Below, in pieces: positions 1-64,000 of a stretch of DNA of 64,000 nt; positions within the stretch are counted from its first letter, which is position 1, and each line of letters begins with the position of its first letter. The translations under genes and the position numbers were made by a program. Origin of the DNA: Actinacidiphila epipremni (GTDB taxonomy: Bacteria; Actinomycetota; Actinomycetes; Streptomycetales; Streptomycetaceae); NCBI RefSeq assembly GCF_012034175.1, contig NZ_JAATEJ010000004.1, positions 62,001 to 126,000 on the forward strand. Reading direction: 5' to 3'. A model generated the notes under the pieces. The model was not told where the DNA came from. It worked only from the letters and a program-made list of their open reading frames with translations, and ran no database searches.

Positions 1-162
1 GACCGTCTTGGACTCGGCGCGCAGCTCGTCGGCGATGCGGATGCTCTGGTTGCGGCGGGACTGGAGGGACTCCAGGGAGGAGAGGTCCAGGTCGTAGCCG
101 CGACGGGCGAGGCGGCGTACCGCCTCGTCTCCCATGTCGATCAGAGCGCGTGCATCATGCAT
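1..162 (-). CDS. Seryl-tRNA synthetase-like protein, N-terminus only
   Basis: Only the first 54 codons lie in the window; the rest continues past the left edge. The ATG start at 162 has a GAGGAGAG ribosome site about 8 bases upstream and overlaps the end of the histidine phosphatase gene by 8 bases. The visible protein is helical and charged, with the pattern of the SerRS N-terminal tRNA-binding arm (ARRGYDLD, then SLQSRRN and ADELRAESK). In a canonical enzyme this long hairpin contacts the variable arm of tRNA-Ser. Because it is the last visible gene of a metabolic operon, it may be a second, specialised SerRS supplying seryl-tRNA to a pathway rather than the housekeeping enzyme. That is inference: the catalytic domain is outside the window. 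Confidence 0.6.
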   Translation of the reverse strand, partial: MHDARALIDMGDEAVRRLARRGYDLDLSSLESLQSRRNQSIRIADELRAESKTV

Positions 163-862
163 GAGGGGATCTCTCCTCGGGCGGGGTCCGTAGAGGATCG
201 AAGTTAGCAAGGATGGGGACACCTGCTTGCGGCGATTCCGCCCGGCCACCCCCGGTCGGCGGTGCGTGAACCCCCTCGCTGGTGAGTCTGTCGATCAACC
301 GGCTGGTGAGACCGTGCAGTCGAGTGTCGGTGACGACCAAAGGGTCCAAGCATCGGGCTTCCGGGAAGAAGAGCGGGAGCGGCTCGTCGGACGGCTCGGC
401 CATCGTCCAGGTGAGCAGGGACAGCAACAAACCATGGGCCACGACGACCCGAGGGCCGGGATGCCGCAAGGCGTCCCTGACGGCGGCGAGCATGCGGATG
501 ACGGCTTCGTGCTGGGACTCGGCGGCCCCGGGCGGGCGGATGTACGGACCGTGCCGGCCGAGCCAGTCGGCGTAGTCGAGGAACGGCCCGCCCTCGAAGT
601 CGCCGTAGTCGAGTTCGTTGAGGCGAGCGTCGATGCGCGGTTCCAGCTGGGCCGGACCGGCGAGGAGGATCGTGGTCTGCTGCGCCCGCGGGAAGGCGCT
701 GGTGACCCAGGTGCGGGGGTGCCGCAGGGAGCCGGAGGCACGCAGGACGTGGCACGCGGCGACGCCCTCGGCGTCGAGCGGCAGCCGAACGCCCGGGTCC
801 CCGTTGACCAGGTAGTGAGTGCTGTAGGAGGTGCTCGCGTGCCGGAGCAGGATCGTCGTCAC
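155..862 (-). CDS. Histidine phosphatase family protein (phosphoglycerate mutase-like)
   Basis: About 235 residues from a GTG start at 862 that overlaps the upstream phosphotransferase stop as GTGA; GAAGGAGA lies just upstream. The protein opens with TTILLRHASTSY, the RHG-type motif carrying the histidine that is phosphorylated in this superfamily, and has the second conserved histidine in VVVAHGLLLS near residue 150. An acidic loop (LNELDYGDFEGG) lies between them, as in cobalamin-phosphatase and phosphoglycerate mutase relatives. The family hydrolyses or transfers phosphate on small metabolites or phosphoproteins; the substrate cannot be read from sequence. Coupled to phosphotransferase genes, it could reverse or complete a phosphorylation step in the same pathway. 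Confidence 0.8.
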   Translation of the reverse strand: MTTILLRHASTSYSTHYLVNGDPGVRLPLDAEGVAACHVLRASGSLRHPRTWVTSAFPRAQQTTILLAGPAQLEPRIDARLNELDYGDFEGGPFLDYADWLGRHGPYIRPPGAAESQHEAVIRMLAAVRDALRHPGPRVVVAHGLLLSLLTWTMAEPSDEPLPLFFPEARCLDPLVVTDTRLHGLTSRLIDRLTSEGVHAPPTGGGRAESPQAGVPILANFDPLRTPPEERSPHA

Positions 863-1782
863 GGTGTCGTCTCCTTCTCGGCGTACGAGAGCAGGACGGT
901 CAGGACGTCGGCCATCTGCTGATGGCGAGGGTCTCGGGTGTCTTCGTAGTAGAGGAGGCCGTGCAGCCCGATGAGCAGGCACCAGGGCAGGATGCTGCTT
1001 CGTGCGACGCCCGAGCGGCGAGCGGCTTCGCGGAGCCGGTCGTCCGTGCCGTTGCCGAGCCGGTAGTAGAGCGTCCAGAACGCCCAGTCGAAGAGGGCGT
1101 CGCCCTGCATGGGCAGCGGGTCGAGCAGCATCGGGCGGCCTTGGCGGGTGAAGGCGACGTTCTCCCGGTAGAGGTCGGCGTGCAGCACCGTACGGCGGGC
1201 CGCATCGGCGGAAAGCCCGGCCAGATACGGGGTGATCTGCGCGATGTGCCGGCCGTAGCGGCTGGTGCGTCCGCGCTCCCGGATACGGGGCTCGATCTCG
1301 TTGCGGATGTGGTCGGCAAGCGGGGGAAACCTGCCGGGGCGGACGTTCCGGCCGATACCGTGGGCCTGCTGCACTGCTTCCGCGACACGGGCTGTCTCGT
1401 CGGACGGTGGCTTGTCACCGCCCGGTCGTCCGGCGATCATGCGCAGGACCGCCACGCGGTGTTCGTCATCCGCCGCCAGGAGCACGCGGTCCTGTCCCGG
1501 GCGCCAAAGGCGCAGGGCTGCGGTCTCGCGGGCGTAGCGGTCGGCGTCGAACCACATCTTCACCAGGACGGGGCTGCCCTCGCGGTCGTGAGCCGTGGCG
1601 AGAACGCTGGCGTGGCCGGCGTCGTGGTAGCCGGTGAGATTCAGGTTCCACCGGCGACCGGCGTTCGTGAGTAAGCCCGGAACTCCGTTGAGCCACGTCG
1701 TCGCCGCTGAACCGTAGTGGGCGAGCAGGCGGCTGCGGCACGTCTCCGGGAGGGGTGGCAGAGCACGGCAGGTCGTCGTCAA
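859..1782 (-). CDS. Phosphotransferase (APH/choline-kinase fold)
   Basis: About 307 residues. The most upstream in-frame start that fits the neighbours is TTG at 1782, overlapping the AdoMet synthetase stop as TTGA, so translation is probably coupled. The catalytic loop is LHADLYRENVAF and the Mg-binding aspartate follows in MLLDPLP, the layout of aminoglycoside and small-molecule kinases. The ATP lysine is probably in PVLVKMWFD. The C-terminal part is helical and aromatic (DWAFWTLYYRLG), matching the substrate lobe. Its substrate is unknown; lying between an AdoMet synthetase and a histidine phosphatase points to a pathway intermediate rather than antibiotic resistance. The start codon is the main uncertainty. 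Confidence 0.75.
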   Translation of the reverse strand: MTTTCRALPPLPETCRSRLLAHYGSAATTWLNGVPGLLTNAGRRWNLNLTGYHDAGHASVLATAHDREGSPVLVKMWFDADRYARETAALRLWRPGQDRVLLAADDEHRVAVLRMIAGRPGGDKPPSDETARVAEAVQQAHGIGRNVRPGRFPPLADHIRNEIEPRIRERGRTSRYGRHIAQITPYLAGLSADAARRTVLHADLYRENVAFTRQGRPMLLDPLPMQGDALFDWAFWTLYYRLGNGTDDRLREAARRSGVARSSILPWCLLIGLHGLLYYEDTRDPRHQQMADVLTVLLSYAEKETTP

Positions 1783-3029
1783 CTGAGCAGCACCCCGTCC
1801 TGCACCAGCTCCTGGGTGAGGGCCGGGAATCCTGCGAGGGTCTCCAGGACGAGGGAGTGCACCGTCTCGACGTGGGCGTCCGGTCGCGAGAGGCGTACGA
1901 GGACGCGCCACGGCTGGTCCAGCGGTTCGCCCGTCGCGCTGACCATGTGCACCTCGGCGTGCCCGCCGGTCTCCTCGTGCAGGCGGTGGGCCAGGCGGGC
2001 GGCGGCCAAGTTGTAGAGCTTGCCGACGTGGTAGACGGGGTTCTTGCCGCTGGCGCCCTCCATGTTCATCGGCCGCAGCGGGGTGATGAGGCCGTTGACC
2101 CTGTTGCCGCGGCCGACCACGCCCTCGTCGCCGGACTCGATGGAGCTGCCGGTGTACGTCAGGTACAGCTCGTCCTTCTGCGGCACGTCGCGCACGTTCA
2201 GCCGGAAGTCGACGGGTGTGCCCGGCAGATGGTCGACCGCGATCCGGCGGCACTCGGCGAGAACCGCCTCCTTGTTCGCGAGGTAGGCAGCCCTGTCAGG
2301 TACGAACCGGCTCTTCTGCGGGACGCACAGGACGACGTCGGCGTGCTCGCCGTCGTAGTAACCCATGACCTTCACGTCGCTGCCGCACCACGGGTGCTCC
2401 CGCGTGAAGGGCGAGACGCCGGAGAAGCCGTCGGCCACCTCGCGCACGAACGCCTCGAAGGGACTGTGAGGAGCCCAACCGGTCCCTATCGAGGTGTCGT
2501 TGGCCATCAGTGCCCGCCGCTCCCGTAGGTCCTCCACCGACCGCGGCGCGAACCAACGCGTGCGTTCGGGTGCGCCGGCGTCGGTGATGACCGCGCCAGG
2601 GCTGGAGTTGGCGGTGATGTGGAAGCGGAGGTCGAGATGGTCGGCCAACTCCGGCAGCCTCTCGGCGAAGAACGCTCGCACCGTCTGCTCGGCCAGTTCC
2701 TGCACGGGGATCTCGCTGTCCCCACAGGTTCGGGCGGCCCGTCCGTTCACGAGCACGCGGACGGGCGCCTTCATCTCGCCGGCGCCGTACTCGACCCGGC
2801 TCGCGCCGCCCAGCAGCGCGAGCTTGTCGAAGTTGTGGTGGAGCACGGCCCCGAAGGTCTCCTGGGTGTAGCGGCTGTACGCCTGTGAGAGCCGTTCGGC
2901 CAAGTGGTCGGCGAGGGTGTCCGGGTGGCCGAGACCCTTGCGCTCGACGATGGTGGTGGCTTCGGGGCGCGGTGTACCGGTCTCGATGACGATTCGACTG
3001 CGTCCGGACGTGCTGACGGTGCGGTTCAC
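1779..3029 (-). CDS. S-adenosylmethionine synthetase, archaeal type
   Basis: A full-length 416-residue protein from a GTG start at 3029 with AAGGAG upstream. It makes S-adenosylmethionine from ATP and methionine. Diagnostic archaeal-MAT signatures are visible: ERKGLGHPDTLADHLAE near the N-terminus, HHNFDKLALLGG around residue 65, and the glycine-rich GDEGVVGRGNRVNG followed by PMNMEGASGKNP around residue 300. This family is only distantly related in sequence to bacterial MetK. Streptomycetes carry a housekeeping metK elsewhere (general knowledge), so this copy is probably dedicated to local, AdoMet-dependent chemistry. The next genes in the operon follow with 4-base overlaps. Confidence 0.9.
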   Translation of the reverse strand: MNRTVSTSGRSRIVIETGTPRPEATTIVERKGLGHPDTLADHLAERLSQAYSRYTQETFGAVLHHNFDKLALLGGASRVEYGAGEMKAPVRVLVNGRAARTCGDSEIPVQELAEQTVRAFFAERLPELADHLDLRFHITANSSPGAVITDAGAPERTRWFAPRSVEDLRERRALMANDTSIGTGWAPHSPFEAFVREVADGFSGVSPFTREHPWCGSDVKVMGYYDGEHADVVLCVPQKSRFVPDRAAYLANKEAVLAECRRIAVDHLPGTPVDFRLNVRDVPQKDELYLTYTGSSIESGDEGVVGRGNRVNGLITPLRPMNMEGASGKNPVYHVGKLYNLAAARLAHRLHEETGGHAEVHMVSATGEPLDQPWRVLVRLSRPDAHVETVHSLVLETLAGFPALTQELVQDGVLLS

Positions 3030-3074
3030 GTGGGCTCCTTGAAGTCAGGGCTACGGGCAGGGGTGGTAGTGGCG

Positions 3075-3956
3075 CTACCGCGGAACTCGCGCTTCACGCG
3101 CGACGGTGACCAAGCGGCTGAGGCGACGAAGGACGTCGGCGGTGCTGGTGGCGCGGATCAGGCGGTTCACGTCGGCTGTGGTGAGGAGGGAGAGGTCGTC
3201 CGGTCGGCGGCGGTCCAGCCAGAGGACGAGGCGCCAAGCGGCGATCGGGCCGTTGACCGGCAGCAGGCCGATGCCGTCGAGGGGCAGTACCGACCTGTTC
3301 CCGTAGATCAGGTCGCGGATCAGGTGGAAGGCGGCGTCCGCGGTGTCCGACACGGCGGGGCCGCGTGCGGCTGCCTCCCAGTCGACGACGTGGACGGCGC
3401 TGCCGTCGTCCACGAAGTGCTCGGGCTTGATGTCGCCGTGTAGGTAGGCAATCGGTTCGCCGTTCAGGGAAGTCAGGGCGTTCGACAGCCGATGCCACCA
3501 CGGCCGTTGCGCACACCGTGCGGAGAGTTGGGCGAGAAGCGCGTGGCTGTTGGTCGGGAAGCTGCTGCCGCTCGGCAGCCACCCGGGCCCGGGGTTGATC
3601 GGTGCGGGACGCTGCTGGAGGGCTTCCGTCAGCGTGAGGGTTCGCTGGACGAAGGCGCCTACCGGGTCGTCGGGGGGCGCCGTGGACCCGGCCGTGCCGA
3701 CGGCGTCGAGCAACAGCCAGCAGCACCCGTCTTCGTCACCGCTGTCCCGTACCGCCGGCGCGGGCAGGCCCCAGCCGCGGGCCAGGCCGAGCGCCTGGGC
3801 CTCCCGGTTGCGCCGCTCGGCAGGCGCGATGCCTCGGTAGACTTTCAGCACGGCCTTGTCGCCGTACGCGCGCCACATCGCGGACAGGGGCTTGTCGTGA
3901 AGGGGAATGAGAGGCCCGAAGCGGTGGCTCAACGCTTCGCCGACGGTCGCCGTCAC
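3075..3956 (-). CDS. Phosphotransferase / protein-kinase-fold protein
   Basis: 293 residues from a GTG at 3956 that overlaps the stop of the upstream ATPase gene as GTGA. It has AVLKVYRG as a candidate ATP-lysine motif near residue 35, the catalytic loop YLHGDIKPEHF near residue 170 and the metal-binding VVDWEAA about 20 residues later, the order found in APH-type kinases. It is distinct in sequence from the phosphotransferase at 859-1782, so the operon encodes two kinases of the same fold. Forty-five bases separate it from the AdoMet synthetase gene. The substrate is not recognisable. Confidence 0.75.
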   Translation of the reverse strand: MTATVGEALSHRFGPLIPLHDKPLSAMWRAYGDKAVLKVYRGIAPAERRNREAQALGLARGWGLPAPAVRDSGDEDGCCWLLLDAVGTAGSTAPPDDPVGAFVQRTLTLTEALQQRPAPINPGPGWLPSGSSFPTNSHALLAQLSARCAQRPWWHRLSNALTSLNGEPIAYLHGDIKPEHFVDDGSAVHVVDWEAAARGPAVSDTADAAFHLIRDLIYGNRSVLPLDGIGLLPVNGPIAAWRLVLWLDRRRPDDLSLLTTADVNRLIRATSTADVLRRLSRLVTVAREARVPR

Positions 3957-4414
3957 GCCAACCGCCCGGCGCAGGCGAGAAGTTCGGCGTCGACAGTCGC
4001 CGGCCCTTTGGGGACATCGTCGTCAGCCACGAGGAAGAAGACGGTCTTACCGGGGTCCCGCGGAACCCAGCCCCAGTCATGGGACAAGCACTCGACCAGA
4101 GCGAGACCCCTGCCGCCGGTGGCGTCGGGCAGCGCGGCGGACAGCACGGGCGGTCGCGGGGAACGGTCGGTGACCTCGATCTGAAGGAACCGCCCCGTCC
4201 ATCGCGTACGCACCCAGCACTCGTCACCGGCGTGCGTGAGGGCGTTGGTGATCACTTCGCTCGCACACAACTCGACGTCGGACAGCGCCGAGTCCGAGAG
4301 GGGGACGCTCCAGCGCTGCGCAGTCCGGACGATTCTCTGCCGGGCTTCGCCGATGGCATCGGTGTCGGCCTGGACGTGGAACTCGTCCGGGGCCGGGAGC
4401 TGCTGGTGGTTCAT
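3953..4414 (-). CDS. ATP-binding protein, HATPase (RsbW/SpoIIAB-like)
   Basis: 153 residues from an ATG at 4414 preceded by GAGGAGAGG. The Bergerat fold is shown by the N-box ELCASEVITNALTHA and the G1/G2 region TGGRGLALVECLS. This type of short stand-alone HATPase is abundant in Streptomyces, where members phosphorylate anti-anti-sigma proteins or bind sigma factors; many have unknown partners. It is the first gene of the leftward operon, so it may regulate that operon or couple it to a signal. No sigma factor or STAS-domain partner lies next to it. The end overlaps the following kinase gene by 4 bases. Confidence 0.8.
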   Translation of the reverse strand: MNHQQLPAPDEFHVQADTDAIGEARQRIVRTAQRWSVPLSDSALSDVELCASEVITNALTHAGDECWVRTRWTGRFLQIEVTDRSPRPPVLSAALPDATGGRGLALVECLSHDWGWVPRDPGKTVFFLVADDDVPKGPATVDAELLACAGRLA

Positions 4415-4657
4415 GGGGAGCCTCTCCTCAGCCTGCGGGTGGGAGGTGACGGCCGATGCCTGACGGGGGAGGCAGGCACCGACCGTCGGTCTGGTTGCCC
4501 TCTGTCGCTGTCCCAGCACACCCGATAGCGTGCGGACCGCAGGAGCCCATCGAGCGGTCAACTCGGTCAACTTCGCTGCCGCATTGACCACCAGCCCTTT
4601 CGCGGCGGCATCATGGGATGGGCGAAGGCGCACAGCAACGCGGGGGTGGACCGCTGC

Positions 4658-6103
4658 ATGAGCCGACGTCCCGAGGGACCGAACCTCCAACTCGCGACGT
4701 GCCTGGACGAATTGGGCTGGAGTCCCAAAGTCCTCGCACGGAAGATCAACCGGACGTTCGGCGACGGCACCGTCTCCGAGAGCGCGCCCTACCATTGGCG
4801 TGACCAGGGCGCACTTCCCCGGTCTCCGCTGCCGACCGCCGTGGCGCACGTGCTGTCACAGGAGCTGGGCCGGACCGTGACCGTCGAGTGGCTGTGGCAG
4901 GCGCGGTCGACGCCGTCGCCGGTCCTCGTGCCGGCCGACAGCGAGTTGGCGCGGCCATGGACCGCACGTGAGCTGGGAGGCATCGTGGAGGACTGGGTGG
5001 CCAGCGGGTTACGTGACCGCCGCCGCTTCCTCGCCGCTTCCGGTTCCGCGCTCCTCGCGCTCGTTTCGCAATACGTGGACGGTTCGGCCGGCCGCGGCGG
5101 GCTCACCGGTCGTGTCTCGCAGCCCACCGGCTCGGACCCGCTGATCGACCAGGTCGAGCAGAACCTTCCCCTGCTGCAACTCCTCGACGACGAGCACGGC
5201 GGCGCACGGCATCTGGCCTACGTGGGCGCGCAGTTCCGCGCCGTAGCGCTTCTGCTGCACGAAGGCGGACACTCGGCGTACGCCACCACCAGGCTCTTCC
5301 ACGCGCTGGGCGAGGTAGGGCAGTTGGCCGGGTGGATGGCCTTCGACGCCGGAGACCACGGCTTGGCCCAGCGCTACCTCGTCACCGCTCTGCGCGCCGC
5401 GCATCAGGTCAACGACCGCCCGCTGGCCGCGCACATCCTCGCCGACCTCGCCTTCCAGGCTGCCGGCCGCGAACACCCGGCCGATGCCGTCGTTTTGGGC
5501 GAGGCTGCTGTGCGGACGAGCGAAGGCGCGCCGAACGGCGTGCGTGCATCGGTCCTGTCCCGGCTCGCCTATGCCTATGCCACCGCCGGCCGCACAACGG
5601 ACTTCGACCGCACGCGGGAGACCGCCCGCGAACTGGTCGAATCCTCCGCCCCGGACGGCTCCGAACCCCACTGGATGTACTACCTGACCGGCAACCACCT
5701 GGACTGCCAAGCCGGTTACGCCCTCATCCATCTCGGTCGCGTGCGACGCGGCGAAGGCGCCACCGCACAGGGCCGCCGATTCGTCACCCGCGGAACGGCG
5801 CTGCTGGCCACCGGCGCACACGAAGTACCCCTCGACGACCCGAGCCAGCGGCGGGCCCTGTTCGAAGGAGCATGGCTCGCCCTCGGCTACACCAGCTCCG
5901 GCGAGACCGAGCTGGCGTGCCAGATCGCAGCAACGGCCACACAGCGGCTGGCCACCGTCCGCTCACCGCGCAGCACCGCGGTCCTCCAGCAACTCGCCGG
6001 GGATCTGCGGCGTCGGCAGCGCAACCCGCACGTCCGCGGCTTCCTCCCCGAACTCGAAAACCGCCTCGCTGAGCACCCGGCAGGTGCGATCGCCGGACGC
6101 TAG
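4658..6103 (+). CDS. NsdA-like transcriptional regulator / TPR-like protein
   Basis: About 481 residues from ATG 4658 (GGGGGTGG upstream); an in-frame ATG at 4613 would add 15 residues. The N-terminus (RRPEGPNLQLATCLDELGWSP, then ARKINR and YHWRDQGALPRSP) resembles the HTH-like head of the Streptomyces regulators related to NsdA. A hydrophobic stretch (FLAASGSALLALVS) follows near residue 125. The rest is helical, with repeating patterns suggestive of TPR-type repeats, such as RLFHALGEVGQLAGWMAFDA and RYLVTALRAAHQ. It is divergent from the AdoMet synthetase operon, so it may control that operon, the downstream oxidase, or both. Function beyond this is inference. Confidence 0.7.
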   Translation: MSRRPEGPNLQLATCLDELGWSPKVLARKINRTFGDGTVSESAPYHWRDQGALPRSPLPTAVAHVLSQELGRTVTVEWLWQARSTPSPVLVPADSELARPWTARELGGIVEDWVASGLRDRRRFLAASGSALLALVSQYVDGSAGRGGLTGRVSQPTGSDPLIDQVEQNLPLLQLLDDEHGGARHLAYVGAQFRAVALLLHEGGHSAYATTRLFHALGEVGQLAGWMAFDAGDHGLAQRYLVTALRAAHQVNDRPLAAHILADLAFQAAGREHPADAVVLGEAAVRTSEGAPNGVRASVLSRLAYAYATAGRTTDFDRTRETARELVESSAPDGSEPHWMYYLTGNHLDCQAGYALIHLGRVRRGEGATAQGRRFVTRGTALLATGAHEVPLDDPSQRRALFEGAWLALGYTSSGETELACQIAATATQRLATVRSPRSTAVLQQLAGDLRRRQRNPHVRGFLPELENRLAEHPAGAIAGR

Positions 6104-6113
6104 GGTCGCTCCC

Positions 6114-7067
6114 GTGGCTGCAACCGAGCAGGTGACCGTGATCGGGGCCGGCGTCTCCGGCCTCACCACTGCCGTCGTCCTCGCTGAGGCCGGACTGCGG
6201 GTGCGGGTGATCGCCGAGGACATCCCCGGGCGTACGTCGCTGGCCGCGGGGGCCATGTGGGGGCCGTACCTGGTCGAGCCCAAGGACAAGGTCGACGAGT
6301 GGAGCTGGCACTCGCTGGGGGTCTTCCGCTCGCTCGCTGGCGATCCGACGACCGGCGTACGCATCGCCTCCGGCATCGAAGCCTCCCGCCACGCCGACGC
6401 GCCGCCGGAGTGGGCCATGACGCTGCCGGGCTTCCAGCCCTGTCCCGTGAGTGCACTCCCACCCGGCTTCACCGCCGGCTACCGGTTCGAGGTCCCCCTG
6501 ATCGACATGCCCGTCTACCTCGCCCACCTGCGGGACCGTCTTCTCGCTGCCGGCGCGACCATCGAGCAGGGCACGGTCACCGACCTGGATGACCCCGACC
6601 TCGGCCGCACGGTCGTCAACTGCACCGGCCTCGGCGCCCGCCACCTCGCCGCCGATCACGACCTCCGCCCGATCCGCGGCCAGCATGTCGTCGTCACCAA
6701 CCCCGGCCTCACCGACTTCTTCTCCGAAGACACCGGCACCTCCCCCGACCTGCTCTGCATCTACCCCCACGGCAACACCGTCGTCCTCGGCGGCACCGCC
6801 ATCGACGGCCAGGGCGACCTCGCCCCCGACCCGGCCGCCGCCGACGCGATCCTCCACCGCTGCACCGCGGTCGAGCCTCGCCTCGCACAAGCCCGCGTCC
6901 TGGCCCACCGCATCGGCACCCGCCCCACCCGCCCGGCAGTCCGCGTCGAAGCCGAGCCGCGCCACGACGGCCGGCTGGTCGTGCACAACTACGGCCACGG
7001 TGGCGCTGGCGTTACCCTCTCCTGGGGCTGCGCTCAAAAGATCGAAAAACGCTACCTTCGTATTTGA
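6114..7067 (+). CDS. D-amino-acid oxidase-like FAD oxidoreductase, C-terminus truncated
   Basis: About 317 residues from a GTG at 6114, 10 bases after the regulator stop (an upstream GTG at 6084 is possible). The FAD-binding Rossmann motif VIGAGVSGL lies at the N-terminus, followed by GAMWGPY, and the DAAO C-terminal signature HNYGHGGAGVTLSWG is present, with GQHVV in the middle. D-amino-acid oxidases deaminate D-amino acids with release of H2O2. Normal family members continue with a helix after SWGCA; here it is replaced by QKIEKRYLRI, encoded by unusually AT-rich DNA (from about 7035). This suggests the gene was cut by the insertion that brought in the adjacent island. Most active-site elements remain, so activity cannot be excluded. 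Confidence 0.8.
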   Translation: MAATEQVTVIGAGVSGLTTAVVLAEAGLRVRVIAEDIPGRTSLAAGAMWGPYLVEPKDKVDEWSWHSLGVFRSLAGDPTTGVRIASGIEASRHADAPPEWAMTLPGFQPCPVSALPPGFTAGYRFEVPLIDMPVYLAHLRDRLLAAGATIEQGTVTDLDDPDLGRTVVNCTGLGARHLAADHDLRPIRGQHVVVTNPGLTDFFSEDTGTSPDLLCIYPHGNTVVLGGTAIDGQGDLAPDPAAADAILHRCTAVEPRLAQARVLAHRIGTRPTRPAVRVEAEPRHDGRLVVHNYGHGGAGVTLSWGCAQKIEKRYLRI

Positions 7068-7289
7068 AATTCGGCGGGCGGGAGGGGCGAGTCCGCCCTT
7101 TGACCTGGGCAGACATGGGTGTGGCGCCTGGTGGGTGTTTCTCTCGGCGGTGGCGTTCATGTTGGTCAGCGGGTTGCGGGCTAGAGGGTGACGACCTGCT
7201 TGGGCGTGGCGATCTGCAGCCTCGGGATTAGGTCTCGCCGGGCTTGGTCAGTGCGGTGACCTGCTGAAAGGTTCCGGTGGGGCGGTGAA

Positions 7290-7730
7290 GATGGATTACA
7301 AGGAGATCATCACGGAGTTGTCCGACGGTCTGGCCCGGCCGAGCCGTTGAGATTCCGGCTGGGAGGTCACCGGCAGCGGCGCGGTCGCGCGGGCCCGGCA
7401 GCGTCTGGGCGATGCGGTGTTGGCTGACCTGTTCGACACCGTCGCGCGGCCGGTTGCAGAGCTGCTCACTCCCGGCGCATTCCTGGGCGGCTGGCGGCTG
7501 ATGGCCGTCGACGGCTTCGAGCAGGACGCTCCCCACACGGCCGCCAACGCCGACGCCTTCGGCTACGCCGGCGGCAGCACACATCCCTCGGCGTTCCCCC
7601 AGGTGCGACTGGCCACGCTCTCGGAAGTCGGTACGCATGCCGAGACCGGGGCGGCGATGGGGCCGGTGACCGGCACCGGCTCGGCAGATCTTCGCTGCCT
7701 GCTAGAAGGACACCCCCGGCGACGACGTAC
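7290..7730 (+). pseudogene. IS4-family transposase relic
   Basis: Reading from the ATG at 7292 gives the start of a coding region stopped by TGA at 7349-7351. The same frame then continues with sequence typical of actinobacterial IS4 transposase N-terminal halves: ARARQRLGDAVLADLFDTVA, FLGGWRLMAVDGF (first catalytic aspartate region), HTAANADAFGYAGG and SAFPQVRLATLSEVGTH. Similarity fades after about 7715 and no terminal inverted repeats are apparent. The surrounding 7068-7999 stretch holds nothing else recognisable. It sits between the truncated oxidase and the restriction operon, so it probably marks the left edge of the accessory island. Confidence 0.75.
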
Positions 7731-7999
7731 GGGAGCCGGGCCCGGTCTTCGACCGGTGCGAGCAGGGGACCCTCATGTGACGGAACTGTTTCTCCAGGCA
7801 AGCGTCATTGCACGCGGCACGTTGCTTACCACCGCCTCACCAGGACCTCTTTGGTGGCGGGCTGGTCTGTGTTCGTTTGCCGACATGCCAGCCCGTGCAG
7901 AGCGGGGGCGAACGACTACACGACTGCTGCTGTCACTCAGCGCCCAGACGGTACGCTTGTCCGGCTAAGCAGCTGGAGTAGAGATCGGAGTCGGCGACT

Positions 8000-9544
8000 G
8001 TGACCCACGAGGACGTGGCCGAGCAGCTTGAACTGCTACCGAGGACGCCGGCCCCGCTCACTCTGGGGGAGCTCGAATCGCATCTGTGGGGTGCCGCCCA
8101 GATTCTTCGAGGGCTGATTGACCAGGCTGACTTCAAGAGTTATATTTTTCCGCTGCTCTTCTTCAAGCGGATCTGTGACGTATATCTGGAGGAGTTCCAG
8201 GAGGCCCTGGACGAGTCCGGAGGCAATACTACGTTCGCAAGTTATGCCGACCAACATCGCTTCGACATCCCCCACGAGCACATGTGGCACAAGGTTGTGG
8301 AAGCAAAAGATGAGGCACTCGGACAGGCTCTGGCCACGGCACTCCGAGAGATCGAAAAGGCAAATCCAGACACCCTCGCCGGGATCTTCGGCGACACCCC
8401 TTGGACGAACAAGGACCGGCTGCCTGCCAAGGTACTGCGCCAACTGCTCAACCATTTCTCAGGGCGCCATCTCGGCAACTCCGTCGTCGAAGCCGATCTG
8501 CTGGGTCAGGCATACGAGTACCTGATCAAGAAATTCGCCGACCTCTCGAACAAGAAGGCAGGGGAATTTTACACTCCTCGCGAGGTAGTGCGTCTCCTTG
8601 TCGACATCCTTGATCCGCAGAAAGGCGAGACTGTCTACGACCCGACCTGCGGGACGGGCGGGATGCTGATCGAGGTCGTTCATCACTTCGTTCGCCGTAA
8701 GGATGATCCAAAATACTTGAGGGCGAAGATGTTTGGTCAGGAGAAGAACCTGACCACCTCCGGTATCGCGAGGATGAATCTCTTCTTGCACGGTGTTGAG
8801 GATTTCTATATCGAACGCGGAGACACTCTGCGCGACCCGAAGTTCCTCGACCAGGACGCCCTGCGCCAGTTCAACTGCGTAATCGCCAATCCTCCTTTCT
8901 CTCTACAAGCCTGGGGGGAGGAGGATTGGGGCAACGATCTATTCCAGCGGGGCCTTACAGGCGTTCCCCCACGGCGCTCGGCCGACTTCGCCTGGGTTCA
9001 GCACATGATTGCCTCGATGTCCCGGGACGAGGGCAGGGCGGCAGTAGTACTCCCGCAGGGGGCGTTGTTCCGCGGCGGGGCTGAAGGAAAGATTCGCGAC
9101 AAGATCGTGGAGTCCGACGTCATCGAAGCGGTCATCGGCCTGGGTACCAACCTTTTTTATGGCACTAGCCTCGCCGCGTGCATCTTGGTGCTTCGGCACG
9201 ACAAGCCTGCCGGTCGAAAGCGCCAAGTTCTCTTCGTAAATGCAGCGGACCAGTTTCGTAAGGGGCGCAACCAGAACACCTTGGAAGACCAGCATGTGTC
9301 CCGCATCCACGGTTGGTACCGAGCCTTCGCCAATATTGCTGGTCGCAGTCGCCTCGTTGACCTGGCAGAGATTCACGATAACGGCGGAAGTCTCAATATT
9401 CCGTTGTATGTAGCCGAGGACACCCGCGCAAACTTCGCGCCCCTCGTTGAGGCAGTCGCCTCGTTGGAGGGGGCATTGGCCGACGTAGCCATGACCGAGG
9501 ACGCTCTACGTAGGCAGCTCAAAGAATGGGAACTGCTCGGATGA
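8000..9544 (+). CDS. hsdM: Type I restriction-modification methyltransferase subunit HsdM (copy 1)
   Basis: 514 residues from GTG 8000. The N-terminal HsdM helical domain (ELESHLWGAAQILRGLID, YIFPLLFFKRICDVY) precedes an N6-adenine methyltransferase domain. AdoMet-binding motif I is DPTCGTGGML at about residue 214 and catalytic motif IV is NPPF at about residue 297; FYTPREVVRLLVDIL precedes motif I, as is usual. It should methylate adenine in the recognition sequence chosen by HsdS and form the core of the restriction complex. Its last bases overlap the start of a second HsdM gene (ATGA). GC content is lower than in the flanking chromosome, consistent with transfer. Confidence 0.92.
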   Translation: MTHEDVAEQLELLPRTPAPLTLGELESHLWGAAQILRGLIDQADFKSYIFPLLFFKRICDVYLEEFQEALDESGGNTTFASYADQHRFDIPHEHMWHKVVEAKDEALGQALATALREIEKANPDTLAGIFGDTPWTNKDRLPAKVLRQLLNHFSGRHLGNSVVEADLLGQAYEYLIKKFADLSNKKAGEFYTPREVVRLLVDILDPQKGETVYDPTCGTGGMLIEVVHHFVRRKDDPKYLRAKMFGQEKNLTTSGIARMNLFLHGVEDFYIERGDTLRDPKFLDQDALRQFNCVIANPPFSLQAWGEEDWGNDLFQRGLTGVPPRRSADFAWVQHMIASMSRDEGRAAVVLPQGALFRGGAEGKIRDKIVESDVIEAVIGLGTNLFYGTSLAACILVLRHDKPAGRKRQVLFVNAADQFRKGRNQNTLEDQHVSRIHGWYRAFANIAGRSRLVDLAEIHDNGGSLNIPLYVAEDTRANFAPLVEAVASLEGALADVAMTEDALRRQLKEWELLG

Positions 9545-11151
9545 ATCACCAGGAGACCATCGTCGTTCCTCGCCAGAGCCAGTCAGACCAGGCGAATCAC
9601 AAGAGCGGGGCAAAGCAGGCTGGTATCGATGTCCTGCCGGGGCTCGAACTGCGGGAACCGCAGCACCTCGAACAGCGTGAACTGGAAAGCTATCTCTGGG
9701 GAGCCGCGACCCTGCTGCGTGGGCTGATTGATGCCGGTGACTACAAGCAGTTCATCTTCCCGTTGCTATTCTTCAAGCGCATCAGTGATGTGTACGACGA
9801 GGAGCGGGAAGAGGCGATTGCCGCCTATGGTGATCACGATCTGGAGACCGTAGCCAAGAGAGAGAACTACCGTTTCCAGATTCCGGATGGAGCGCACTGG
9901 GAAGACGTACGATCAGCGAGTGCAGACCTCGGCAAGGCCCTCAAGCAAGCCATGCAGCAGATCGAGTCTGCCAATCCAGACCAGCTGACTGGTGTCTTCG
10001 GCGACGCGCAGTGGACCAACAAGGAGCGTCTTTCTGACGAGACTCTGCGGAACCTGCTGGAACACTTCTCGACGCAAGTGTTGTCGCTGTCCCGGGTACC
10101 GGAGGACGAACTAGGCCGGGCCTACGAGTTTCTGGTCAAGAAATTCGCCGACGACTCCGGGCACACGGCCCAGGAGTTCTATACCAACCGGACGCTCGTC
10201 CGGTTGATGGCGCGTATGTTGCGGCCACAGCCAGGCGAAAGCGTGTACGACCCGACCTGCGGCACGGGCGGCATGTTGGTTACCGCGGCAGCGGAAGTCA
10301 AGGACCAAGGTGAGGATCACCGACGGCTGGGGCTCTTTGGCCAGGAACTCAACGTCATGACCTCGTCGATTGCCCGCATGAACCTGTACCTCCACGGAAT
10401 CGAAGAGTTCAGGATCGAGCGCGGCGATACGCTCGCCGATCCATTGTTCTTCGAAGGGGATAGGCTGCGCCGTTTCGACGTCATCCTGGCTAATCCTCCC
10501 TACTCCATCAAGCAATGGAACCGGGACCTTTTCACCGAGGACCCGTACAAGCGCAACATCTGGGGCGTCCCGCCACAGGGACGAGCGGACTACGCCTTCT
10601 TGCAGCACATTGCAACTTCTCTTAACCCGGACACAGGACGATGTGCGATCCTCCTCCCGCACGGCGTGCTCTTCCGCGCGGACGAGCGCAAAATGCGACA
10701 GAAACTCATCGAGTCCGATCTGCTTGAGTGCGTTCTGGGCCTTGGGCCGGGCCTATTTTACAACTCTCCAATGGAGGCGTGCGTCGTCATCTGTCGCACG
10801 CGGAAGCCGGCGAAACGTCGAAAAAAAGTCCTATTCATTGATGCGATGCACCTGATCGAGCGCACTCAAGGGCAGTCCTTCCTGAGCGAAGAGCACATCG
10901 CGGAGATCCTCGTGGCGTACGAGGGCTTTGCTGATATTCAGGGCTTGTCAGCAGTAGTGAGCTTGGAATCTCTTATCGCAGCAAAGGCTGACCTCGCAAT
11001 CAGTCGGCATGTCGAAAAGATCCCCACTGGGGAAATGGTCGGCGATAGCATCCCGCTGCCGGAGGCCGTGTCACAGTGGGATGGTTCAATGCGTGACAAT
11101 ATGCAGGCCGCGAAACGGGCCATCGCTAGAATTCGGGGAGACGAGGAATGA
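9541..11151 (+). CDS. hsdM: Type I restriction-modification methyltransferase subunit HsdM (copy 2)
   Basis: 536 residues; ATG 9541 overlaps the previous stop as ATGA. It has the same architecture as copy 1, with an extra 30-40 residue polar head. The helical N-domain reads ELESYLWGAATLLRGLIDAG; motif I is DPTCGTGGML at about residue 237 and motif IV is NPPY at about residue 318. The two HsdMs are clearly paralogous but diverged in many segments, for example FYTNRTLVRLMARML here against FYTPREVVRLLVDIL. Both keep the catalytic motifs. A single HsdS follows, overlapping by 4 bases. The complex may therefore contain two different methyltransferase subunits, one per half-site, which is unusual. 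Confidence 0.9.
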   Translation: MNHQETIVVPRQSQSDQANHKSGAKQAGIDVLPGLELREPQHLEQRELESYLWGAATLLRGLIDAGDYKQFIFPLLFFKRISDVYDEEREEAIAAYGDHDLETVAKRENYRFQIPDGAHWEDVRSASADLGKALKQAMQQIESANPDQLTGVFGDAQWTNKERLSDETLRNLLEHFSTQVLSLSRVPEDELGRAYEFLVKKFADDSGHTAQEFYTNRTLVRLMARMLRPQPGESVYDPTCGTGGMLVTAAAEVKDQGEDHRRLGLFGQELNVMTSSIARMNLYLHGIEEFRIERGDTLADPLFFEGDRLRRFDVILANPPYSIKQWNRDLFTEDPYKRNIWGVPPQGRADYAFLQHIATSLNPDTGRCAILLPHGVLFRADERKMRQKLIESDLLECVLGLGPGLFYNSPMEACVVICRTRKPAKRRKKVLFIDAMHLIERTQGQSFLSEEHIAEILVAYEGFADIQGLSAVVSLESLIAAKADLAISRHVEKIPTGEMVGDSIPLPEAVSQWDGSMRDNMQAAKRAIARIRGDEE

Positions 11152-12314
11152 CTGCGAACCGTGACGTTTGGTCTGTGGTCACCTTCGGCTCGGTAGTCCG
11201 GCAGATCAGAGATGTAGTGGACCCAGTTGCGGATGACGTGGAGCGTTTCGTAGCAGGCGAACACATGGAGTCGGGCCAACTCACCATAAGGAAGTGGGGG
11301 CTGGTCAAGGATACCGATCTGGGCCCCGCGTTCTACCGCAGATTCCGGCCGGGGCATGTCCTCTACGGCTCGCGGCGACCCTACCTGCGTAAGGTAGCAC
11401 GCGCAGATTTTGCGGGCGTTTGTGCCGATAAAACTTTCGTCGTGGAGAGTGCAAACCCGCAGGAACTACTGCCCGAGTTCCTGCCTTTGGCCATGATGGC
11501 CGAAACATTTCATGCCCACTCGATCACCTGGTCTAGGGGTTCGATCAACCCCTACGTGAACTGGTCCGATGTTGCGAAGTATGAATTCCGGCTACCTCAG
11601 TTGAGTGAACAGCAGCGAATCGCTGGCCTGATGTGGGCATTCGAGGAGACGGTGCTGGCTAAGAGGTCGGCGCTGGAGGCTGCTCAGAAAGCAGAGGTTT
11701 CTGCGCTGGTTGAGTTGTATGACGAGCCGGCATGGCCGGTTCGGCGCGTGGATGAGGCTGGAGATGTTCAACTTGGGCAAGGGCTCTCTTCCCAAACGCG
11801 TTCTGGTGGAAGAAGTCGCCCCTATCTTCGGGTAGCCAATGTGGGGGACGATGAACTGTTCCTCGATGATGTGCGGGCGATGACTTTTGATGAGACTGGC
11901 TTTACCAAGTATCAGCTCCGCGACGGGGACGTTCTACTCAATGAAGGGCAGAGCCTAGAATACGTGGGACGCTCCGCTATCTATCGTAGCGAACTTAGCG
12001 ATTGCTGTTTCCAGAATTCTTTGCTTCGGTTCCGAAGTAGCGGCGACATCCTGCCCGAGTTCGCCCATGGATGGTTCCGCCGGTGCCTGCACATGGGACA
12101 GTTCGCGCGAGTTGCGAAGCGAACCACGTCGCTAGCCCATCTCTCAGCCGGCTTGCTCTCGTCCCAGCCCATCCCTGTCCCGCCCAAAGCGGACCAGCAG
12201 CGCGTGGTGGATCGCCTCGCCGCCGCCCGTGAGCTGCGGCAAACCTTGGAGCAGGGCTTGGAGGAAACCCGTACCCTCATGTCACGGACACTGAACGCGG
12301 TGCTGAACGGCTGA
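11148..12314 (+). CDS. hsdS: Type I restriction-modification specificity subunit HsdS
   Basis: 388 residues, start ATG 11148 overlapping the HsdM2 stop. It shows the two-fold layout of HsdS: a first target-recognition domain (to about residue 140), a conserved helical spacer beginning PQLSEQQRIAGLMWAFEET, a second recognition domain from about residue 190, and a terminal spacer helix (PPKADQQRVVDRLAAARE). The repeated QQR-containing helices set the spacing between the two half-sites. The recognition sequence cannot be predicted by reading. A 23-base gap separates it from hsdR. Confidence 0.9.
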   Translation: MTANRDVWSVVTFGSVVRQIRDVVDPVADDVERFVAGEHMESGQLTIRKWGLVKDTDLGPAFYRRFRPGHVLYGSRRPYLRKVARADFAGVCADKTFVVESANPQELLPEFLPLAMMAETFHAHSITWSRGSINPYVNWSDVAKYEFRLPQLSEQQRIAGLMWAFEETVLAKRSALEAAQKAEVSALVELYDEPAWPVRRVDEAGDVQLGQGLSSQTRSGGRSRPYLRVANVGDDELFLDDVRAMTFDETGFTKYQLRDGDVLLNEGQSLEYVGRSAIYRSELSDCCFQNSLLRFRSSGDILPEFAHGWFRRCLHMGQFARVAKRTTSLAHLSAGLLSSQPIPVPPKADQQRVVDRLAAARELRQTLEQGLEETRTLMSRTLNAVLNG

Positions 12315-12337
12315 GGAACAGGAGACGGGAGCAGCGG

Positions 12338-15300
12338 ATGTTCGACGAACGGACCACAGTTCAGGCTTTCGTGACCGATGTTCTGTCTGAATTGTCTGAT
12401 ACCTTCCCAGGTCAACTTGCCTGGGCCCACGTCGCCGGATCTGCGCTGGACAGGGTTGAGACGGACGTCCTGGTCGAGTCTGAGGTTCGCGACGCCCTGA
12501 TCCGGCTCAACCCGGAGATTGCTGCCGATTCCGATCATGCCGACGAGGTGATCTACCGACTCACCGGACTCGTCCTCTCTGCCCGCAGCACAGGGGTTGT
12601 GAAGGCCAATGCGGATTTCCGCTCATGGCTACTCGGTGAGCGGTCCATGCCATTCGGGACGGATCACGAGCACGTCACAGTGCAGCTGGTCGACTTCAAT
12701 GATCTGACGCGCAACACCTACAGAGTTGCCACGGAGGTGACCTTCCGCCGTGGCGGCGTAGAGGTCAGATTCGATCATGTGTTGTGGGTTAACGGACTAC
12801 CTTTGGTGGTTGGCGAAGCAAAGTCGGCTACCCGACGGGGTGTCACCTGGGCTGACGGCGCACTTCAGATAGACGTGTACCAGCAGGATGTACCCGAGTT
12901 TTTCGTCCCCAACGCCTTCTGTTTCGCTACGGATGGTAGGGATCTCCGCTATGGAGCTGTACGGACGCCACTCCAGAAGTGGGGGCCTTGGCGCGTTGGT
13001 TGGGACGTAGGCGAGCCCAGAACGCGGCAGTCTAATGCCGATCATGTCGATGAGGGATCCGGTTTCCTCGACGAATCTGAGGACGTTCCGTCACTCATCT
13101 CCGCCAGTGACACGGAATCCCTCTCGAACGAGCACCGTTCGTCGGGCACCGGCCCTTCAGCACTCCGCCGTGCCGTGGAGGGGCTCCTCGCCCCGGACAC
13201 CGTGCTCGACATCCTGCGCAGCTTCACCGTTTTTGGCACCGACAAGAACCACCGCAAGACTAAAACAGTCTGCCGCTATCAGCAGTACGAGGCCGGCCGC
13301 CGCATGGTGGACCGGGTGGCTGATCCAGATGCCCCCCGAAAGGGTTTGATCTGGCACTTCCAGGGTTCCGGCAAGTCCCTGCTGATGGTGTTCACTGCTC
13401 AGGCGCTGAGGGCACATCCTCGGTTGCCGGCTCCTACTGTGCTCATCGTCGTGGACCGCCAGGACCTCGATACGCAAATCACGACGATCTTTAACGAAGC
13501 CGATGTGCCCAACGTCGTCTCTGCCAATGGTGCTTCGGAACTACGCGAGATGTTGGCCAGTGGCCAGCGGAAGATCATCGTTACTCTGGTCCACAAATTC
13601 CGGAGAGAAGAGCTCAGTGATGTGATATCCACGCGCGGTGACATTGTGTGCCTGGTGGACGAGGCCCACCGGACGCAGGACGGCGACTTCGGCCTGCGCA
13701 TGCGCCACGTCCTGCCCAACGCCGTCTTCTTCGGTCTCACCGGTACACCGATCAACCGCAGTGACGTCAACACCTTCAACACCTTCGGTGCCGAGACGGA
13801 CAAGGGTCGCTACCTGTCCAAGTACTCCCAGGCTCAGTCCATCCGCGACAGGGCCACCTTGCCACTGCACTTCGAGCCGAGGGATTCGCGGTTCCAGATC
13901 GACCGGTCGGTACTGGACGCCGAGTTCGACCAGCTTACCGAGGGGCTGGGCGCGGCGGAGAAGGCCGCTATGCAGCGGCGTGCGGCTCGTATGGGTGCCC
14001 TGATCAAGGCGCCCGACCGGATCCGTCGCGTGTGCGACGACATCGCCGAGCACTTCTCTGCCAAGGTCGAGCCAGAGGGCTTCAAAGCGCAGGTGGTGGT
14101 CTTCGACCAAGAGGCATGTCACCTCTACAAGCAAGAGCTGGACAAGCGGCTCGGCCCCCAAGCATCCGAAGTTGTTGTCTCCGCTTCGGGATTGCCTAAG
14201 CCACTTAAAGATCGCTACAGCCGTACCAAGGTCGAGGAAGCCGCTCTGTTGGAGCGGTTCGGTGACCCAGACGACCCACTGAAGATCCTCATCGTCACCG
14301 CGAAACTTCTCACTGGCTTCGACGCTCCGATCGTGCAGACCATGTACCTGGACAGGGCGTTGAGGGATCACACGCTGCTCCAGGCCGTGTGCCGCGTTAA
14401 CCGTCCGTACCGTGCACCTGGCAGCGACCAGGAAAAGACTCACGGGCTAATCGTGGACTATCTCGGTGTCTTCGGTCCCTTGAGTAAGGCGCTGCGGTTT
14501 GATGAGCAGTCAATGGAGCAGACAGTCCAGGACATCCAGAAGCTGTGGGACAAGTTGCCCCAGGCATTGGAGGACTGTCTTGAGTTCTTCCAAGGGGTGG
14601 ATCGGACGGAGGACGGCTACAAAGGGCTCTTCGCGGCCCAGCAGAAGCTGCCCGACGAGGACACCCGGGAGCAGTTCGCTATCGCGTTCGCAACGCTGTC
14701 GCGTCTGTGGGAGGCGCTGTCTCCCGATCCTAGGCTGAACGACCACCTCGCCGACTATCGGTGGCTTGCGCAGATCCACCACTCAGTCCGCCCGTCTACC
14801 GCGACGACGCCGCTCTTGTGGCGCTCACTCGGACCTAAGACCCGGGAACTGATCAACCGGAACATCCACGCCGATGCTCCGCCGGGACACCTGGAAACGC
14901 TCGTGATCGACGCCGAGCTTGCGGAATACCTTGAGAGGCAGCCGGCAGACCAGGGGGTACGCAGGCTCCAACCGAATCTGGCTCAGAGGATCTCCCGGCA
15001 CAGAGGGAAGGCATCGTTCGACTCTTTGTCAGAGCGGCTGGAGCGGTTGCGCTTGCAGTACGAACAAGATCAGCTCGACAGCGTCAAGTACCTCAAGGCG
15101 CTGCTGGTCCTCGCTCGCGATGTCGCTGCTGCCGAGCGGGACGCAGAGCAGGACCGGAAGACACAGAGCCCGGAGGAGGAAGGACGCACCGCCCTGACGA
15201 CGTTGTTCGAGACCTCCCGTACTGCGGAAACCCCCGTGGCAGTTGCCAAGCTAGTCGAGGAGATCGATGACATCGTCCGGAATGTGAGGTTCCCTGGGTG

Positions 15301-15427
15301 GCAACGGACCGTCAGCGGTGAGCGCGAAGTGAAAAGGGCGCTTAGGCGCACGCTGATGCGCTATCAGCTGCAGAAGGACGAGGAACTCTTCCAGAAGGCG
15401 TACGACTACATCCGCCAGTACTACTGA
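12338..15427 (+). CDS. hsdR: Type I restriction endonuclease subunit HsdR
   Basis: 1029 residues, the usual HsdR length. The N-terminal nuclease domain has the PD-(D/E)xK signature, with Asp about 146 (FDHVLWVNG) and Glu-x-Lys about 164-166 (VVGEAKS). The translocase follows: Walker A FQGSGKS (Lys about 346), motif Ia VLIVVDRQDLDTQ, the DEAH box LVDEAHRTQDG (about 441), motif III FFGLTGTPI, and the second RecA domain with AKLLTGFDAP and QAVCRVNRPY. The C-terminal helical domain binds the methyltransferase. An upstream GGAACAGGAG element provides a ribosome site. All nuclease and helicase motifs look intact, so restriction is probably active. Confidence 0.92.
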   Translation: MFDERTTVQAFVTDVLSELSDTFPGQLAWAHVAGSALDRVETDVLVESEVRDALIRLNPEIAADSDHADEVIYRLTGLVLSARSTGVVKANADFRSWLLGERSMPFGTDHEHVTVQLVDFNDLTRNTYRVATEVTFRRGGVEVRFDHVLWVNGLPLVVGEAKSATRRGVTWADGALQIDVYQQDVPEFFVPNAFCFATDGRDLRYGAVRTPLQKWGPWRVGWDVGEPRTRQSNADHVDEGSGFLDESEDVPSLISASDTESLSNEHRSSGTGPSALRRAVEGLLAPDTVLDILRSFTVFGTDKNHRKTKTVCRYQQYEAGRRMVDRVADPDAPRKGLIWHFQGSGKSLLMVFTAQALRAHPRLPAPTVLIVVDRQDLDTQITTIFNEADVPNVVSANGASELREMLASGQRKIIVTLVHKFRREELSDVISTRGDIVCLVDEAHRTQDGDFGLRMRHVLPNAVFFGLTGTPINRSDVNTFNTFGAETDKGRYLSKYSQAQSIRDRATLPLHFEPRDSRFQIDRSVLDAEFDQLTEGLGAAEKAAMQRRAARMGALIKAPDRIRRVCDDIAEHFSAKVEPEGFKAQVVVFDQEACHLYKQELDKRLGPQASEVVVSASGLPKPLKDRYSRTKVEEAALLERFGDPDDPLKILIVTAKLLTGFDAPIVQTMYLDRALRDHTLLQAVCRVNRPYRAPGSDQEKTHGLIVDYLGVFGPLSKALRFDEQSMEQTVQDIQKLWDKLPQALEDCLEFFQGVDRTEDGYKGLFAAQQKLPDEDTREQFAIAFATLSRLWEALSPDPRLNDHLADYRWLAQIHHSVRPSTATTPLLWRSLGPKTRELINRNIHADAPPGHLETLVIDAELAEYLERQPADQGVRRLQPNLAQRISRHRGKASFDSLSERLERLRLQYEQDQLDSVKYLKALLVLARDVAAAERDAEQDRKTQSPEEEGRTALTTLFETSRTAETPVAVAKLVEEIDDIVRNVRFPGWQRTVSGEREVKRALRRTLMRYQLQKDEELFQKAYDYIRQYY

Positions 15428-15516
15428 AACGAACTGCCGGACTCTGGAATGTCAGTGCCGTCCAGTACGCTCCATACCGTTCTGACCTGCGCAATCGCAG
15501 AGAGGAGGCGATCGCC

Positions 15517-16752
15517 TTGGCTTCACCGCGGGTACTTCGCTCCGCCGCGCGGCCCACGGTCATGACCGTGCGGGAGGCGGTCACCGAGTTGCGTGGCGGA
15601 CGACTGCGCTTGGCGGCCGATCCTGGCGGTACAGGTGAGTGGCCCAAGCGACGTAAGCACCTGTTGCTGGACTCCGTCCTCCGTGGCTGGCCCATTGGGT
15701 CCCTACACGTGGTGCAGGGACCGGACGATGTACGCACTGTCATGGACGGCCAGCGTCGGCTGGCAACGTTGTATGAGTTCGTCGATGGCCGCCTCGACCT
15801 GGATGGTCGGATCACTCCCCACGACCCGGTGCTTCGTGAGTCTGACGGGAGGCTATACCCGAATCTGCCGTCTGGCCTTCGCGCGGCGATCGACGACTAC
15901 CCCTTGGTTGTGCTCGAAATCGAGGGGATGCCCGCCGCCGATCTGCGCTCGGCTCTCCTGCGCTTGAACGACGGCACAGGTCTTTCCGAGACAGGGCGCA
16001 AGCTGGTGGAATCGGGCTCCTTCGGAGCACAAGTGCGCGACTTGGTCCTGAATGCCGTTGACTGGGGACTGACTGAAGAACGGGTCAGCTTCGGCAACGT
16101 CGGTCTGGCATACGACGACCTGATTAGCAGGGCGCTCGTCGCCGTGGAGGAGGGAAGCGTCCGCACCGCCGCCGCGGATAGCAAGGAGCTCGCTGATCGG
16201 TTGCAGTCCGGGCACCCTGTCTCCCCTGAGACACTGAATGAGGTGTCCGAAGCGCTAAAGGAATTGCTCTCTCTACCCGCGCTCGACCTTCCCGCCGTCC
16301 GCTTTGTCAAGCCCACACTATTGAGCTGGCTGCTTGTCATGATTCACGCCCGAAGGTGCCTCGGACCGGGCTCCGAGCACCATCTCGGGCATCTCCTGGA
16401 ATGGTTTGAACCGCAACGCCTCAGGCTGGCCGCCCGCCTTAGTCTCGACATGCGACCACCGTTGCGTTCCGGGATGAAGGGCCTTCCCTACGAAGCTCTC
16501 CTCGCCAGATTCAACGAATCGTCTGCCGTGGCAGCCCACGGCCCCGACGCGACCATTTTGCGTGACGCGATCCTCTGGCTGTTTCTGGTTGCGACGGGCG
16601 GCGCCCCGTCGCGTCGTACGGAACCGGTGCCGGCTGTTATGCGGATGTTTGAAACGCTTACGCGACCGGACGCCGCCGCGCTCGAGGACGAAGACCTGGA
16701 TGAGCTGCTCTGGGCCCACGGCAGCCTCGGTTCCTGGGGGGAATGGCGTTGA
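15517..16752 (+). CDS. DUF262-domain protein (GmrS-like / ParB-Srx fold)
   Basis: 411 residues from a TTG at 15517 with AGAGGAGG 8 bases upstream; the next in-frame ATG is at 15562. The N-terminal 200 residues fit DUF262: a basic segment (WPKRRKHLLLDSVLRGWPIG), then DGQRRLATLYEF at residues 77-88, the family's nucleotide-handling motif, and later RLNDGTGLS. DUF262 occurs in GmrSD-type modification-dependent restriction enzymes and other phage-defence proteins. No DUF1524 HNH nuclease is fused; the C-terminal half is helical and unassigned. It overlaps the next gene, an ATPase-TOPRIM protein, by up to 10 bases. It sits 90 bases after hsdR in the same direction and may share its transcript. Confidence 0.75.
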   Translation: MASPRVLRSAARPTVMTVREAVTELRGGRLRLAADPGGTGEWPKRRKHLLLDSVLRGWPIGSLHVVQGPDDVRTVMDGQRRLATLYEFVDGRLDLDGRITPHDPVLRESDGRLYPNLPSGLRAAIDDYPLVVLEIEGMPAADLRSALLRLNDGTGLSETGRKLVESGSFGAQVRDLVLNAVDWGLTEERVSFGNVGLAYDDLISRALVAVEEGSVRTAAADSKELADRLQSGHPVSPETLNEVSEALKELLSLPALDLPAVRFVKPTLLSWLLVMIHARRCLGPGSEHHLGHLLEWFEPQRLRLAARLSLDMRPPLRSGMKGLPYEALLARFNESSAVAAHGPDATILRDAILWLFLVATGGAPSRRTEPVPAVMRMFETLTRPDAAALEDEDLDELLWAHGSLGSWGEWR

Positions 16753-18194
16753 GAGAGGCCGAGGTCCGAGAGGGGTACCGTCAACTCGCTGAAGGTAAGG
16801 CGCAGTCGCCCCTGCGTGAGGTTTACATCGACGGGCATGCCCATCTGGGTACGGTGCTGGCTGAGATGGCGCCAGGTGTCACGCTGCTGTGTGGTGTAAG
16901 CGGTGTGGGGAAGACCCAGTTCCTGCGGACGATGGCGCACGAGCTTGGCACATTCTCGGTGGCCTATGACGGACAAGTGCCCTCAGTACGGATCACTGGC
17001 CGTGTACTGCACGGCCCGTCGGCGAAGAAGGGCGCTCCGCCGCCACTGGACGACACGAATCTTGCCGTAGCCAACACGCCATGCTTGTACATCGACACCG
17101 CGCGCGAGTGCTTCGACGTGTTGACCCAGGTGCGACGTACCTCGGACGACGAGTTGGAAGCCCTTCGTGCTTCGGCGGCCAAGTCCCCGCCCCACCGCTG
17201 GGCGGACGCGGCACTGCGCTACATCCTTGGCCGGGAATACGAGGACATCTCCTATCAGGAGTTGGACCGGCAGAACCCCGAGAGTGGCGAGCCGCGCACC
17301 TGGTTCTACCACGAGCTGACCTACGCGAGGACGGCATACGGCCCTGACAAGATGAGCTTGGGAGAGCTGGCTGCCTGCGTCATGCTCCAGGCGCTGCGCA
17401 GGGCTCCCAGGGGAAGCATCGTGCTGCTCGACGAGCCGGAGAACTTTCTGTCCCCCAAGTCCCGGCAGCGCCTACTGCACGAGATCATCGGGTGGTCGCT
17501 CAAACAGCAAATTTCCGTCGTCGTCGCCTCTCACTCGCCGGAGATCGCGCAGATACTGCCACCCGCATCGCTGCGAACGATCCAGCGAGGTCCTGGGGAT
17601 CAGGGAGTGGTGATCTCCGCTGGAGGCATTCCGGCGCAAGTTAACAGGGTTCTGGGGCTGAAACCGCGCCCCGAAGCAGTGCTGCTGGTAGAAGATGGCT
17701 TCGCCAAGGCGCTACTAGAGGCCGTCCTTGCCCGGTGCGCACCGAATCTGCGCCATCACGTTCTAGTCCAGGACGTGCGAGGCGCTGACCAAGTCACGGC
17801 GGTCGCCGGTGCCCTTGGGCCAACACATCCGGGCATGCATTTCCTCGGGGTATTGGATGGTGACATTCGAACGGATCCCAAATACCAGGGGCCGTGGCTC
17901 GCATACCTGCCCGGCGACGGTGATCCCGAGGCTGTAGTCATGGAGGCTATTACTGCTGATTTAAAGAAAGCAGCAAGGGGCCTCGATATCGCCTGGGAGG
18001 AACTAGACCAGGCAGTCGCCGATACCGAGGCGAGCGACCCTCATGACCAACCCAAGATCGTTAGTGAGTCTGTCGGCGTTCCCTTGCCTCAGCTGATCTC
18101 ATACACGGCGCGGTGGCTCGAGAAGGGCAGCCCGTACCGCAGAGAAGTTCGGCAACTCGTGGAGCGGATCGAGGCGCTTATGTCTCCCGAGTGA
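16743..18194 (+). CDS. ABC-type ATPase with TOPRIM-like domain (OLD/AAA_21-like)
   Basis: Up to 483 residues. ATG 16743 overlaps the DUF262 stop by 10 bases, but TTG 16749 (TTGA overlap, G-rich site 7 bases upstream) is equally plausible. ATPase motifs are Walker A GVSGVGKT (51-58), the signature-like KMSLGELAACVMLQ near 200, Walker B VLLDEPENF (Asp 230, Glu 231) and the H-loop ASHSPE (His 264). A TOPRIM-like domain follows: LLVEDGFAKAL with Glu 317, then GVLDGD with Asp 372 and Asp 374, the acidic triad expected for metal-dependent DNA or tRNA cleavage. OLD nucleases, GajA and the PARIS pair share this ATPase-plus-TOPRIM logic. This is a compact single-chain version, and its pairing with DUF262 is noteworthy. 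Confidence 0.8.
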   Translation: MALREAEVREGYRQLAEGKAQSPLREVYIDGHAHLGTVLAEMAPGVTLLCGVSGVGKTQFLRTMAHELGTFSVAYDGQVPSVRITGRVLHGPSAKKGAPPPLDDTNLAVANTPCLYIDTARECFDVLTQVRRTSDDELEALRASAAKSPPHRWADAALRYILGREYEDISYQELDRQNPESGEPRTWFYHELTYARTAYGPDKMSLGELAACVMLQALRRAPRGSIVLLDEPENFLSPKSRQRLLHEIIGWSLKQQISVVVASHSPEIAQILPPASLRTIQRGPGDQGVVISAGGIPAQVNRVLGLKPRPEAVLLVEDGFAKALLEAVLARCAPNLRHHVLVQDVRGADQVTAVAGALGPTHPGMHFLGVLDGDIRTDPKYQGPWLAYLPGDGDPEAVVMEAITADLKKAARGLDIAWEELDQAVADTEASDPHDQPKIVSESVGVPLPQLISYTARWLEKGSPYRREVRQLVERIEALMSPE

Positions 18195-18330
18195 TCGAGG
18201 ATGGCGGAGGCGAGGTCCTCGGGCTCATGGTCGGCGACAGTGAGGCCGAAGCCTTCTGGAGAAAGTTCCCACCCAGTGGAACTAATTTCCTGCCCGACTC
18301 CACTGCCGTCGAGGCCATGTCTGCCACTTG

Positions 18331-19403
18331 CTAGTGTCCTGAGTCGTTAATTCGTGTGCAGTATGCGGCGAGGGTTTCGAGGATGTCGTCGGCGGTCTTC
18401 GTCCAGCCGAACGGCTTGGGGCCCTTGTTCCACTCGTTGATCCAGCCGCGGAGGTCCCGTTCGAGTTCGACGACGCTTCGGTGGGCTGAGCGGCGGAGTT
18501 TGCGGCAGGTCAGCTCGGCGAACCAGCGCTCGACGAGGTTGAGCCAGGACGCCGAGGTGGGAGTGAAGTGCAGGTGGAAGCGGGGGTGTCGCAGCAGCCA
18601 CTTCTTGACCGGCTCGGTCTTGTGGGTGGCGTAGTTGTCCAGGATCAGGTGGAGTTCGAGGTCCTTGGGGACGGCTGCGTCGATGACCTTCAGGAAGCGG
18701 AGGAACTCCTGGTGGCGGTGGCGGCGGTAGTGCTGGGCGATGACCGAGCCGGAGGCGATGTCCAGGGCTGCGAACAGGCTGGTCGTGCCGTGCCGGACGT
18801 AGTCGTGCGTCATCTTCGCCGGCGTGGCCGGCGCCATCGGCAGCACCGGCTGGGTCCGGTCCAGGGCCTGTATCTGCGACTTCTCGTCCACCGCCAGGAC
18901 CAGGGCGTTCTCCGGCGGGGACATGTAAATGCCCACCACATCGCGGACTTTGCCCACGAACTGCGGGTCAGTCGACAGCTTCCACGTCTCCACGATGTGC
19001 GGCTTGAGACCGAACGCCCGCCAGATCCGCGAGACAGCCGACTGCGACATGCCGGCCCGCCTCGGCCATCGACCGTGTCGACCAGTGCGAATCACCCGTC
19101 GGCGGCGACTGGCCGAGCGTCCTGGCGACCAGGGCCTCGACCTGCTCGTCCGTGATCTTCCGCGGCGCCCCCGCACGCGGCCGGTCCACCAGGTCCCTCC
19201 AGCCGGTCCGCGACGAACCGGGCCCGCCACTTGCGCACTGTCTCCCGAGAGATACCCAGGCCATCCGCGACCTGCGCGTTCGACAGGCCCTCCGCACACG
19301 CCAGCACGATCCTCGATCCCAAAACCAGCGCGTGGGAAGCGGTCTGCTTGCGCAACCAGCCCCGCAACACCCGGCCTGCGCGATCGGACAACTCCAACGG
19401 CAA
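18331..19403 (-). pseudogene. IS630-family transposase, two frameshifts
   Basis: Three overlapping frames together spell one transposase. The N-terminal helix-turn-helix (NAQVADGLGISRETVRKWRA) is in one frame. Near 19190 an extra base shifts to RPRAGAPRKITDEQVEALVA, and near 19050 a lost base shifts to the catalytic part. The catalytic part carries the DDE residues: ALVLAVDEKSQIQ, HLILDNYATHK and TSASWLNLVERWF. Because the first two thirds and the last third are out of frame, no full protein is made without frameshifting. IS630 transposases are occasionally split into two overlapping frames, but two changes at these places look like decay. Confidence 0.8.
18333..18351. repeat. IS630 left terminal inverted repeat
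   Basis: Reads AGTGTCCTGAGTCGTTAAT; pairs with 19447-19465 on the opposite strand with one mismatch. The transposase stop codon lies at its edge. Confidence 0.85.
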
Positions 19404-19446
19404 ACGGCTTCGGACCAGGCACCGGCCCGCCTACAACCGCAAGAGA

Positions 19447-19465
19447 ACTAACGACTCAGGACACT
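19447..19465. repeat. IS630 right terminal inverted repeat
   Basis: Reads ACTAACGACTCAGGACACT; its reverse complement matches 18333-18351 except at one position. Confidence 0.85.
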
Positions 19466-20386
19466 GACGGTCAGAGCGAAGTAGTTGCCGTAGACGACGT
19501 GGCGCCACCTGTACCCCGTTTTGAGCGGGAACCGCCGCATACACCGACTCCAATACCGCCTCGACGTCCTTGAGGGCTGTCTCACCGGCACCGGACTCGC
19601 GCTCGCACCACCATGACGGCACCACCCTTTGAGGGTCAGTAGGTTTCCAACGTGACGCCCGGTTCGGCACGCCGACCGGGCGCCACGACGGTTCGTCCTC
19701 CGCGTGCTTCGGAGGCGAGAATTGTTGCAGGTCACCAACCCCGGCCTGATGCGCGTCGTCGTGCGCGAGACGGCCGCGGCCTGGCCGCAGGGTCCGGCCT
19801 ATGTGTGGTGCTGCGGGAACTTCACGAGCGAGAGGTTGTTTGCTGGGCTCGGCTTCGCGCCGCACTCTTCTGATGTGTCCAGTTACACCACGGCGATCAC
19901 CTGGTGGCTCACCAGTCAGCCGACCGGCCCTCTGGACGACGGTGTGGGCACTGTCGCCACCCTGATGCTGGGCACACCCGCTTCCTGGGCAGCGTGGACC
20001 GCGATGGGCTCTGGCGTCAGCGTGTTGTGCGTACCTGCTGAGACCAGTGGAAGGCCAAGCACGCCGAAGACCGTCGAGAGGGACGCCATCTCCCGCTGCA
20101 AACGTCCTCGACCTGAAGCGTTGCGAGGAGGCCTCGTGCCGCCACCTTGTCGTCTGCGGATCTCCTCGTGGCGGGTACCCTCTCACGGCTGCTGCGGGTC
20201 AGGCACGTGCTCTAATGTACAGGTGAAAGCGGCCACAGAGCCTCCCGGATGCGTGAGCGATGCGTGAGCGGACGGGGCAGCATCCGGCATTCCTCGCCGG
20301 ACGGCGCGGCAACCGCGAACCCGCTGGCCTGGGGGTTTCGGACGGCCCGCAACCCGCTACCACCAACCGGCAAGCCTCCACCGGCC
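19466..20386. other. No recognisable gene; probable relic DNA
   Basis: This 0.9 kb stretch between the IS630 end and the first tRNA-Thr scar has open frames on both strands, but none has a clear ribosome site, family resemblance or consistent third-position GC. A plus-strand frame around 19700-20080 (containing NFTSERLFAGLGFAPHSS) could be a fragment of a lost gene that I do not recognise. The region is best treated as decayed sequence. Confidence 0.4.
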
Positions 20387-20431
20387 CTCGTAATGCGTAG
20401 GTCTCGGGTTCGAATCCCGAAGGCGGCTCCA
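20387..20431 (+). repeat. Attachment-site scar: 3' half of tRNA-Thr(CGU), copy 1
   Basis: These 45 bases run from the anticodon loop (CTCGTAA, anticodon CGT) through the 3' anticodon stem, the T arm (TCGGGTTCGAATCCCGA) and the acceptor strand AGGCGGC-T to an encoded CCA. The 5' half of a tRNA (it would begin GCCGCCT to pair with the acceptor) is absent, so this is not a functional tRNA gene. It recurs at 26773-26817 with two mismatches. Integrative elements commonly insert at tRNA 3' ends from the anticodon loop onward and leave such half copies at one border. The following terminator (20434-20478) was carried along. Confidence 0.8.
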
Positions 20432-20433
20432 CG

Positions 20434-20478
20434 AAACCCCAGGTCAGACACCCGCTGACCTGGGGTTTTGCTTTTCCC
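20434..20478 (+). terminator. Rho-independent terminator following tRNA-Thr scar
   Basis: A perfect 12-bp stem, AACCCCAGGTCA (20435-20446) with TGACCTGGGGTT (20456-20467), a 9-base loop and a T-rich tail. It matches in position and sequence family the weaker hairpin after the second scar, so tRNA half and terminator were copied together. Confidence 0.85.
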
Positions 20479-20771
20479 CCGCGCCTGGCCGGTTCTCCCG
20501 CGCGGCAAGTGACGCGCGCAGAGGCCAAGGGGAGCGCGAGGGGAGCGCATTCGGACAGGCGAAGGACATCGGGCTGCTCCCGGGGAGCGCGGCGGTGCGC
20601 GCCGCAGAAGGCTCGGCCTGGGGCTGCCGGCGCAGTGGTCCGGCGACGGCCCCGGACGCTCTCGACCGGTCGTCGGGCGGCGCCCGGAGCGTGGACGGCT
20701 CTCGTGCGGAGCGGTGCCTTGTCTCCGCCGACTTGTCGCATCCCGACAACAGGCAGCCCGTACGCTGATGA

Positions 20772-21401
20772 GTGCCGGACATCCAGCAGAGCGTGGACTT
20801 CAAGGCGATCGTCGCCCAGACGAGCGCGGTGCTGCTGACCCGCGGAGTCGAGGTCGAGCCGGTGGCGGTACGCGATGTCGTGGCGCTGATGGTCCGCTCG
20901 GTCGCCGAGCGCATGAACATGGACGCGGAGGAGGCTCTCCACCTGGTGCGGCCGGAGGCGGTCGCCGAGGCGATCACCGCCGCTGCGGACCCCGGCCGGG
21001 AAGGCGCGGAGCACATATATGCGGTGCGGCCGGTACGGGTCGATGCCAGCACCGTTGCGGTGCCGGTACGGACGCTGGGCCGCCTGGTGATGGCCGCCGC
21101 GCAGGCCGGGAAGTACGCGACGCTGAACGGCGACGGCCGCACCGCCTCGCACGCGCTGGACCTGGCGACCGAGATCGGCGCGGCGCTGACCACCGAGGGC
21201 GTCGGTGACGAGGCCGACCTGCCGGTCGGTGCACTGACCGAACTCGCCGACGCCACCGAGGCCGTAGCCCTGCGCGTCGAAAATGACGGCTGGAGCATCT
21301 GCCCCTGCGGCGAGCAACACGGTCAGGACGAAGTGGACGCGGGCATACCCGCAATTCTGCGCGCAGATGCCGCTCTGGCCCGCCATTGGAGCGACTGCTG
21401 A
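20772..21401 (+). CDS. Hypothetical protein
   Basis: 209 residues from GTG 20772. I do not recognise a family. The protein is helical and acidic; residues 1-70 look like a compact helical domain and the C-terminus carries a CPCG pair (SICPCGEQHG). No signal peptide or membrane segment is seen. There is no good ribosome site. A short dyad, TTGTCG-CATCC-CGACAA (about 20733-20749), lies upstream and could be an operator. It lies just inside the first tRNA-Thr scar, so it may be element cargo. Third-position GC is high, supporting real coding. Confidence 0.55.
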   Translation: MPDIQQSVDFKAIVAQTSAVLLTRGVEVEPVAVRDVVALMVRSVAERMNMDAEEALHLVRPEAVAEAITAAADPGREGAEHIYAVRPVRVDASTVAVPVRTLGRLVMAAAQAGKYATLNGDGRTASHALDLATEIGAALTTEGVGDEADLPVGALTELADATEAVALRVENDGWSICPCGEQHGQDEVDAGIPAILRADAALARHWSDC

Positions 21402-21452
21402 AGGCACGCGCCTTCGTTTGCCGACAGACGGCTCGGGATCGGCCGTCGGTGG

Positions 21453-21827
21453 TCAGCTCAAGAGCGCGCGGGCGAAGGCGCCGGTGAGGTAGGCGGTGCC
21501 GAGGCCGGCTGCGACGCTGACGAGAGCGTTGGTGGCGGCGAAGTATTTCGCGCCGGTCTCGGTCAGGCGCAGGTTCTCGAAAGAGAAGGTGGAGTAGGTG
21601 CTGAGGGTGGCGCACAGGCCGGGGCCGATGAGGTGCTGCACCTGGGTGGGGACGGTGGTGGCGGTCGCGGCGGCGGTGAGGAAGCCGAGTCCGGCGCAGG
21701 CGGCGATGTTGACGCTGAAGGTGCCCCAGGGGAAGACGGTGTCGTGGCGGGCCTGGACGGCGCGGTCGGTGAGGTAGCGCAGTGGGGCGCCGATGGTCGC
21801 CCCGGTGATGACCATGAGCCAGTTCAC
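21453..21827 (-). CDS. crcB: Fluoride channel CrcB (Fluc)
   Basis: 124 residues with four predicted membrane helices. Fluc signatures are visible: GATIGAPLRYLTDR at the N-terminus, PWGTFSVNIAACAGLGFL in the second helix, and LCATLSTYSTFSFENL, the conserved phenylalanine/threonine-rich segment lining the pore. Fluc channels are dual-topology dimers that export fluoride. The GTG start at 21827 overlaps the stop of a second crcB reading (GTGA), the usual two-gene arrangement in actinobacteria, where the two proteins heterodimerise. Here the partner is broken, so function depends on homodimer formation. No fluoride riboswitch is apparent upstream. Confidence 0.85.
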   Translation of the reverse strand: MNWLMVITGATIGAPLRYLTDRAVQARHDTVFPWGTFSVNIAACAGLGFLTAAATATTVPTQVQHLIGPGLCATLSTYSTFSFENLRLTETGAKYFAATNALVSVAAGLGTAYLTGAFARALLS

Positions 21828-22115
21828 GGCTGCTCCCGCTCGGCGCGGGCGCGTGGGAGGACGGCGAGGCGGGTCAGGGTCGCGGTGGCCCATATCGCCG
21901 CGAAGGCGGCCAGCAGGGTGGCCGCTGCGTACAGCAGTCCGGTGCGCGGGCGGCCGTGGTCGAGGAGACGTTGGGTGTCGATGGTTGAGGTGGAGAAGGT
22001 GGTGTAGCCGCCCAGGACGCCGGTGCCGAGGAACGGACGGGTCAGGGGGTGGGCGGTGAAGCGTTCGGTGATCAGAAAAGACCACGAGGATGCCCATGGC
22101 GGCGCTCACCCAGCT
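21824..22115 (-). pseudogene. Second CrcB, 5'-truncated and frameshifted
   Basis: The C-terminal two thirds of a Fluc channel is clear (LITERFTAHPLTRP, then FLGTGVLGGYTTFSTSTID and DTQRLLDHG). Just upstream, MGILVV continues the family pattern but in another frame, with a run of four T at about 22074-22077 as the likely slip. Beyond about 22115 the DNA encodes the end of a PP-loop protein instead, so the first helix is missing. The stop overlaps the intact crcB start, showing that the pair was once a normal coupled crcB tandem. Confidence 0.7.
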
Positions 22116-22650
22116 CCAGCTCGGCGTCGGCCACGTCCTGGAAGAGGTCGCCTTGGAGCTGGACCCGTTTGCTCGGGGTGGCATGGTCGATCGGCGCCTG
22201 GTCCAGCGGCACCCGGCTGCGGTGGAGGAACGCGGTGCCCAGCAGCGGCTTGCCGTCCGCGTTCGCCCGCGCATTGCCCGCACGGATCGCCTCGTCGAAC
22301 GCGACCACGTCCGCCCACTCCTCCGGGCTGCCGTCGCGCAGCGCTCGCCACTGGGCGTTGCCGTGGTACGGGCACCCCAAGCACGCCGACTTGGGCGTCG
22401 ACCCCAAGCCCCGCTCGCGCAGCAGGCGTTGGCCGTCGGCCCGGGACAAGCCGAGGTCCATCAGCGGGAACCGGTTGCGCATGTACGCCACGTCGGCGTC
22501 CTTGGCCCGGTGGAACTCGTCGGTAGAGATGCCGATCCACTGCTCGACGAACACGCCCTTGGGGATCCGCTGGGGGTAGGGGTGACCGAGAAGCTCGCGG
22601 ACCTGGATTTTTATCGGCCAGATCTTGTACTGACCGGTGCTTCTCTGCAC
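22072..22650 (-). pseudogene. PAPS-reductase-like PP-loop protein, C-terminal half
   Basis: A reading of about 190 residues with the C-terminal half of a phage-type PAPS reductase/PP-loop protein: KIWPIKIQVRELLGHP, GVFVEQWIGISTDEFHRA, a two-cysteine motif in KSACLGCPYHGNAQWRAL, and PEEWADVVAFDEAI. The matching N-terminal half is 2 kb away at 24658-25029 on the same strand. The interruption falls just after the cysteine preceding YKIWPIK. Between the halves lie an MFS gene and an integrase fragment. The last residues (from about 22115) come from fused crcB DNA. Such proteins are frequent in actinophages and mobile islands; their substrate is unknown. Confidence 0.75.
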
Positions 22651-22852
22651 GTCACTCTCACAGGTGAGGGAGCTGAGGCTGGTGATCCTTGCCCTCCTGG
22701 TTCTGCGCCTTGGGGGGCTCCTTCCGGTCAGCGCTGGACGTGACTGCTGGCCGGCAGGTGGGGGCTGTGGACGCTTCCTGTGCGGGTCGACGGTGTTGCC
22801 GGGCTGGCTGGATGCAGGTGGCGGAGCGGTTCGGGCCGTAGGGTCTGGGTTC

Positions 22853-24148
22853 ATGTCCGTCGCCGTGGATCGGTTGCCGTTGTGGCACAACCGGCGCTTT
22901 TGCTTTCTTGCCTCCGCGCGGGTCATCTCCGTTCTGGGGAACGGCTTCGCGCGGGTGGCTCTGGCTTTCGCCGTACTTACGCTGCCGGGTGCCAGCCCGG
23001 GACGGCTCTCGCTGGTGCTGGCCTGCCAGGCGGTCCCGCAACTGGTGTTCATCCTGGTAGGGGGCGTGATCGCAGACCGGATGTCGCGCTCGCGGTTGAT
23101 GGCGACCGCGGACGTGGTCGGCGTCGTTGCCTATGCGGGACTGGCCGCTCTCGTGGTGTCGGGACGGGCGCCGCTGGTGCTGATGTGCGTGCTGGCGGTG
23201 ACTGCCGGCTTGGCCACTGCGCTGTTTTCCCCGGCGATGGACGGTGTCGTGCCGCTGGTTGTGCCGGCTGACCAGTTGCAGCAGGCCAACGGGATACTCC
23301 GGGTGGGAACGAATGTCTCCTTGCTGATGGGATTGGCCCTGTCCGGGGTGGCGGTGAGCTGGCTCGGCGCGGGCTGGGCCCTGGCGTTGAACAGTGCCTC
23401 CTTCGTAGTCAGCGCTGTGCTGACGTCCTTTTTGGGCCTGGGGGAACCTCGCCGCGCGAAGTCCTCGGGCTGGACGGAGCTGCGCGAGGGATGGCGGGAG
23501 TTCTCGTCCCGGCAGTGGCTGTGGGTCGTGGTCTGCCAGTACATGGTCGTGGTTGCCGCGCTGAACGCGAACGCCGGTGTGCTCGGTCCACTGGCTGCGG
23601 AGGATCACTTGGGCGGTGCCCGCGCTTGGTCGGTGATCGTGGCGGCGCAGGCTCTCGGGGCGGTGGCCGGCGCCGGGCTGGCGGCCAAGGTCCGGGTCGA
23701 CCGGCCGATCCTGGTGGCGGTCTTGGCGACGCTGCCGTCGGCCGTGCCGATCGTCATGCTGGGTACTGGCGCGCCCGTCTGGGGGATCGCAGTAGCGATG
23801 TTCCTTTCGGGGATGTCCTCGGATGTCTTCGCGGTGCTGTGGTCGACCACGATCCAGCGGGAGGTTCCCGAGGAGGCCCTGTCCCGGGTCAGCTCGTATG
23901 ACTGGTTCGGGTCGCTGGCTTTTGCTCCGCTCGGCTTGCTGGCCGCCGGCCCGGCAGCACAAGCGTGGGGCGCCGATCGGATGCTCTTCGTCTGCGGTTC
24001 ACTGATTGCAGCGGCAACCCTGGCTGCGCTGCTCGCCCCGCAGGTCCGTACTCTCCGTGCTCCTGCCCAGCGCGTTCGCCGAGTGGAGGAGGAGACCAAC
24101 GAAAGTGTTGACGCTCCACCGGCCACCGGCGGGCAAGCGGCACGGTGA
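22853..24148 (+). CDS. MFS transporter (efflux type)
   Basis: 431 residues from ATG 22853 (weak GTAGGG site). About 12 hydrophobic helices are visible, with the MFS loop 2-3 signature GGVIADRMSRSRLM near residue 75 and a second-half equivalent. The pattern (FLASARVISVLGNGFARVALAF at the N-terminus, then LVFILVGGVIADR) fits the MFS_3/enterobactin-exporter-like group common in actinomycetes, which exports small molecules or drugs. The C-terminal tail after residue 400 is polar and probably cytoplasmic. Together with the integrase relic it forms the segment that interrupts the PP-loop gene. Substrate unknown. Confidence 0.8.
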   Translation: MSVAVDRLPLWHNRRFCFLASARVISVLGNGFARVALAFAVLTLPGASPGRLSLVLACQAVPQLVFILVGGVIADRMSRSRLMATADVVGVVAYAGLAALVVSGRAPLVLMCVLAVTAGLATALFSPAMDGVVPLVVPADQLQQANGILRVGTNVSLLMGLALSGVAVSWLGAGWALALNSASFVVSAVLTSFLGLGEPRRAKSSGWTELREGWREFSSRQWLWVVVCQYMVVVAALNANAGVLGPLAAEDHLGGARAWSVIVAAQALGAVAGAGLAAKVRVDRPILVAVLATLPSAVPIVMLGTGAPVWGIAVAMFLSGMSSDVFAVLWSTTIQREVPEEALSRVSSYDWFGSLAFAPLGLLAAGPAAQAWGADRMLFVCGSLIAAATLAALLAPQVRTLRAPAQRVRRVEEETNESVDAPPATGGQAAR

Positions 24149-24154
24149 TACCGC

Positions 24155-24650
24155 TCATACAGCGGGCCCACGTCGTGGTTCTGGCAGGCCGAGGTCGACT
24201 GGGCGGCCCTGAGTTCGCCGTTGGGTCTCGTCCCGTTTGGCGCGGAGGAAGGTCAGGGCCAGATCGATGCTTTCGGTCTCGCCGACCGCAGGAGCCGGGT
24301 TGGACCTTGCGGCGGTCGACGTGGTCCTCGAATTCGCTCCACTCCTGCACGGTTGCCTCGCGGTATTCGCCCTCCGGCCGGGACTGTCGGCGTTGGTGCA
24401 GATGTGCTTGGTGGTGCCGGACGACGTCCTCGTCGAAGACGGCGACGTGGCCGCGGGTTGTCTGGATGTTGAGGTGCCCGAGCAGTGCGGCGCCGATGTG
24501 ATGGGCGGGCCGCTGTTGACGAGTTCGGTGGCGAAGATCCTCCGGAAGTCGTGCGGGGGTGAATTTCAGCCCGCGGAACCCGGGGCAGCTCGGCCCGCCC
24601 CTCGATCAGTTCCTGTCGCAGTTCCAAGGTGTTCCTCCTCATCAATCGCA
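24155..24650 (-). pseudogene. Tyrosine recombinase (integrase) C-terminal relic
   Basis: On the minus strand, fragments in different frames reconstruct the catalytic end of a Streptomyces tyrosine integrase: ELRQELIEGRAEL, then HDFRRIFATELVNSG with the catalytic His and Arg, GAALLGHLNIQTTRGHVAVF, and the tail ATVQEWSEFEDHVDRRKV and ALTFLRAKRDETQRR, ending at 24155. At least one frameshift (near 24565) and an internal deletion after KVQPGSCGR are present. In this family a tyrosine nucleophile is expected near TTRGY; here the position reads His (TTRGH). It cannot be functional, but it shows that an integrative element once occupied the region between the tRNA-Thr scars. Confidence 0.8.
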
Positions 24651-24657
24651 CTGACCA

Positions 24658-25029
24658 TCACGGCGATCGACGAGGGGAGTTGGTGCAGATAACTGTGCAC
24701 TGGCGTCGTGACATCCCGTTGCCGCCGTCGGGATTGAGGATGTGCGGCGGCATGGACGCGAACCGCATGCCCGGGTCGAGGGCGTCGGTTCGTATGTTCC
24801 CGGAGGACACCCGCAGGACGGGAATGCCGGCGGGCCGGGCGACTTGGCGTTCGATCGGGTCGAGGTGTTCGTGGACCGCGGCCGGTTCCCAGCCGGTGTC
24901 GGCGAAGATCGCCGCGTCCAGCTTCGGCAGACGGCCCGGTGCGGCGAGAAGCAGCAAAGTGGTAGACCGGACCCCGGCACCTCTGTCACCTATTCGGGGT
25001 TGTTGCATCCCTGCTCCGGCGGGGAGCAC
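24658..25029 (-). pseudogene. PAPS-reductase-like PP-loop protein, N-terminal half
   Basis: About 115 residues with GAGVRSTTLLLLAAPGRLP, the PP-loop (ATP pyrophosphatase) motif region, then KLDAAIFADTGWEP, IERQVARPAGIPVLRVSSG and GMSRRQCT. After this cysteine the homology stops and resumes in the C-terminal half at 22650. The residue before GAGV is degenerate (DRGAGV where SxGAGV is usual), so the motif itself may be damaged. The start lies somewhere near 25029. Together with the other half it once made a protein of roughly 310 residues. Confidence 0.75.
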
Positions 25030-25160
25030 CGGAGGCTGGCCTTGCTCACGTCGGGCGCCATCGCCTGCGTACGAGTTCCGGTGAGGCGGGTGGTCACACC
25101 AGGCTCGGTCAGATCACCTACCGTCTTCTGAACACAGCGACGACGTTCCTCGGGAAGGAC

Positions 25161-25847
25161 ATGATGAAGCTTCTCCTCACCGACTCCGGTGTCAAGAACG
25201 CGAGCATTGAGGATGCGCTGGTCAGCCTCCTGGGCAAGCCGATCGCCGAGTCCAGCGCCCTGTGCATCCCGACCGCGGGATATGGGGGTCTCGGCGCCGA
25301 TCCGGGCGGGCCGTGGCGGTTCATCAGCGGGCGATCTCCCAGCCCCATGACCGAGCTGGGGTGGAAGTCGGTGGGCGTGCTGGAGCTCACGGCGCTGCCC
25401 AGCATCGACGAAGCCCTCTGGATCTCCTGGGTCCGGGAGGCCGATGTCCTGCTGGCCAATGGCGGTGACGCGCTGTATCTGTGCCGATGGATGCGGGAGT
25501 CCGGGCTCGCTGAACTCCTGCCATCGCTGCCCGACATGGTCTATGTGGGACTCAGCGCCGGGAGCATGGTGATGACTCCCCGCATCGGGGAGAAGTTCAT
25601 GGACCTGAAGTCGGCCGCCGGCGGTGACAGCGCGCTGGGCGTGGTTGATTTTTCGATCTTCCCGCACCTGGATCATCCGGCGTTTCCGGAGAACACCATG
25701 GCCGAGGCAGAACGATGGGCGGCCGGGATCGAGGGTCCGGCCTATGCGATTGATGAGCAGACCGCAATTAAGGTGACCGACGGAGCTGTCGAAGTGGTCT
25801 CCGAGGGCCGCTGGAAGTTGTTTCACTGCCGTGGCCGCGTCGCGTGA
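25161..25847 (+). CDS. Peptidase E-like protein (S51 family)
   Basis: 228 residues; start ATG 25161 (or ATG 25164) preceded by GGGAAGGAC. Family S51 dipeptidases cleave Asp-X dipeptides using a Ser-His-Glu triad on an amidotransferase-like fold. The nucleophile elbow is GLSAGSMV with Ser 132, preceded by the conserved LLANGGDALYL at about residues 97-107. A later FPHLDHPAF supplies the candidate catalytic histidine. Length matches the family (about 230). No signal peptide, so cytoplasmic. It is intact amid relics, just inside the second tRNA-Thr scar; an immunity or self-protection role is possible but unsupported. Confidence 0.8.
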   Translation: MMKLLLTDSGVKNASIEDALVSLLGKPIAESSALCIPTAGYGGLGADPGGPWRFISGRSPSPMTELGWKSVGVLELTALPSIDEALWISWVREADVLLANGGDALYLCRWMRESGLAELLPSLPDMVYVGLSAGSMVMTPRIGEKFMDLKSAAGGDSALGVVDFSIFPHLDHPAFPENTMAEAERWAAGIEGPAYAIDEQTAIKVTDGAVEVVSEGRWKLFHCRGRVA

Positions 25848-26772
25848 GGAATTCGTTGTGGGAATCTTGACCAGCTGAGCGTGTATAACTGCCGCCGCCC
25901 GGGAGGACGGCGGTCGCTGCATCGACCGCGACGCCAGCCTGGCGTCGGCGCCAAGATCAGGCCCGCAGCGGTGTTGTGGCTCCGGTCGGGAGGCGGCGGA
26001 CGTTCGCTGAGAGGGGCCTGTCCTGCCGCTTGCGTGCCTGTCCGCGAACTCCGCAGGCTCTCTTCGAGAATCGAGCTACAGTGTGATCAGTTCCTGGGGG
26101 GGACTTATGGTGCCTGTTCGACGTTTAGTGAGCCTGCTCGCCACCACGGTCGCGGGGGTCCTTTTAGCCACCTCGGGTCACAGGTACGCAGCTCAAGAGC
26201 GAAAGCCTTAGCTGTGGAAGCAGCGGGTCGCTGTACACGATGTCGGCATTGCCGAGAGGGACCTACACGGTGCTGGTCGTGCCGACCGGCCCCGTGTACG
26301 GCACGCTCGGACTACGGGTGGCCAAAGCCTGATTCCGCGTCGCCGATCGGGCCGGGCCGCCCTCAAGGGCGCGCTCGGTCCGTTCTGTCGTCAGTATGCT
26401 GCGCCACGGCATCAACTACGCCCGCATCGCGCGAACTTAGAACGACGCACCGTTCTTCCGGTCGTCAGCAGCCGGCCGACCACGCAACCTGCACCGCGCC
26501 GGGCTCGCGTGGATCCTCACCTCGATCGCGGCGATCCTGCAACTTATTATCGGATCCCGACAAGCGAGGGGGCTCAACTGGGCGGAAAGCCCTTTGCCTT
26601 GCCAGCGAGGCAGTAGCTTGTCACTACGCGACGACCGACGGGACGTGCCGGTGGACAAACGCCTTTGGACTGTGCATCACGGGGCGGTACAGGTTCAGCC
26701 TGTCCCCACCTGATCAGGCAGAACAACACCAGGCGCTACGACCGGATATCATGCGTCACAATCGCTTATGGT
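25848..26772. other. Mostly non-coding relic region; short secreted-protein remnant
   Basis: Between the peptidase gene and the second tRNA-Thr scar I see no intact gene. A short reading at 26107-26211, with a strong G-rich ribosome site, encodes 34 residues that look like a signal peptide (VSLLATTVAGVLLATSG). In another frame, ending at 26331, the DNA continues with LPRGTYTVLVVPTGPVYG and VAKA, so this may be a frameshifted small exported protein. The remainder (26340-26770) has several incompatible short frames and no recognisable domain. Confidence 0.4.
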
Positions 26773-26817
26773 CTCGTAGTGCGTAGGTCTCGGGTTCGAA
26801 TCTCGAAGGCGGCTCCA
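26773..26817 (+). repeat. Attachment-site scar: 3' half of tRNA-Thr(CGU), copy 2
   Basis: A direct repeat of 20387-20431 with two differences (TAG for TAA in the anticodon loop region, and one T in the T stem that breaks a base pair). It also starts at the anticodon loop and ends with CCA, and lacks the 5' tRNA half. The mutations suggest it is the older or unselected copy. With copy 1 it brackets 6.3 kb containing an integrase relic, the expected footprint of a degenerate integrative element or of two successive insertions at one tRNA gene. Confidence 0.8.
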
Positions 26818-26821
26818 GTAA

Positions 26822-26858
26822 GGCCCAGGTCGTATAGTCGCTGACCTGGGCTTTTTGT
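26822..26858 (+). terminator. Rho-independent terminator following second tRNA-Thr scar
   Basis: A 9-bp stem, GCCCAGGTC (26823-26831) with GACCTGGGC (26843-26851), followed by TTTTTG and further T. It is homologous to the hairpin at 20434-20478 but with a decayed loop and shorter stem. Confidence 0.8.
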
Positions 26859-27111
26859 CTTTTCGGGTCTTCCGCTTCTCGGTATAAGGGCCTTCAGTCA
26901 GCCTTGCGGGTGAGAGGTGTGGCCGAAGTGCGGGCATTTCTGCATGGTCGTTGCAGTCGTGGGTTCGGTGCAGCCCTGCTTCGGGGCGGGACTCCGCAGG
27001 GGATTTTGTGGGGTTGCTACAAGGGCACATGAGGCGGCACGTGAGCCGTCGACAAATGGGCGAAAGCCTATGGGATGGAGCCAGAAGAATGGGAGGGCAG
27101 GTGGATATCGC

Positions 27112-27408
27112 ATGATCGAGCGCAACATCGTCATCCGTCCGGCTCACGGGGTGCGCCACGCGTGCCCATGCTGCGGATTCCTCACTTTGTCGTGACGCGG
27201 ATGGCACGAGACGTGCCCCGTCTGCTACTGGGACGACGATGGCCAGGATGACCACGACGCGGACGTGTGCCGGGGAGGCGCTAACTTGGTCTCGCTCACG
27301 GAGGCGAGGAGGAACTTCAAGGCGTTCCGCGCCTCCGACCGCCGCAGGACGAAGTACGTGAGGGACCCGCTGCCGGCGGAAGTGCCCGCGCAGTCCACGC
27401 CGCAGTGA
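27112..27408 (+). pseudogene. CPCC-family cysteine-rich protein with internal TGA
   Basis: Read from ATG 27112 the frame encodes RHACPCCGFLTLS, then a TGA at 27193-27195, then continues without shift as RGWHETCPVCYWDDDGQDD, HDADVCRGG and SLTEARRNFKAFRASDRR, ending at 27408. This matches the CPCC family (about 85-100 residues; four cysteines in two CPxC pairs probably binding zinc). The stop replaces the usual acidic/Arg residues between the two cysteine pairs, so it is one nonsense mutation in an otherwise preserved gene. Either the inactivation is recent or the stop is read through at low level. Confidence 0.7.
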
Positions 27409-28146
27409 TTCGCCAGGTCCGCACCCCGAAGGATTTTCCTCCGAACGTGTACTGCCTGGGGGTGTGGGACCTGGAGCGCGCCTCGGAGACTCTGTGCCTG
27501 GACAGTGGATGCGCCGGCTGAGCCGGCTCGGCGCATCTCCTTCGGCTCGCCTGCTGGACCGGCTGGGGGTTCGTCACCCCGAACTGCCTCTGCCGCCTTG
27601 CGGAGATGACAGTGCTTCTTGTGGTCAGCTCGGCCGGCCGGTGGCCGAACGTGCGGATGGCGGGCAGTGGCGGTGGTGGGCGGCCGTTTCTGGGGCGGCG
27701 TGGCGGACGTGGCGGACGAGCCGTCGGGTCGGACCGCAGGGGCCGTGCGCGATGGCCGGATCGTCGGGGTGGGCTCCGGGGTCGACTGTGAGGGCGCTGA
27801 GGTTGTCGTGTTCGGTGACCGGCTGCTCATGCCGGTGCTGCACGACTTCCTCGACCGTCGTTCGGGTCACCCCAAATCGAACGGAATCCCACTCTACGGG
27901 GTGAAAAGCGTACCGATAACCGCAAGAGCGGGCTCGCTGCCTGGGCGGATCTGCTGGGATGACGTCGAAGCGTCCGCACGAAGGCCGCGCCCGGCAGTGC
28001 GGCCGAGGTCGACGGGGAAGCAGCTATCCCGCCGGGTTCCTGCGCGGTGCCGGGGCGGATCACAGGCGAGGTGTTGCGTGCAGAGTCATGCGGTGTCCGG
28101 ACTCATCGGTGCGCGCTCGGGTGGGGGGAGCGGTTCGGGAGGCCGG
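27409..28146. other. Intergenic region with possible amidohydrolase remnant
   Basis: No complete gene is visible. A plus-strand stretch around 27697-27850 reads AVRDGRIVGVGSGVD and then EVVVFGDRLLMPVLHDF, which resembles the N-terminal beta segments of amidohydrolases (a typical member continues PGFxDxHxH), but homology stops at about 27855. From 27860 on, the sequence contains an AT-richer stretch and then the upstream region of the acyltransferase gene. Treat the remnant as tentative. Confidence 0.35.
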
Positions 28147-29349
28147 ATGAATGCGGTGGACCGTGCGTTCGCGCTGTTCTCCTCGGGCGCGTCCGGGCCC
28201 CTGATGGTGGGGCATGTGCTGGACTTCGCCGCCGGCGCGTTCTCGCTGGAGGACCTGCGCACACGTGTGGCCGAGCGGGTGGCCGGCCTGGAGGCCCTGC
28301 GTACCGCCGCGGTCCCGGGAGCCCGCTCATGGGCTCGGACCGCTCCGCCCGATGTCGCGCTGCACGTCGACGAGGCGCGGGGGGACGGCTCGCTCGGTGA
28401 GGAGACGGACGAGGCGCTGCGCCGTCCCCTGCCCGGTGGTCGTGCGCCCCGGTGGGACCTGCGCGTTCTGACGTGCCCGGCCGAAGGGGTGCAGCGGGTC
28501 TGCTTCCGGGTCGACCACGCCGTGGTGGACGGCGTCGGTACGGCTCACCTGGTGGCCGCGCTCCTGGCCGACGAACCCGTTCGCGGGCCGCACCCCTACC
28601 GGCCGCCGGGGGCCGGTCGCGGCTCGGCGGCGTGGCTGCGCACGGTGCCGTACAAGAGGTTCGCCCCGCACGAGACCGTTCCGCCGGGGTGCGGTGCGGC
28701 CCCGAGCGGACGCGGGTCCCTGGCCTACGCGGACGTCCCGGACTCCGTGCTGCGGGCGCTGGCAGCGCGGTGGGGGGCGACCGTCAACGACATCTGCCTC
28801 ACCGCCGTGACCGGCGCGCTCGCGGCGTGGCAGCAGCGGCACGGGGGAGGAGTCCGCGACCTGAGGGTGATCATGCCCATGTCGGTCCGCGAGGCCGGGG
28901 CGGAACTCGCCACGGGGAACGCCGCGCTGTCGGCCGTCGTCCGGCTTCCGTGCACCCTGCCCACCCCCCGGGACCGGCTGCGCTCCCTCACCGGCCAGTC
29001 CCGGCAGCACAAGGTGTCCGGGCTGCGTGAGGGCGGCTGGGGAAGCGTCCTGCGCCTCCCGCCGGGGCTGCTCGGCCGGGCCATGCTCCGGCCCGGTCTC
29101 CGGCTGGCCGTCAGCCACATCAGTATCAACGGCAGCTATCGGGTGCTGGGCGCTCCCCTGACCGCCGCGAGCATCATCGCCCTGAACAGCCCCGGCCTGC
29201 TCGGCTACGTCTCCCTGACCCGGACGACGGAGACCGCCCGTATCGGCGTCCTCCATGACCGGGCCCACGCGGCGGCGGCCGAACTTCCCGCGGCGTGCGT
29301 GAGAGCCCTCGAAGAACTCGAGCCGCCGGTGGCGGCCGGGCGCGCATGA
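28147..29349 (+). CDS. WS/DGAT-superfamily acyltransferase-like protein
   Basis: 400 residues from ATG 28147 with GGGAGG just upstream. The condensation/acyltransferase signature is present as DHAVVDG (His 124, Asp 128; the canonical form is HHxxxDG, so the first His is replaced by Asp while the catalytic second His stays). The second half has ATVNDICLTAVTGALAAW and a VIMPMSVR segment, both typical of wax-ester-synthase/diacylglycerol-acyltransferase-like proteins, and SHISINGSYR near the end. It is shorter than classical WS/DGATs (about 450-470). With the P450 and prenyl synthase downstream, it may acylate a terpenoid alcohol. Substrate is inference. Confidence 0.7.
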   Translation: MNAVDRAFALFSSGASGPLMVGHVLDFAAGAFSLEDLRTRVAERVAGLEALRTAAVPGARSWARTAPPDVALHVDEARGDGSLGEETDEALRRPLPGGRAPRWDLRVLTCPAEGVQRVCFRVDHAVVDGVGTAHLVAALLADEPVRGPHPYRPPGAGRGSAAWLRTVPYKRFAPHETVPPGCGAAPSGRGSLAYADVPDSVLRALAARWGATVNDICLTAVTGALAAWQQRHGGGVRDLRVIMPMSVREAGAELATGNAALSAVVRLPCTLPTPRDRLRSLTGQSRQHKVSGLREGGWGSVLRLPPGLLGRAMLRPGLRLAVSHISINGSYRVLGAPLTAASIIALNSPGLLGYVSLTRTTETARIGVLHDRAHAAAAELPAACVRALEELEPPVAAGRA

Positions 29350-29422
29350 CGTCGCCCTCGTCCGGCTCGTTGTCGCGGAGGCAACAGCCGTGGGCCGTCG
29401 AACCCTGGGAGGCCTGACACAT

Positions 29423-30808
29423 ATGACCGATGAGACCGGTACCGGGCAATGCCCGCTGTCACGGGAGGAGCCGCGCGTCGCGCACTCCCGGACGCTGCGA
29501 TTCTGGCTCGACCCGGCGAACATCGCGGTACGCCTCGGCCAGGCGGGTCCCGTCGCCAGGACGAAGGCAGGACCGGCGGTCGCCTTCCAGGTCAACGACC
29601 CCTCGCTGCTCCGGAAAGTCGGCGGCGGGGAGGACACCTTCCAGTTCTGGACCGCGGACCCGAGCCTTCGGGACTTCACCGGGAACGGTTTCCCCGGCGC
29701 CGAGGGCCAGGCTCACCGCGACCGGCGCGCGCTGATGAAGCCGGCGCTCGCGGCACCCCGTCTCACGGCTCTGGGCCGGTCCGTACGGGACAGCGCCGAC
29801 GGCCTGCTCGCCGGGCTTCCCGCCGACCGCCCCGTCGACATCCCTTACGAGATGAGCCGCCTCGTGGCCGGACTCGTCATCGAGTCGGTCCTGAACAGCG
29901 ACATCTCCCCGGACACGCTGGCCGAGCTCGCACGCGCGCGTTCCGTCCTGTCCGCGGGGGTGTTCTGGAAGTACGCGCTGGCGCCGTGGCCCTGGGTGCC
30001 CGTACCGCGGCGGCGCGCCTTCCGCCGTGCCCTCGCGACGCTGAACGAGGCCGCCCGGGAGGTGTACGCACGCCACCGGCCGGACGCGGACGGCAGCGAC
30101 GTCGTCTCCCTGCTCAAGCGCGCGTCCGACGACCGGCCGGACGTGGCGCTGCACGACCTGCGCGCGCTGCTGTTCGCGGGCATCGAGGCCACGTCCTCGA
30201 CACTCGCCTGGGCCTGTTACGAGTTGGGCCGGCACCCCGGCCACCAAGCGGCCGTCCGGGCCGAGGCCGACGCCGTCCTGGCGACAGACGCCCCGGCCGA
30301 CGCCATCCGCCCCGGCCTGATGCCCCGTAGCGCGGGCTTCGTCAGGGAGGTCACGCGGCTGCACGGCATTCCGTTCCTCGTCCGCCGCGCCCGCCATGCG
30401 ACGTACGTGGGCGACCAGCCGGTGCCGGCCGGCGCCCTGGTGACCCTTCCCCTGGGCGCGCTGCGCCGTGATCCCGCGCGGTACGCGCGGCCGGAGGAGT
30501 TCGACCCACTGCGCTGGTCGCCCGAGGCCCGGCCCCCGCTCTCGCCCGCCGCCCTGCTCCCCTACGGGCTCGGCCCCCGCTACTGCCCCGGCGCCGCGGC
30601 TTCCGACATCCTGGTGCCGGTCGCGCTGGCGAGCCTGGTCCGCTCGCGGACGCTCCGTACGGCATCGACCGGCAGGACCGTCCGCGTCAGCCTGGACCTC
30701 ACCCCCATGCCCAAGGGCCTGACCATGGTCGCCGCACCCCGTGAGCCGCACCCGCCGGCTCCTGGGCGACCGCGCCATGAGCAAGCCGCACCCGCCCGAC
30801 GGCACTGA
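29423..30808 (+). CDS. Cytochrome P450
   Basis: 461 residues from ATG 29423 (GGGAGG about 12 bases upstream). P450 landmarks are in order: the I-helix [20 protein letters not shown], the K-helix ExxR in VREVTRLHG, the segment EFDPLRWSP, and the heme loop [12 protein letters not shown] with the cysteine thiolate at about residue 388. There is no N-terminal membrane anchor, as is usual in bacteria, so ferredoxin partners are needed; none is encoded nearby. It sits 73 bases after the acyltransferase gene and 16 bases before the prenyl synthase, so it probably hydroxylates a terpenoid made by this cluster. The last 20 residues are Pro/His-rich. Confidence 0.88.
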
Positions 30809-30824
30809 GCGAAAGCGACCCTTC

Positions 30825-31994
30825 ATGCACGGAGCCCTCCTGCACCCCACCGACGCACTGCCCACCCCCCGGACGGCCCCCGACAGGCTCCAGCAGCACA
30901 TCGACCGCATCGTCCCGCGCATCGACGCCCACATCGACCGGCTCTGCCCCGGTACACCGGCGAACGCCTGCGCCACATGGCTCCCCGAAGGCCATCTGAC
31001 CGACGCCGAGCGGACGAGCACCGCCGGCCTCGGCCGCCGGCTCCACCACGCGCTGAGCGCACCCGTCCGCCACCTGACCGGCGCCGCGGGCCGCAGGTGG
31101 CGGCCCGTCATGTTGTGGGAGACCGTCGACCTGCTCGGTGGGGACAGCGAACGCTGCGGACCGCTGATCGCGGCGTTCGAGATGCTGCACACCGGCTCCC
31201 TCATCGTCGACGACGTCCAGGACGCCTCACCGCTGCGCCGCGGCCGGCCGGCCGTCCACACCGTCTTCGGCGCGCCGACGGCCCTGAACGCCGGGACGGC
31301 CGCCTACTTCCTGTGGGACCGGGCCGTCCGGCTCTCCTTCCCCGGCGACGCGGGGTGCGGCGGGGAACTGCGCGCCCTGCTGCTCGATGCGCTGCGGGCG
31401 GGGCACGCCGGTCAGGCCCTCGACCTGCAGGGGCATCGCGAGGAGATGGACCGCGCCGTGGCCGACGGCGACCGGGACACCGTTCTGGACGTCGTCCGCC
31501 TGACACACCGGCTGAAGTCCGGCGCCCCGAGCGCCGCGGGGATGGAGACGGCGGCCGTGGTCACCGGCGCCGAGCCGGAACTGCGTGCCGCGCTCGCGGC
31601 CTTCGGCTCGGCCGTGGGCACGGCCTATCAGATCGCCGACGACATCGCCGACCTGCGAGGGGTGACACACGCCGGGGAGCCGACCAAGCTTCCCTCCGAG
31701 GACCTGCGGAACGGCAAGGTGACCATGCCCCTGGCCCACGCCGTGGGCCGGCTTCCCCCGCCGCACCTGAGGCCGCTCTGGCGGGAGATCAAGGAAGGCC
31801 CGCTCCACGGCCCGGCGTTGGACCGGGCACGCGCGCAGCTGGAGGACTGCGGAGCTGTGCGAGCCTGCCGAGAGGAGGCCGACCGCATCGTCGACGACGC
31901 CTGGAAGCGGCTCGCTCCCCTCCTGCCCCCCACGGACCGCCACCTGTTGCACGAACTGGCCCTGCTGATCGTCCGCAGCAAGCAGGTCGCGTGA
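30825..31994 (+). CDS. Polyprenyl diphosphate synthase
   Basis: About 389 residues from ATG 30825; an in-frame ATG at 30777 inside the P450 end would add 16. The first aspartate-rich motif is DDVQD (129-133, followed by RRGRPAVH) and the second is DDIAD (272-276) after AYQIA, both with the Mg-binding spacing of trans-isoprenyl diphosphate synthases. LKSGAPS in the middle matches the conserved KT/KxG region with a substitution. The enzyme condenses IPP with allylic diphosphates; product length cannot be read reliably. The protein is longer at the N-terminus than typical GGPP synthases. It is the last gene of the acyltransferase-P450 operon. Confidence 0.85.
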
Positions 31995-32156
31995 ACGCCG
32001 CGGTCCAGCGCGGCTGTTGAACCGGTCACCGGCGGCAACATCCCCCGCGACCTCCGCGTCCACCGCACCCCGCCGGCCCTGCGGCCCGACCAGGACCTCT
32101 ACGCCATCCCCGCGTGCAACTCCTCGGGGGCCGGGGTGAGGTGGGGGTGACGGGCG

Positions 32157-32957
32157 TCAGGTCTCGTGCGTGGCCGGGGGCTGGTGGGAGGCGTGCTGCT
32201 CGGCGGCGTACCGGGCTGCTGCCTGGTATGCGGCGGCCTGTTCCGCCGCGGTGCGTGCGGCCTGTTCTGCTGCCGCCTGCTGCGCCGCGGCCTGTTCCGC
32301 TGCCGCCTGGAAAGCCGCTGCTTGCTGCGCCGCGGCCTGCTGGGCCGCGATCTGCTCGGTGGCGGCCTTTTGCGCCGCGGCCAGTTGCGCGCGTGCCTGC
32401 TGCGCCGCTGCTTGCTGTGCCGCCGCCTGCTGTGCGGCGGCTTCGTACGCCGTGGAGAGCTCCCGTTCCAGCGAGCCCCTGGGTGCTGCGGCCGGAGCGG
32501 CCGGAGCGGCCGGAGCCGCAGGAGCCGCCGGAGCCGCCTCGCCGGTCGGGAAGCTCCGGGGCTGGGTCTGGGGCTGGGGCTGGGGCGGGCGGGGCGGGGC
32601 GTATTGGTAGTCGGTGATCACGCTTACGGCCAGTACGGCCAGCCCCGCCGCGACGTAGAAGGCCGTCAGGTGGGGGTCGGTGTGCGTGAAGCGCAGGGAG
32701 AAGGGGGCGGCGAGCAGCAGTGCCGCCGCGAGGTAGTCGCCGGCTGAGTGGACGGTGAAGGGGAGCACCTTGACGACGCCGAGCGGGTAGCGGGTCAGGG
32801 CGCTGAGGAGGGCGACGAGGGCGCCGACGGTCACGCCGACGGCGACGGCCGTCGCCGAGCCCTTGAGGACGACAAGCGGCACCAGGAGCAGCAGGGCGGC
32901 GACCGCGTAGTCCGCGAGGGCGTGGAATCTGGCGGGCAGGAGACGGATGAGCGACAT
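32157..32957 (-). CDS. Membrane protein with Ala/Gln-rich repetitive tail
   Basis: 266 residues from ATG 32957. The first 115 residues hold four hydrophobic helices in two similar halves (FHALADYAVAALLLLVPLVV and TVHSAGDYLAAALLLAAPF), each starting with a histidine-alanine/aspartate pattern reminiscent of SPW-repeat membrane proteins. A Pro/Gln linker and an AP repeat follow, then about 110 residues dominated by AAAQQAA-type heptads, predicted to form a long alanine-rich coiled coil in the cytoplasm or periplasm. Function unknown. It diverges from the Tat-exported protein gene and is convergent with the prenyl synthase. The repeats are low-complexity coding, not a CRISPR. Confidence 0.7.
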   Translation of the reverse strand: MSLIRLLPARFHALADYAVAALLLLVPLVVLKGSATAVAVGVTVGALVALLSALTRYPLGVVKVLPFTVHSAGDYLAAALLLAAPFSLRFTHTDPHLTAFYVAAGLAVLAVSVITDYQYAPPRPPQPQPQTQPRSFPTGEAAPAAPAAPAAPAAPAAAPRGSLERELSTAYEAAAQQAAAQQAAAQQARAQLAAAQKAATEQIAAQQAAAQQAAAFQAAAEQAAAQQAAAEQAARTAAEQAAAYQAAARYAAEQHASHQPPATHET

Positions 32958-33175
32958 GGAGGGGGAGCCTTCCTGGCGGAGCTGTCGTGGGCCGGTCCTC
33001 ACCGGTGTCCTCCATTCGCGCCGGGCCGCTCCCCGGATCGCCCGGCGGGGCAAGTTTCTGCCGCGCCCGCCCCGTAGATAACGCTTCGGTAAACCTCCCG
33101 GCCGGGTCCGTCCGCCCCGCCGCGCGCTGCGAAGAGCCGACGTAACGCGTCGTCATTTCGTGCGGGAAGGACACC

Positions 33176-33622
33176 ATGCCCCCTCAGAACCAGAACCCTC
33201 AGAACCAGCCCCCCGAGTACCGGCCTCCCGAGTACCAGTCCGGGCAACCGCCCACCCAGGGCTACGGCATCCCCGCGCAGGAACCCCTGCGCACGCCCCC
33301 GGCGGCAGCCGCCGGGCCCCAGCCCGAGGTCTCCCGTCGCTCGCTCCTGCGCAGCGGACTCCTCGGTGGCGGCATCGGGCTCGCGGTCGCCGCGGGCGCG
33401 GGTACCGCGGTCGGGCTCACCCACCACTCGTCCGGGACCTCCCTCAAGCCCGCGAGCAAGCCGGTCGTCATGGCCCCGATGCCGCCGCGCGCGGTGCAGG
33501 GGCCGCTCGTCGTCTACATCAGCGACTCCGCCAGCGGAGTGCTCGACGTGTTCGCCGGCACCGGCGCGACCCGGATCCACAACCCCGGGCTCGTCACCCA
33601 GCTCCTGGACAACCTGAAGTAA
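33176..33622 (+). CDS. Tat-exported small protein, function unknown
   Basis: 148 residues from ATG 33176 with GGGAAGGAC upstream. The first 50 residues are Pro/Gln-rich. A twin-arginine signal follows, SRRSLLRSGLLGGGIG plus a hydrophobic run to about residue 80, which indicates export of a folded protein. The mature part (about 60 residues) includes VVYISDSASGVLDVFAGTG. I know no family. It is 30 bases upstream of the DUF4331 gene, so the two are probably cotranscribed and act in the same compartment. The unusually long pre-signal head might be cytoplasmic or reflect a later true start. Confidence 0.65.
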   Translation: MPPQNQNPQNQPPEYRPPEYQSGQPPTQGYGIPAQEPLRTPPAAAAGPQPEVSRRSLLRSGLLGGGIGLAVAAGAGTAVGLTHHSSGTSLKPASKPVVMAPMPPRAVQGPLVVYISDSASGVLDVFAGTGATRIHNPGLVTQLLDNLK

Positions 33623-33652
33623 CCGCCGGCCGGATCGAACCTGGAGAAAGCC

Positions 33653-35020
33653 ATGTCGTCACACCGCGAGGCACCGGAGATCGCGCAGGACCCGGTCGCC
33701 GACAGCACCGACGTTTACGCGTTCGTCAGCCCGGACACACCCGGGACGGTCACGCTGATCGCGAACTACATCCCGCTCCAGGGCCCGGCCGGGGGCCCGA
33801 ACTTCTACAGCTTCGGCGACGAGGTGCTCTACGAGATCCACGTCGACAACGACGGCGACGCCCGGCCCGACATCACCTACCAGTTCCGCTTCCGGACGGA
33901 GCTGCGCAACCCGGACACGTTCCTGTACAACACCGGGCCGATCACCTCGCTGGACAGCCCCGAATGGAACAGCCGGCAGTCCTACACGGTCTCCCGCGTG
34001 CAGAACGGGCAGACCAGGGTGCTGGCCTCCGGGCTGAGCTGCCCGCCGTGCAACATCGGCCCGCTGTCGACCCCGAAATACGCGCAACTGGCCGAGCACG
34101 CGGTGCACAGCATCCCCGGCGGGATCAAGGTCTTCGCCGGCCAGCGCGCCGAGGGCTTCTACGTCGACCTCGGCGCGGTCTTCGACCTCGGCGACCTGCG
34201 GCCGTTCGAGCACCTGCACAGCCAGTACGGCATGCACGTGTTCTCCTCCGCCGCGCCGGGCGTCAACGCCACCGCCATGCTGAACGTGCACAGCATCGCC
34301 CTCCAGGTGCCGATCGCGCAGCTGACGACGAGCGGCCACCCGGTGATCGGCGTGTGGACGTCCGCCAGCCGGCAGACGGCCCTGCTGTGGGACGCGCAGC
34401 AGGGGAGGAAGGTGCACAGCGGCCCCTTCCGCCAGGTGTCCCGGCTGGCCAACCCGCTGTTCAACGAGGTCCTCGTCCCGCTGGGGAAGAAGGACCTGTG
34501 GAACACCCGGCCCCCCTCGGACGACAAGCTGTTCGCGTCCGGTGTCACCGACCCGGAGCTGGCCCGCCTGCTGCCGGCCCTCTACCCGGGGGTGTTCCCG
34601 AACCTGGCGAAGCTGAACAAGGCCGGCAAGCCCCGGGCCGACCTGGCGGCGATCCTCCTCACCGGCATCCCGGCCGGCGTCGTCCCGGGGTTCACCAACT
34701 ACACCGGGTCCGTCCAGGCGGACATGATGCGGCTGAACACGTCCATCCCGGCGTCCACCAACCCGCACCCGCTGGGCGTCATCGCCGGCGACCTCGCCGG
34801 CTTCCCCAACGGCCGGCGGGTGTTCGACGACGTGGTCAGCGTGGAGCTGCGCGCCATCGCCGGGGCGACGGTGCCGCTGGTGGACAAGACGTTCACCCCG
34901 GACGCCGCGGCCGGGCAGGTGACCGACGGCCTGACGGCCGACAGCGTCCCGGCCGGGTTCCTCGACTGGTTCCCCTACCTCGGCACGCCGTACAGCGGCT
35001 TCGAGACGCCGGCCAGGTGA
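33653..35020 (+). CDS. DUF4331 family protein
   Basis: 455 residues from ATG 33653 with GGAG upstream. The N-terminal family signature MSSHREAPEIAQDPVADSTDV is clear, continuing DVYAFVSPD. Mid-protein motifs such as PNFYSFGDEVLYEIHVDNDG and VDLGAVFDLG also fit DUF4331. The family is secreted or periplasmic in many bacteria; its biochemical function is unknown. No signal peptide precedes the first Met here. It follows the Tat-exported protein gene and precedes a small acidic protein. A sigma/anti-sigma pair lies 0.5-1.7 kb downstream and may control it. Confidence 0.8.
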   Translation: MSSHREAPEIAQDPVADSTDVYAFVSPDTPGTVTLIANYIPLQGPAGGPNFYSFGDEVLYEIHVDNDGDARPDITYQFRFRTELRNPDTFLYNTGPITSLDSPEWNSRQSYTVSRVQNGQTRVLASGLSCPPCNIGPLSTPKYAQLAEHAVHSIPGGIKVFAGQRAEGFYVDLGAVFDLGDLRPFEHLHSQYGMHVFSSAAPGVNATAMLNVHSIALQVPIAQLTTSGHPVIGVWTSASRQTALLWDAQQGRKVHSGPFRQVSRLANPLFNEVLVPLGKKDLWNTRPPSDDKLFASGVTDPELARLLPALYPGVFPNLAKLNKAGKPRADLAAILLTGIPAGVVPGFTNYTGSVQADMMRLNTSIPASTNPHPLGVIAGDLAGFPNGRRVFDDVVSVELRAIAGATVPLVDKTFTPDAAAGQVTDGLTADSVPAGFLDWFPYLGTPYSGFETPAR

Positions 35021-35025
35021 GGGCC

Positions 35026-35391
35026 GTGAGCCACCCGAGGGACCATACGCACGGCGTTGCCGGCGCGGCGGCGGCAGGGCACGGCACCGGCCCCACCGGC
35101 GCCGGCAGCGTGCTCCTCGAACTGGGCGGGGACATCGGCGCGTTGGTGCTGCACACGCCGGCCCGGCTGCACGGGACGGAGATCGAGATCAGCCCGAGCA
35201 GCGCCGGCCCGCACAGCCGCCGTACCCATTCGCTGGTACGGGAACGGGTCACCGCCGCCGGGGTCGGTTACGCGGCCGTCTACCCGCAGGTCCCGGCGGA
35301 CCGCTACACCATCTGGGGGGAGGACGGCCTTCCGGTGGGGACGACCGTCATCTCGGGAGGGCAGGTGACCAGCTTTTTCTGGCCCGAATAG
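35026..35391 (+). CDS. Small protein of unknown function downstream of DUF4331
   Basis: About 121 residues from GTG 35026, which has GGTGAGGG immediately upstream; an alternative GTG at 35017 overlaps the DUF4331 stop as GTGA. The N-terminus is His/Gly/Ala-rich. The core (SVLLELGGDIGALVLHTP, then GTEIEISPS and TIWGEDGLPVGTTVISGGQ) has the beta-rich pattern of small Streptomyces proteins annotated as phospholipase-like, but no catalytic signature is evident. Coupling with DUF4331 suggests a common process. Confidence 0.65.
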   Translation: MSHPRDHTHGVAGAAAAGHGTGPTGAGSVLLELGGDIGALVLHTPARLHGTEIEISPSSAGPHSRRTHSLVRERVTAAGVGYAAVYPQVPADRYTIWGEDGLPVGTTVISGGQVTSFFWPE

Positions 35392-35542
35392 TCCTGCGGC
35401 GGCTGGGGGCGAACTGCCGTTTGCCGTTTGCTGCTTGCCGCCGTCCGTCCGTCCGAGCCGCGGGGCACGGGCGGGCGGCGCCGTGCGCGCGGACTTTTTC
35501 CCTTCCGGGGGGCCGGGTCCGGCGGGGCGTCAGGGGCGGGGA

Positions 35543-36496
35543 TCAGGCGGGCAGGGGCAGGAGCACGATCGGGGTCGTGGTGGGCGCGCTCGATCCGCCC
35601 GCGGGCTCGACGGTCACGCCGATCCTGTCCCCGGCGGCAAGACCCGAGGCGAGTACGGGCGTTCCGCCGGGCGCCGCCGGGAGCGTTCCCGCCGGCCGGG
35701 CGGTCGCGCCGATGAACCACAGCTCGTAGACGCGTGACGCGGGCAGGGGGCGCAGCCCGGAGCCGGTGAACACCAACCGGCCCTGGCGTACCGACACGAC
35801 GGCGGTGGCGGTGCCGCCGGCCGAGGTCGGCGCCGTCACCAGCCGGGCGTCGGGCGCGGACAGGACGGCGGCGATCGCCCGGGCCCGCTCCTGCGCGGCG
35901 GACTGCGCATTTCGGGCCGACACCGCGGCGTAGCCGAGCACCACGGAAGCGGCGAGCCCGACCGCTGCCGCGACCGACGCCAGCCGCGGCAGCCACACCG
36001 GTCGCGGCACCTGGCGCGGTGCCGGACCCGGCGCCGGGCGCTGCTCCGGGCGCCCCGGGGGCTGCTCCGAGCGCGGCTCCGGACGTCGCCCAGGGCGCGG
36101 CTCCGGGCGTCGCCCCGGGCCCGGCTCCAAGCCCGGCGCCAGGCGTCGCTCCGGGCGCCACTCCCGGCGGCCCCCGCGCCACCCGCGCCGTCCGGCCCGC
36201 GCCGGAGCCTCGCCGGCCAGCGGCCGTCCGTCCCGCGCAGGCGCTTCGCCGGGCAGCCGCCCGCCCGCGGCGACCGCGCCCAGCACCTGGTCCCGCAGCC
36301 CGGCCGGCGGCACCACCGCGGCGGTCTCCGCCAGCGCCGCCGCCACCGCCGTGAAGCCCGGGACCTCGCTCCGGCAGGACGCGCAGCCGCGCAAGTGGCG
36401 CTCGAACACCGCCCGTTCGGCGCCGTCCAGCGCGTCCAGGGCATAAGGCGCGGCGAGGGCGTGCGCGGACGCGTACCGCCGTATCGGACGCCTCAC
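35543..36496 (-). CDS. RskA-like anti-sigma factor with zinc-finger HC2 domain
   Basis: About 317 residues from GTG 36496 with a G-rich site just upstream (in-frame starts further out are possible). Domain order: an anti-sigma domain with ERHLRGCASCRSEV (HxxxCxxC zinc motif), a long Pro/Arg/Gly-rich linker of imperfect repeats, a transmembrane helix (LASVAAAVGLAASVVLGYAA) and an extracytoplasmic RskA C-terminal domain (GLRPLPASRVYELWFI). It should hold an ECF sigma factor at the membrane until regulated proteolysis. Its partner is very likely the divergent sigma factor at 36743. The repetitive linker (about residues 100-185) is longer than usual. Confidence 0.85.
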   Translation of the reverse strand: MRRPIRRYASAHALAAPYALDALDGAERAVFERHLRGCASCRSEVPGFTAVAAALAETAAVVPPAGLRDQVLGAVAAGGRLPGEAPARDGRPLAGEAPARAGRRGWRGGRREWRPERRLAPGLEPGPGRRPEPRPGRRPEPRSEQPPGRPEQRPAPGPAPRQVPRPVWLPRLASVAAAVGLAASVVLGYAAVSARNAQSAAQERARAIAAVLSAPDARLVTAPTSAGGTATAVVSVRQGRLVFTGSGLRPLPASRVYELWFIGATARPAGTLPAAPGGTPVLASGLAAGDRIGVTVEPAGGSSAPTTTPIVLLPLPA

Positions 36497-36742
36497 CGGC
36501 CCGCCCCCGGGCGGTCCCGCAGCCGGGCGCGCCCGCCCCGGGCACGCGTCACGGACCTGCCCCGGCGCCGGAAACACCTCGTCTGATACGGCTTCACGCC
36601 CGGTATTCGAAGCCGCGGCCCCGCCGGACTGCCGGCCGCGAAAACCGGCGGAGCCGCCGTACCCGTCGCCGCCGCGCCGCCGCCGGGGCGATCCTCGCCG
36701 CGCGACTGGCGGGGTGCGGCGGTTCGTCGTACCGTCAGGCGG

Positions 36743-37318
36743 GTGGGGATAGCCAGCGACCGCGACGCGCTGCTGTTAGCGCGTGTCCGGGCCGGTGACG
36801 ACGCGGCGCTCGCCGCCGTCTACGACGAGCATGCCGGACTTGTGTACGGGCTGGCCCGCCGGGTGACGCGGGACGAGGAACTCGCCCGGGACATCACCCA
36901 GGAGGTGTTCGCGTACTTCTGGGAGAAACCCGACCGGGTCGACCTCGCCCGCGGGGCGCTGCGCAGCTACCTCGCGCTCCTCGCGCACCGGCGCGCCGTC
37001 GACGAGGTCCGGCGGTCCGAGGCACGCTCGCGGGCGGAGTCCGCGTCGGGGGCGCCGGACGAGGAGGAGGGGCCGGAGGCCCGGGTCGTCGCCGAGGCCG
37101 CGCGCAGCTGGGGCGGGCAGCGGGTGTCGGAGCTGGTGGGGACGCTGCCGGCCGAGCAGCGTGAGGCGGTGCAGCTTGCGTACTATGAAGGTCTGACATA
37201 TGTGCAGGTCGCCCGCGCGCTCGGTATCCCTGAGGGGACGGCGAAATACCGGCTGCGGGCGGCGCTGGCGAGACTGCGGACGCACCTGACCGACGAGGCA
37301 CGGGAGGCGATCTCATGA
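36743..37318 (+). CDS. ECF sigma factor (SigK-like group)
   Basis: 191 residues from GTG 36743. Region 2 is visible as LARVRAGDDAALAAVYDEH, LARRVTRDEELARDITQEVF and YFWEKPDRVD; region 4 is LVGTLPAEQREAVQLAYYEG followed by the helix-turn-helix TYVQVARALGIPEGTAKYR. The linker is acidic. The nearby RskA-type anti-sigma factor, transcribed divergently, fits the SigK/RskA class. Its stop overlaps the next gene by 4 bases. Probable targets include its own promoter and the DUF4331 operon, but promoter motifs could not be confirmed by eye. Confidence 0.88.
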   Translation: MGIASDRDALLLARVRAGDDAALAAVYDEHAGLVYGLARRVTRDEELARDITQEVFAYFWEKPDRVDLARGALRSYLALLAHRRAVDEVRRSEARSRAESASGAPDEEEGPEARVVAEAARSWGGQRVSELVGTLPAEQREAVQLAYYEGLTYVQVARALGIPEGTAKYRLRAALARLRTHLTDEAREAIS

Positions 37319-38280
37319 CCGACATGTCGTTCGACGACGAGATCGCGGCCCTGCTCGAACTCGACGTCCTCGGGCTCGCGGAAGAAGAGCCGCGCTCCCA
37401 GGAGCCGCCGTCGGGCCCGGTCCGCGCCACCGCCCCGCCGCCGCAGCTGCGCGCCGGCACGCTGGCCCGGGCCGTGTCCGGCCGCCGCCCCGGCCGGCCC
37501 GTCGACGCGGCGCAACCGTGCGAACCGGCGGTCGCGTTCGACCGGACCGTCGCCGACATGCACGACCTGCTGCGCTCGCTCGCCGACCCGGAATGGCAGG
37601 CGCCGGCGCATGCCGAGCACGGCCGGGTACGCGAGCTGGTCGCGCATCTGGTCGGTGTCGAGCGGCTGGTGCTGCGCTGGCTCGACCCGGGCGACACCGT
37701 GCCGAGCCTGCCGGACCACATCGCGGCGACGCTGCCCGTGGTCGCCGAGCTGGCCGGTGCCGAGCCCCGGGACATCGCCCGCCAGTGGCACGAGGCCGCC
37801 CGCGCGGTCGCGCTCGCCGCCGGCGGCGACCGGAGCCGGCCCGTGGCCTGGCACGACTTCACCCTCAGCGTCGACCAGCTACTCGTCACGCGCACCGGCG
37901 AGTTGTGGACGCACGCCATCGACATCTGCGCGGCCACCGGGCGCCCGCTGCCGCGTATGGACATGGAGCGCATGGCGCTGCTGTGCAATGAGCTGCTGGC
38001 CGCCGTGCCGCTGGCCATGGCCTACCGGGGCACGACCGCGCCGGGACGCTCCGCCCGTGTCGTCCTCACCGGTCCGGCCGGCGGTACGTTCGTGGTGCCG
38101 CTCGCGCAGCAGCCGCCGCGGGCCGCCGGTCCGGACGTCACCGTCGTCGCCGACGCCGTGGACTTCTGCCGGGTCGCCGTGCGGCGGCTGCGGCCGGACC
38201 AGTTGGACGCGGCCGTCGAGGGCGACCGGGCCCTGGCCGACCTCCTCCTCGGCTCGATCGACGCCCTCGCCCGGGACTGA
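37315..38280 (+). CDS. Mycothiol-dependent maleylpyruvate-isomerase-fold (DinB-like) protein
   Basis: 321 residues; ATG overlaps the sigma factor stop as ATGA. Residues 1-65 form an acidic head (MSFDDEIAALLELDVLGLAE). The DinB/MDMPI helical bundle starts near residue 75, with GRVRELVAHLVGVERLV and later TRTGELWTHAIDICAATGR, where the histidines typically bind metal. A C-terminal domain (from about 240) has VVADAVDFCRVAVRRLRPD. Family members use mycothiol as cofactor or act as regulators. Coupling to the sigma factor suggests a sensor or anti-sigma-like role, a pattern seen in actinobacteria where acidic heads bind sigma. That role is inference. Confidence 0.75.
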   Translation: MTDMSFDDEIAALLELDVLGLAEEEPRSQEPPSGPVRATAPPPQLRAGTLARAVSGRRPGRPVDAAQPCEPAVAFDRTVADMHDLLRSLADPEWQAPAHAEHGRVRELVAHLVGVERLVLRWLDPGDTVPSLPDHIAATLPVVAELAGAEPRDIARQWHEAARAVALAAGGDRSRPVAWHDFTLSVDQLLVTRTGELWTHAIDICAATGRPLPRMDMERMALLCNELLAAVPLAMAYRGTTAPGRSARVVLTGPAGGTFVVPLAQQPPRAAGPDVTVVADAVDFCRVAVRRLRPDQLDAAVEGDRALADLLLGSIDALARD

Positions 38281-38291
38281 CCGGCCCCCGG

Positions 38292-38409
38292 TCAGCCCCG
38301 CGCGAGCGCCCGGTTCACCACGACGCCCAGCACCCGTACCCCGCGCGTGGAGCCGGGAGGGATCCCGGTGAGCTGATGCACCCGCTGGAGGCGGTAGTCC
38401 AGCGTGCCC
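38292..38409 (-). pseudogene. PucR-type regulator C-terminal fragment
   Basis: On the minus strand these bases read GTLDYRLQRVHQLTGIPPGS then VRVLGVVVNRALARG before a stop at 38292. This resembles the PucR C-terminal helix-turn-helix (tLxYRLxRIxELTG). Upstream of about 38409 the frame runs into sequence that belongs to the overlapping end of the zinc-ribbon gene region and shows no PucR core, so only the tail of a regulator remains. Confidence 0.4.
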
Positions 38410-38442
38410 GCGGGAGAGCCGGCCGGGCGGGCTTCGGCTCGG

Positions 38443-39102
38443 TCAGCGGCGGGTGCCGCAGCCCGGGCAGAAGGCGGAGCCGGCCGGAACCTCCGAGCCG
38501 CACGAGCCGCAGTGCTGCTGCTGGGCCAGGCGAGTGCCGCAGCCGGGGCAGAAGGGAGTGCCGCGGGTCTCGGTCTGGCAGTGCGGGCAGACAAGTTGCC
38601 GCGGGGCGGTGACGTCGAAGCTGCTGCCCGCCGCCTGCCCGACCTCGTACGCCCGCTGCGTCACGGTGTCGTTCAGGCCGCGTTGCTGCGCGGCGACCGC
38701 CTCGGCGGCGGTGTCCGGCGAGCAGGTCAGGCATAGGCCCTGGCCGGCGTTCCAGCAGCGGTTGCACACGTACTGCGTGCAGCGCGGGCAGCGGTTGAAG
38801 TGTCCCTGGGCGTTGTCGATCGCGCGCTTGAAGGCGGTGTCGCGCGACGACCCGTACGTCGCTCCTGCCAGCCCGTCCGCCGCGCTGGACACGCCGCTGC
38901 CAGTGCGGCCGAGCAGCCCGTAGGCGGCGTTGACGCCCTTGCCGACCCAGCTGGCCAGCCGGCCGCTGTTGTATGCCTCGAACGGGGAGCGCCAGGTGTC
39001 GGAGCACCGCCCGCAGGAGAACTCGAACTGAAACCCCGCGCCCGTGCCGTGCTCCTCGCACAGATCACGGTAGTTGTTGCTGAAATAGATTTCGGCAGTC
39101 AT
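38443..39102 (-). CDS. Zinc-ribbon protein
   Basis: 219 residues from ATG 39102 with GGGGAGG upstream. Six or more CxxC pairs are present: SCGRCSDTW near residue 30, RCPRC and CNRCW and CLTC near 110-130, CPHC near 168, and a C-terminal double zinc ribbon (FCPGCGTRLAQQQHCGSCG and again FCPGCGTRR). The central part is Gly/Ala/Ser-rich with the pattern of a membrane-interacting or oligomeric segment (NAAYGLLGRTGSG). Zinc ribbons of this type often act as adaptors in proteins near Hsp70 or vWA modules. It lies 106 bases downstream of the coiled-coil gene in the same orientation, so it may be the last gene of the operon. Confidence 0.75.
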   Translation of the reverse strand: MTAEIYFSNNYRDLCEEHGTGAGFQFEFSCGRCSDTWRSPFEAYNSGRLASWVGKGVNAAYGLLGRTGSGVSSAADGLAGATYGSSRDTAFKRAIDNAQGHFNRCPRCTQYVCNRCWNAGQGLCLTCSPDTAAEAVAAQQRGLNDTVTQRAYEVGQAAGSSFDVTAPRQLVCPHCQTETRGTPFCPGCGTRLAQQQHCGSCGSEVPAGSAFCPGCGTRR

Positions 39103-39208
39103 CGAACGCCTCCCCGAGCGCCCCGGCCGGGCCCCCTGCCCGGCACCCATACTTTGTCATAGTGCCGCTGCGCCCGTCCCGCCGACGATCCTGCCGGTGG
39201 GGACCGTG

Positions 39209-40396
39209 TCAGCTGCCCGGAATTGGCCCCGGGCCCTTGCCGGCCAGCAGCGCCAGCAGCTCTTCCCTGTCGCGGACATAGGCCCAGTCCGAGGCGCGGT
39301 TGTCGGGCGATTCGACCGCCACCTGGCACGTACTGTCCGGGTTCTTGCCGCGGAGCCATGTGACGAAAGCCGCGACCTCGTCGACCGGGCCCGCCATGCG
39401 GAGGACCGCTCCGCCGCCCTCGACCGGCGCCTGGGTGATGCGGATCTCGGTTCCCGGACCCCTCGCCACCACGAGGGAGCGGGACGAACCGGCACCCCTG
39501 CGGCTGAGCGCCTTGAACTCCGCCTGCACCTGGGGATGGTCCTTGTGCAGCGCCTCGGCGAGGAGGCCGAGATCCGGGGCGGCCGGTGCGGATACGCCCG
39601 TGTCGTTCAGGGAGAGGTTTATCAGGGCGCTGACGGGCTCCGCCGGGGCGGCCGTGGCGTGACCGGCGGGTGCGGCCGGCGCCGTCTCGGTGAAGACGCG
39701 CTGCTTCACGTAGACCTTGCCGTCCACGACATAGCCGGGCATCACGACGAAGGCGGCGGGCGCCCCGGCGTCGCACCGGCTGAACGGCCGCTGCCGGGCG
39801 CTGTCCAGACGCGCCCCCTCGGCCAGGTCGTAGTCCCAGGTGACGGCGTGTCCGGTGGCCGCGGCCCGGCTGCGGATACCGCTCGCGGCCACGCAGGCCG
39901 ACCGCAGGTCGTCGGGGCCGACGCCGGGGTGTCCGGCCTCGGCCATGTGCCGCGCCAGTTCGTCGGCGGCGGGCATCTGGTCGCCCGGTTGCAGCAGCTG
40001 CCGGGCCAGCCGGCCGATCACCGCCGCCTCCTCGCGCTCGCCGTCCGCCTGGACGAAGCGGGCGGCGATGTCCGTGAGGATCTGGTCGGCCAGGTTGTCG
40101 ATCTCAGCGCGGATCTCCTGATGGGCCAGGTAGGCGTCGGACACCAGCCGGTCCTGGGTCTTGGCCCGGCTCAGCGCGGTGAGCCGCCTTTCGTGCTCGT
40201 CGAGGCGCTGGAGGATCTGCGCCTGCGCCTCGCTGCTGCGCTGCTGGAGTTCGGCCACCTGCCGGTGCAGGCGGTTGATCTCGTTCTGCAGTTTGTCGAT
40301 CTTCCTGCTGTTCGGCGCGAGCAGTTCGTGGAACCCCTGCAGCACATGCCTCGCGGCCGTGGCATCCTCCTCGTGGCCTCCGCCCGGATAGGACAT
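39209..40396 (-). CDS. Coiled-coil protein of the vWA/Hsp70 operon
   Basis: 395 residues from ATG 40396; GAGGAGG lies 8 bases upstream. Residues 20-75 form a strong coiled coil (KIDKLQNEINRLHRQVAELQ) like a nucleotide-exchange factor (GrpE-type) helix, followed by a helical domain (AYLAHQEIRAEIDNLADQIL) and a C-terminal beta-rich domain after about 200 with no recognised family. A GrpE-like helper role for the adjacent Hsp70 is attractive: small coiled-coil exchange factors are encoded next to unconventional Hsp70s elsewhere. This remains inference. The gene follows the Hsp70-like gene by 19 bases. Confidence 0.65.
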   Translation of the reverse strand: MSYPGGGHEEDATAARHVLQGFHELLAPNSRKIDKLQNEINRLHRQVAELQQRSSEAQAQILQRLDEHERRLTALSRAKTQDRLVSDAYLAHQEIRAEIDNLADQILTDIAARFVQADGEREEAAVIGRLARQLLQPGDQMPAADELARHMAEAGHPGVGPDDLRSACVAASGIRSRAAATGHAVTWDYDLAEGARLDSARQRPFSRCDAGAPAAFVVMPGYVVDGKVYVKQRVFTETAPAAPAGHATAAPAEPVSALINLSLNDTGVSAPAAPDLGLLAEALHKDHPQVQAEFKALSRRGAGSSRSLVVARGPGTEIRITQAPVEGGGAVLRMAGPVDEVAAFVTWLRGKNPDSTCQVAVESPDNRASDWAYVRDREELLALLAGKGPGPIPGS

Positions 40397-40415
40397 CGTC
40401 ACACCCTCCTCGTTC

Positions 40416-42221
40416 TCAGTAGCCGCCGTCGAAGCGGAGTGTCGTGTCCAGCTCCTGGCCGGAGTGCTGGTTGACGGCGCGGACGCTGATCTCCGCGTCG
40501 CCGAAGCCGAGATGGACCAGGACGTTGCGCTGCGCCAGCGGCAGGGTCATCGCCGATCCGAGCTCGACGGTGAGGGTGCCGATGGCCTCGCACCCCGGCT
40601 CGTCGATGTAGCGGGGCTGTTCGGTGAGCGTGCGGAAGAACTGGAAGACGACCGATTTCATGTCCGCGTACAGCGGGCTGAAGGACTTGGGCTCCTCGAC
40701 GCTTCCGGTCTCCACGGTGTCGCCGTTGCGCACGAAGATCATGAACCGGTTGCTGCACTTGGCGTTGCCCTCCGGGTCGTAGATCCGCTTGGACACCGGG
40801 TCCCGGCCCGGCTCGAAGTCCCAGACGACCGCGCAGCCGTAGGTGTAGCGGCTGCGCCGGGAGATGATCAGCTCCGGGTCGTAGCCGAGCAGGACGGCGC
40901 CGCGCAGGACGGCGGCGGCCGGCTCGGTGGTGCGCATCATGACGACGCCGTCGCCGAAGTGCGCCAGCAGCCGCTGCTTGAGGTACGGCGAGCTGGACAG
41001 GCCCCCGACCAGCAGCAGCCGCTCGGGTCCGTCGGGTGCGCCGTCCCGGTTGCGCATCTCCTTCAGCTGCTGCTCGACCAGCTCGGCCAGCGACTTGAGC
41101 ACGGTGTCGAAGAGGACCCGCACCTCCTCGGGCGAGACCACGATCCGCGACTCCGACCCGCCGGGGAAGCCGCGCAGCCGGGCCCGGGTCTCGTCGCTGA
41201 TCAGCGGGTCGACCGCCCGCGGCAGCGGTACGTACACCGGCCGGTCGATGGTGAGCCGTCCGGCCGCGTCCATGGTCGCGGTGACCGCGATCTTCCCGCT
41301 CTCCCAGTGCTGCATGAGTTCCCGCAGCGCGTGCGGTCGCTCGCGGCGGATCCGCTCGACCACCTGCGGGCCGCCGAGCCGGTCGGTCAGGACCCGGTCG
41401 GCGAACGCCTGGTTGATGAACTCCGAGCCGATCTTGCCGCCGGACACCTTGCCGATCTCGATGAGCCGCCGGCGCTCGCCGGAGTCGGCCGGCGCGACCC
41501 GGTAGGCGGTGATGTCCACCGTGCCGCCACCGCAGTCGACCACCATGAACCGGCTGCCGCTGCGGGTGAGTTCCGCGGTGCCGTCCTCGTCGCGGGCGGC
41601 GATGACGCGGGCCAGGTGGATCTGGCAGTACAGCGCGGCGGCCTCCGGCTCGCGGGCCAGGATCAGCCGGTCCTGCTCGGCGGGCATACCCGCCTCGACG
41701 GCCGCGTCGCGCATCAGCTGCTTCTCGGCGTCGTCCCAGATCGCCGGGATCGTCAGGCACCAGCGGATCTGGCGTTCCAGGTATCCGCTGCCCTCGATCT
41801 CCTCCAGGGTGATCCGGTACATCCGGCGCAGGTAGGCGACGACGAGCGGATACGCCTTCGCCGGTGTGTCGATGCTCGCGGCCTGGTCGCCGAGCGAGGA
41901 CATGGTGAGCATCGCGCCGGGCCGCAGGGCCATCTTGAAGCCCTGGGCGTAGGTGTAGCCCTGCTGATCCCCCTCCTCGCACCGGCGCGCCCACTCCTCG
42001 CCGGCCTCGTGTCCCCACGCCGCGGGCTGCCCCGACGGGTCGAGCAGGACGGCGCTGAGGTCCTTGGGGTAGTGGCCGAGGGTGCCGGGCCACTGCTCCC
42101 GTATCTGCATGGTGAGCCGGGCGGGGCCCGGTCCCGACTCGTCGCCGACCTCAGTCCAGGCGTAGCCGGTCCCGTGGGTGCCGAAGTCGATCGCGGCCAC
42201 CACCGGGTAGGGACTGATCAT
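40416..42221 (-). CDS. Hsp70-like ATPase
   Basis: 601 residues, the start ATG overlapping the AAA gene stop. The actin/Hsp70 ATPase motifs are complete: phosphate-1 AIDFGTHGTGYAW (Asp 12), connect-1 region LTIPAIWDDAEKQLM with LAREPEAAALYC (equivalent of the EPxAAA motif), phosphate-2 VVDCGGGTVDITAY, and adenosine LLLVGGLSSSPYLKQRL followed by TTEPAAAVLRGAVLLG. The C-terminal 150 residues after the ATPase are beta-rich and unlike the DnaK peptide-binding domain, as in HSPA12-type or specialised bacterial Hsp70s. It probably remodels or delivers a partner in this operon. Confidence 0.88.
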   Translation of the reverse strand: MISPYPVVAAIDFGTHGTGYAWTEVGDESGPGPARLTMQIREQWPGTLGHYPKDLSAVLLDPSGQPAAWGHEAGEEWARRCEEGDQQGYTYAQGFKMALRPGAMLTMSSLGDQAASIDTPAKAYPLVVAYLRRMYRITLEEIEGSGYLERQIRWCLTIPAIWDDAEKQLMRDAAVEAGMPAEQDRLILAREPEAAALYCQIHLARVIAARDEDGTAELTRSGSRFMVVDCGGGTVDITAYRVAPADSGERRRLIEIGKVSGGKIGSEFINQAFADRVLTDRLGGPQVVERIRRERPHALRELMQHWESGKIAVTATMDAAGRLTIDRPVYVPLPRAVDPLISDETRARLRGFPGGSESRIVVSPEEVRVLFDTVLKSLAELVEQQLKEMRNRDGAPDGPERLLLVGGLSSSPYLKQRLLAHFGDGVVMMRTTEPAAAVLRGAVLLGYDPELIISRRSRYTYGCAVVWDFEPGRDPVSKRIYDPEGNAKCSNRFMIFVRNGDTVETGSVEEPKSFSPLYADMKSVVFQFFRTLTEQPRYIDEPGCEAIGTLTVELGSAMTLPLAQRNVLVHLGFGDAEISVRAVNQHSGQELDTTLRFDGGY

Positions 42222-44170
42222 CCGATCCTCCTGTCGGGCGTCCGGCTGACCACCGCGACCGCGCGGCCCTCCGGGAGTTCCACATGGAAGTGCCCGGTGC
42301 GGCTGCCGCTCTCCACCACGCGGTCGATCAGCGGGGCCCGCACCGAGCGGTCGAGGATGTTGCGGATCTCCCGGCCGCCGAGCGCGAGCGAACGGGGGTC
42401 CGCCATGGCCCGCCTGACCCCATCGGTGACCGACTCCCGCTCGACGTCCAAGGCGATGCCGGCCCGGGCCGCCGACGCGATGAGCTGGTCGAGGAACTTC
42501 GCGGTGATCGCGGGGATGTTCTCCGGTCGCAGCAGGTCGAAGGCGAGCACGCCGTTGCCGATCCGGCCGAGCAGCTCGGGACGGTTCAGCGTGGTGGCGA
42601 AGTGGTGCGAGACCTCGGTCTGGAACAGCTCGGACACCTCCTGGTACGAGGGCAGTTCACCCTGCTGGAGCCGCTCGTAGAGCGGGGCGGCCCCCAGGTT
42701 CGAGGTGAAGATGATCAGGCTCTGCGAGAAGTACGCGGTACGGCCGAGGCCGTCGGTCAGCCGGCCGTCCTCCAGGATCTGCAGGAACTTGTCGAAGACG
42801 GCCACATGGCCCTTCTCGATCTCGTCGAACAGCAGCACGCTGAAGGGCCGGCTCATCACCCGGTTGGTGAGCTCGCCGCCGCGCTCGTGCCCCACATAAC
42901 CCGGGGGCGCGCCGGTGAGCCGTTCGGCGGAGTGCTCCTCGGCGAAGGTGGACATGTCGAACCGGGTGAGGGCCGTCTCGTCGTCGAAGATGACATCCGA
43001 GAGCGCCCGGGCCAGTTCGGTCTTGCCGACCCCCGTGGGGCCGGCGAAGAAGAAGACGCCTTTGGGCCGGGCCTCGGCGCTGTGCGGGTCGGCCACGAAG
43101 TCGATGTTCATGGTGCCCGCGGCCAGCGCGCGGCTGACCGCCCGTACGGCGTCGGGCTGGCCGATCACCCGCCGGCGCAGGTCCTGCTCGGCCCGCGGGA
43201 TCCGGTCGACCAACCGCAGCCAGGGGTCGTCCTGCTGGCCGAAGAGCGCCCGCTTGACCAGCTCCTTGGGCTCGGACAGCGGCACCTTCTCCACATGGCT
43301 GGTCTGGCTCAGGCCGCGCAGCTCGGTGAGCGTCATGCCGTCCGTCAGGTTCGCCAGGGTCGGCAGCACGTCGTCCAGCGGCGCGGCGGGGTCGCGGTGG
43401 AAGCGGGTGACGATGCTGCGGAGATATCCCAGCCGCTCCTGATGGCTCGGGCGGTCCACCTCCACCGCCCGTACGAAGGGCTCGTCGCGGTGCAGCCACG
43501 GCGGGACGGACGCCAGGTCCGGGACGACCAGGATCAGCAGGTTGCCGACCTGGGCGCGCTCGGCCCGGCCGGACTCCAGCATCATCTTCTTGGTGAGCAG
43601 CAGCAGGTCGCGGTCCTGCCGGTCGTGGTGGTCGGGGTCGAGCAGCAGCAGCTCGGCGAAGTCCAGGACGAAGGCGACCGGCCGGGTCTGCTGGGCCAGC
43701 CCGCGGCGGATCGCGGCGAGCGCCTCGGCCGGCTGCCGGTAGCGCGGCGCCGCCTCCGCGCCCGCCCGCAGCGAGCCGCGCATCCGGCGCTGGAGCTCGG
43801 CCGCGCGGGCCCGCCGGCCGGCCGCGGCGGGGTCGCCGTCGGCCGCCTCCTCCTCGGGCGCGGCCGGCTGGTCCTCCTCGACGGGCGCCGGGCCGCCGAT
43901 GAGCTCGGCGAACCGCCGGTGGTCGTCGTCGGCGGCGAAGGTCAGGCCGTCCACCTGGTCGTACCGCCCGACCAGCTCGTACGACAGGGCGGTCAGGATC
44001 TCGCCGAGCGCCGTGCGCAGCGACACGAAGCCGCCCTGCCAGCGCACCATGTCGTGGACGTTGCCGTGCAGGATGACATGGCGCCCGCGGGCTATCTCGG
44101 CGACGAGGCCCTTGACCCACGGGGACACCCGCCGGGCCGGCCGCGGGTCCGCGGCGCGCGGGGTCGTCAT
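42218..44170 (-). CDS. Clp/Hsp100-type AAA+ ATPase
   Basis: 650 residues from ATG 44170, overlapping both neighbours by 4 bases. The N-terminal half contains a diverged AAA module (VAFVLDFAELLLLDP Walker B-like; VGNLLILVVPDL). The C-terminal module is a canonical ClpB/ClpA AAA2 domain: Walker A GPTGVGKT (377-384), pore region ERLTGAPPGYVGHERGG, Walker B VLLFDEIEKGH, sensor 1 LIIFTSNLG, arginine-rich NRPELLGRIGNG, and the sensor-2 region LALGGREIRNILDR. No ClpN double repeat and no M-domain are visible. It should unfold or thread protein substrates with the Hsp70, like ClpB-DnaK cooperation. Confidence 0.88.
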   Translation of the reverse strand: MTTPRAADPRPARRVSPWVKGLVAEIARGRHVILHGNVHDMVRWQGGFVSLRTALGEILTALSYELVGRYDQVDGLTFAADDDHRRFAELIGGPAPVEEDQPAAPEEEAADGDPAAAGRRARAAELQRRMRGSLRAGAEAAPRYRQPAEALAAIRRGLAQQTRPVAFVLDFAELLLLDPDHHDRQDRDLLLLTKKMMLESGRAERAQVGNLLILVVPDLASVPPWLHRDEPFVRAVEVDRPSHQERLGYLRSIVTRFHRDPAAPLDDVLPTLANLTDGMTLTELRGLSQTSHVEKVPLSEPKELVKRALFGQQDDPWLRLVDRIPRAEQDLRRRVIGQPDAVRAVSRALAAGTMNIDFVADPHSAEARPKGVFFFAGPTGVGKTELARALSDVIFDDETALTRFDMSTFAEEHSAERLTGAPPGYVGHERGGELTNRVMSRPFSVLLFDEIEKGHVAVFDKFLQILEDGRLTDGLGRTAYFSQSLIIFTSNLGAAPLYERLQQGELPSYQEVSELFQTEVSHHFATTLNRPELLGRIGNGVLAFDLLRPENIPAITAKFLDQLIASAARAGIALDVERESVTDGVRRAMADPRSLALGGREIRNILDRSVRAPLIDRVVESGSRTGHFHVELPEGRAVAVVSRTPDRRIG

Positions 44171-45396
44171 CTCTGCTCCCTGCGGCGCGTGCCGGGCAGC
44201 TGCTTGGCCTCCCGGGCCGGCGGCCGTTCCGGCTTGCCCTTCCAGTCCAGCTCGCCCGCCGCGACGCCCTCGGGCTCCAGCGCCTGCTGGAACTGCTCCA
44301 GCACCTCGGCCGTCAGGTCGCACGCGGCCACGGTGCCGTCCGCGGTCACCCTGGTGGTGAAGTCGTTGCCCTCGGCCTCGTAGACCAGTTGGGCTCCGCC
44401 CGCGCCGTCGGGGACGACGGCCAGCACGACCCGTTCGCCGCCGGCCCGGACGGCGGTGAGCATGCTGCCGGTGCCGACCTGCTGGACGCTGCCGGCTTCC
44501 AGCCGCAGGCCGGCCTGCGGCAGGGCGCGGCTGATCGCGTCCAGGATGATGCCGGTGCAGGCCAGTTCGTCCAGCCAGCCGTCGAACGCCGTGGCGAGCG
44601 CGGCCGTCGTGCTCGCCGCCAGCGCGGTCAGCCGGTCCATCGCGGGCACGTCCGCGGCGCGGCTCGCCGCCGCGAGGTCGCGCAGCAGCTCGGCGGCGGC
44701 GGCCCGGCCCGCCAGCTCGGCGGCGGACTCCTCGGCTTCGGTGAGCAGCGCGGTCAGCGCCTGCTCGGCCTGCGCGGCGGCCCGGCGGGCCCGGGCCAGC
44801 TCCTCGCGGCGCTCGCGGGCCCGGGCCAGGTGCGACTCCACGGCCGCCGCCAGCCGCCGGTGCGCCGCGGGGAAGCGCTCACCGGAGCCGACCTGCCGCT
44901 CGGCCTCGGCGAACGCCAGGTCGGTGTCCCGGGCCCCGGCGGGGTCCATCTCCGCCCGGTCGGGCACCGCGTCCGCCGAGGCCCGCAGGGCGGCCACCGC
45001 CGCGCCGCGCTGCTCACGGGCGAGGTGCGCGCTCACCGCGACGGCCAGCGCGGCCGAGTCGGCCTCGGCGGCCTCCACGCCGTTACGGGCCGCCGCGAGC
45101 CCGGCGTCGTCGGAGGCGGCGGCGATGGCGGCGGCCAGCGCCGACAGCGCGGCCGTCAGGTCGGTGTGCCGCCGGGCCAGTCCCGCGTCGGCGGCGCCGG
45201 CCCGCTGGGCGGCGGCGCGGGCCGCCAGCGCGGTGTGCCGGTCGCGCAACGCCGCCTGCTCGGCCCTGACCCGCCGTACGCGCTCCTTCTCCTGCTTGCG
45301 CAGGGCCGCCTCCTCGCGGCGGCGCCGGGCCTCCGCCAACTGCTGCTGCCTGCGCTGGTCGAGCTGCGCCCGGGAGTATTTGGGGCTACCTGACAT
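44167..45396 (-). CDS. Alanine-rich coiled-coil protein
   Basis: 409 residues from ATG 45396 (CGGAGGACCG upstream), overlapping the radical SAM gene by 11 bases and the AAA gene by 4. The first 65 residues are a basic coiled coil (RRQQQLAEARRRREEAALRK); further long alanine-rich coiled coils run to about residue 260. A small alpha/beta domain follows (TGSMLTAVRAGGERVVLAVV, then TTRVTADGTVAACDLT). No family is recognised. Position in the operon suggests a scaffold or adaptor for the ATPase. The first and second coiled-coil proteins of the operon are not similar to each other beyond composition. Confidence 0.65.
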   Translation of the reverse strand: MSGSPKYSRAQLDQRRQQQLAEARRRREEAALRKQEKERVRRVRAEQAALRDRHTALAARAAAQRAGAADAGLARRHTDLTAALSALAAAIAAASDDAGLAAARNGVEAAEADSAALAVAVSAHLAREQRGAAVAALRASADAVPDRAEMDPAGARDTDLAFAEAERQVGSGERFPAAHRRLAAAVESHLARARERREELARARRAAAQAEQALTALLTEAEESAAELAGRAAAAELLRDLAAASRAADVPAMDRLTALAASTTAALATAFDGWLDELACTGIILDAISRALPQAGLRLEAGSVQQVGTGSMLTAVRAGGERVVLAVVPDGAGGAQLVYEAEGNDFTTRVTADGTVAACDLTAEVLEQFQQALEPEGVAAGELDWKGKPERPPAREAKQLPGTRRREQR

Positions 45397-46234
45397 CGGT
45401 CCTCCGAGAGATGGGTAGGTCTATGCCCTCCTGCCGCAGGGCGCGTTCGAAGCTCGCGCGGAAACCGGGGACAGGGGGGACACCGGACCAGTGCACGGTG
45501 CCGTCCTGGACGTCGAACTGGAGCCCCGCGCTGCGGTCCTGCGCCGGCGGGGTGTGGCGGTCGGTCAGGTAGTGCACGCGCTGGTTGTCCGAGCCGCGCC
45601 ACAGCAGGGCGCCGTGGCGGTCGGGCAGATACGGGCCGTCGACGAGGATGTCGAGCCGGTCCAGCAGGTCGCGCCGCGCCGGGTCGCCGTGGCGCAACGC
45701 CTCCAGGGTGAAGCCCGAGTAGGACATCACCGACCAGTCCCGGCTCGCGCGCAGCCGGTCCACCAGCGCCGCGAGGGCGGCGGGCTGGGCCATCGGCTCA
45801 CCGCCGGAGAAGGTGACGCCGGTGACCTCGGCGGGCAGCGCGTTCAGCCGGGCGGCCAGGGCGGCGACCGGCCAGGTCTCGCCGCCCTCGAAGGGCAGCC
45901 CTTCCGGTGCGAGGCATCCGGTGCAACGCAGGGGGCAGCCTTGCACCCAGACCACTGCGCGTACTCCCGGGCCGAGCACGGTGGTGGACTCCGCGATGCG
46001 GCTGAGGGTGAGGGCGGGGGCGGCGGGGGCGGCTCCGCCGTTGCGGTGGTGTCCGGCTCCGTCGCGGTGGTTGCGCGCCGGTCGGGGGGCGCTTCCCGCT
46101 TCTCCGCCGTCATGTCCCGCTGCCTGGCGGTCACTTCCCGCTTTGCCGCCGTCGTACCCTGCCTCTTCGCCGTCGGGTCCCGCTTCTTGGCGGGCACCTT
46201 CCGCTTCGTCGCGGTCATCTCCCGTACGGGTCAT
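45386..46234 (-). CDS. Radical SAM protein (NrdG-like activase)
   Basis: 282 residues from ATG 46234. Residues 1-72 are a low-complexity Asp/Gly/Ala/Glu head of degenerate repeats. The radical SAM core follows, with the cluster motif CPLRCTGC (Cys 100, 104, 107) and the GGE motif in VTGVTFSGGEPMAQP, then the DILVDGPYLPD segment that is typical of anaerobic ribonucleotide reductase activases. Length and motif spacing match the single-cluster NrdG/PflA-like group, which generates a glycyl radical or modifies another protein. No glycyl-radical enzyme is nearby, so the target is probably a protein in this operon. Overlaps with both neighbours indicate coupling. Confidence 0.85.
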   Translation of the reverse strand: MTRTGDDRDEAEGARQEAGPDGEEAGYDGGKAGSDRQAAGHDGGEAGSAPRPARNHRDGAGHHRNGGAAPAAPALTLSRIAESTTVLGPGVRAVVWVQGCPLRCTGCLAPEGLPFEGGETWPVAALAARLNALPAEVTGVTFSGGEPMAQPAALAALVDRLRASRDWSVMSYSGFTLEALRHGDPARRDLLDRLDILVDGPYLPDRHGALLWRGSDNQRVHYLTDRHTPPAQDRSAGLQFDVQDGTVHWSGVPPVPGFRASFERALRQEGIDLPISRRTDVR

Positions 46235-47318
46235 GCGCGCTGCCTCCTCTGGCGTCGGCGCCGCTGAAGGGGTCGCGTCCGGTGCGGCCGGCCAGCTCGC
46301 ACCACGGGCAGGCCGCCGCCTCCCGGGCGAAGACGTGCAACTCCCCGGTCGGGCACAGCCGGACGGTGTTCTGGACCCGGGTCAGCTCGGCCACCCAGTC
46401 CTGCGGCAGCGGCCGGGCGTCCGGGTCGTCGTAGCCGGCGGCGAAGCAGCGCTCCAGCAGCCGGCGCAACGGCCCGGCCAGCACCAGATCCGCGTCGGCG
46501 GCGTGCGCCGGCTGCCGCAGCGTGGAGCCGAGCAGGACGCTGCGCCGGTTCTCCACGTTCGCCTGGACGTCGAAGGGCGGCTCGGCGTCCGGCGGTACGC
46601 CCGCGAAGGGGTGCGCCCCGAGCCGTAGGATCTCCGCCAGCAGCACGGCGAGCGCCCAGCGGTCCGCGGACGGGGCCCGCAGCTTGCGCGAGGCCGGGTC
46701 GGCCAGGTGCTCGGGCGGGGTGTACTCGGCGCGGGAGAACGGGCTCGGCAGCGACAGCCCGGTGGCCTGGTCGTGGATCTGCCAGCCGTCCACGTCGACG
46801 AACCCGACGGCCGCGCCCGGGGTGGCGAACAGGTTCTCCGGGGAGAGGTCGGACACCACGTGCCCGGCGCGGTGGATCTCGGTCATGGTGCGGGCCAGGT
46901 CGAGAGCCAGCTCCAGGTACCAGCGCCAGGTCGCCCGGCGCGGCGCCAGGGTCCGGCCGCCGCGCAGCGCCTGGTGGAAGGGGCCGAAGTCCGGCGCGGT
47001 CAGGGCGGGCTGCACGTAGCCGAGCAGGCGGCCCCCGCCGACCGCGCGTACCCGGGCGAGCGGCCAGGCGACCCGGACGATGCCGTCGCGTACGGTCATC
47101 CGCGCCGGCCGGGAGGCGAGCATCGCCTCAAGCTTGTCGGCGAAGTTCTCCGCCTCGGGGTTGCGGATGAGCTTGACCACCAGCCGCGGGTGCCCCCGTA
47201 CCAGCCGCACGGCGCCCTGCGAGCCCGGCGGCCCCACGCGTGCGCCGAGCGTGACGGTACGCCGCCGGCCGTCCGCGGACTCCAGCACGACATCGAGATC
47301 CGGCGTGGCAGTGGTCAT
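46215..47318 (-). CDS. Ser/Thr protein-kinase-like protein
   Basis: 367 residues from ATG 47318 (ATGA overlap with the phosphatase gene). Kinase subdomains are recognisable: RLVVKLIRNPEA (ATP lysine), a hydrophobic hinge LLGYVQPALTAP, the catalytic loop HVVSDLSPENLF (Asp and Asn kept, HRD changed to VSD), and VGFVDVDGWQ as the metal-binding equivalent of DFG. A cysteine-containing tail (LCPTGELHVF then ACPWCELAGR) suggests a small zinc ribbon at the C-terminus. This matches the kinase of TerY-P triads, which occurs next to a vWA protein and a PP2C phosphatase as here. Its substrate may be the vWA protein or a chaperone of the operon. Confidence 0.8.
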   Translation of the reverse strand: MTTATPDLDVVLESADGRRRTVTLGARVGPPGSQGAVRLVRGHPRLVVKLIRNPEAENFADKLEAMLASRPARMTVRDGIVRVAWPLARVRAVGGGRLLGYVQPALTAPDFGPFHQALRGGRTLAPRRATWRWYLELALDLARTMTEIHRAGHVVSDLSPENLFATPGAAVGFVDVDGWQIHDQATGLSLPSPFSRAEYTPPEHLADPASRKLRAPSADRWALAVLLAEILRLGAHPFAGVPPDAEPPFDVQANVENRRSVLLGSTLRQPAHAADADLVLAGPLRRLLERCFAAGYDDPDARPLPQDWVAELTRVQNTVRLCPTGELHVFAREAAACPWCELAGRTGRDPFSGADARGGSAHDPYGR

Positions 47319-48259
47319 GGGCGCGCCACCGCGACCAGCAGGGTCTTGTCGTCGCCGGTCAGCGCGCACAGCCGCTCGGCGGCCAGGAAGCGGGCGAGGA
47401 AGGTGTCGCCGGCCCCAGCCTTGTCCGCGTGGCCGAACAGCGGCGCGAAGAAGGCGTCGTACGGTGCGGTGGCCCGCGCGCGCTGCGACATCAGGCCGAC
47501 CTGCCGCAGGCCGTCGGTGCTCACCGCGATCCCGGTGAGGTCGGGCAGCCGCGCGACCAGGCGGCGCGACCGGTCGGCGGCGTGCGGGGAGAGGAGGAAG
47601 ACGGTGCGGCCCGGTTCTTCGGGTACGAACGGGGCGTCATTGCCGGGGTCGGTGGCGTCGGTGGGGTCGGTGGGGTCGGTTGTGGCCTCGGTGGTGGTGT
47701 CGCCGGCCGTGGGGTCGGCGGGCTCGTCCGGGGCGGCGGGGTCGTCGTCGGGCGGCAGGAGCAGGTCGAACTGCGCGTCGCCGCAGCGGGTCACGACGAA
47801 GCCGTCGCCGACGGCCGCCGCCACCAGCCAGGGCGGGTCGGCCACCACCACGGTCAGCGTCGTGCCCCACTGCGCGGGCCCGTAGTCCTGCGGATCGCCC
47901 AGCGCGGTGGAGCACGCCTGCGCGACGGCGGCGAACTTCCCCACGACCGCGCGCACGACCTCGTCCAGGTAGGCCGACCAGCCGGCCGTCCCCTCGGCGG
48001 CTCCCCATGAGCCCCGGTCCGCCGGCAGCCGGTCGTGCGCCTCGTCGGCGGCCAGGGTGGCGGCCAGCGCCGAGGCGGCGCCGGCCAGATGCGCCCGGCC
48101 GCCGCCGTCGGCGGCCACCAGGATGAGGGGCTCGCCGCCGGACCGCCGGACGCGGAATCCGTCCTGGCAGTCGGTGGCGGTGCGGGCGTGGTCGGTACCG
48201 AGCACCGAGGCGGCGGCGGTCACCCAGGGCGCGGCCCCGGTGCCCGGCGCGGCGTTCAC
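47315..48259 (-). CDS. PP2C-like protein phosphatase
   Basis: 314 residues from GTG 48259, overlapping the vWA gene as GTGA. PPM/PP2C metal-binding signatures are in order: LVAADGGGRAHLAG (DGxG), a helical region, VAAAVGDGFVVTRCG (GDG), IAVSTDGLRQVG (TDG) and LTGDDKTLLVAVA (DD). A Pro/Asp/Thr-rich acidic insertion (TTEATTDPTDPTDATDP) interrupts the domain near residue 200. The expected activity is dephosphorylation of the kinase's targets. The gene order vWA, PP2C, kinase is the TerY-P arrangement. Confidence 0.85.
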   Translation of the reverse strand: MNAAPGTGAAPWVTAAASVLGTDHARTATDCQDGFRVRRSGGEPLILVAADGGGRAHLAGAASALAATLAADEAHDRLPADRGSWGAAEGTAGWSAYLDEVVRAVVGKFAAVAQACSTALGDPQDYGPAQWGTTLTVVVADPPWLVAAAVGDGFVVTRCGDAQFDLLLPPDDDPAAPDEPADPTAGDTTTEATTDPTDPTDATDPGNDAPFVPEEPGRTVFLLSPHAADRSRRLVARLPDLTGIAVSTDGLRQVGLMSQRARATAPYDAFFAPLFGHADKAGAGDTFLARFLAAERLCALTGDDKTLLVAVARP

Positions 48260-49053
48260 TCCGCTCCGCTCTCGCCGGAGGGCTGCCCGTCGGTTCCCCA
48301 GCGCGCCTGTTCCCACACGGCGGCATAGGGGTCGTCCGCGGAGGTCGCCACCAGCACGAGGTTCAGCAGCTCGTTGAAGTCCAGCGCGGACAGCGGGAAG
48401 TAGCCCTTCTCCGGGGCGAGTTCCCGTAGGACGTGCTCGTCGGCCCCCGGGGCGCCGAAGGCGAGGAAGAGCAGCCGGCGCTGCTTGCGGCGGGTCCGGA
48501 TGAGGTCGGCGGTCGAACGCCAGGCGCCGGCCGGCAGGTTGTCGTCGTTGGGGCCGCCGTCGCTGAAGAGGATCATGCGCACCTGGCCGGTCTGCAGGCC
48601 CTGCCCCGCCAGGTACTGGACCCGCTGGTCGCCCAGGTTCAGGGCGAACTCCAGGGCGGCGACCATGGGGGTGGTCCCGGTGGCCGTCAGCGGGGCGATC
48701 TCCAGCTCGCCCGCCGGTACGAACGCGCCGCCGTCGGCGTGCAGCCGGTCCGGCGGGCAGCGCAGGTCGCCGGTCACCGTGCGGACCCCGTCGCCGCCGA
48801 ATGTCACGACGGCGAATTCGACCCCTCTGAGCGGCCCTTTTCCCTGGCTGCGGACTTCGGGAAGCCATGACTCGATACTGCTGTTGAGATCATCGATAGG
48901 GCGCTTGCCGTTTTCCGCGTACCCCATCGAGCCGGATACGTCGATAACGATGACGACCACCCGGCGCTGGTACGTACCTTCGTTCAGGCCGATGTCGTCG
49001 GTCGCGTCCGCCTTCTCGTCGAATAAGGACGCCAATTCATCGAATACACTCAC
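48256..49053 (-). CDS. von Willebrand factor A domain protein (TerY-like)
   Basis: 265 residues from GTG 49053 preceded by AGAGGCGACG; the GTG overlaps the stop of an upstream frame as GTGA. The MIDAS metal site is DVSGSMG (Asp 38, Ser 40, Ser 42), with the threonine (ATGTTPM) and aspartate (LFSDGGPNDD) positions also present. GKRPIDDLNSSIESWLPEV and VEFAVVTFGGDGV fit TerY-type cytosolic vWA proteins. These bind partners through the metal site and act with PP2C and kinase partners in Ter-type stress systems. No signal peptide. The C-terminal 20 residues are disordered. Confidence 0.85.
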   Translation of the reverse strand: MSVFDELASLFDEKADATDDIGLNEGTYQRRVVVIVIDVSGSMGYAENGKRPIDDLNSSIESWLPEVRSQGKGPLRGVEFAVVTFGGDGVRTVTGDLRCPPDRLHADGGAFVPAGELEIAPLTATGTTPMVAALEFALNLGDQRVQYLAGQGLQTGQVRMILFSDGGPNDDNLPAGAWRSTADLIRTRRKQRRLLFLAFGAPGADEHVLRELAPEKGYFPLSALDFNELLNLVLVATSADDPYAAVWEQARWGTDGQPSGESGAE

Positions 49054-49502
49054 CCGTCGCCTCTTCCCCCAGGCCGCTCTTCTTCCCCGCCGTCCCCATG
49101 CGGAACAGCGCCGACCGGCCATGCGTCCCATCCGCAGCCGCCGGCCGCCCGTACGACGGCGACGGTGCCGCCGCGTCCCGGCGGCTCCCCCTCGACCCCG
49201 CGCCAACAGGCCGTTTCCACAAGGCCGTTGACCTTCACCAGCCCGCGCGGACGCAGCAGCGCGTGCACCGTGCCGGTCCCCGCGGGCGCCTCCTCCCGCG
49301 GCGCGGCGGCCCCCTCGGCCCGATCCGGAAGACCCGGCTGCCCGGAAGGGCCCGGCACAAGCGGAACGGACTCGGACCCGTCATCCGGCACACCGGCGGC
49401 GCGCCGGCGCCAGAAGAATAAGCGCGCGCGACACCTGCGACCGAAGCGACGGATGAGACCGCGAAAACCGCTGTGCCGAATCCGATCATGTTCACGTGAC
49501 AT
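49050..49502 (-). CDS. Possible NfeD-like OB-fold protein at the head of the operon
   Basis: About 150 residues if translation begins at ATG 49502. The C-terminal part reads ALLRPRGLVKVNGLVETACW and then GRGGTVAVVRAAG, the pattern of the NfeD C-terminal OB-fold, and its codons have strong third-position GC. The frame ends in GTGA with the vWA start, supporting coupling. The N-terminal part is less convincing: it is arginine-rich and includes a TTA codon at residue 28. The alternative frame from ATG 49489 encodes a plausible membrane helix (FGTAVFAVSSVASVAGVA), as expected before an NfeD domain. The true protein may therefore need a frameshift, or two small ORFs may overlap. Confidence 0.45.
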   Translation of the reverse strand: MSREHDRIRHSGFRGLIRRFGRRCRARLFFWRRRAAGVPDDGSESVPLVPGPSGQPGLPDRAEGAAAPREEAPAGTGTVHALLRPRGLVKVNGLVETACWRGVEGEPPGRGGTVAVVRAAGGCGWDAWPVGAVPHGDGGEEERPGGRGDG

Positions 49503-49665
49503 GCGGAAGCACCACGACAACCCCCTAGTTCCCCCCGGGCCCCCAGCCTCATTCGGCTTTCCCTGGGATTGACGATAGCGCCCCCGTGCGACCCGGGGCG
49601 CGGATTCGCGAGAAGACATTTTCCGGAATTTGCCCGGAGGCTGGGGTCCTGGTGGGGGTGGGGGG

Positions 49666-50406
49666 TCAGATGATGGCGGCGATCTCCTCCATGCGCTGGG
49701 CGAAGCCGGCGTCGGGGAGGGGGAGGTCGATGTCGTCGTCGACGAAGCGGACGGCGCTGCGGACGTAGGCGAGGGCGGCGTTGGTGGCGTCGGTGAACTC
49801 CTTGTGGCGGGCGACGATCTGCAGGCAGGTCGTCCAGCCGAGCGCGAAGGCGTAGTGGTCGGGGTCTTCGGAGCCGAGTTCGCGGCCCCGTATGGGGTCG
49901 ACCTGGTCCTGCCACCAGACGGCTTCCTCGGTCTCGCCGAGGGCCATGTGGTGCAGGTAGAGGCAGTAGGAGGCGGCGACGTCGTCGGCGCCGGCGGCGT
50001 ACTGCCACCAGAAGCGGGCGCTGCCCTCCCGGCCCGCGAGGTGCAGGACGCAGGCCAGGACGCGGGCGCCGGCGGGCTCCAGGATGCGGTCGCCGATGAA
50101 GGTGGACATCGCCGAGAGGGCGTCGGGCTGGCTGATGACCAGGTGGCACAGGCCGAGCAGGTCGGTGCCGGCGCGGTGTATGCAGTCGTCCGGGTCCGCC
50201 GGGCCGGGGTGGGCGCTGCTCCGGGGGGCCGGCCGCCGGTAGAGGTGGTGGGTGGCGTCGTCGAAGGTGATGGCGCCGGTGACGATCCGGTCGGCCGCCT
50301 TCGCGGCCAGCCGGGTCTCGGCCGCGGCCGTCTCCTCGTCGGTGTACGCGGGCGATGCCAGGCGGGCCATCGCCAGTACGTCGGCGATCGTCGTCGGGGC
50401 GGTCAT
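49666..50406 (-). CDS. Hypothetical protein coupled to sigma factor
   Basis: 246 residues from ATG 50406, overlapping the sigma factor stop as ATGA. The N-terminus is helical (ADVLAMARLASPAYTDEETA); the middle includes DLLGLCHLVISQPDAL and a helical repeat-like region with ARFWWQYAAGADDVAASYCL. The pattern of paired helices, aromatic residues and conserved size suggests an all-helical, perhaps TPR-like fold, but I do not recognise the family. Co-translation with a sigma factor makes a regulatory or anti-sigma role plausible. No membrane segment is present. Confidence 0.65.
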   Translation of the reverse strand: MTAPTTIADVLAMARLASPAYTDEETAAAETRLAAKAADRIVTGAITFDDATHHLYRRPAPRSSAHPGPADPDDCIHRAGTDLLGLCHLVISQPDALSAMSTFIGDRILEPAGARVLACVLHLAGREGSARFWWQYAAGADDVAASYCLYLHHMALGETEEAVWWQDQVDPIRGRELGSEDPDHYAFALGWTTCLQIVARHKEFTDATNAALAYVRSAVRFVDDDIDLPLPDAGFAQRMEEIAAII

Positions 50407-50978
50407 CGGGGGGTCCTTTCGTCGAGAGCGACACCCAGGGTGCGGGCCAGGCGGCGTTTGGCGTCGCGGACGGTGGAGCGCACGGTGGCCTCGCTGACGG
50501 CCAGCAGGTCCGCGGTCTGGCGGGTGCTGTAGCCGAGGCTGAAGCGCAGCACGAACACGTCGTACTGCCGCTCCGGGAGCTGTCCGATGGCCTTCTGGAT
50601 GGTCATGTTCGTCAGCAGCTGGTCGGTGGGGTCGTCGGCGGAGTGCACCGCGAGCGCGTCGAACGCGGTCAGGTCGACGACCTCGGGGCGACGGCTGCGG
50701 GCGCGTTTCGCGTCGATGGTGCGGCTCTTGACCACCGTCCAGGCGTAGGCCTCCGGCGCGGGCTTCTGCGCGACGGCCGGCCACTTGGACAGCAGCTCCA
50801 GCATCGCCTCGTCGACGGCGTCCTCCGCGTCGGCGCGCGATCCCAGGACCACGCCCGCCCACCGCACGTAGGCGCCGCGGTTGCGCCGGTGGAAGTCCTG
50901 GAAGTCGAGGGGCTCGCCCTCGATCACCCGGCCCCTGGACACCTGGGGACGCGGTACGGGCAGCTCACGGGCGTTCAC
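50403..50978 (-). CDS. Sigma-70 family (ECF-like) sigma factor
   Basis: 191 residues from GTG 50978 with GGGAGGG upstream, overlapping the upstream short frame as GTGA. Region 2: FQDFHRRNRGAYVRWAGVV and SRADAEDAVDEAMLELL. Region 4: IGQLPERQYDVFVLRFSLGY and the recognition helix RQTADLLAVSEATVRSTV. The spacing between regions is typical of ECF factors. No membrane anti-sigma gene is adjacent; the coupled genes on either side (49666 and 50975) are candidates for partner proteins. Distinct from the SigK-like factor at 36743. Confidence 0.85.
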   Translation of the reverse strand: MNARELPVPRPQVSRGRVIEGEPLDFQDFHRRNRGAYVRWAGVVLGSRADAEDAVDEAMLELLSKWPAVAQKPAPEAYAWTVVKSRTIDAKRARSRRPEVVDLTAFDALAVHSADDPTDQLLTNMTIQKAIGQLPERQYDVFVLRFSLGYSTRQTADLLAVSEATVRSTVRDAKRRLARTLGVALDERTPR

Positions 50979-51142
50979 CGGCCGCCCTCCCGGTGGCCGC
51001 GCCCGGATCGGCTCAACTCCGTCGCGCCGAGCCGCACTCCGGCCGCCAGCACCCGGCGGACCACCTTGCGTACGTCCGGCCCGAAAGCACGGGCCGCTGC
51101 CAGGACGGCGAGCGCGGTCTCCGGCGATTGAGGGTTCGTCAC
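50975..51142 (-). CDS. 55-residue small protein preceding sigma factor
   Basis: GTG at 51142 with GAAGG a few bases upstream; its stop overlaps the sigma factor start as GTGA, giving a short leader or partner protein. The sequence is helical and basic (TALAVLAAARAFGPDVRKVV, then RRVLAAGVRLGA). Its size and coupling suggest either a translational leader that controls sigma factor synthesis or a small sigma-binding protein. A longer frame exists from 51268, but the ribosome site favours 51142. Confidence 0.5.
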   Translation of the reverse strand: MTNPQSPETALAVLAAARAFGPDVRKVVRRVLAAGVRLGATELSRSGRGHREGGR

Positions 51143-51654
51143 GGACCTTCGGGTCCTCTCGCGTTGAAGGAGGAGACACAGCCCCGTGCCGGCGCTCCCG
51201 GACCACTTCGGTGCGGTCTTGCCTAGATAGCGTTCACCGACGCGTAAAAGTGCGGAGGCAAGCGGCACAAAAAACTACACGCTGCTACTGAGCAGTCGCT
51301 TGGGTAATCAGCGAACTCCCCTCACACCCCTGGAGGTCTGGTCCACTGCGGCGCGTCCACCTGCGGCGCGCGGGCGCACGCGGGCGCGCCGGTGGCTCCG
51401 GGTGGAGCGGCGTGGTGGCGTGGTGCGTGCGGGTGATGTGATCAACACCACACACCGTCAAGAGGCGGAACGATCAGCTTCGATGTCCAAATGACTGTCG
51501 ATACGGTCAGCCGCCGCGGAGATGCCGAGGGCTGCACCTGCTGAGGCCGAGAGCCGAGGCGACGCCCTGTGATCTGCGTCGCCGAGGGTTGGCAGGATCA
51601 CGAGTGGGCCGCAGTCCGCACCGCTATCGTGTGGCGCGATACCGAGGGGGAGCG
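51143..51654. promoter_or_regulatory. Divergent intergenic region
   Basis: This 0.5 kb stretch between the small sigma-operon ORF and the coiled-coil membrane protein gene carries no convincing gene. It should hold promoters for both directions. An A-rich patch (CACAAAAAACTACAC, about 51269-51283) and a CGTAAAAG element are the only AT-rich features. A GC-rich block (51350-51440) precedes the rightward gene, which has a strong GAGGGGGAGCG ribosome site. No terminator or riboswitch structure was seen. Confidence 0.5.
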
Positions 51655-52959
51655 ATGAGCGACAAAAACACCAATGTCGTGCCCGTGTGGACGCTGTCGA
51701 CGGCAGGCGGTGCGCCGGTGCCCGCCATCACCGGCAAGAAGGGTCTCACCGCCGAGCGGCTGGTGGAGCTGCGGGCGGCTCTCGCGGCGTTCGCGGAGGC
51801 CCCCTTGGTCACGGTGGAGGCTCACCCGCTGACGAACAAGCACAGCCGGTCCGCCGGCCTGCTCGTGGGGGCGGTGAGTCCGCTGGCCCAGGAGCTGTCG
51901 CGGCTGGTCACCGAGAACGCCGGCAACGTTCCCGCGGTCAACAAGATCGCCGAATCCGGCGAGGTGCTCTACCGGATGGTCGTGCCCGCGAAGGTCGCAG
52001 CCCAGGTCGGCAAGGGCCTCGTCGGGCCGATGGTGTCCAAGGCGGCGCCGAACGGCGTGTACAGCGCGTTGGTTGACAAGTCCACCGGACTGATCGCCGC
52101 CAAAGCGGTGTTCGTTCCCGTCGAGGCCGCAGGAGCCGCAGGTGCCGCGGGCGCTGCCGCGGGAACGGCCGTCGCGGGTACGGCGTTGGCCGTGGCCGCG
52201 CCGCTGGTCCTCATGGCGATAGCGCTGGGGGCGAGTGCGTACGCCGACCAGCAGCGGCAGGGGGCGATCCGGCACATCACCGAGCTGCTGGAGAAGCTCC
52301 GTGACGAGGCGTTGGAACAGGAGCGGAGCGAACTGGCGGGGTGCCGCGACGCGATCGACAAGGCCACCGCGGTGCTTCTCGACCAGGGAAAGCTCGGCGC
52401 GTCACTCGGGCTCGACTCCGCGGTGCACGCGATAAGCAAGGCGACCGAGCGGGCCGAGCTCCGGCTGGAGAAGTGGGAGGCCGGGCTCGACGCGCTCGGG
52501 GACGGTCGGGCCGACGTCACCGACCTCGAAGCGACGTTCGCCGGCATCGCCGAGGACGGCGGGGAGTTCCGTACGCACCTCGAACTCGCGGCTCTTGCCA
52601 TCGCGCTCAAGCGACGCGTGAACGTCCTCCAGGGCGTGGAGGCCGGTCAGAACGCCCCCGACAACCCGTTTGAAAGCTTTGTGCGCAGCCTGGACAGCGA
52701 CCAGCGGCGCATCGACGAACTCGAGGCCCGCATCGCGAACGTGCTGCTGCGGCTCTCCTCGTTGGAGCTGTGCCCGCCGAAGCGGCTGAGCGGCAAGGTC
52801 ATGACGCGGGGGCAGGTCGACGCGCTGCTGGAGACGTCGTACCGGCTCCGGGCCCTGGCGGACGGAGTCGCCGCTGCCGGGACGGCCACGGAGGTCGTGA
52901 TCGACATCGAGAAGCACAGCGACGGCAGTCTCCTGGTGCTCCCGGCCCACGCGGCGTGA
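51655..52959 (+). CDS. Membrane-associated coiled-coil protein, function unknown
   Basis: 434 residues from ATG 51655. The first 170 residues are mixed alpha/beta with no recognised domain. A transmembrane segment, flanked by Ala/Gly, lies near residues 180-205 (ALAVAAPLVLMAIALGASAY), and the remaining 230 residues are helical with coiled-coil stretches (RHITELLEKLRDEALEQERS). The C-terminus has a small beta-like end (EVVIDIEKHSDGSLLVL). It faces the conservon genes tail-to-tail (11 bases apart) and is not in a clear operon. The architecture recalls bacterial proteins that anchor cytosolic assemblies at the membrane, but no function is assigned. Confidence 0.65.
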   Translation: MSDKNTNVVPVWTLSTAGGAPVPAITGKKGLTAERLVELRAALAAFAEAPLVTVEAHPLTNKHSRSAGLLVGAVSPLAQELSRLVTENAGNVPAVNKIAESGEVLYRMVVPAKVAAQVGKGLVGPMVSKAAPNGVYSALVDKSTGLIAAKAVFVPVEAAGAAGAAGAAAGTAVAGTALAVAAPLVLMAIALGASAYADQQRQGAIRHITELLEKLRDEALEQERSELAGCRDAIDKATAVLLDQGKLGASLGLDSAVHAISKATERAELRLEKWEAGLDALGDGRADVTDLEATFAGIAEDGGEFRTHLELAALAIALKRRVNVLQGVEAGQNAPDNPFESFVRSLDSDQRRIDELEARIANVLLRLSSLELCPPKRLSGKVMTRGQVDALLETSYRLRALADGVAAAGTATEVVIDIEKHSDGSLLVLPAHAA

Positions 52960-52970
52960 CCCCGGAGGGG

Positions 52971-53558
52971 TCAGTGGAGGGCGTGGGGGTGGGTGGTCAT
53001 GGTGTGGTTGAGGAGGGCGATGAGGACGTTTTTGGTGGATTCCAGGGAGCGGGCGTCGCACATCAGGATGGGGACGTCGGGGGCGAGGTCGAGGGCGAAG
53101 CGGACGTCGGAGGGGGCGTAGTCCCAGGCGCCGTCGAAGCGGTTGACGGCGACGACGAAGGATGTGCCGCGGTGCTCGAAGTAGTCGACGGCGGGGAAGG
53201 AGTCCTCCAGGCGGCGGGTGTCGGCCAGGACGACGGCGCCGATCGCGCCGAGGGCCAGCTCGTCCCACATGAACCAGAAGCGGTTCTGGCCGGGGGTGCC
53301 GAAGAGGTAGAGGACGAGGTCGGCGCTGAGGGTGACGCGGCCGAAGTCCATGGCGACGGTCGTGGTGGTCTTGGCCGCGACGCCGGTGAGGTCGTCCACG
53401 CCCTCGCTGGTCGCCGTGATCACCTCCTCCGTCTGGAGCGGGGCGATCTCGCTGACGGTGCCGACCATCGTGGTCTTGCCGACGCCGAAGCCGCCGGCGA
53501 TGAGGATCTTGACCCCCGTCGGCAGGGCGCCGGGACCGTCAGAGCTTGCGAATTCCAT
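52971..53558 (-). CDS. cvnD: CvnD, Ras-like small GTPase of a conservon
   Basis: 195 residues from ATG 53558, overlapping cvnC by 20 bases. G-domain motifs: P-loop GGFGVGKTTMVG, G2 region VTSE..GVDD (IAPLQTEEVITATSEGVDD), G3 DFGRVTLSADL with LFGTPGQNRFWFMWDEL, and G4 VAVNRFDG in place of NKxD. CvnD proteins are Rab/Ras-like GTPases that work with CvnA histidine kinase-like, CvnB Roadblock and CvnC DUF742 proteins at the membrane, analogous to eukaryotic G-protein-coupled signalling. No cvnE (cytochrome P450) follows; the next gene is convergent. Confidence 0.92.
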   Translation of the reverse strand: MEFASSDGPGALPTGVKILIAGGFGVGKTTMVGTVSEIAPLQTEEVITATSEGVDDLTGVAAKTTTTVAMDFGRVTLSADLVLYLFGTPGQNRFWFMWDELALGAIGAVVLADTRRLEDSFPAVDYFEHRGTSFVVAVNRFDGAWDYAPSDVRFALDLAPDVPILMCDARSLESTKNVLIALLNHTMTTHPHALH

Positions 53559-53913
53559 CGAGTACCGCCTGAAGGAGGTGGATTTCCGGGGCCTCCGCGA
53601 GCGCGATCGGTGCGCGCGTGTGGACGGCCCCCATGTCGAGTAGGTCACCGAGGAGGACCTTGGTCACGGTCACGGGCAGGTCCAGCCGGGCCGAGATCTC
53701 GGCGACGGACAGCGGGGCGCCCGTGCACATCCGCAGGATCACCAGGTGCTCGGGTTCGAGCCCGCGGGGCACGCCGTCGGTGGGCACGGCGATGATCAGC
53801 GTGATCAGGTTGAACTCGTCGCGGCTGGGCCGGGTCCGCCCGCCCGTCCTCGCGAACGGGCGCACGATGGGCCCCGCGTCCACGTCCCACCACGACTCCT
53901 CCGGTCCGGGCAC
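53539..53913 (-). CDS. cvnC: CvnC, DUF742 protein of a conservon
   Basis: 124 residues from GTG 53913 with a G-rich site immediately upstream (a longer in-frame reading into cvnB exists but is unlikely). DUF742 features: SWWDVDAGPIVRPFARTGGR at the start, then LITLIIAV, LEPEHLVILRMCTGAPLSVA and the winged-helix-like ISARLDLPVTVTKVLLGDL. The domain is probably a winged-helix effector partner of the Roadblock protein. Gene order A-B-C-D is preserved. Confidence 0.9.
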   Translation of the reverse strand: MPGPEESWWDVDAGPIVRPFARTGGRTRPSRDEFNLITLIIAVPTDGVPRGLEPEHLVILRMCTGAPLSVAEISARLDLPVTVTKVLLGDLLDMGAVHTRAPIALAEAPEIHLLQAVLDGIRKL

Positions 53914-53923
53914 GGCCCCCGCC

Positions 53924-54361
53924 TCAGAACGGCGGCGGCGGGACCGCCGCCGGGACCGCTGCCGCCTGGCGGGGCGCCGCGGCGAGGAAGTCACCGACCC
54001 GCCTGACGATGAGGTTCATCTCGTACGCCACCAGGCCCACGTCGATGTCGGCCTCGCCGAGCAGCGCCAGGCACGCGCCCTGTCCCGCGCCGGTCACGAA
54101 CAGGAAGCAGCTCTCCAGCTCGACGATGGTCTGCCGCACCGGCCCGCCGCCGAAGCGCCGGCCGACACCGCCGGCCAGGCTCTGGAATCCCGAGGCGACC
54201 GCCGACAGGTGCTCGGCGTCCTCCCGGCCGAGATCGCGCGAGTGGGCGATCACCAGCCCGTCGGCCGACAGCACCAGGACGTGCCTGGTCCTGGGGACGC
54301 GTCGGACGAGGTCGTCCAGCATCCAGTCGAGGTCGGTCACCGGCTTCGGCGTCTGCGTCAT
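53924..54361 (-). CDS. cvnB: CvnB, Roadblock/LC7 domain protein
   Basis: 145 residues from ATG 54361, overlapping the cvnA stop as ATGA. The Roadblock fold is recognisable: LDWMLDDLVRRVPRTRHVLV, LSADGLVIAHSRDL, SAVASGFQSLAGGVG and CFLFVTGAGQGACLALL. In conservons this protein activates or tethers the GTPase CvnD. The C-terminal 20 residues are Ala/Pro-rich. Confidence 0.92.
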   Translation of the reverse strand: MTQTPKPVTDLDWMLDDLVRRVPRTRHVLVLSADGLVIAHSRDLGREDAEHLSAVASGFQSLAGGVGRRFGGGPVRQTIVELESCFLFVTGAGQGACLALLGEADIDVGLVAYEMNLIVRRVGDFLAAAPRQAAAVPAAVPPPPF

Positions 54362-56940
54362 CGTGGGTCCCACTGTCCCTCTCCGGTCGGCCTGGTGCCG
54401 GCCGTGTCCTGGTGTCCGCCGTCGTGCTCGTGCTTGTGTTCGTGTTCGTGGCTGTGCTGGTGGCCGTGCACGTGCTCGCGTTCGGCGTCGGTACGGCCGC
54501 GGTACGACTGGCGCTGGTACGCCGACATCAGCCGGCGGGCCTCCTCGGGCGACCGCTCCGCGGGTGCCGCCTCGGGTGCCGGGGCCGCGGGGTGCAGCAA
54601 CTGCGGCTGCATGCTGGCCTGTCGGACCCGCCGCGGCAGCTGCCTGGGCCCGCGCTGTGCGCCCTCGCGTACGGGCGGCTCCTGGCGGGGAGTTGCCGCC
54701 CGGGGGCGCAGCGGCGTGGGCTCCGGGCCTACCGGGGGCGGCACTTGGCGTACGGGCTCGCGGCGTACTGGCTCGTGGCGTACGGGCTCCTGGAACGTGG
54801 GCTCCTGGCCTGGCGGCTGCTCGCGCATGTGCTCCCCGGCCACCTCGATGACATGCGGCGGTGCCAGCACGATCGCCGACGTGCCCCCGTACGGCGACGG
54901 CCGCAGGGTCACCGTGATCTTGTGGCGGGCCGCCAGCCGCGCCACGACGAAGACGCCGAGCCGGGTGTCCTGCGTGAAGCCCATGACGTTGAACTCCGGT
55001 GCCGCGGCGAGCAGCCGGTTGGCCTCGTCGCGGGCCTCCGGCGTCATGCCGATGCCGCGGTCCTCGATCTCGATGCCGAGGCCCTTGGCCACCACCTCCG
55101 CCCGTACCTCCACGCTGGTGTGCGGCGGGGCGAAATGCGTCGCGTTCTCCAGCAGTTCGGACAGCAGGTGCATGATGTCGCCCGCCACCGGGCCGGCGAT
55201 CCGCACATCGGGGATGCCGGCGAGCTTGACCCGCGAGTAGTCCTCGGTCTGCGAGGCCGCGCCGCGCAGGATCTCGCTCAGCTGCACCGACTGGCGCCAG
55301 CGCCGGGCCGGCATCGCGCCGCCGAGGATGGACAGGTTCTCCGAGTTGCGCCGCATCCGGGTGGCCAGGTGGTCCACCCGGAAGAGGTCGGCGAGCAGGT
55401 CCGGGTTCTCGCTCTCGCGCTCCAGCGAGTCCAGCAGCACGAGTTGCCGGTGCACGAGGCCCTGGCTGCGCCCGGCGAGGTTGAGGAACACCCGGCTGAT
55501 GCCCTCGCGCGTCTCGGCCTGCTCGATCGCCGCCCGCACCGCGATGCGCTGGGCCGTGGCGAACGCCCCCGCCACCTGGCCGATCTCGTCCGGGCCCTGG
55601 CCGACGTCGGGCACGGCCTCGTCCGGGTCGACCTTGTCGCCCCGCTCCAACCGGGCCATGAGCTGCGGGAGTTGCTCCTCCGCCAGCCGCAGCGTCGCTC
55701 CGCGCAGATGCTGGAGCCGGCGGATCAGGGCGCGGGAGATCAGCACCGAGATCACCACGGCCGCCGCGATGGCCAGCAGGGCGCCCACGCTGGTCGCGAT
55801 CACCGAGGTCATCAGCGAGTCCACCCGGCCGTTGGCGTAGCCGACGGCGAACGACACCTGGTCCAGGGTGAGTTGCTGGAGCTCACCGCTCACGGTGAGC
55901 ATCGAGGTCTGCCAGCTCGGGAAATCCGTCGGGATGCGGCCGGACTTCACGGCCGACTGCTCCGCGGCCACCATCGCCGCCCACTGCGGGCTCGCGGTGA
56001 TCGCCTTGTAGCGCGCGGCCTGCGCCCCGCGCAGGGCCGGCGTCACGACCCTCCACTGCTCCTGCTGCGCACCGACGAGCTGGTCGAACTGCCGCTGCTG
56101 CGCGGCCGACAACATCCCCTTGGGCGAGGTCAGTCCCGCGGAGAGCACCGCGTCCTCCCGGGACAGGCCCTCCAGCGCGCGGAAGAGGTCCGCGGCCAGG
56201 GTGCCCTCGACGAGCGCGCTGGAGTCGTTGGTCAGCCGGGCCTCGGCGGCGAAGTACGTCATGCCGGTGCTCAGGGCGCCGGTGTAGAAGTCGTACGCGG
56301 CGCCGTAGTCGACCTTGCGCGCGTCGATCTGCTGCCGGAAGCCCGGCAGTGCCGACAGGCCCGTGCTGATCTGCGCGAAGATCTGCTGCAGGGCGGGCGG
56401 GTTGCTCGTGACGACCGGGCCGGCGGCCTCCCGCATCGCTGCCAACTTGAGGTCGGTGTCGGCTCGTTGCCGCATCAGCGGACCGGGGTCCGTACCGGGG
56501 TGGGCCAGTTGGACCATCGACAGCCGGCGCTCCTCCTGGAGCGCCACCATCGCCGTCTCGCTCTTGACCCCGACCCGCTGCACGTCCCGCACGGTCTGCC
56601 GCAGGTCCAGGGCCTGGCGGAACCCCTTGGCGGTGTAGACGCCCCACAGCGCGGTCAGCGACAGGCTCGGGATCAGCACGAGCACGAGGATCCGGGTCCT
56701 GATGGACCGCGGGCCCCAAAGACCCCGCGAGGAGCGGGAGTCGCGCCGCGGGGCGGTGGCCCGCCGGCGGCCCCGTCCGCCGCGCCTGCCGGTGGTGGGG
56801 CGGCGGGTCTCGGCCCCCGGCGACGGGGGTTGCGGGGGCGGACCCGAGGCACGGTCTGCCTCGGCGGCCTGGGGCGATCGGGACGGCACGTCGTGGAATC
56901 CCCTGCTCGGCGGAACCGGAACACCCGTCCCCTGACGCAT
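54358..56940 (-). CDS. cvnA: CvnA, histidine-kinase-like sensor with His-rich tail
   Basis: 860 residues from ATG 56940. A basic Pro-rich head precedes a first membrane helix (LVLVLIPSLSLTALWGVY, about 85-105). An extracytoplasmic nitrate/nitrite-sensing-like helical domain follows, then a second membrane helix (VIATSVGALLAIAAAVVISV, about 380-400) and a HAMP-like segment. The ATPase domain has LLSELLENATHFAPP (N-box) and IEDRGIGMTPEA (G1). The C-terminus is Pro/Arg-rich with three EPVR repeats and ends in a striking histidine-rich run (HVHGHQHSHEHEHKHEH). CvnA senses signals and regulates the Roadblock/GTPase module; the His run could bind metal. Confidence 0.9.
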   Translation of the reverse strand: MRQGTGVPVPPSRGFHDVPSRSPQAAEADRASGPPPQPPSPGAETRRPTTGRRGGRGRRRATAPRRDSRSSRGLWGPRSIRTRILVLVLIPSLSLTALWGVYTAKGFRQALDLRQTVRDVQRVGVKSETAMVALQEERRLSMVQLAHPGTDPGPLMRQRADTDLKLAAMREAAGPVVTSNPPALQQIFAQISTGLSALPGFRQQIDARKVDYGAAYDFYTGALSTGMTYFAAEARLTNDSSALVEGTLAADLFRALEGLSREDAVLSAGLTSPKGMLSAAQQRQFDQLVGAQQEQWRVVTPALRGAQAARYKAITASPQWAAMVAAEQSAVKSGRIPTDFPSWQTSMLTVSGELQQLTLDQVSFAVGYANGRVDSLMTSVIATSVGALLAIAAAVVISVLISRALIRRLQHLRGATLRLAEEQLPQLMARLERGDKVDPDEAVPDVGQGPDEIGQVAGAFATAQRIAVRAAIEQAETREGISRVFLNLAGRSQGLVHRQLVLLDSLERESENPDLLADLFRVDHLATRMRRNSENLSILGGAMPARRWRQSVQLSEILRGAASQTEDYSRVKLAGIPDVRIAGPVAGDIMHLLSELLENATHFAPPHTSVEVRAEVVAKGLGIEIEDRGIGMTPEARDEANRLLAAAPEFNVMGFTQDTRLGVFVVARLAARHKITVTLRPSPYGGTSAIVLAPPHVIEVAGEHMREQPPGQEPTFQEPVRHEPVRREPVRQVPPPVGPEPTPLRPRAATPRQEPPVREGAQRGPRQLPRRVRQASMQPQLLHPAAPAPEAAPAERSPEEARRLMSAYQRQSYRGRTDAEREHVHGHQHSHEHEHKHEHDGGHQDTAGTRPTGEGQWDPR

Positions 56941-57042
56941 CGTGAGGACGGCGACGCCAAGCGTGCCGGTGGCCGGGGCGGGGATATCGACGATTCGCGC
57001 ACACGAAATCGTCGATTGCCGTAGCGAACCCCGGAGTTCGTG

Positions 57043-58044
57043 TTAAGGGAGTACGCCCCGCCCCTTTGGGCCGCCGGTCTGCGACTGCCGGTATTCGCGT
57101 GGGGTGATGTCGTGGAATTGGCGGAACATACGGGTGAAGACGGTGGGGCTCTCAATTCCGACAGACCGGGCGATCGCGGCGACCGGGCGCTGCCGCTGCC
57201 GCGGGTCCGCCAGGATTCTGCGGGCCTTCTCCATTCGGGCCTCGCGAATGTGCCGGGCCGGCGAGGTGCCGCTTTCCCGGAAGACGATCTCGACGTAGCG
57301 CGCCGAGACGCCGAAGGCCGCGGCCACCGTCCGGGCGGACAGGTCCGGCTCCGCGAGGTGGCGCTGCACGAAGTCCCGCATGCGCAGCAGCTGCGCCCGA
57401 TGGCCGAGCAGGGCGTTCGTGCCGGCCTGGTCGGCGGGCTCGTGGGAGCGCAGCACGGAGAAGACCAACTCACGCAAGGTGTGGCCGAGTTCGGGCAGCA
57501 GTTGCGGGTCGAACCGGTCCTCACCGGCGTATATCTCGGCGATCGCGGCCCGGAGGACCGCCAGCACCGGGTTGTCCGCGCCGATCCGGCGCCCCACCCG
57601 CTCCCGGGCCTCGGGCATGACGCGGGTCAGGTCCGCGCGCGGCAGCGTGAGCACGAGGTGGTGGGCGAAGCCGTCGGCCCGCAACTGGAAGGGGACGGTG
57701 CTGTCGAGCAGGATCGCGTCCCGGCGGTGCAGCCGGAAGCGCCGGTTTTCCTGGCTCGCATAACTGACTTCCTGCGCGATCGACAGCATGAAGAAGTCGT
57801 CCTGGTTTCCGGCCAGCATCCGCGGGGTGCGCACGACCCGCACCGGGTGCGAACCGACGTCCGTCAAGGTGAGGTATCCCAGGTCGAGTTGGTGGGCCCA
57901 GCCGGTGTAATCCGCACGGCCCCCGGTGTCGCCTATCGGGATCGCGTCGAGTTCGACTAATGCCTCGCGCAAAGCGCCACGCCAGGCGTCGACATCGCCC
58001 ACCCCGCCCCGGAGGGGACGCGGGGACTCGGGGGACACGCTCAT
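57043..58044 (-). CDS. AraC-family transcriptional regulator
   Basis: 333 residues from ATG 58044. The N-terminal AraC_binding_2-type domain covers roughly residues 25-210 (LGYLTLTDVGSHPVRVVRTP, FFMLSIAQEVSYASQ, RRDAILLDSTVPFQL). The C-terminal double helix-turn-helix is clear: DLSARTVAAAFGVSARYVEI and ARSVGIESPTVFTRMFRQFH, ending DITPREYRQ. It is divergent from the FAD monooxygenase gene (197-base intergenic), so it most likely controls that gene. The ligand is unknown. Confidence 0.85.
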   Translation of the reverse strand: MSVSPESPRPLRGGVGDVDAWRGALREALVELDAIPIGDTGGRADYTGWAHQLDLGYLTLTDVGSHPVRVVRTPRMLAGNQDDFFMLSIAQEVSYASQENRRFRLHRRDAILLDSTVPFQLRADGFAHHLVLTLPRADLTRVMPEARERVGRRIGADNPVLAVLRAAIAEIYAGEDRFDPQLLPELGHTLRELVFSVLRSHEPADQAGTNALLGHRAQLLRMRDFVQRHLAEPDLSARTVAAAFGVSARYVEIVFRESGTSPARHIREARMEKARRILADPRQRQRPVAAIARSVGIESPTVFTRMFRQFHDITPREYRQSQTGGPKGRGVLP

Positions 58045-58241
58045 TGCATGGTCCTTCCGTCATGGACGGCGTACGAATCGCGTGAGGCGCAAATGTACAG
58101 AGCGGGTGCGCGGATCGTCGGTTCGGGACCGGACCGGAGGCCCACGATGTTCTGCGCCGCTCCCGTCCGGGGGCGGCGGCAGCGGAAGCGGCGGCAGCGG
58201 CGCGAGCGGCGGACCGCGGGCAGCCGCAGACGGGAGGTCAT

Positions 58242-59618
58242 ATGCGCAGGGCCGTCGTACTCGGAGGCAGCATCGCGGGGTTGCTGGCCGCCCGGGTGCT
58301 CAGTGGCCACGCCGAGGAGGTGCTGGTCGTCGAGCGGGACGACATCGCGGCCTCGGGCGCGTTCGGGGGTGCGCGGGACCCGCGGCCCGGGGTTCCGCAA
58401 GGCACGCAGATGCACGCCCTGTTGGAGGCGGGGCGGCGGCTGCTCGACAACTGGTTCCCCGGCTTCACCGCCGAACTCGTCGCGGGCGGCGCCACGTCGG
58501 CCGACACCGGCCGGGGGGTGCACAGTTACCTGGAGGGCCGGCGCAGAGTGCTGGTCGGCGGGGTGGAGATGGTCAGCGCGACCCGCCCCTTCCTGGAGGC
58601 GCACCTGCGCCGCAGGGTGCTGGCGCTGGACAACGTCCGGCTCGTCAACGGCCGGGTGTGCGGGCTCCGTTACGCCGGCGGCCGGGTCGACGGCGTACGG
58701 TACGCGCGCCCTGACGCGGACGCGGACGCGGACCCGGGTTCGGGCTCGGCCCCCGGCTCCGGCGCGGAGGACGTCCTGGACAGCGACCTGACGGTCGACG
58801 CGACCGGCCGCGCGAGCCGGCTCGGCACCTGGCTGCGGGAGGGCGGCTGGCCCGAGCCCGCGCTGCGCCGCATGCACGTCGACCTCGGCTACGCCACCGC
58901 GCTGTTCCGCCGCCCCGAGGGCGGGCACGACGCGATGCTGGCGCAGTCCCTGACCACCCTCCCGGACGGCAGGCTGCGCCTGAGCACCCTGGGCCGAGTC
59001 GAGGGCGACCGGTGGATCGCCCTGACGGCCGGCTACGCCGACGACCGCCCGGGCCGCGGCACGGAGGAGTTCCTGCTGCGCTGCAAGCAGGACCCGGCGG
59101 CGGCGTTCCGCCGGCTGGCCGAGGACGCCGAGCCGATCGGGGAGCCGGTCGGCTACCGCCACCCCGACAACCGAAGACGCGACTTCCACCTGCTGGACCG
59201 CTTCCCCGCCGGGCTCGTCGCGGCCGGCGACTCGCTCGCCTCCTTCAACCCCGTCTACGGCCAGGGCATGTCGTCGGCCGCGATGCACGCCGCGTGCCTG
59301 GCGGCCTACCTCGACACCAGGCCGTCACCGCGGGACCCGGCGTGGCCGTACTTCAAGCGCACCCGGCGCGTCGTGGACGACGCGTGGCAGACGTCCGCCC
59401 TCAACGACCTGAAGCTCCCGCACGTCACCGGCCCGCGCCCGCCCGGCTTCACCCTCGCCTCCCGGCTCGGCGACCTCGTGGTCCGCGCCTCCGTGACCGA
59501 CCCGGTGGTCCACCGGCGCTTCCTCGACGTGATGCACATGCTCGCCCCGGCCCGCACCCTGATGCGCCCCGGGACGCTGCTGCGCGCCGCAGCGGCGGTC
59601 CGCAGGCAAGGCGCCTGA
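58242..59618 (+). CDS. FAD-dependent monooxygenase
   Basis: 458 residues from ATG 58242 with GGGAGG 8 bases upstream. The FAD Rossmann motif is slightly degenerate (VLGGSIAGLLAARVL) and is followed by VVERDDI, the usual ribose-binding acidic position. The second FAD motif is present as GLVAAGDSLASFNPVYGQGM. The centre carries VDATGRASRLGTWLRE. An insertion with Asp/Ala repeats (about residues 150-170; DADADADPGSGS) is low-complexity. Such enzymes hydroxylate or epoxidise aromatic or polyketide-like substrates; none is identifiable here. It stands alone with the divergent AraC regulator. Confidence 0.82.
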   Translation: MRRAVVLGGSIAGLLAARVLSGHAEEVLVVERDDIAASGAFGGARDPRPGVPQGTQMHALLEAGRRLLDNWFPGFTAELVAGGATSADTGRGVHSYLEGRRRVLVGGVEMVSATRPFLEAHLRRRVLALDNVRLVNGRVCGLRYAGGRVDGVRYARPDADADADPGSGSAPGSGAEDVLDSDLTVDATGRASRLGTWLREGGWPEPALRRMHVDLGYATALFRRPEGGHDAMLAQSLTTLPDGRLRLSTLGRVEGDRWIALTAGYADDRPGRGTEEFLLRCKQDPAAAFRRLAEDAEPIGEPVGYRHPDNRRRDFHLLDRFPAGLVAAGDSLASFNPVYGQGMSSAAMHAACLAAYLDTRPSPRDPAWPYFKRTRRVVDDAWQTSALNDLKLPHVTGPRPPGFTLASRLGDLVVRASVTDPVVHRRFLDVMHMLAPARTLMRPGTLLRAAAAVRRQGA

Positions 59619-59645
59619 CACGCGCCGGCGCCGAAAGGGGAGCCG

Positions 59646-60164
59646 CTACCCGGCCGGCGGCTCCTCGCGGGCGGTCCGCCCCAGCGCGGTGTAGCGGGCG
59701 CGCATGGCCGGGCCGGCCGCGGGCCCCGCGGTGAAGGTGAAGGCGGCGCTGTCGTGGAGGCTGCGGCCGGTGCGGGCGTCCACCACGACCGGCTCGACCT
59801 CCTCGCCGCTGGCGGCGTCGACCAGGATCATCGACCGCTGCCCGGGCGGCAGGTGCTGGTTCCCCCAGGCGGCCAGCGCGACGATCACCGGCCGCAGGGA
59901 CCGGCCGCGCTCGGTGAGGACGTACTCATGGCGCGGCGGGTGGGCCTGGTAGAGCCGGCGCTCCAGCAGGCCGTCGGCCACCAGCGTCTTCAGCCGGGCG
60001 GTGAGCATGCTCGTGGAGATGCCGAGGCTCTGCTGGAACTGGTCGAAGCGCGTGTAGCCGTCGAAGGCGTCGTGGAGCAGCAGCAGTGTCCACCACTCGC
60101 CCACGTGCTGCACGGTGGTCGACAGCGGGCACTCCCGGTCTTCCAGCCTGATCCGGCTCGCCAT
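59646..60164 (-). CDS. HxlR-family transcriptional regulator
   Basis: 172 residues from ATG 60164 with AGGAGG upstream. The HxlR winged helix is well preserved: a conserved cysteine near the start ([20 protein letters not shown], Cys 12), [20 protein letters not shown] as recognition region, and [20 protein letters not shown] as the wing. The C-terminal 55 residues extend beyond the usual 110-120. HxlR proteins sense aldehydes or oxidants through the cysteine. It is divergent from the SDR gene, with a palindromic site between them, so it probably represses both. Confidence 0.85.
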
Positions 60165-60186
60165 GACGACACACCCTCCTGGGTTA

Positions 60187-60223
60187 CTGCTAAAGTGAAA
60201 GTCACTAGGTGCTATTTTAGCAG
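60187..60223. promoter_or_regulatory. Dyad operator between HxlR and SDR genes
   Basis: Nine-base inverted repeats, ACTGCTAAA (60186-60194) and TTTAGCAGT (60216-60224), with a 21-base spacer, lie in an AT-rich island between the divergent starts. The placement fits binding of the HxlR dimer over overlapping divergent promoters; GCTATT at 60211 could be part of a -10 region. Confidence 0.5.
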
Positions 60224-60269
60224 TTACTGGGGCGTGCCCTCAGGCGCGCCCGGAAACGGATCCTCCGCC

Positions 60270-61052
60270 ATGCCCCACACCATCAGCCCCGCCCTCGAAG
60301 GACGCCGCGCCCTGGTCACCGGCGGCAGCCGGGGCACCGGGGCGGCCATCGCCGCCCGCCTGCGCGAGGACGGTGCGAAAGTGCTGGTCACCGCCCGCTC
60401 CCGCGGCCCGCGGACAACGGACGAGGAGTTCGTCGCCGCCGACCTGGCCACGCCCGAAGGCGCCGGGCACGTCGCGGGCGAGACGCTGCGGCGGCTGGGC
60501 GGCCTGGACATCCTCGTCCACACCCTCGGCGGCTCCGGCGCACCCGCCGGCGGCTTCGAGACGCTCACCGAGGACGCCTGGCAGCGCGAGCTCGACCAGA
60601 ACCTGCTCGCCGCGGTCCGGCTGGACCGGGCGCTCGTCCCCGGCATGCTCGCGCAGGGCCGCGGGGCCGTGGTCCACGTCTCGTCCATCCAGCGCCGTAT
60701 GCCCCTGTGGGACGGGACGCTCGGTTACGCGGCGGCGAAGGCGGCGCTGACCACGTACAGCAAGGGCCTGGCCAACCAGGTCGCCCCGCACGGCGTACGC
60801 GTCAACACCGTCTCGCCCGGCTTCATCCGGACCGAGGCGGCCGACGCGCTCATCGACCGCATCGCCGAGCGGACCGGCGACCGCGAGTCCGCGCTGACCT
60901 CCCTCATGGACGCCCTCGGCGGCATCCCGCTCGGCCGGCCCAACCGGCCCGAGGAGGTCGCCGAACTCGTCGCGTTCCTGGTCTCCGACCGCGCCTCGGC
61001 CATCGTCGGCGCCGACCACGTCATCGACGGCGGCACCGTACCCACCGTCTGA
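60270..61052 (+). CDS. Short-chain dehydrogenase/reductase
   Basis: 260 residues from ATG 60270. The classical SDR motifs are present: nucleotide-binding [14 protein letters not shown], structural [12 protein letters not shown] (in place of NNAG), catalytic Ser in [10 protein letters not shown], Tyr-x-x-x-Lys in [10 protein letters not shown], and the C-terminal [15 protein letters not shown]. It reduces or oxidises an alcohol/ketone with NAD(P)H. Induction by the divergent HxlR regulator and the downstream SnoaL-like gene suggests detoxification or secondary metabolism; no substrate can be named. Confidence 0.88.
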
Positions 61053-61097
61053 ACCCGTACGGGAACCCTCCCGGCCCGGCACGAAAGCGAGCCCCCC

Positions 61098-61454
61098 ATG
61101 ACCGACCTCCCCACCCCCGTCGAGCGCGGCGACCTGCCCCGCCCGGTCCTGCGCTACCTGGACGCGCACAACGCCGGGGACGCCGCCGCCTGCGCTGCGC
61201 TCATGGCGCCCGACGTGCAGGTCACCGACGACGGGCGCACGTACGACGGCCCCGCCGCCGTCGAGGCGTGGCTCGGGCGCGCCACCTCGGAGTACACCTA
61301 CACGACCCGCTACCTCGGGGCCGTCCGGGACGGGCCGGACCGGTGGACCGTCACCCAGCGGCTCGACGGCGACTTCCCCGGCAACACCGTGGACCTGCGG
61401 TACGCCTTCACGCTCGCCGGGGACCTGGTCCGCCGGCTGGTCATCGCTCCGTGA
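61098..61454 (+). CDS. SnoaL-like (NTF2-fold) protein
   Basis: 118 residues from ATG 61098. NTF2/SnoaL features: PVLRYLDAHNAGDAAACAAL at the first helix, then APDVQVTDDGRTYDGPAAV, and a beta-sheet segment WTVTQRLDGDFPGNTVDLRY. Such proteins act as cyclases or isomerases, or as small-ligand binding partners. It follows the SDR by 45 bases and ends within the 3' end of the convergent hydrolase gene (14-base overlap). Substrate unknown. Confidence 0.75.
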   Translation: MTDLPTPVERGDLPRPVLRYLDAHNAGDAAACAALMAPDVQVTDDGRTYDGPAAVEAWLGRATSEYTYTTRYLGAVRDGPDRWTVTQRLDGDFPGNTVDLRYAFTLAGDLVRRLVIAP

Positions 61455-62112
61455 GGAGCAGGGCCGCGACCGCCTCCGGTGCCTCCAGCATCGCGTTGTG
61501 GCCGGTAGGCAGGTCGTGGACCTGCCACGCCGGGTCGGCGAGGAGGCGGGCACGCTGGGCGGCGAAGGGGGTCTCGGACTCCCAGCCGGCGCAGTAGACG
61601 AACTCGCGGCGGGGGATCTTCGCGGCGGCGCCGGTCAGCCGGGCCGGCTGGAAGAAGGCGGCCAGCGGGTGGGGGCGGCGGCGGGGGTCGCCGGGGCCCG
61701 GGGGCCGGACGGAGTAGCCGGTGGCGGCGGCGCCGGCGGTGAAGAGGGCGCGGAAGTGGTCGTTGGTCGCCGACCAGCACGACTCGCCGTCGCGCGGCAC
61801 GAACGCGTCGAGGTGCACCAGCCGGGCGATCCGGCCCGCCGCGCGGTCGGCCGCCGCGGCGATCACCATGCCGCCGTAGCTGTGGCCGACCAGCGTCACA
61901 TCGCGCAGGTCGTGGCCGTCCAGCAGCCGCAGCACGTCGCCGGCGTGCGTGTCGAGGTTGGCGGTCGCGACCGTCGCCGCGTCGTCGCCCGGGCGCAGCC
62001 CGGTCGGCGTCAGGGCGTGCACGGTGTGGCCGGCGCGCTCCAGCAGCGGGGTCACGGTCTCGTACGCCCAGCCGCCCTTCCAGCCGCCGGGCACGAGCAC
62101 GTACGTCGTCAT
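61441..62112 (-). CDS. Alpha/beta hydrolase
   Basis: 223 residues from ATG 62112. The fold is marked by LVPGGWKGGWAYETVTPLLE (oxyanion loop region), the nucleophile elbow VGHSYGGMV, HLDAFVPRDGES after the elbow, and the terminal catalytic histidine in LPTGHNAMLEAPEA. Length matches small esterases or Zn-independent hydrolases. It is divergent from an AraC regulator (95 bases between starts), which probably controls it. Confidence 0.85.
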   Translation of the reverse strand: MTTYVLVPGGWKGGWAYETVTPLLERAGHTVHALTPTGLRPGDDAATVATANLDTHAGDVLRLLDGHDLRDVTLVGHSYGGMVIAAAADRAAGRIARLVHLDAFVPRDGESCWSATNDHFRALFTAGAAATGYSVRPPGPGDPRRRPHPLAAFFQPARLTGAAAKIPRREFVYCAGWESETPFAAQRARLLADPAWQVHDLPTGHNAMLEAPEAVAALLLTER

Positions 62113-62207
62113 GGGGTGCCTCTCCTTGTCCGCGGGCTCCGTGGGAATCCACACCGGCAAGTCTCGGCGCGCCGGCCCATGGCTCACCACCGCTAAAATG
62201 CCAACCG

Positions 62208-63053
62208 ATGCCCGTTCCCCGCCAACCCGTTCCCCGCCAACCCGCTCGCCACCAACCCGCTTCCCGCCAGGCCCGGAAGGCGCCCCCCGGCGTCACCTCC
62301 CACGTGTGGCCGTCCGGTGGCCGCCACCTGTGGCCGTCGGGCGAGATCAGCCCGCCGCAGGTGCACGACCGCGGGCACCTCGTGTACGCGGCCGGCGGCG
62401 TCCTGGCCGTCCACACCGCGCGCGGCACCTCGATCGTGCCCGCCAACCGGGTCGCCTGGACGCCGGCCGGCTTCACCCACCGGCACCGCGCCCACGGCGA
62501 CACCGACATGCGGATCGTCTTCCTCGCGCCTTCCCTCGCCCGGCTCGTCCCCGACCGCCCCGCGGTCTTCCTCGCCTCCGGCCTCGCCCGCGAGGTGCTG
62601 CTCACCCTCACCGGCCCGCGCAACTACGACGGCACGGCCCCCGGCCACACCCGCGCCGCGCGCTCCCGCCTGCTGCGCGTCCTGGTCGACGAGCTCCGCG
62701 AGGCCGACGAGCAGCCGCTGCACCTGCCCGAGCCGCACGACGACCGGCTGCGCGCCCTCGCCCGGATGCTGTACGAGAACCCGGCCGACACCGCCACCCT
62801 CGCCGAACTCGGCCGGCGCACCGGCGCCAGCACCCGCACCCTCAGCCGGCTCTTCCGCGCCGAGCTCGGCATGACCTTCTACGAGTGGCGCACCCAGCTG
62901 CGCATCCACCACGCCCTCGTCCTGCTCGCCGAGGGCCATGACACGACCCGCACCGCGTACGCCTGCGGATGGGCCAACCCCAGCGGCTTCATCGCGGCCT
63001 TCACCGACGTGATCGGCACGACCCCGGGCCGCTACCGCGCCGGCCACCGCTGA
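62208..63053 (+). CDS. AraC-family transcriptional regulator with cupin domain
   Basis: 281 residues from ATG 62208. The N-terminal head is a tandem repeat (RQP units, see the repeat at 62214). A cupin-like sensor follows (ISPPQVHDRGHLVYAAGGVL, then WTPAGFTHRHRAHGDTDMRI). The C-terminal AraC HTH is complete: ATLAELGRRTGASTRTLSRL and RTAYACGWANPSGFIAAFTD, ending TTPGRYR. A TAAAAT element (62194-62199) lies 8 bases before the start codon and no Shine-Dalgarno is visible, suggesting a leaderless transcript. It faces the hydrolase gene. Confidence 0.82.
   Translation: MPVPRQPVPRQPARHQPASRQARKAPPGVTSHVWPSGGRHLWPSGEISPPQVHDRGHLVYAAGGVLAVHTARGTSIVPANRVAWTPAGFTHRHRAHGDTDMRIVFLAPSLARLVPDRPAVFLASGLAREVLLTLTGPRNYDGTAPGHTRAARSRLLRVLVDELREADEQPLHLPEPHDDRLRALARMLYENPADTATLAELGRRTGASTRTLSRLFRAELGMTFYEWRTQLRIHHALVLLAEGHDTTRTAYACGWANPSGFIAAFTDVIGTTPGRYRAGHR
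62214..62273 (+). repeat. 15-base coding tandem repeat
   Basis: Four units of 15 bases, the first two identical (GTTCCCCGCCAACCC) and the next two diverged, fill the start of the AraC gene and encode the imperfect VPRQP/ARHQP/ASRQA head. Length variation here would change only the disordered N-terminus, keeping frame. Confidence 0.75.
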
Positions 63054-63221
63054 CCCGTCGTCCGACCCGCCGCACCCGTGCGGCCACTTACGCGTGGCCG
63101 CCGACACGGTCGTCGACACGCTCCTGCACGGCATCGGAGGCGGTACGGCGGCCTGCGCGGGCCGGTTCGTGTGCGCGTACGTGTGCCTGTGCGCGTACGT
63201 GTGCGGGCGGTGACACATGTG

Positions 63222-63770
63222 TCAGGCGTCGCCCTCGCCCTCGCCGGGCAGCTCGTACATCACCGACCGCTGCTGCTTGTGCCGCCGGACCCGGCCCTTG
63301 GCCACCAGCGCCTCCAGCGTGTTGCGCACCACCTGCGGTGTCGGCGTCCGCTCCGGGTGGCGCTCCAGCAGCTCGTCGCGCAGCTCCTTCGCCAGCCGGG
63401 GCTCGCGGTGCTCGCGCAGCAGGTCGACGAAGAGGTCCCCGAGCAGCGGCTGCCGCCCCTCCGCCCTCGCCCCCGCCTTCGCCCCGCCTCTCGCCACGCC
63501 CTCGGGCCCGGCCTTCCGTCCCGCCCCGGTCGAGGACCCGGCCGTACGGGGCTGCGGTTCGGCGGCCCCCGGGGTTGCGTGCGCGGTGCCGGGCGGGCCG
63601 GGGAAGCGCTCGGCGAGGGCCAGGATGTCGACCAGCAGCGCCTCCTCCTGCTGCAGCACCGCGAGCTGCTCGGTCAGCTCCTGCTGCCTGCGGCGGTTGT
63701 CCTGGAGGTCGGCGGCGGCCTGCTCGGCGTACCGCGAGCGGACCGTGGCGGCGGCCGGCTGGTCGGGCAC
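63222..63770 (-). CDS. Winged-helix-like regulatory protein with coiled-coil head
   Basis: 182 residues from GTG 63770. The first 55 residues are a coiled coil (RRRQQELTEQLAVLQQEEAL), a Gly/Ala-rich linker follows, and the C-terminal 75 residues look like a winged helix: LLGDLFVDLLREHREPRLAK, TPQVVRNTLEALVAKGRVRR, HKQQRSVMYELPG. Proteins of this pattern are common in Streptomyces and are DNA-binding regulators of unknown target. No obvious operon partner is present. Confidence 0.65.
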   Translation of the reverse strand: MPDQPAAATVRSRYAEQAAADLQDNRRRQQELTEQLAVLQQEEALLVDILALAERFPGPPGTAHATPGAAEPQPRTAGSSTGAGRKAGPEGVARGGAKAGARAEGRQPLLGDLFVDLLREHREPRLAKELRDELLERHPERTPTPQVVRNTLEALVAKGRVRRHKQQRSVMYELPGEGEGDA

Positions 63771-63910
63771 GGGCGTTCACCCCTTCGTAGGCCGGTGTGT
63801 GTGCGCATGCTATCCACGCCGCCGGTGTGCCCCTAACGCGCGAGCCCGCGCAGCCCCCCCCGGCCGACCCGGCACATGTGTCCGCGCCGGCCACGGCTAG
63901 GGTGTGCGCC

Positions 63911-64000
63911 ATGAACGACTTCCGGGGCCTGCTGCTCGACTTCGGCGGGGTGCTCACGACACCGCTGCTGCCCGCCGTGCTCGCCTTCGAGCAACGCGAG
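63911..64000 (+). CDS. HAD-like hydrolase, N-terminus only
   Basis: The first 30 codons are in the window. LLLDFGGVLTTPLLP is the HAD motif I region (Asp-x-Gly-Gly-Val-Leu), as in haloacid dehalogenase and epoxide-hydrolase-like phosphatases; the nucleophile would be the aspartate at about position 10. The gene continues to the right. Confidence 0.65.
   Translation, partial: MNDFRGLLLDFGGVLTTPLLPAVLAFEQRE

Follow-up and report, generated by a model that had tools for sequence, protein, structure and literature searches.

A DUF262/GmrS-like gene and an OLD-like ATPase-TOPRIM gene behind hsdR as a possible second effector arm of a predicted m6A/m4C type I restriction-modification cassette

A non-canonical class of type I restriction-modification (R-M) systems modifies one DNA strand with m6A and the other with m4C, and the signature of the class is the presence of two HsdM proteins, one with an NPPF and one with an NPPY motif (PMC9613975). 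The main text of the paper on PacII, a system of this kind, does not mention DUF262 or accessory genes (PMC9613975). The OLD proteins have been divided into classes 1-4 by their genetic context, i.e., alone, with a UvrD helicase, with RT/ncRNA, or split into ariA and ariB, and the trigger of most OLD-type nucleases is considered open (PMC10568477). HEC-04/IbfA has been described as a single protein (PMC12111858), while BrxU is known to complement BREX (PMC10952713).

The DNA analysed here, a stretch of 64,000 nucleotides from Actinacidiphila epipremni (hereafter, the window), carries a cassette of six genes in the order M1-M2-S-R-A-B, with the following features:

8000..9544, + strand: M1, HsdM of 514 aa with motifs AGEF and NPPF, predicted m6A methyltransferase subunit (Pfam N6_Mtase, E 8e-98)
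9526..11151, + strand: M2, second HsdM, of 541 aa with motifs AQEF and NPPY, predicted m4C methyltransferase subunit (Pfam N6_Mtase, E 1e-82)
11148..12314, + strand: S, HsdS specificity subunit of 388 aa (Pfam Methylase_S, E 1.5e-12; PADLOC Specificity_I, 270 bits)
12338..15427, + strand: R, HsdR of 1029 aa with intact motor and nuclease motifs (HSDR_N, E 8e-28; SWI2_SNF2, E 1e-65)
12773..12880, + strand: HsdR nuclease motif D146, E160-x-K162, Q177-x3-Y181 (HsdR alignment)
15517..16752, + strand: A, DUF262/GmrS-like protein of 411 aa with a TTG start and no DUF1524 HNH domain (PF03235, E 5e-8)
15745..15762, + strand: residues 77-82 of A, DGQRRL, the DUF262 nucleotide-pocket motif (alignments of relatives)
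16736..16752, + strand: A/B junction, a GGGGGGA ribosome-binding-like run within the conserved WGxW end of A, then the TTGA overlap (nine loci compared)
16743..18194, + strand: B, OLD-like ABC ATPase-TOPRIM protein of 483 aa (ATG 16743) or 481 aa (TTG 16749) (AAA_21, conservation, model, structure matches)
16893..16916, + strand: Walker A of B, GVSGVGKT, residues 51-58 (G51, G54, G56 and K57 invariant)
17691..17864, + strand: TOPRIM residues of B, E317 ... D372-x-D374, then LPGxxDPE (conservation; P2 Old alignment)

M1 and M2 share 47% identity, and because the operon has two hsdM genes, one encoding NPPF and the other NPPY, we assign it by subunits and motifs to the m6A/m4C type I R-M systems as its predicted class; the two hsdM genes were not mentioned in an earlier note on this DNA. 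NPPF in M1 and NPPY in M2 recur in all nine loci that carry A and B (below). The cassette forms a low-G+C island (58-63% vs. ~70% outside), the right edge of which is marked in the window by a transposase gene with a DDE_3 domain (18331-19422), convergent with B and ~135 bases behind it. Scans for sigma-70-type promoters and terminators performed no better than on shuffled sequences.

The earlier note had described, at 15517-18194, a DUF262 gene that directly follows hsdR and overlaps by 4-10 bases a gene for an ATPase-TOPRIM protein of about 480 residues, and this description was borne out. Both open reading frames are found there, 89 nt separate the end of hsdR from the start of A, and the overlap amounts to 10 nt when B is read from ATG 16743 or to 4 nt (TTGA) when it is read from TTG 16749. 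The GGGGGGA run (16736-16742) is better spaced for the TTG than for the ATG, and the start of B and the stop of A overlap as [T/G]TGA at the same place in nine of nine loci. The TTG start of A is itself preceded, 8 nt on its 5' side, by a Shine-Dalgarno sequence (AGGAGG).

The DUF262 assignment of A held as well, with the match to PF03235 (DUF262, now GmrSD_N) barely passing the gathering cut-off (33.7 vs. 33.2 bits). No Pfam match to the DUF1524 HNH nuclease domain was obtained for A, and its C-terminal half is helical in the predicted model (pLDDT 76.7). Within the nucleotide-pocket motif, D77, G78, R81 and L82 are invariant while several relatives have G or A at the position of Q79, that is, the DGQQR-type motif reads DG[QGA]xRL across relatives, and the QR motif that lies upstream in other DUF262 proteins is missing from A in the alignment. 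Since part of the usual DUF262 nucleotide motif is missing, it appears doubtful that A acts as an NTP-driven switch and uncertain that it is an ordinary NTPase. Searching solved structures with the sequence of A gave no match; its predicted model has a fold like the sensor parts of BrxU, SspE and DndI and also resembles ParB/sulfiredoxin (Srx) folds. The likeness to the N-terminal part of SspE extends over 134 residues at 3.6 A (Z 7.5), while that to BrxU can at best be domain by domain given an rmsd of 15 despite a Z of 8.6. Judged by its sequence, A is a divergent member of the DUF262/GmrS-like proteins that lacks the HNH nuclease.

B matches Pfam AAA_21, and its best PADLOC model is HEC-04 (62 bits, residues 160-418), followed by weaker, generic ATPase matches to AriA (44 bits), NsnB (31 bits), PtuA and GajA. 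The residues that the earlier note had singled out (Walker A/B, the H-loop, E317, D372 and D374) are invariant among 15 B homologues, as is P395 of LPGxxDPE, with E396 being nearly so. The TOPRIM domain also folds in structure prediction: in a model built from the 15-sequence alignment (mean pLDDT 87.6), residues 311-390 (to 400) show the beta-alpha alternation of strands and helices of a TOPRIM domain, with E317 after its first strand and D372-x-D374 after its third. The best solved matches by Foldseek were Thermus OLD (E 1.8e-12) and Gabija GajA, and hhalign aligned B with P2 Old over a stretch that starts at Walker B, includes LVE and extends to DxD (E 4e-7). A second structure aligner covered only residues 21-309 (Z 15-18 to Smc, Rad50, PtuA and AriA), so that for TOPRIM the evidence of similarity comes from Foldseek, the P2 Old alignment and conservation. 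B is, on sequence and model, an OLD-like ATPase-TOPRIM protein with a nuclease activity predicted from Walker A/B and E...DxD. B-like ATPase-TOPRIM regions also occur in longer open reading frames in L007 / L024 (G108, Nocardia carnea-like locus) and L034 (6608-8632); the protein of L007 has ~170 extra N-terminal residues that look helix-turn-helix-type by eye, which suggests a fused sensor or regulator.

To assess how widely the pair occurs, relatives were recruited by patterns for the motif regions of B in 84,980 species genomes, using a two-sequence alignment of these regions since the broad plasmid-homologue alignment was too diverse for pattern scans; A without B was searched for in 297 Streptomycetaceae genomes only. 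Eight close relatives of A-B were found, three in Streptomyces and five in other actinobacterial genera (Amycolatopsis, Actinokineospora, Kibdelosporangium, Nocardia and Actinomadura), with 46-63% identity to the window in A and 33-54% in B. All eight have A immediately upstream of B and, immediately upstream of A, an hsdR that shares 53-67% identity with that of the window; R-A-B is therefore common to nine of nine loci, window included, while the complete order M1-M2-S-R-A-B is found in seven of the nine (window, L071, L072, L073, L074, L075 and L078). B is a rare gene, present in just one of 35 genomes of the genus, namely that of the window, and distant B homologues were found in 5 of 393 other Streptomycetaceae and in 1 of 395 other genomes of the phylum sample. 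None of the distant homologues (26-33% identity: L044, L046-L051; plasmid L008-L013; L031-L036) has an A partner beside it. Neither the B pattern scan of the 84,980 genomes nor the A profile in the 297 Streptomycetaceae revealed a full-length A-B pair away from hsdR, and in the latter set no full-length A was found away from the pair, the only similarity being the shared DUF262 domain. Viral contigs scanned with B, the A profile and the two-sequence B alignment contained no A-B pair, and their sole relative was a distant B homologue without A (L036).

Hence, the idea in the earlier note that homologues pair stands for the close relatives (eight of eight, with the conserved overlap) but not for the distant homologues of B. 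Its view of the genes as a two-gene defence unit carried with R-M is supported insofar as the pair is recurrent and under purifying selection (dN/dS of A and B among the Streptomyces relatives is 0.08-0.16, the same as for the R-M genes), but the unit needs to be enlarged to at least R-A-B, and usually to M1-M2-S-R-A-B. Likewise, synteny of the pair away from type I R-M, which the note had proposed to look for, did not emerge: all the full pairs recovered stand behind hsdR genes belonging to a single type I lineage, and this, together with R-A-B having moved as a block (below), defines the minimal unit. In an unselected sample of 392 actinobacterial genomes, three of the three M1-M2-S-R loci lack A-B. 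Because M1-M2-S-R occurs without A-B, and distant B homologues occur without A, A-B marks one lineage of m6A/m4C type I systems and is probably not needed for restriction itself. In trees of HsdR and M2, the rows with A-B need two changes rather than one, as L078 sits on an unsupported fork, and thus the trees neither show nor refute a single origin.

Several other gene arrangements are worth describing at this point. Plasmid relatives of A were rejected as instances of the same pair, being other DUF262 proteins whose partners are SNF2/methylase, SIR2, none, or Menshen. We also rejected the DUF262-ATPase neighbours of other Streptomycetaceae, in which the ATPase matches B in the ATPase part only and which for this reason look Menshen-like; in five such loci (L113-L117) the paired DUF262 and ATPase genes encode no TOPRIM, and L113 contains a third gene as well. 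One m6A/m4C type I cassette without A-B (L099, G383:C8, 7860-10574) continues, a few bases past hsdR, with a DUF4917 gene and, next to it, one encoding an ApeA N-terminal domain; these two genes are a further candidate for an accessory pair attached to hsdR of this kind. On Rhodococcus jostii pRHL3 (L013, 2130-6918), a HEC-04-like ATPase-TOPRIM gene, with no DUF262 gene, lies ~215 bases behind a different type I hsdR; this arrangement indicates that ATPase-TOPRIM proteins of this family may have become linked to type I R-M on more than one occasion. In a streptomycete (L031, 7422-10242), the end of a gene that resembles one for a DNA cytosine-C5 methyltransferase is overlapped by a B-like ATPase-TOPRIM gene, another R-M-like association of the B-type effector family. 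Finally, a Rhizobium plasmid (L016, 2874-9151) carries a DUF262 gene between methyltransferase and DEAD/DEAH helicase genes in what resembles an Hma- or DISARM-like locus, and the C-terminus of its DUF262 protein looks HNH-like by eye.

The loci of Actinokineospora (L076) and Amycolatopsis (L077) share the order R1-A-B-M1-M2-S-R2, with the following feature:

L076 7461-10388 and L077 (reverse complement) 7414-10335: R1, nuclease-dead, motor-intact HsdR

R1 has lost the D, E, K and Y of the PD-(D/E)xK site (FE in place of FD, GVAT in place of GE[A/T]K, and D or H where QxxxY has its Y), while its motor motifs are unchanged (Walker A GSGKS, DEAH, TGTP, GFDAP), and the nuclease of R2 is intact. 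In the trees, R1 falls among the HsdR proteins of A-B loci (support 97/100), but R2 and the M2 next to it fall among cassettes that lack A-B (100/100). R-A-B has thus stayed together as a block, and the M1-M2-S that belonged to it has been either lost or exchanged. Between the two genera, R1 differs by 157 synonymous and 84 non-synonymous changes over 975 codons, with a dN/dS of 0.157 overall, 0.185 in the dead nuclease domain and 0.15 in the motor, values that are not those of a decaying pseudogene. The block is ~92% identical in DNA between the two genera, and the loss of the nuclease is a single evolutionary event, present in both through common descent or through transfer of the block; nuclease-dead R1 may for this reason be a special case. 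No further R1-type locus was found in 18 more genomes of the Amycolatopsis group. That the motor next to A-B has lost its nuclease and yet been kept by selection in two relatives suggests that the A-B pair is able to do the cutting.

Our best explanation of R-A-B is that the six genes form an m6A/m4C type I cassette in which A-B is a second, TOPRIM-based effector arm tied to HsdR, to which we would give not quite an even chance. Under this explanation, the M1-M2-S-R enzyme would find unmodified (foreign) DNA and translocate it; A would couple the HsdR motor, engaged or blocked on DNA, to B; and B, ATP-bound and dimerising, would cut nucleic acid with its TOPRIM site. A, which has no HNH half, would thus have its nuclease supplied in trans by B, and the outcome would be restriction (or cell shutdown) even if the nuclease of HsdR is missing, blocked or insufficient. 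The explanation is based on the composition of the cassette, its conservation and the selection acting on it, the intact residues of B, the R-A-B block, and R1 with its dead nuclease and live motor. The physical complex, its trigger, the substrate of B and the defence function of the cassette are what we infer from these observations. The narrower proposal, that R-A-B is a new effector complex in which HsdR translocates, the GmrS-like protein relays and the OLD-like TOPRIM cuts in trans, is one that we advance tentatively; if it is true, the nuclease of HsdR would be dispensable, one lineage having indeed lost it, and R-A-B would represent a further genetic class of OLD proteins.

Alternatively, and as the main rival to the effector-arm explanation, A-B might be an abortive-infection pair that guards the type I enzyme and is set off when a phage anti-restriction protein (Ocr- or ArdA-like) binds to that enzyme, with the nuclease-dead HsdR of L076 and L077 serving as bait. 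PARIS is set off by Ocr. The ATPase plus TOPRIM composition is the PARIS/OLD layout (cf. the AriA match of B), the link of A-B to hsdR is constant, and a dead HsdR beside a live one is what a bait would look like. However, a pure bait could drop its motor motifs, and R1 keeps all of them under the selection noted above for the motor, a point that comes from one lineage; further, PARIS has no DUF262 partner. On balance, we consider guarding of the type I enzyme unlikely, albeit deserving of serious attention.

A type IV-like role, in which A senses modified phage DNA (cf. GmrSD, BrxU and SspE) and B cuts it, would cover phages that the type I enzyme cannot cut, with the link to R-M serving joint transfer as for BrxU beside BREX. 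The sensor-like fold predicted for A and the known complementarity of BrxU and BREX (PMC10952713) speak for such a role, but it accounts neither for the association of A-B with a single hsdR lineage and its persistence beside R through a change of M1-M2-S, nor for the retention of a nuclease-dead HsdR, and the DUF262 motif of A is eroded; we therefore regard it as improbable. Still less probable, in our estimation, is that A-B is an independent two-gene defence unit of Menshen-related logic hitch-hiking with R-M. DUF262 and ATPase pairs do exist away from type I R-M, in Menshen (L018) and in other streptomycetes, but full-length A-B away from hsdR was not found, and the ATPase of Menshen is separate, without TOPRIM, and accompanied by NsnC.

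Returning to the described systems, the cassette shares with PacII and the other M1M2S-type m6A/m4C type I systems two HsdM (NPPF and NPPY), one HsdS and one HsdR in one operon (PMC9613975), and differs from them by the addition of A and B, which the three unselected M1-M2-S-R loci lack. With HEC-04/IbfA, B has in common the single chain of ABC ATPase plus TOPRIM (~480-520 aa), and the HEC-04 model is matched by 15 of 15 members of the B family, B itself scoring 62 bits, whereas plasmid homologues of B without a DUF262 partner score 150-626 bits. We place B in the same broad family but reject HEC-04/IbfA as the system, since HEC-04 is described as one gene alone and B overlaps A and follows hsdR in nine of nine loci, a distinction of gene arrangement only. 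The fold and acidic residues of B are those of OLD nucleases such as P2 Old, GajA, the retron-Eco8 effector and PARIS, but its context, DUF262 plus HsdR, lies outside all four OLD classes (PMC10568477). Specifically, Gabija was rejected because B has no GajB UvrD-like helicase beside it (in the window B is surrounded by A, hsdR and a transposase gene, and the pair is flanked in the relatives by hsdR or M1, with no GajB); PARIS, because B is a fused chain with HEC-04 as its best model, the AriA match lies in the generic ATPase part and the partner is DUF262; and a retron, by the gene context of B.

Menshen (NsnA-NsnB-NsnC) is similar in having a DUF262 protein beside an ATPase, and A aligns with NsnA over the first 160 residues. 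However, A scores 42 bits for NsnA (residues 13-137) and B 31 for NsnB, as opposed to 400/315/249 bits for NsnA/NsnB/NsnC in the reference locus L018; the NsnB of L018 lacks the TOPRIM motifs that B has; and no cassette protein of the window matched NsnC, the genes flanking the pair being hsdR and the transposase. A shares with GmrSD, BrxU, SspE and DndI the DUF262 ParB/Srx-like fold and the helices that follow it, while GmrSD itself was rejected given that A, although it has DUF262, lacks the DUF1524 HNH nuclease. No PADLOC model describes the A-B pair, so that the earlier note was fair in calling it uncharacterised, and in the literature consulted we found neither DUF262 plus TOPRIM behind hsdR nor a type I system whose operon always includes a second effector arm. 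We rate the system as a predicted m6A/m4C type I R-M whose operon carries a proposed second pair of effectors, which joins three defence families usually treated apart, namely type I R-M, GmrS-like DUF262 sensors and OLD nucleases. The nuclease-dead HsdR amounts to a natural mutant and leads to the prediction that protection by R-A-B would hinge on the TOPRIM residues of B and on the HsdR motor but be independent of the HsdR nuclease, and R-A-B may thereby offer a route to study the triggers of OLD-type nucleases.

Follow-up and report, generated by a model that had tools for sequence, protein, structure and literature searches.

A stretch of 64,000 nucleotides from Actinacidiphila epipremni (the window) carries a run of genes that joins a TerY-P-like triad to a radical SAM protein, a Clp-type AAA+ ATPase and an Hsp70. 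Do these genes belong to one system, has that system been described, and what might it do? The host genome is 8.2 Mb in size, and the window is part of its contig 36. The operon consists of nine minus-strand genes between 49.6 and 39.2 kb, whose neighbours overlap by 4-20 nt apart from a single 13-nt gap; eight to ten overlapping genes on one strand had been claimed in the initial annotation, and strand and coordinates agree. In operon order, with the next gene downstream added, they are:

49050..49619, minus strand: NfeD-like small protein with an OB-fold-like C-terminus; true start uncertain
48256..49053, minus strand: TerY-type vWA protein (Pfam VWA_2, 6.7e-6; MIDAS motif DVSGS)
47315..48259, minus strand: PP2C-type phosphatase (Pfam PP2C_2, 5.5e-23), kept in the same nine loci as the vWA gene
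46215..47318, minus strand: Ser/Thr kinase with a C-terminal CPWC (zinc-ribbon-like) tail (Pkinase, 1e-4)
45386..46234, minus strand: NrdG/PflA-like radical SAM protein (Fer4_12/radical SAM, 3.5e-31; CxxxCxxC and GGE)
44167..45396, minus strand: CC1, a coiled coil of the MSGSPKY type with a C-terminal alpha/beta domain and Cys359 (alignments and structure model)
42218..44170, minus strand: Clp-type AAA+ ATPase (AAA_2, 2.7e-47; GYVG pore loop)
40416..42221, minus strand: Hsp70 with nucleotide-binding domain (NBD) and SBD-beta, lidless (alignment, model and Foldseek)
39209..40402, minus strand: CC2, coiled-coil partner of the Hsp70 (Hsp70-CC2 pairs in standalone loci and in Streptomyces griseoruber)
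38443..39102, minus strand: double zinc-ribbon protein (DZR, 1.6e-7), probably outside the system

The overlaps measure 4 nt between the NfeD-like stop and the vWA start (49050-49053), 4 nt at vWA/PP2C and at PP2C/kinase, 20 nt at kinase/radical SAM, 11 nt at radical SAM/CC1, and 4 nt at CC1/AAA+ and at AAA+/Hsp70; the 13-nt gap separates Hsp70 from CC2. Third-position GC is 0.85-0.96 in most operon genes. On inspection of the translations, the active-site motifs of the vWA, PP2C, kinase, radical SAM, AAA+ and Hsp70 proteins are all intact. Pfam and NCBIfam gave no convincing family match for CC1, CC2 or the NfeD-like gene, and no effector (nuclease, pore or toxin) is recognisable among the operon proteins. 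The NfeD-like gene, first listed as possible, is real, with an equivalent ORF (GTVHALLGPRGLVTVDGLVE...) at the same position in S. griseoruber (L072); its label was given by eye, the protein having no Pfam match. The zinc-ribbon gene had been counted as a possible member and was rejected: it follows CC2 after a 106-nt gap and was not found in L072.

Conservation of the whole set was seen in S. griseoruber, where all nine genes are collinear with those of the window and the proteins are 35-78% identical. The arrangement is evidently not due to chance, since a second species carries it. Between the two loci, dN/dS (NG86) is 0.26-0.58 for seven genes (the enzymes, CC1 and Hsp70) and 0.79 for CC2, the fastest-evolving gene of the operon. 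These identities and ratios indicate an operon that has had time to diverge and that is under constraint. The proposal that triad, radical SAM protein, Clp-type ATPase, Hsp70 and coiled coils (here CC1 and CC2) are integrated in one operon is thus upheld by the collinear S. griseoruber locus.

Whether the genes co-occur more widely, a check suggested at the outset, has a divided answer. All nine genes together are seldom met with: the complete set is present in the window and in S. griseoruber and, judged by Hsp70, in one of 346 sampled Streptomycetaceae genomes. What stands is a six-gene core, vWA-PP2C-kinase-radical SAM-CC1-AAA+, found in seven of the 346 genomes and co-occurring strictly and collinearly in nine loci, within which the CC1-AAA-radical SAM part crosses phyla (see below). 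The window's gene set is therefore not isolated. The seven further core loci (L067, L182, L220-L224) came from searching the genus with the radical SAM protein and the phylum and family with a radical SAM profile. In all seven, the genes that follow AAA+ encode a different actin-fold ATPase, a DO-GTPase2 protein and a GAP1-N2/GAP1-M/GAP1-C protein. This ATPase has no Pfam match and no tblastn similarity to the window Hsp70, and HMMs built from L067 for DO-GTPase and GAP1 matched nothing among all ORFs of the window. In a maximum-likelihood (PMSF) tree of the AAA+ proteins, the window and L072 are sister to the seven GAP1-type loci (support 100/99), and a Geminocystis plasmid locus with radical SAM, three DO-GTPase-like genes, CC1 and AAA falls just outside this clade (support 98/91). 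From this branching, the GTPases may be ancestral, and Hsp70-CC2 may have taken their place on the branch that leads to the window.

The first three genes of the core were proposed at the outset to be a TerY-P-like triad, and this proposal is supported. The vWA protein with its MIDAS motif, the PP2C phosphatase and the kinase are adjacent in TerY-P order, which four further loci (L039-L042) share. The vWA orthologue in S. griseoruber is 69% identical, and homologues are present in the seven sister loci. PP2C retains ADGGG and GDD, and the kinase retains its K, SDLSPEN and DVDG; the weak Pkinase score marks it as a divergent kinase, and in tblastn it aligns with kinases of TerY-P triads at 89-94% coverage, with E-values down to 8e-24. 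The zinc ribbon of the kinase is putative: the CPWC tail is present and, by eye, conserved in relatives, and no Pfam ribbon matches it. PADLOC found nothing specific for the operon, a negative that is uninformative because authentic TerY-P control triads likewise score nothing specific there. In the accounts of TerY-P cited here (Anantharaman et al., 2012, cited in PMC11090510; Gao et al., 2020, in PMC7699616), the vWA, PP2C and Cys-rich-tail kinase are common to the window, whose triad differs in sharing one operon with radical SAM, CC1, Clp AAA+ and Hsp70-CC2.

The AAA+ protein carries GPTGVGKT, LLFDEIEK and GYVG. A motif scan located one Walker A, and the N-terminal ~320 residues are without a P-loop. 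Pfam and NCBIfam matches to ClpB are confined to the D2 part. The possibility that the N-terminal region is a ClpB D1 domain was discarded, the hhalign comparison with D1 being not significant; by eye this region looks like the C-terminal half of a classical AAA domain. The protein has no M-domain, and no [ILV]G[FL] ClpP loop occurs anywhere in its sequence. A single Walker A, a GYVG loop, no ClpP tripeptide and no M-domain point to a threading remodeller that is neither a protease subunit nor a copy of ClpB.

The Hsp70 was scored by Pfam at 1.8e-4 and 20.3 bits, just below the cut-off of 20.6. Its fold nevertheless bears out the identification. The motifs DFGTHGTG, DCGGGTVD and GGLSSS are intact, and an AlphaFold2 model from a 12-row alignment (pLDDT 82.9) has full-length DnaK as its best PDB matches in Foldseek (E 7e-23). 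Alignment, model and Foldseek agree on an actin-fold NBD with phosphate motifs; the model also has SBD-beta (strands at 460-594), and its alignment with full-length DnaK exceeds 600 columns. The model ends in strands with no C-terminal helices, so that the alpha-helical lid is absent.

A Clp-type ring and an Hsp70 with a substrate-binding domain could suggest a regulated Hsp70-Hsp100 disaggregase serving house-keeping or stress protein quality control, and the initial annotation had inferred a paired disaggregation machine. The ClpB-DnaK bichaperone does share a Clp-type D2 AAA domain and an Hsp70 with the window. The M-domain is the docking site for DnaK on ClpB. The window protein, however, lacks this domain and has one active AAA domain, the Hsp70 is lidless, and neither DnaJ nor GrpE is encoded in the operon. 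The genes also occur in few genomes, seven sister loci have another ATPase in the place of Hsp70, and the ordinary DnaK of the host is encoded elsewhere in its genome. The paired machine is not supported by these comparisons, the canonical disaggregase is rejected, and the quality-control reading as a whole is quite improbable.

The Hsp70 has a distribution of its own. It occurs in 12 of the 346 sampled Streptomycetaceae genomes and on 8 Streptomyces plasmids; outside the window and S. griseoruber none of its loci has another gene of the operon, and in most a CC2-like gene lies downstream. Hsp70 and CC2 form a two-gene cassette of their own, carried on plasmids and chromosomes of Streptomyces. 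It is joined to the core in two loci and found without the core in 11 other sampled genomes and on the 8 plasmids, and since it is rare with the core and common without it, it may act independently of the core. One could go further and regard the cassette and the TerY-P/CC1-AAA-radical SAM operon as unrelated neighbours joined by accident, given that 11 of the 12 sampled genomes possessing the Hsp70 have Hsp70-CC2 by itself, as do plasmids. Against this, the end of the AAA gene and the beginning of the Hsp70 gene share 4 nt in the window, the join is retained in S. griseoruber at ~70% identity, and the sister branch has an actin-fold ATPase in the same slot. We consider an accidental union unlikely.

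The core itself contains a smaller unit of much wider occurrence. Proteins related to the AAA+ protein over its full length, including the N-terminal region, are found in Actinomycetota, Cyanobacteriota, Pseudomonadota, Bacillota, Verrucomicrobiota, Myxococcota and others, and the CC1-AAA-radical SAM linkage spans the first four of these. An NrdG-like radical SAM gene lies within 10 kb of AAA in 18 of 24 subfamily members and in none of 71 ClpA/B/C-like control loci retrieved by the same scan; when only loci found without using radical SAM are counted, the comparison is 7/13 to 0/71 (p ~4e-7). A coiled-coil CC1 gene usually precedes the AAA gene. The other partners of this module differ between loci: FHA-type Ser/Thr kinase, FHA-zinc-ribbon protein and PP2C (L080, L076, L079, L226-L239, L184, L185), SF1 helicase with PIN proteins on proteobacterial plasmids (L036, L038, L046), and DO-GTPases.

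What does the radical SAM protein modify? Its motifs are CPLRCTGC, invariant across 11 relatives, and SGGEP. Its closest PDB relative is pyruvate formate-lyase activase (5.6e-19), and NCBIfam TIGR02491 scores 99.4 bits, under the 126.1 cut-off. Glycyl-radical activases of the NrdG/PflA type share fold family and CxxxCxxC with it; the window protein differs in falling below the family cut-off and in having no glycyl-radical partner close by, the operon encoding no such enzyme. The only glycyl-radical enzyme of the host genome is on another contig and has its own adjoining radical SAM-like gene. Class III RNR or glycyl-radical activation was therefore rejected as the main reading, and the substrate probably lies within the system.

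The cysteine of CC1 is one candidate. A C-terminal cysteine is kept in 28 of 28 loci at a median pairwise identity of 17% (25 in one alignment column, three displaced by one residue), as is a downstream glycine; the window protein has it as Cys359, with one other cysteine elsewhere in the sequence. A fold search with the CC1 model gave no significant match. A further branch (L068, L225, L228, L230, L232, L233) combines a GAP1-like gene, an actin-fold ATPase, vWA, radical SAM, a coiled coil beginning MSGRK and a tandem CbxX/SpoVK-type AAA, and in those of its coiled coils that could be read the conserved cysteine is absent. Coiled coils linked to radical SAM can thus do without the cysteine when the AAA is of the CbxX type, so that the CC1 cysteine tracks the Clp-type AAA, not radical SAM. 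Cys359, favoured by its conservation, is weakened by this branch as the obvious target.

The same observations bear on a model in which the operon serves radical enzyme maturation, with radical SAM installing a glycyl radical or peptide modification and AAA and Hsp70 acting as maturation chaperones. The intact CxxxCxxC, a glycyl-radical activase as nearest solved relative, radical SAM as the most constant partner of AAA and the invariant CC1 cysteine are in its favour. The sub-threshold NrdG score, the lack of a glycyl-radical enzyme in the operon, the separate neighbour of the host's sole such enzyme and the cysteine-less CbxX-type branch make it doubtful.

We instead propose a phosphorylation-gated, ATP-driven protein-remodelling system built from three modules, a model we regard as about evenly balanced between right and wrong. 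Composition, co-conservation, modularity and intact catalytic motifs are observed. The vWA/PP2C/kinase triad would be a two-way phospho-switch in which the phosphatase opposes the kinase. CC1-AAA-radical SAM would be the working core. CC1, whose gene usually lies beside the AAA gene, is a likely scaffold or adaptor that would bring clients, or itself, to the AAA ring; AAA would be a Clp-type unfoldase with a single active ring that threads without degrading; and the radical SAM protein would mature or modify one component. Hsp70-CC2 would be a second ATPase module, open to exchange, that would hold the client or assemble it, CC2 being the cofactor. In the sister branch this slot is taken by the other actin-fold ATPase together with DO-GTPase and GAP1. 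Regulated assembly or disassembly of a protein complex upon stress or an invader would be the expected result. In such a scheme, we infer which way the signal runs, which proteins touch one another, what the radical SAM protein acts on and the biological role.

More tentatively, and with less than even confidence, CC1-AAA-radical SAM may be an undescribed cross-phylum core of kinase/phosphatase-gated remodelling into which varied second engines are plugged, radical SAM modifying a core component during arming. The second engines would be Hsp70-CC2, actin-fold ATPase with DO-GTPase/GAP1, FHA-type kinases, and SF1 helicase with PIN.

How does the operon relate to known systems, and to defence? 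Kaur et al. (2020; PMC7159879) described GTPase-centric conflict systems, whose third theme combines kinase-ZnR, PP2C and vWA; Clp AAA+, radical SAM and coiled coil go unmentioned in their text on it. The window has the same triad, and the seven sister loci, which are conflict systems of this kind, add DO-GTPase and GAP1-N2 beside the six-gene core, whereas the window lacks both and has Hsp70-CC2 instead. Type II and III-A CoCoNuTs, as outlined in PMC11090510, have TerY-P, an Hsp70-like protein and coiled coils in common with the window, whose operon is without McrB/McrC, HEPN or helicase genes; Pfam and NCBIfam found no McrB-like GTPase or McrC homologue domain in its proteins. The operon has the sequence features of TerY-P, the zinc ribbon by eye only, and lacks those that define GTPase-centric systems, CoCoNuTs, ClpB-DnaK and NrdG.

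Such kinship raises the possibility that the operon is an anti-invader conflict system, a threshold immune machine like the MoxR-vWA and DO-GTPase systems with Hsp70-CC2 as the variable sensor or effector half. GAP1-N2 and DO-GTPase of the sister operons belong to families proposed as conflict systems in PMC7159879. A TerY-P triad is reported to be active against T7-like phages (PMC7699616; also cited in PMC11090510), which makes defence a reasonable hypothesis, not a result. At a distance of 21 kb there is a complete Type I RM set, accompanied by GmrSD_N and AAA_21 genes, relatives are carried on plasmids, and CC2 evolves fastest. The operon, however, has no nuclease or toxin-like effector, the RM cluster is a neighbour whose linkage is putative, and in the phage records searched the full architecture has no counterpart, the AAA being unmatched over its whole length and the Hsp70 unmatched altogether. 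The phyletic spread also fits stress or developmental roles. We hold the anti-invader reading as a minority view, some way short of an even chance.

A search of the text of open full-text papers found no description of this composition, in agreement with the first impression that no identical cassette is known. Judged by its genes, the operon is best described as a variant of the GAP1-N2/DO-GTPase type of conflict system in which the GTPase half has been swapped for the separately mobile Hsp70-CC2 cassette. Since most of the gene set recurs elsewhere as one unit, it is a real variant of known bacterial stress- or immunity-type machines, apparently undescribed as composed. It ties TerY-P triads, GTPase-centric conflict systems and Clp/Hsp70 chaperones, which have been described apart, to one recurrent module containing radical SAM. 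It raises the questions of whether phosphorylation gates a Clp-type remodelling ring and what the radical SAM protein modifies, and it suggests that an Hsp70-coiled-coil pair circulating on Streptomyces plasmids can substitute for the GTPase half of a conflict-type system.

The kinases of the FHA-type branch, the CC1-AAA-radical SAM loci with an FHA-type Ser/Thr kinase, open with repeated T-x-R-D motifs (L080:5798-9130, L184:6138-8447, L079:6267-8867). In appearance, these repeats are phosphothreonine-x-x-Asp sites to which the FHA protein of the adjoining gene could bind. The CC1 relatives of this branch have a hydrophobic N-terminal segment (L183:12266-13552, L185:13817-15160, L077:4993-6309), possibly membrane-spanning, which the window CC1 lacks.

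A related, unnamed arrangement occurs in L068, L225, L228, L230, L232 and L233, and consists of a GAP1-like protein, an actin-fold ATPase, a vWA protein, a radical SAM protein, a coiled coil and a tandem CbxX/SpoVK-type AAA. Its coiled coil begins MSGRK and, in those copies that could be read, is without the cysteine conserved in CC1. Hsp70 and a coiled coil also recur as a standalone two-gene cassette on large linear Streptomyces plasmids (L019-L023) and chromosomes (L024-L034), with no J-protein or GrpE-like neighbours beside these cassettes.

On a Rhizobium plasmid, a TerY-P triad (L041:4005-9228) immediately follows the genes of a His-Xaa-Ser (HxsABC) radical SAM system. This is a further triad adjoining radical SAM enzymes, here of an unrelated family. 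Other features of the window and its genome are:

Window 8000-18194: full complement of Type I restriction-modification genes (two HsdM, HsdS, HsdR), with a GmrSD_N gene and an AAA_21 gene after it
Window 52971-56940, minus strand: conservon-like four-gene set (sensor kinase, roadblock, DUF742-like, GTPase), identified by eye
G000 (this genome) contig 6, 3399-4198 (L240): glycyl-radical enzyme, radical SAM-like gene directly behind

The last pair is found in a presumably aerobic actinomycete. The resemblance of the four minus-strand genes to a conservon is a by-eye judgement. GC content falls to 58-63% across the restriction-modification stretch, which looks like a defence island.
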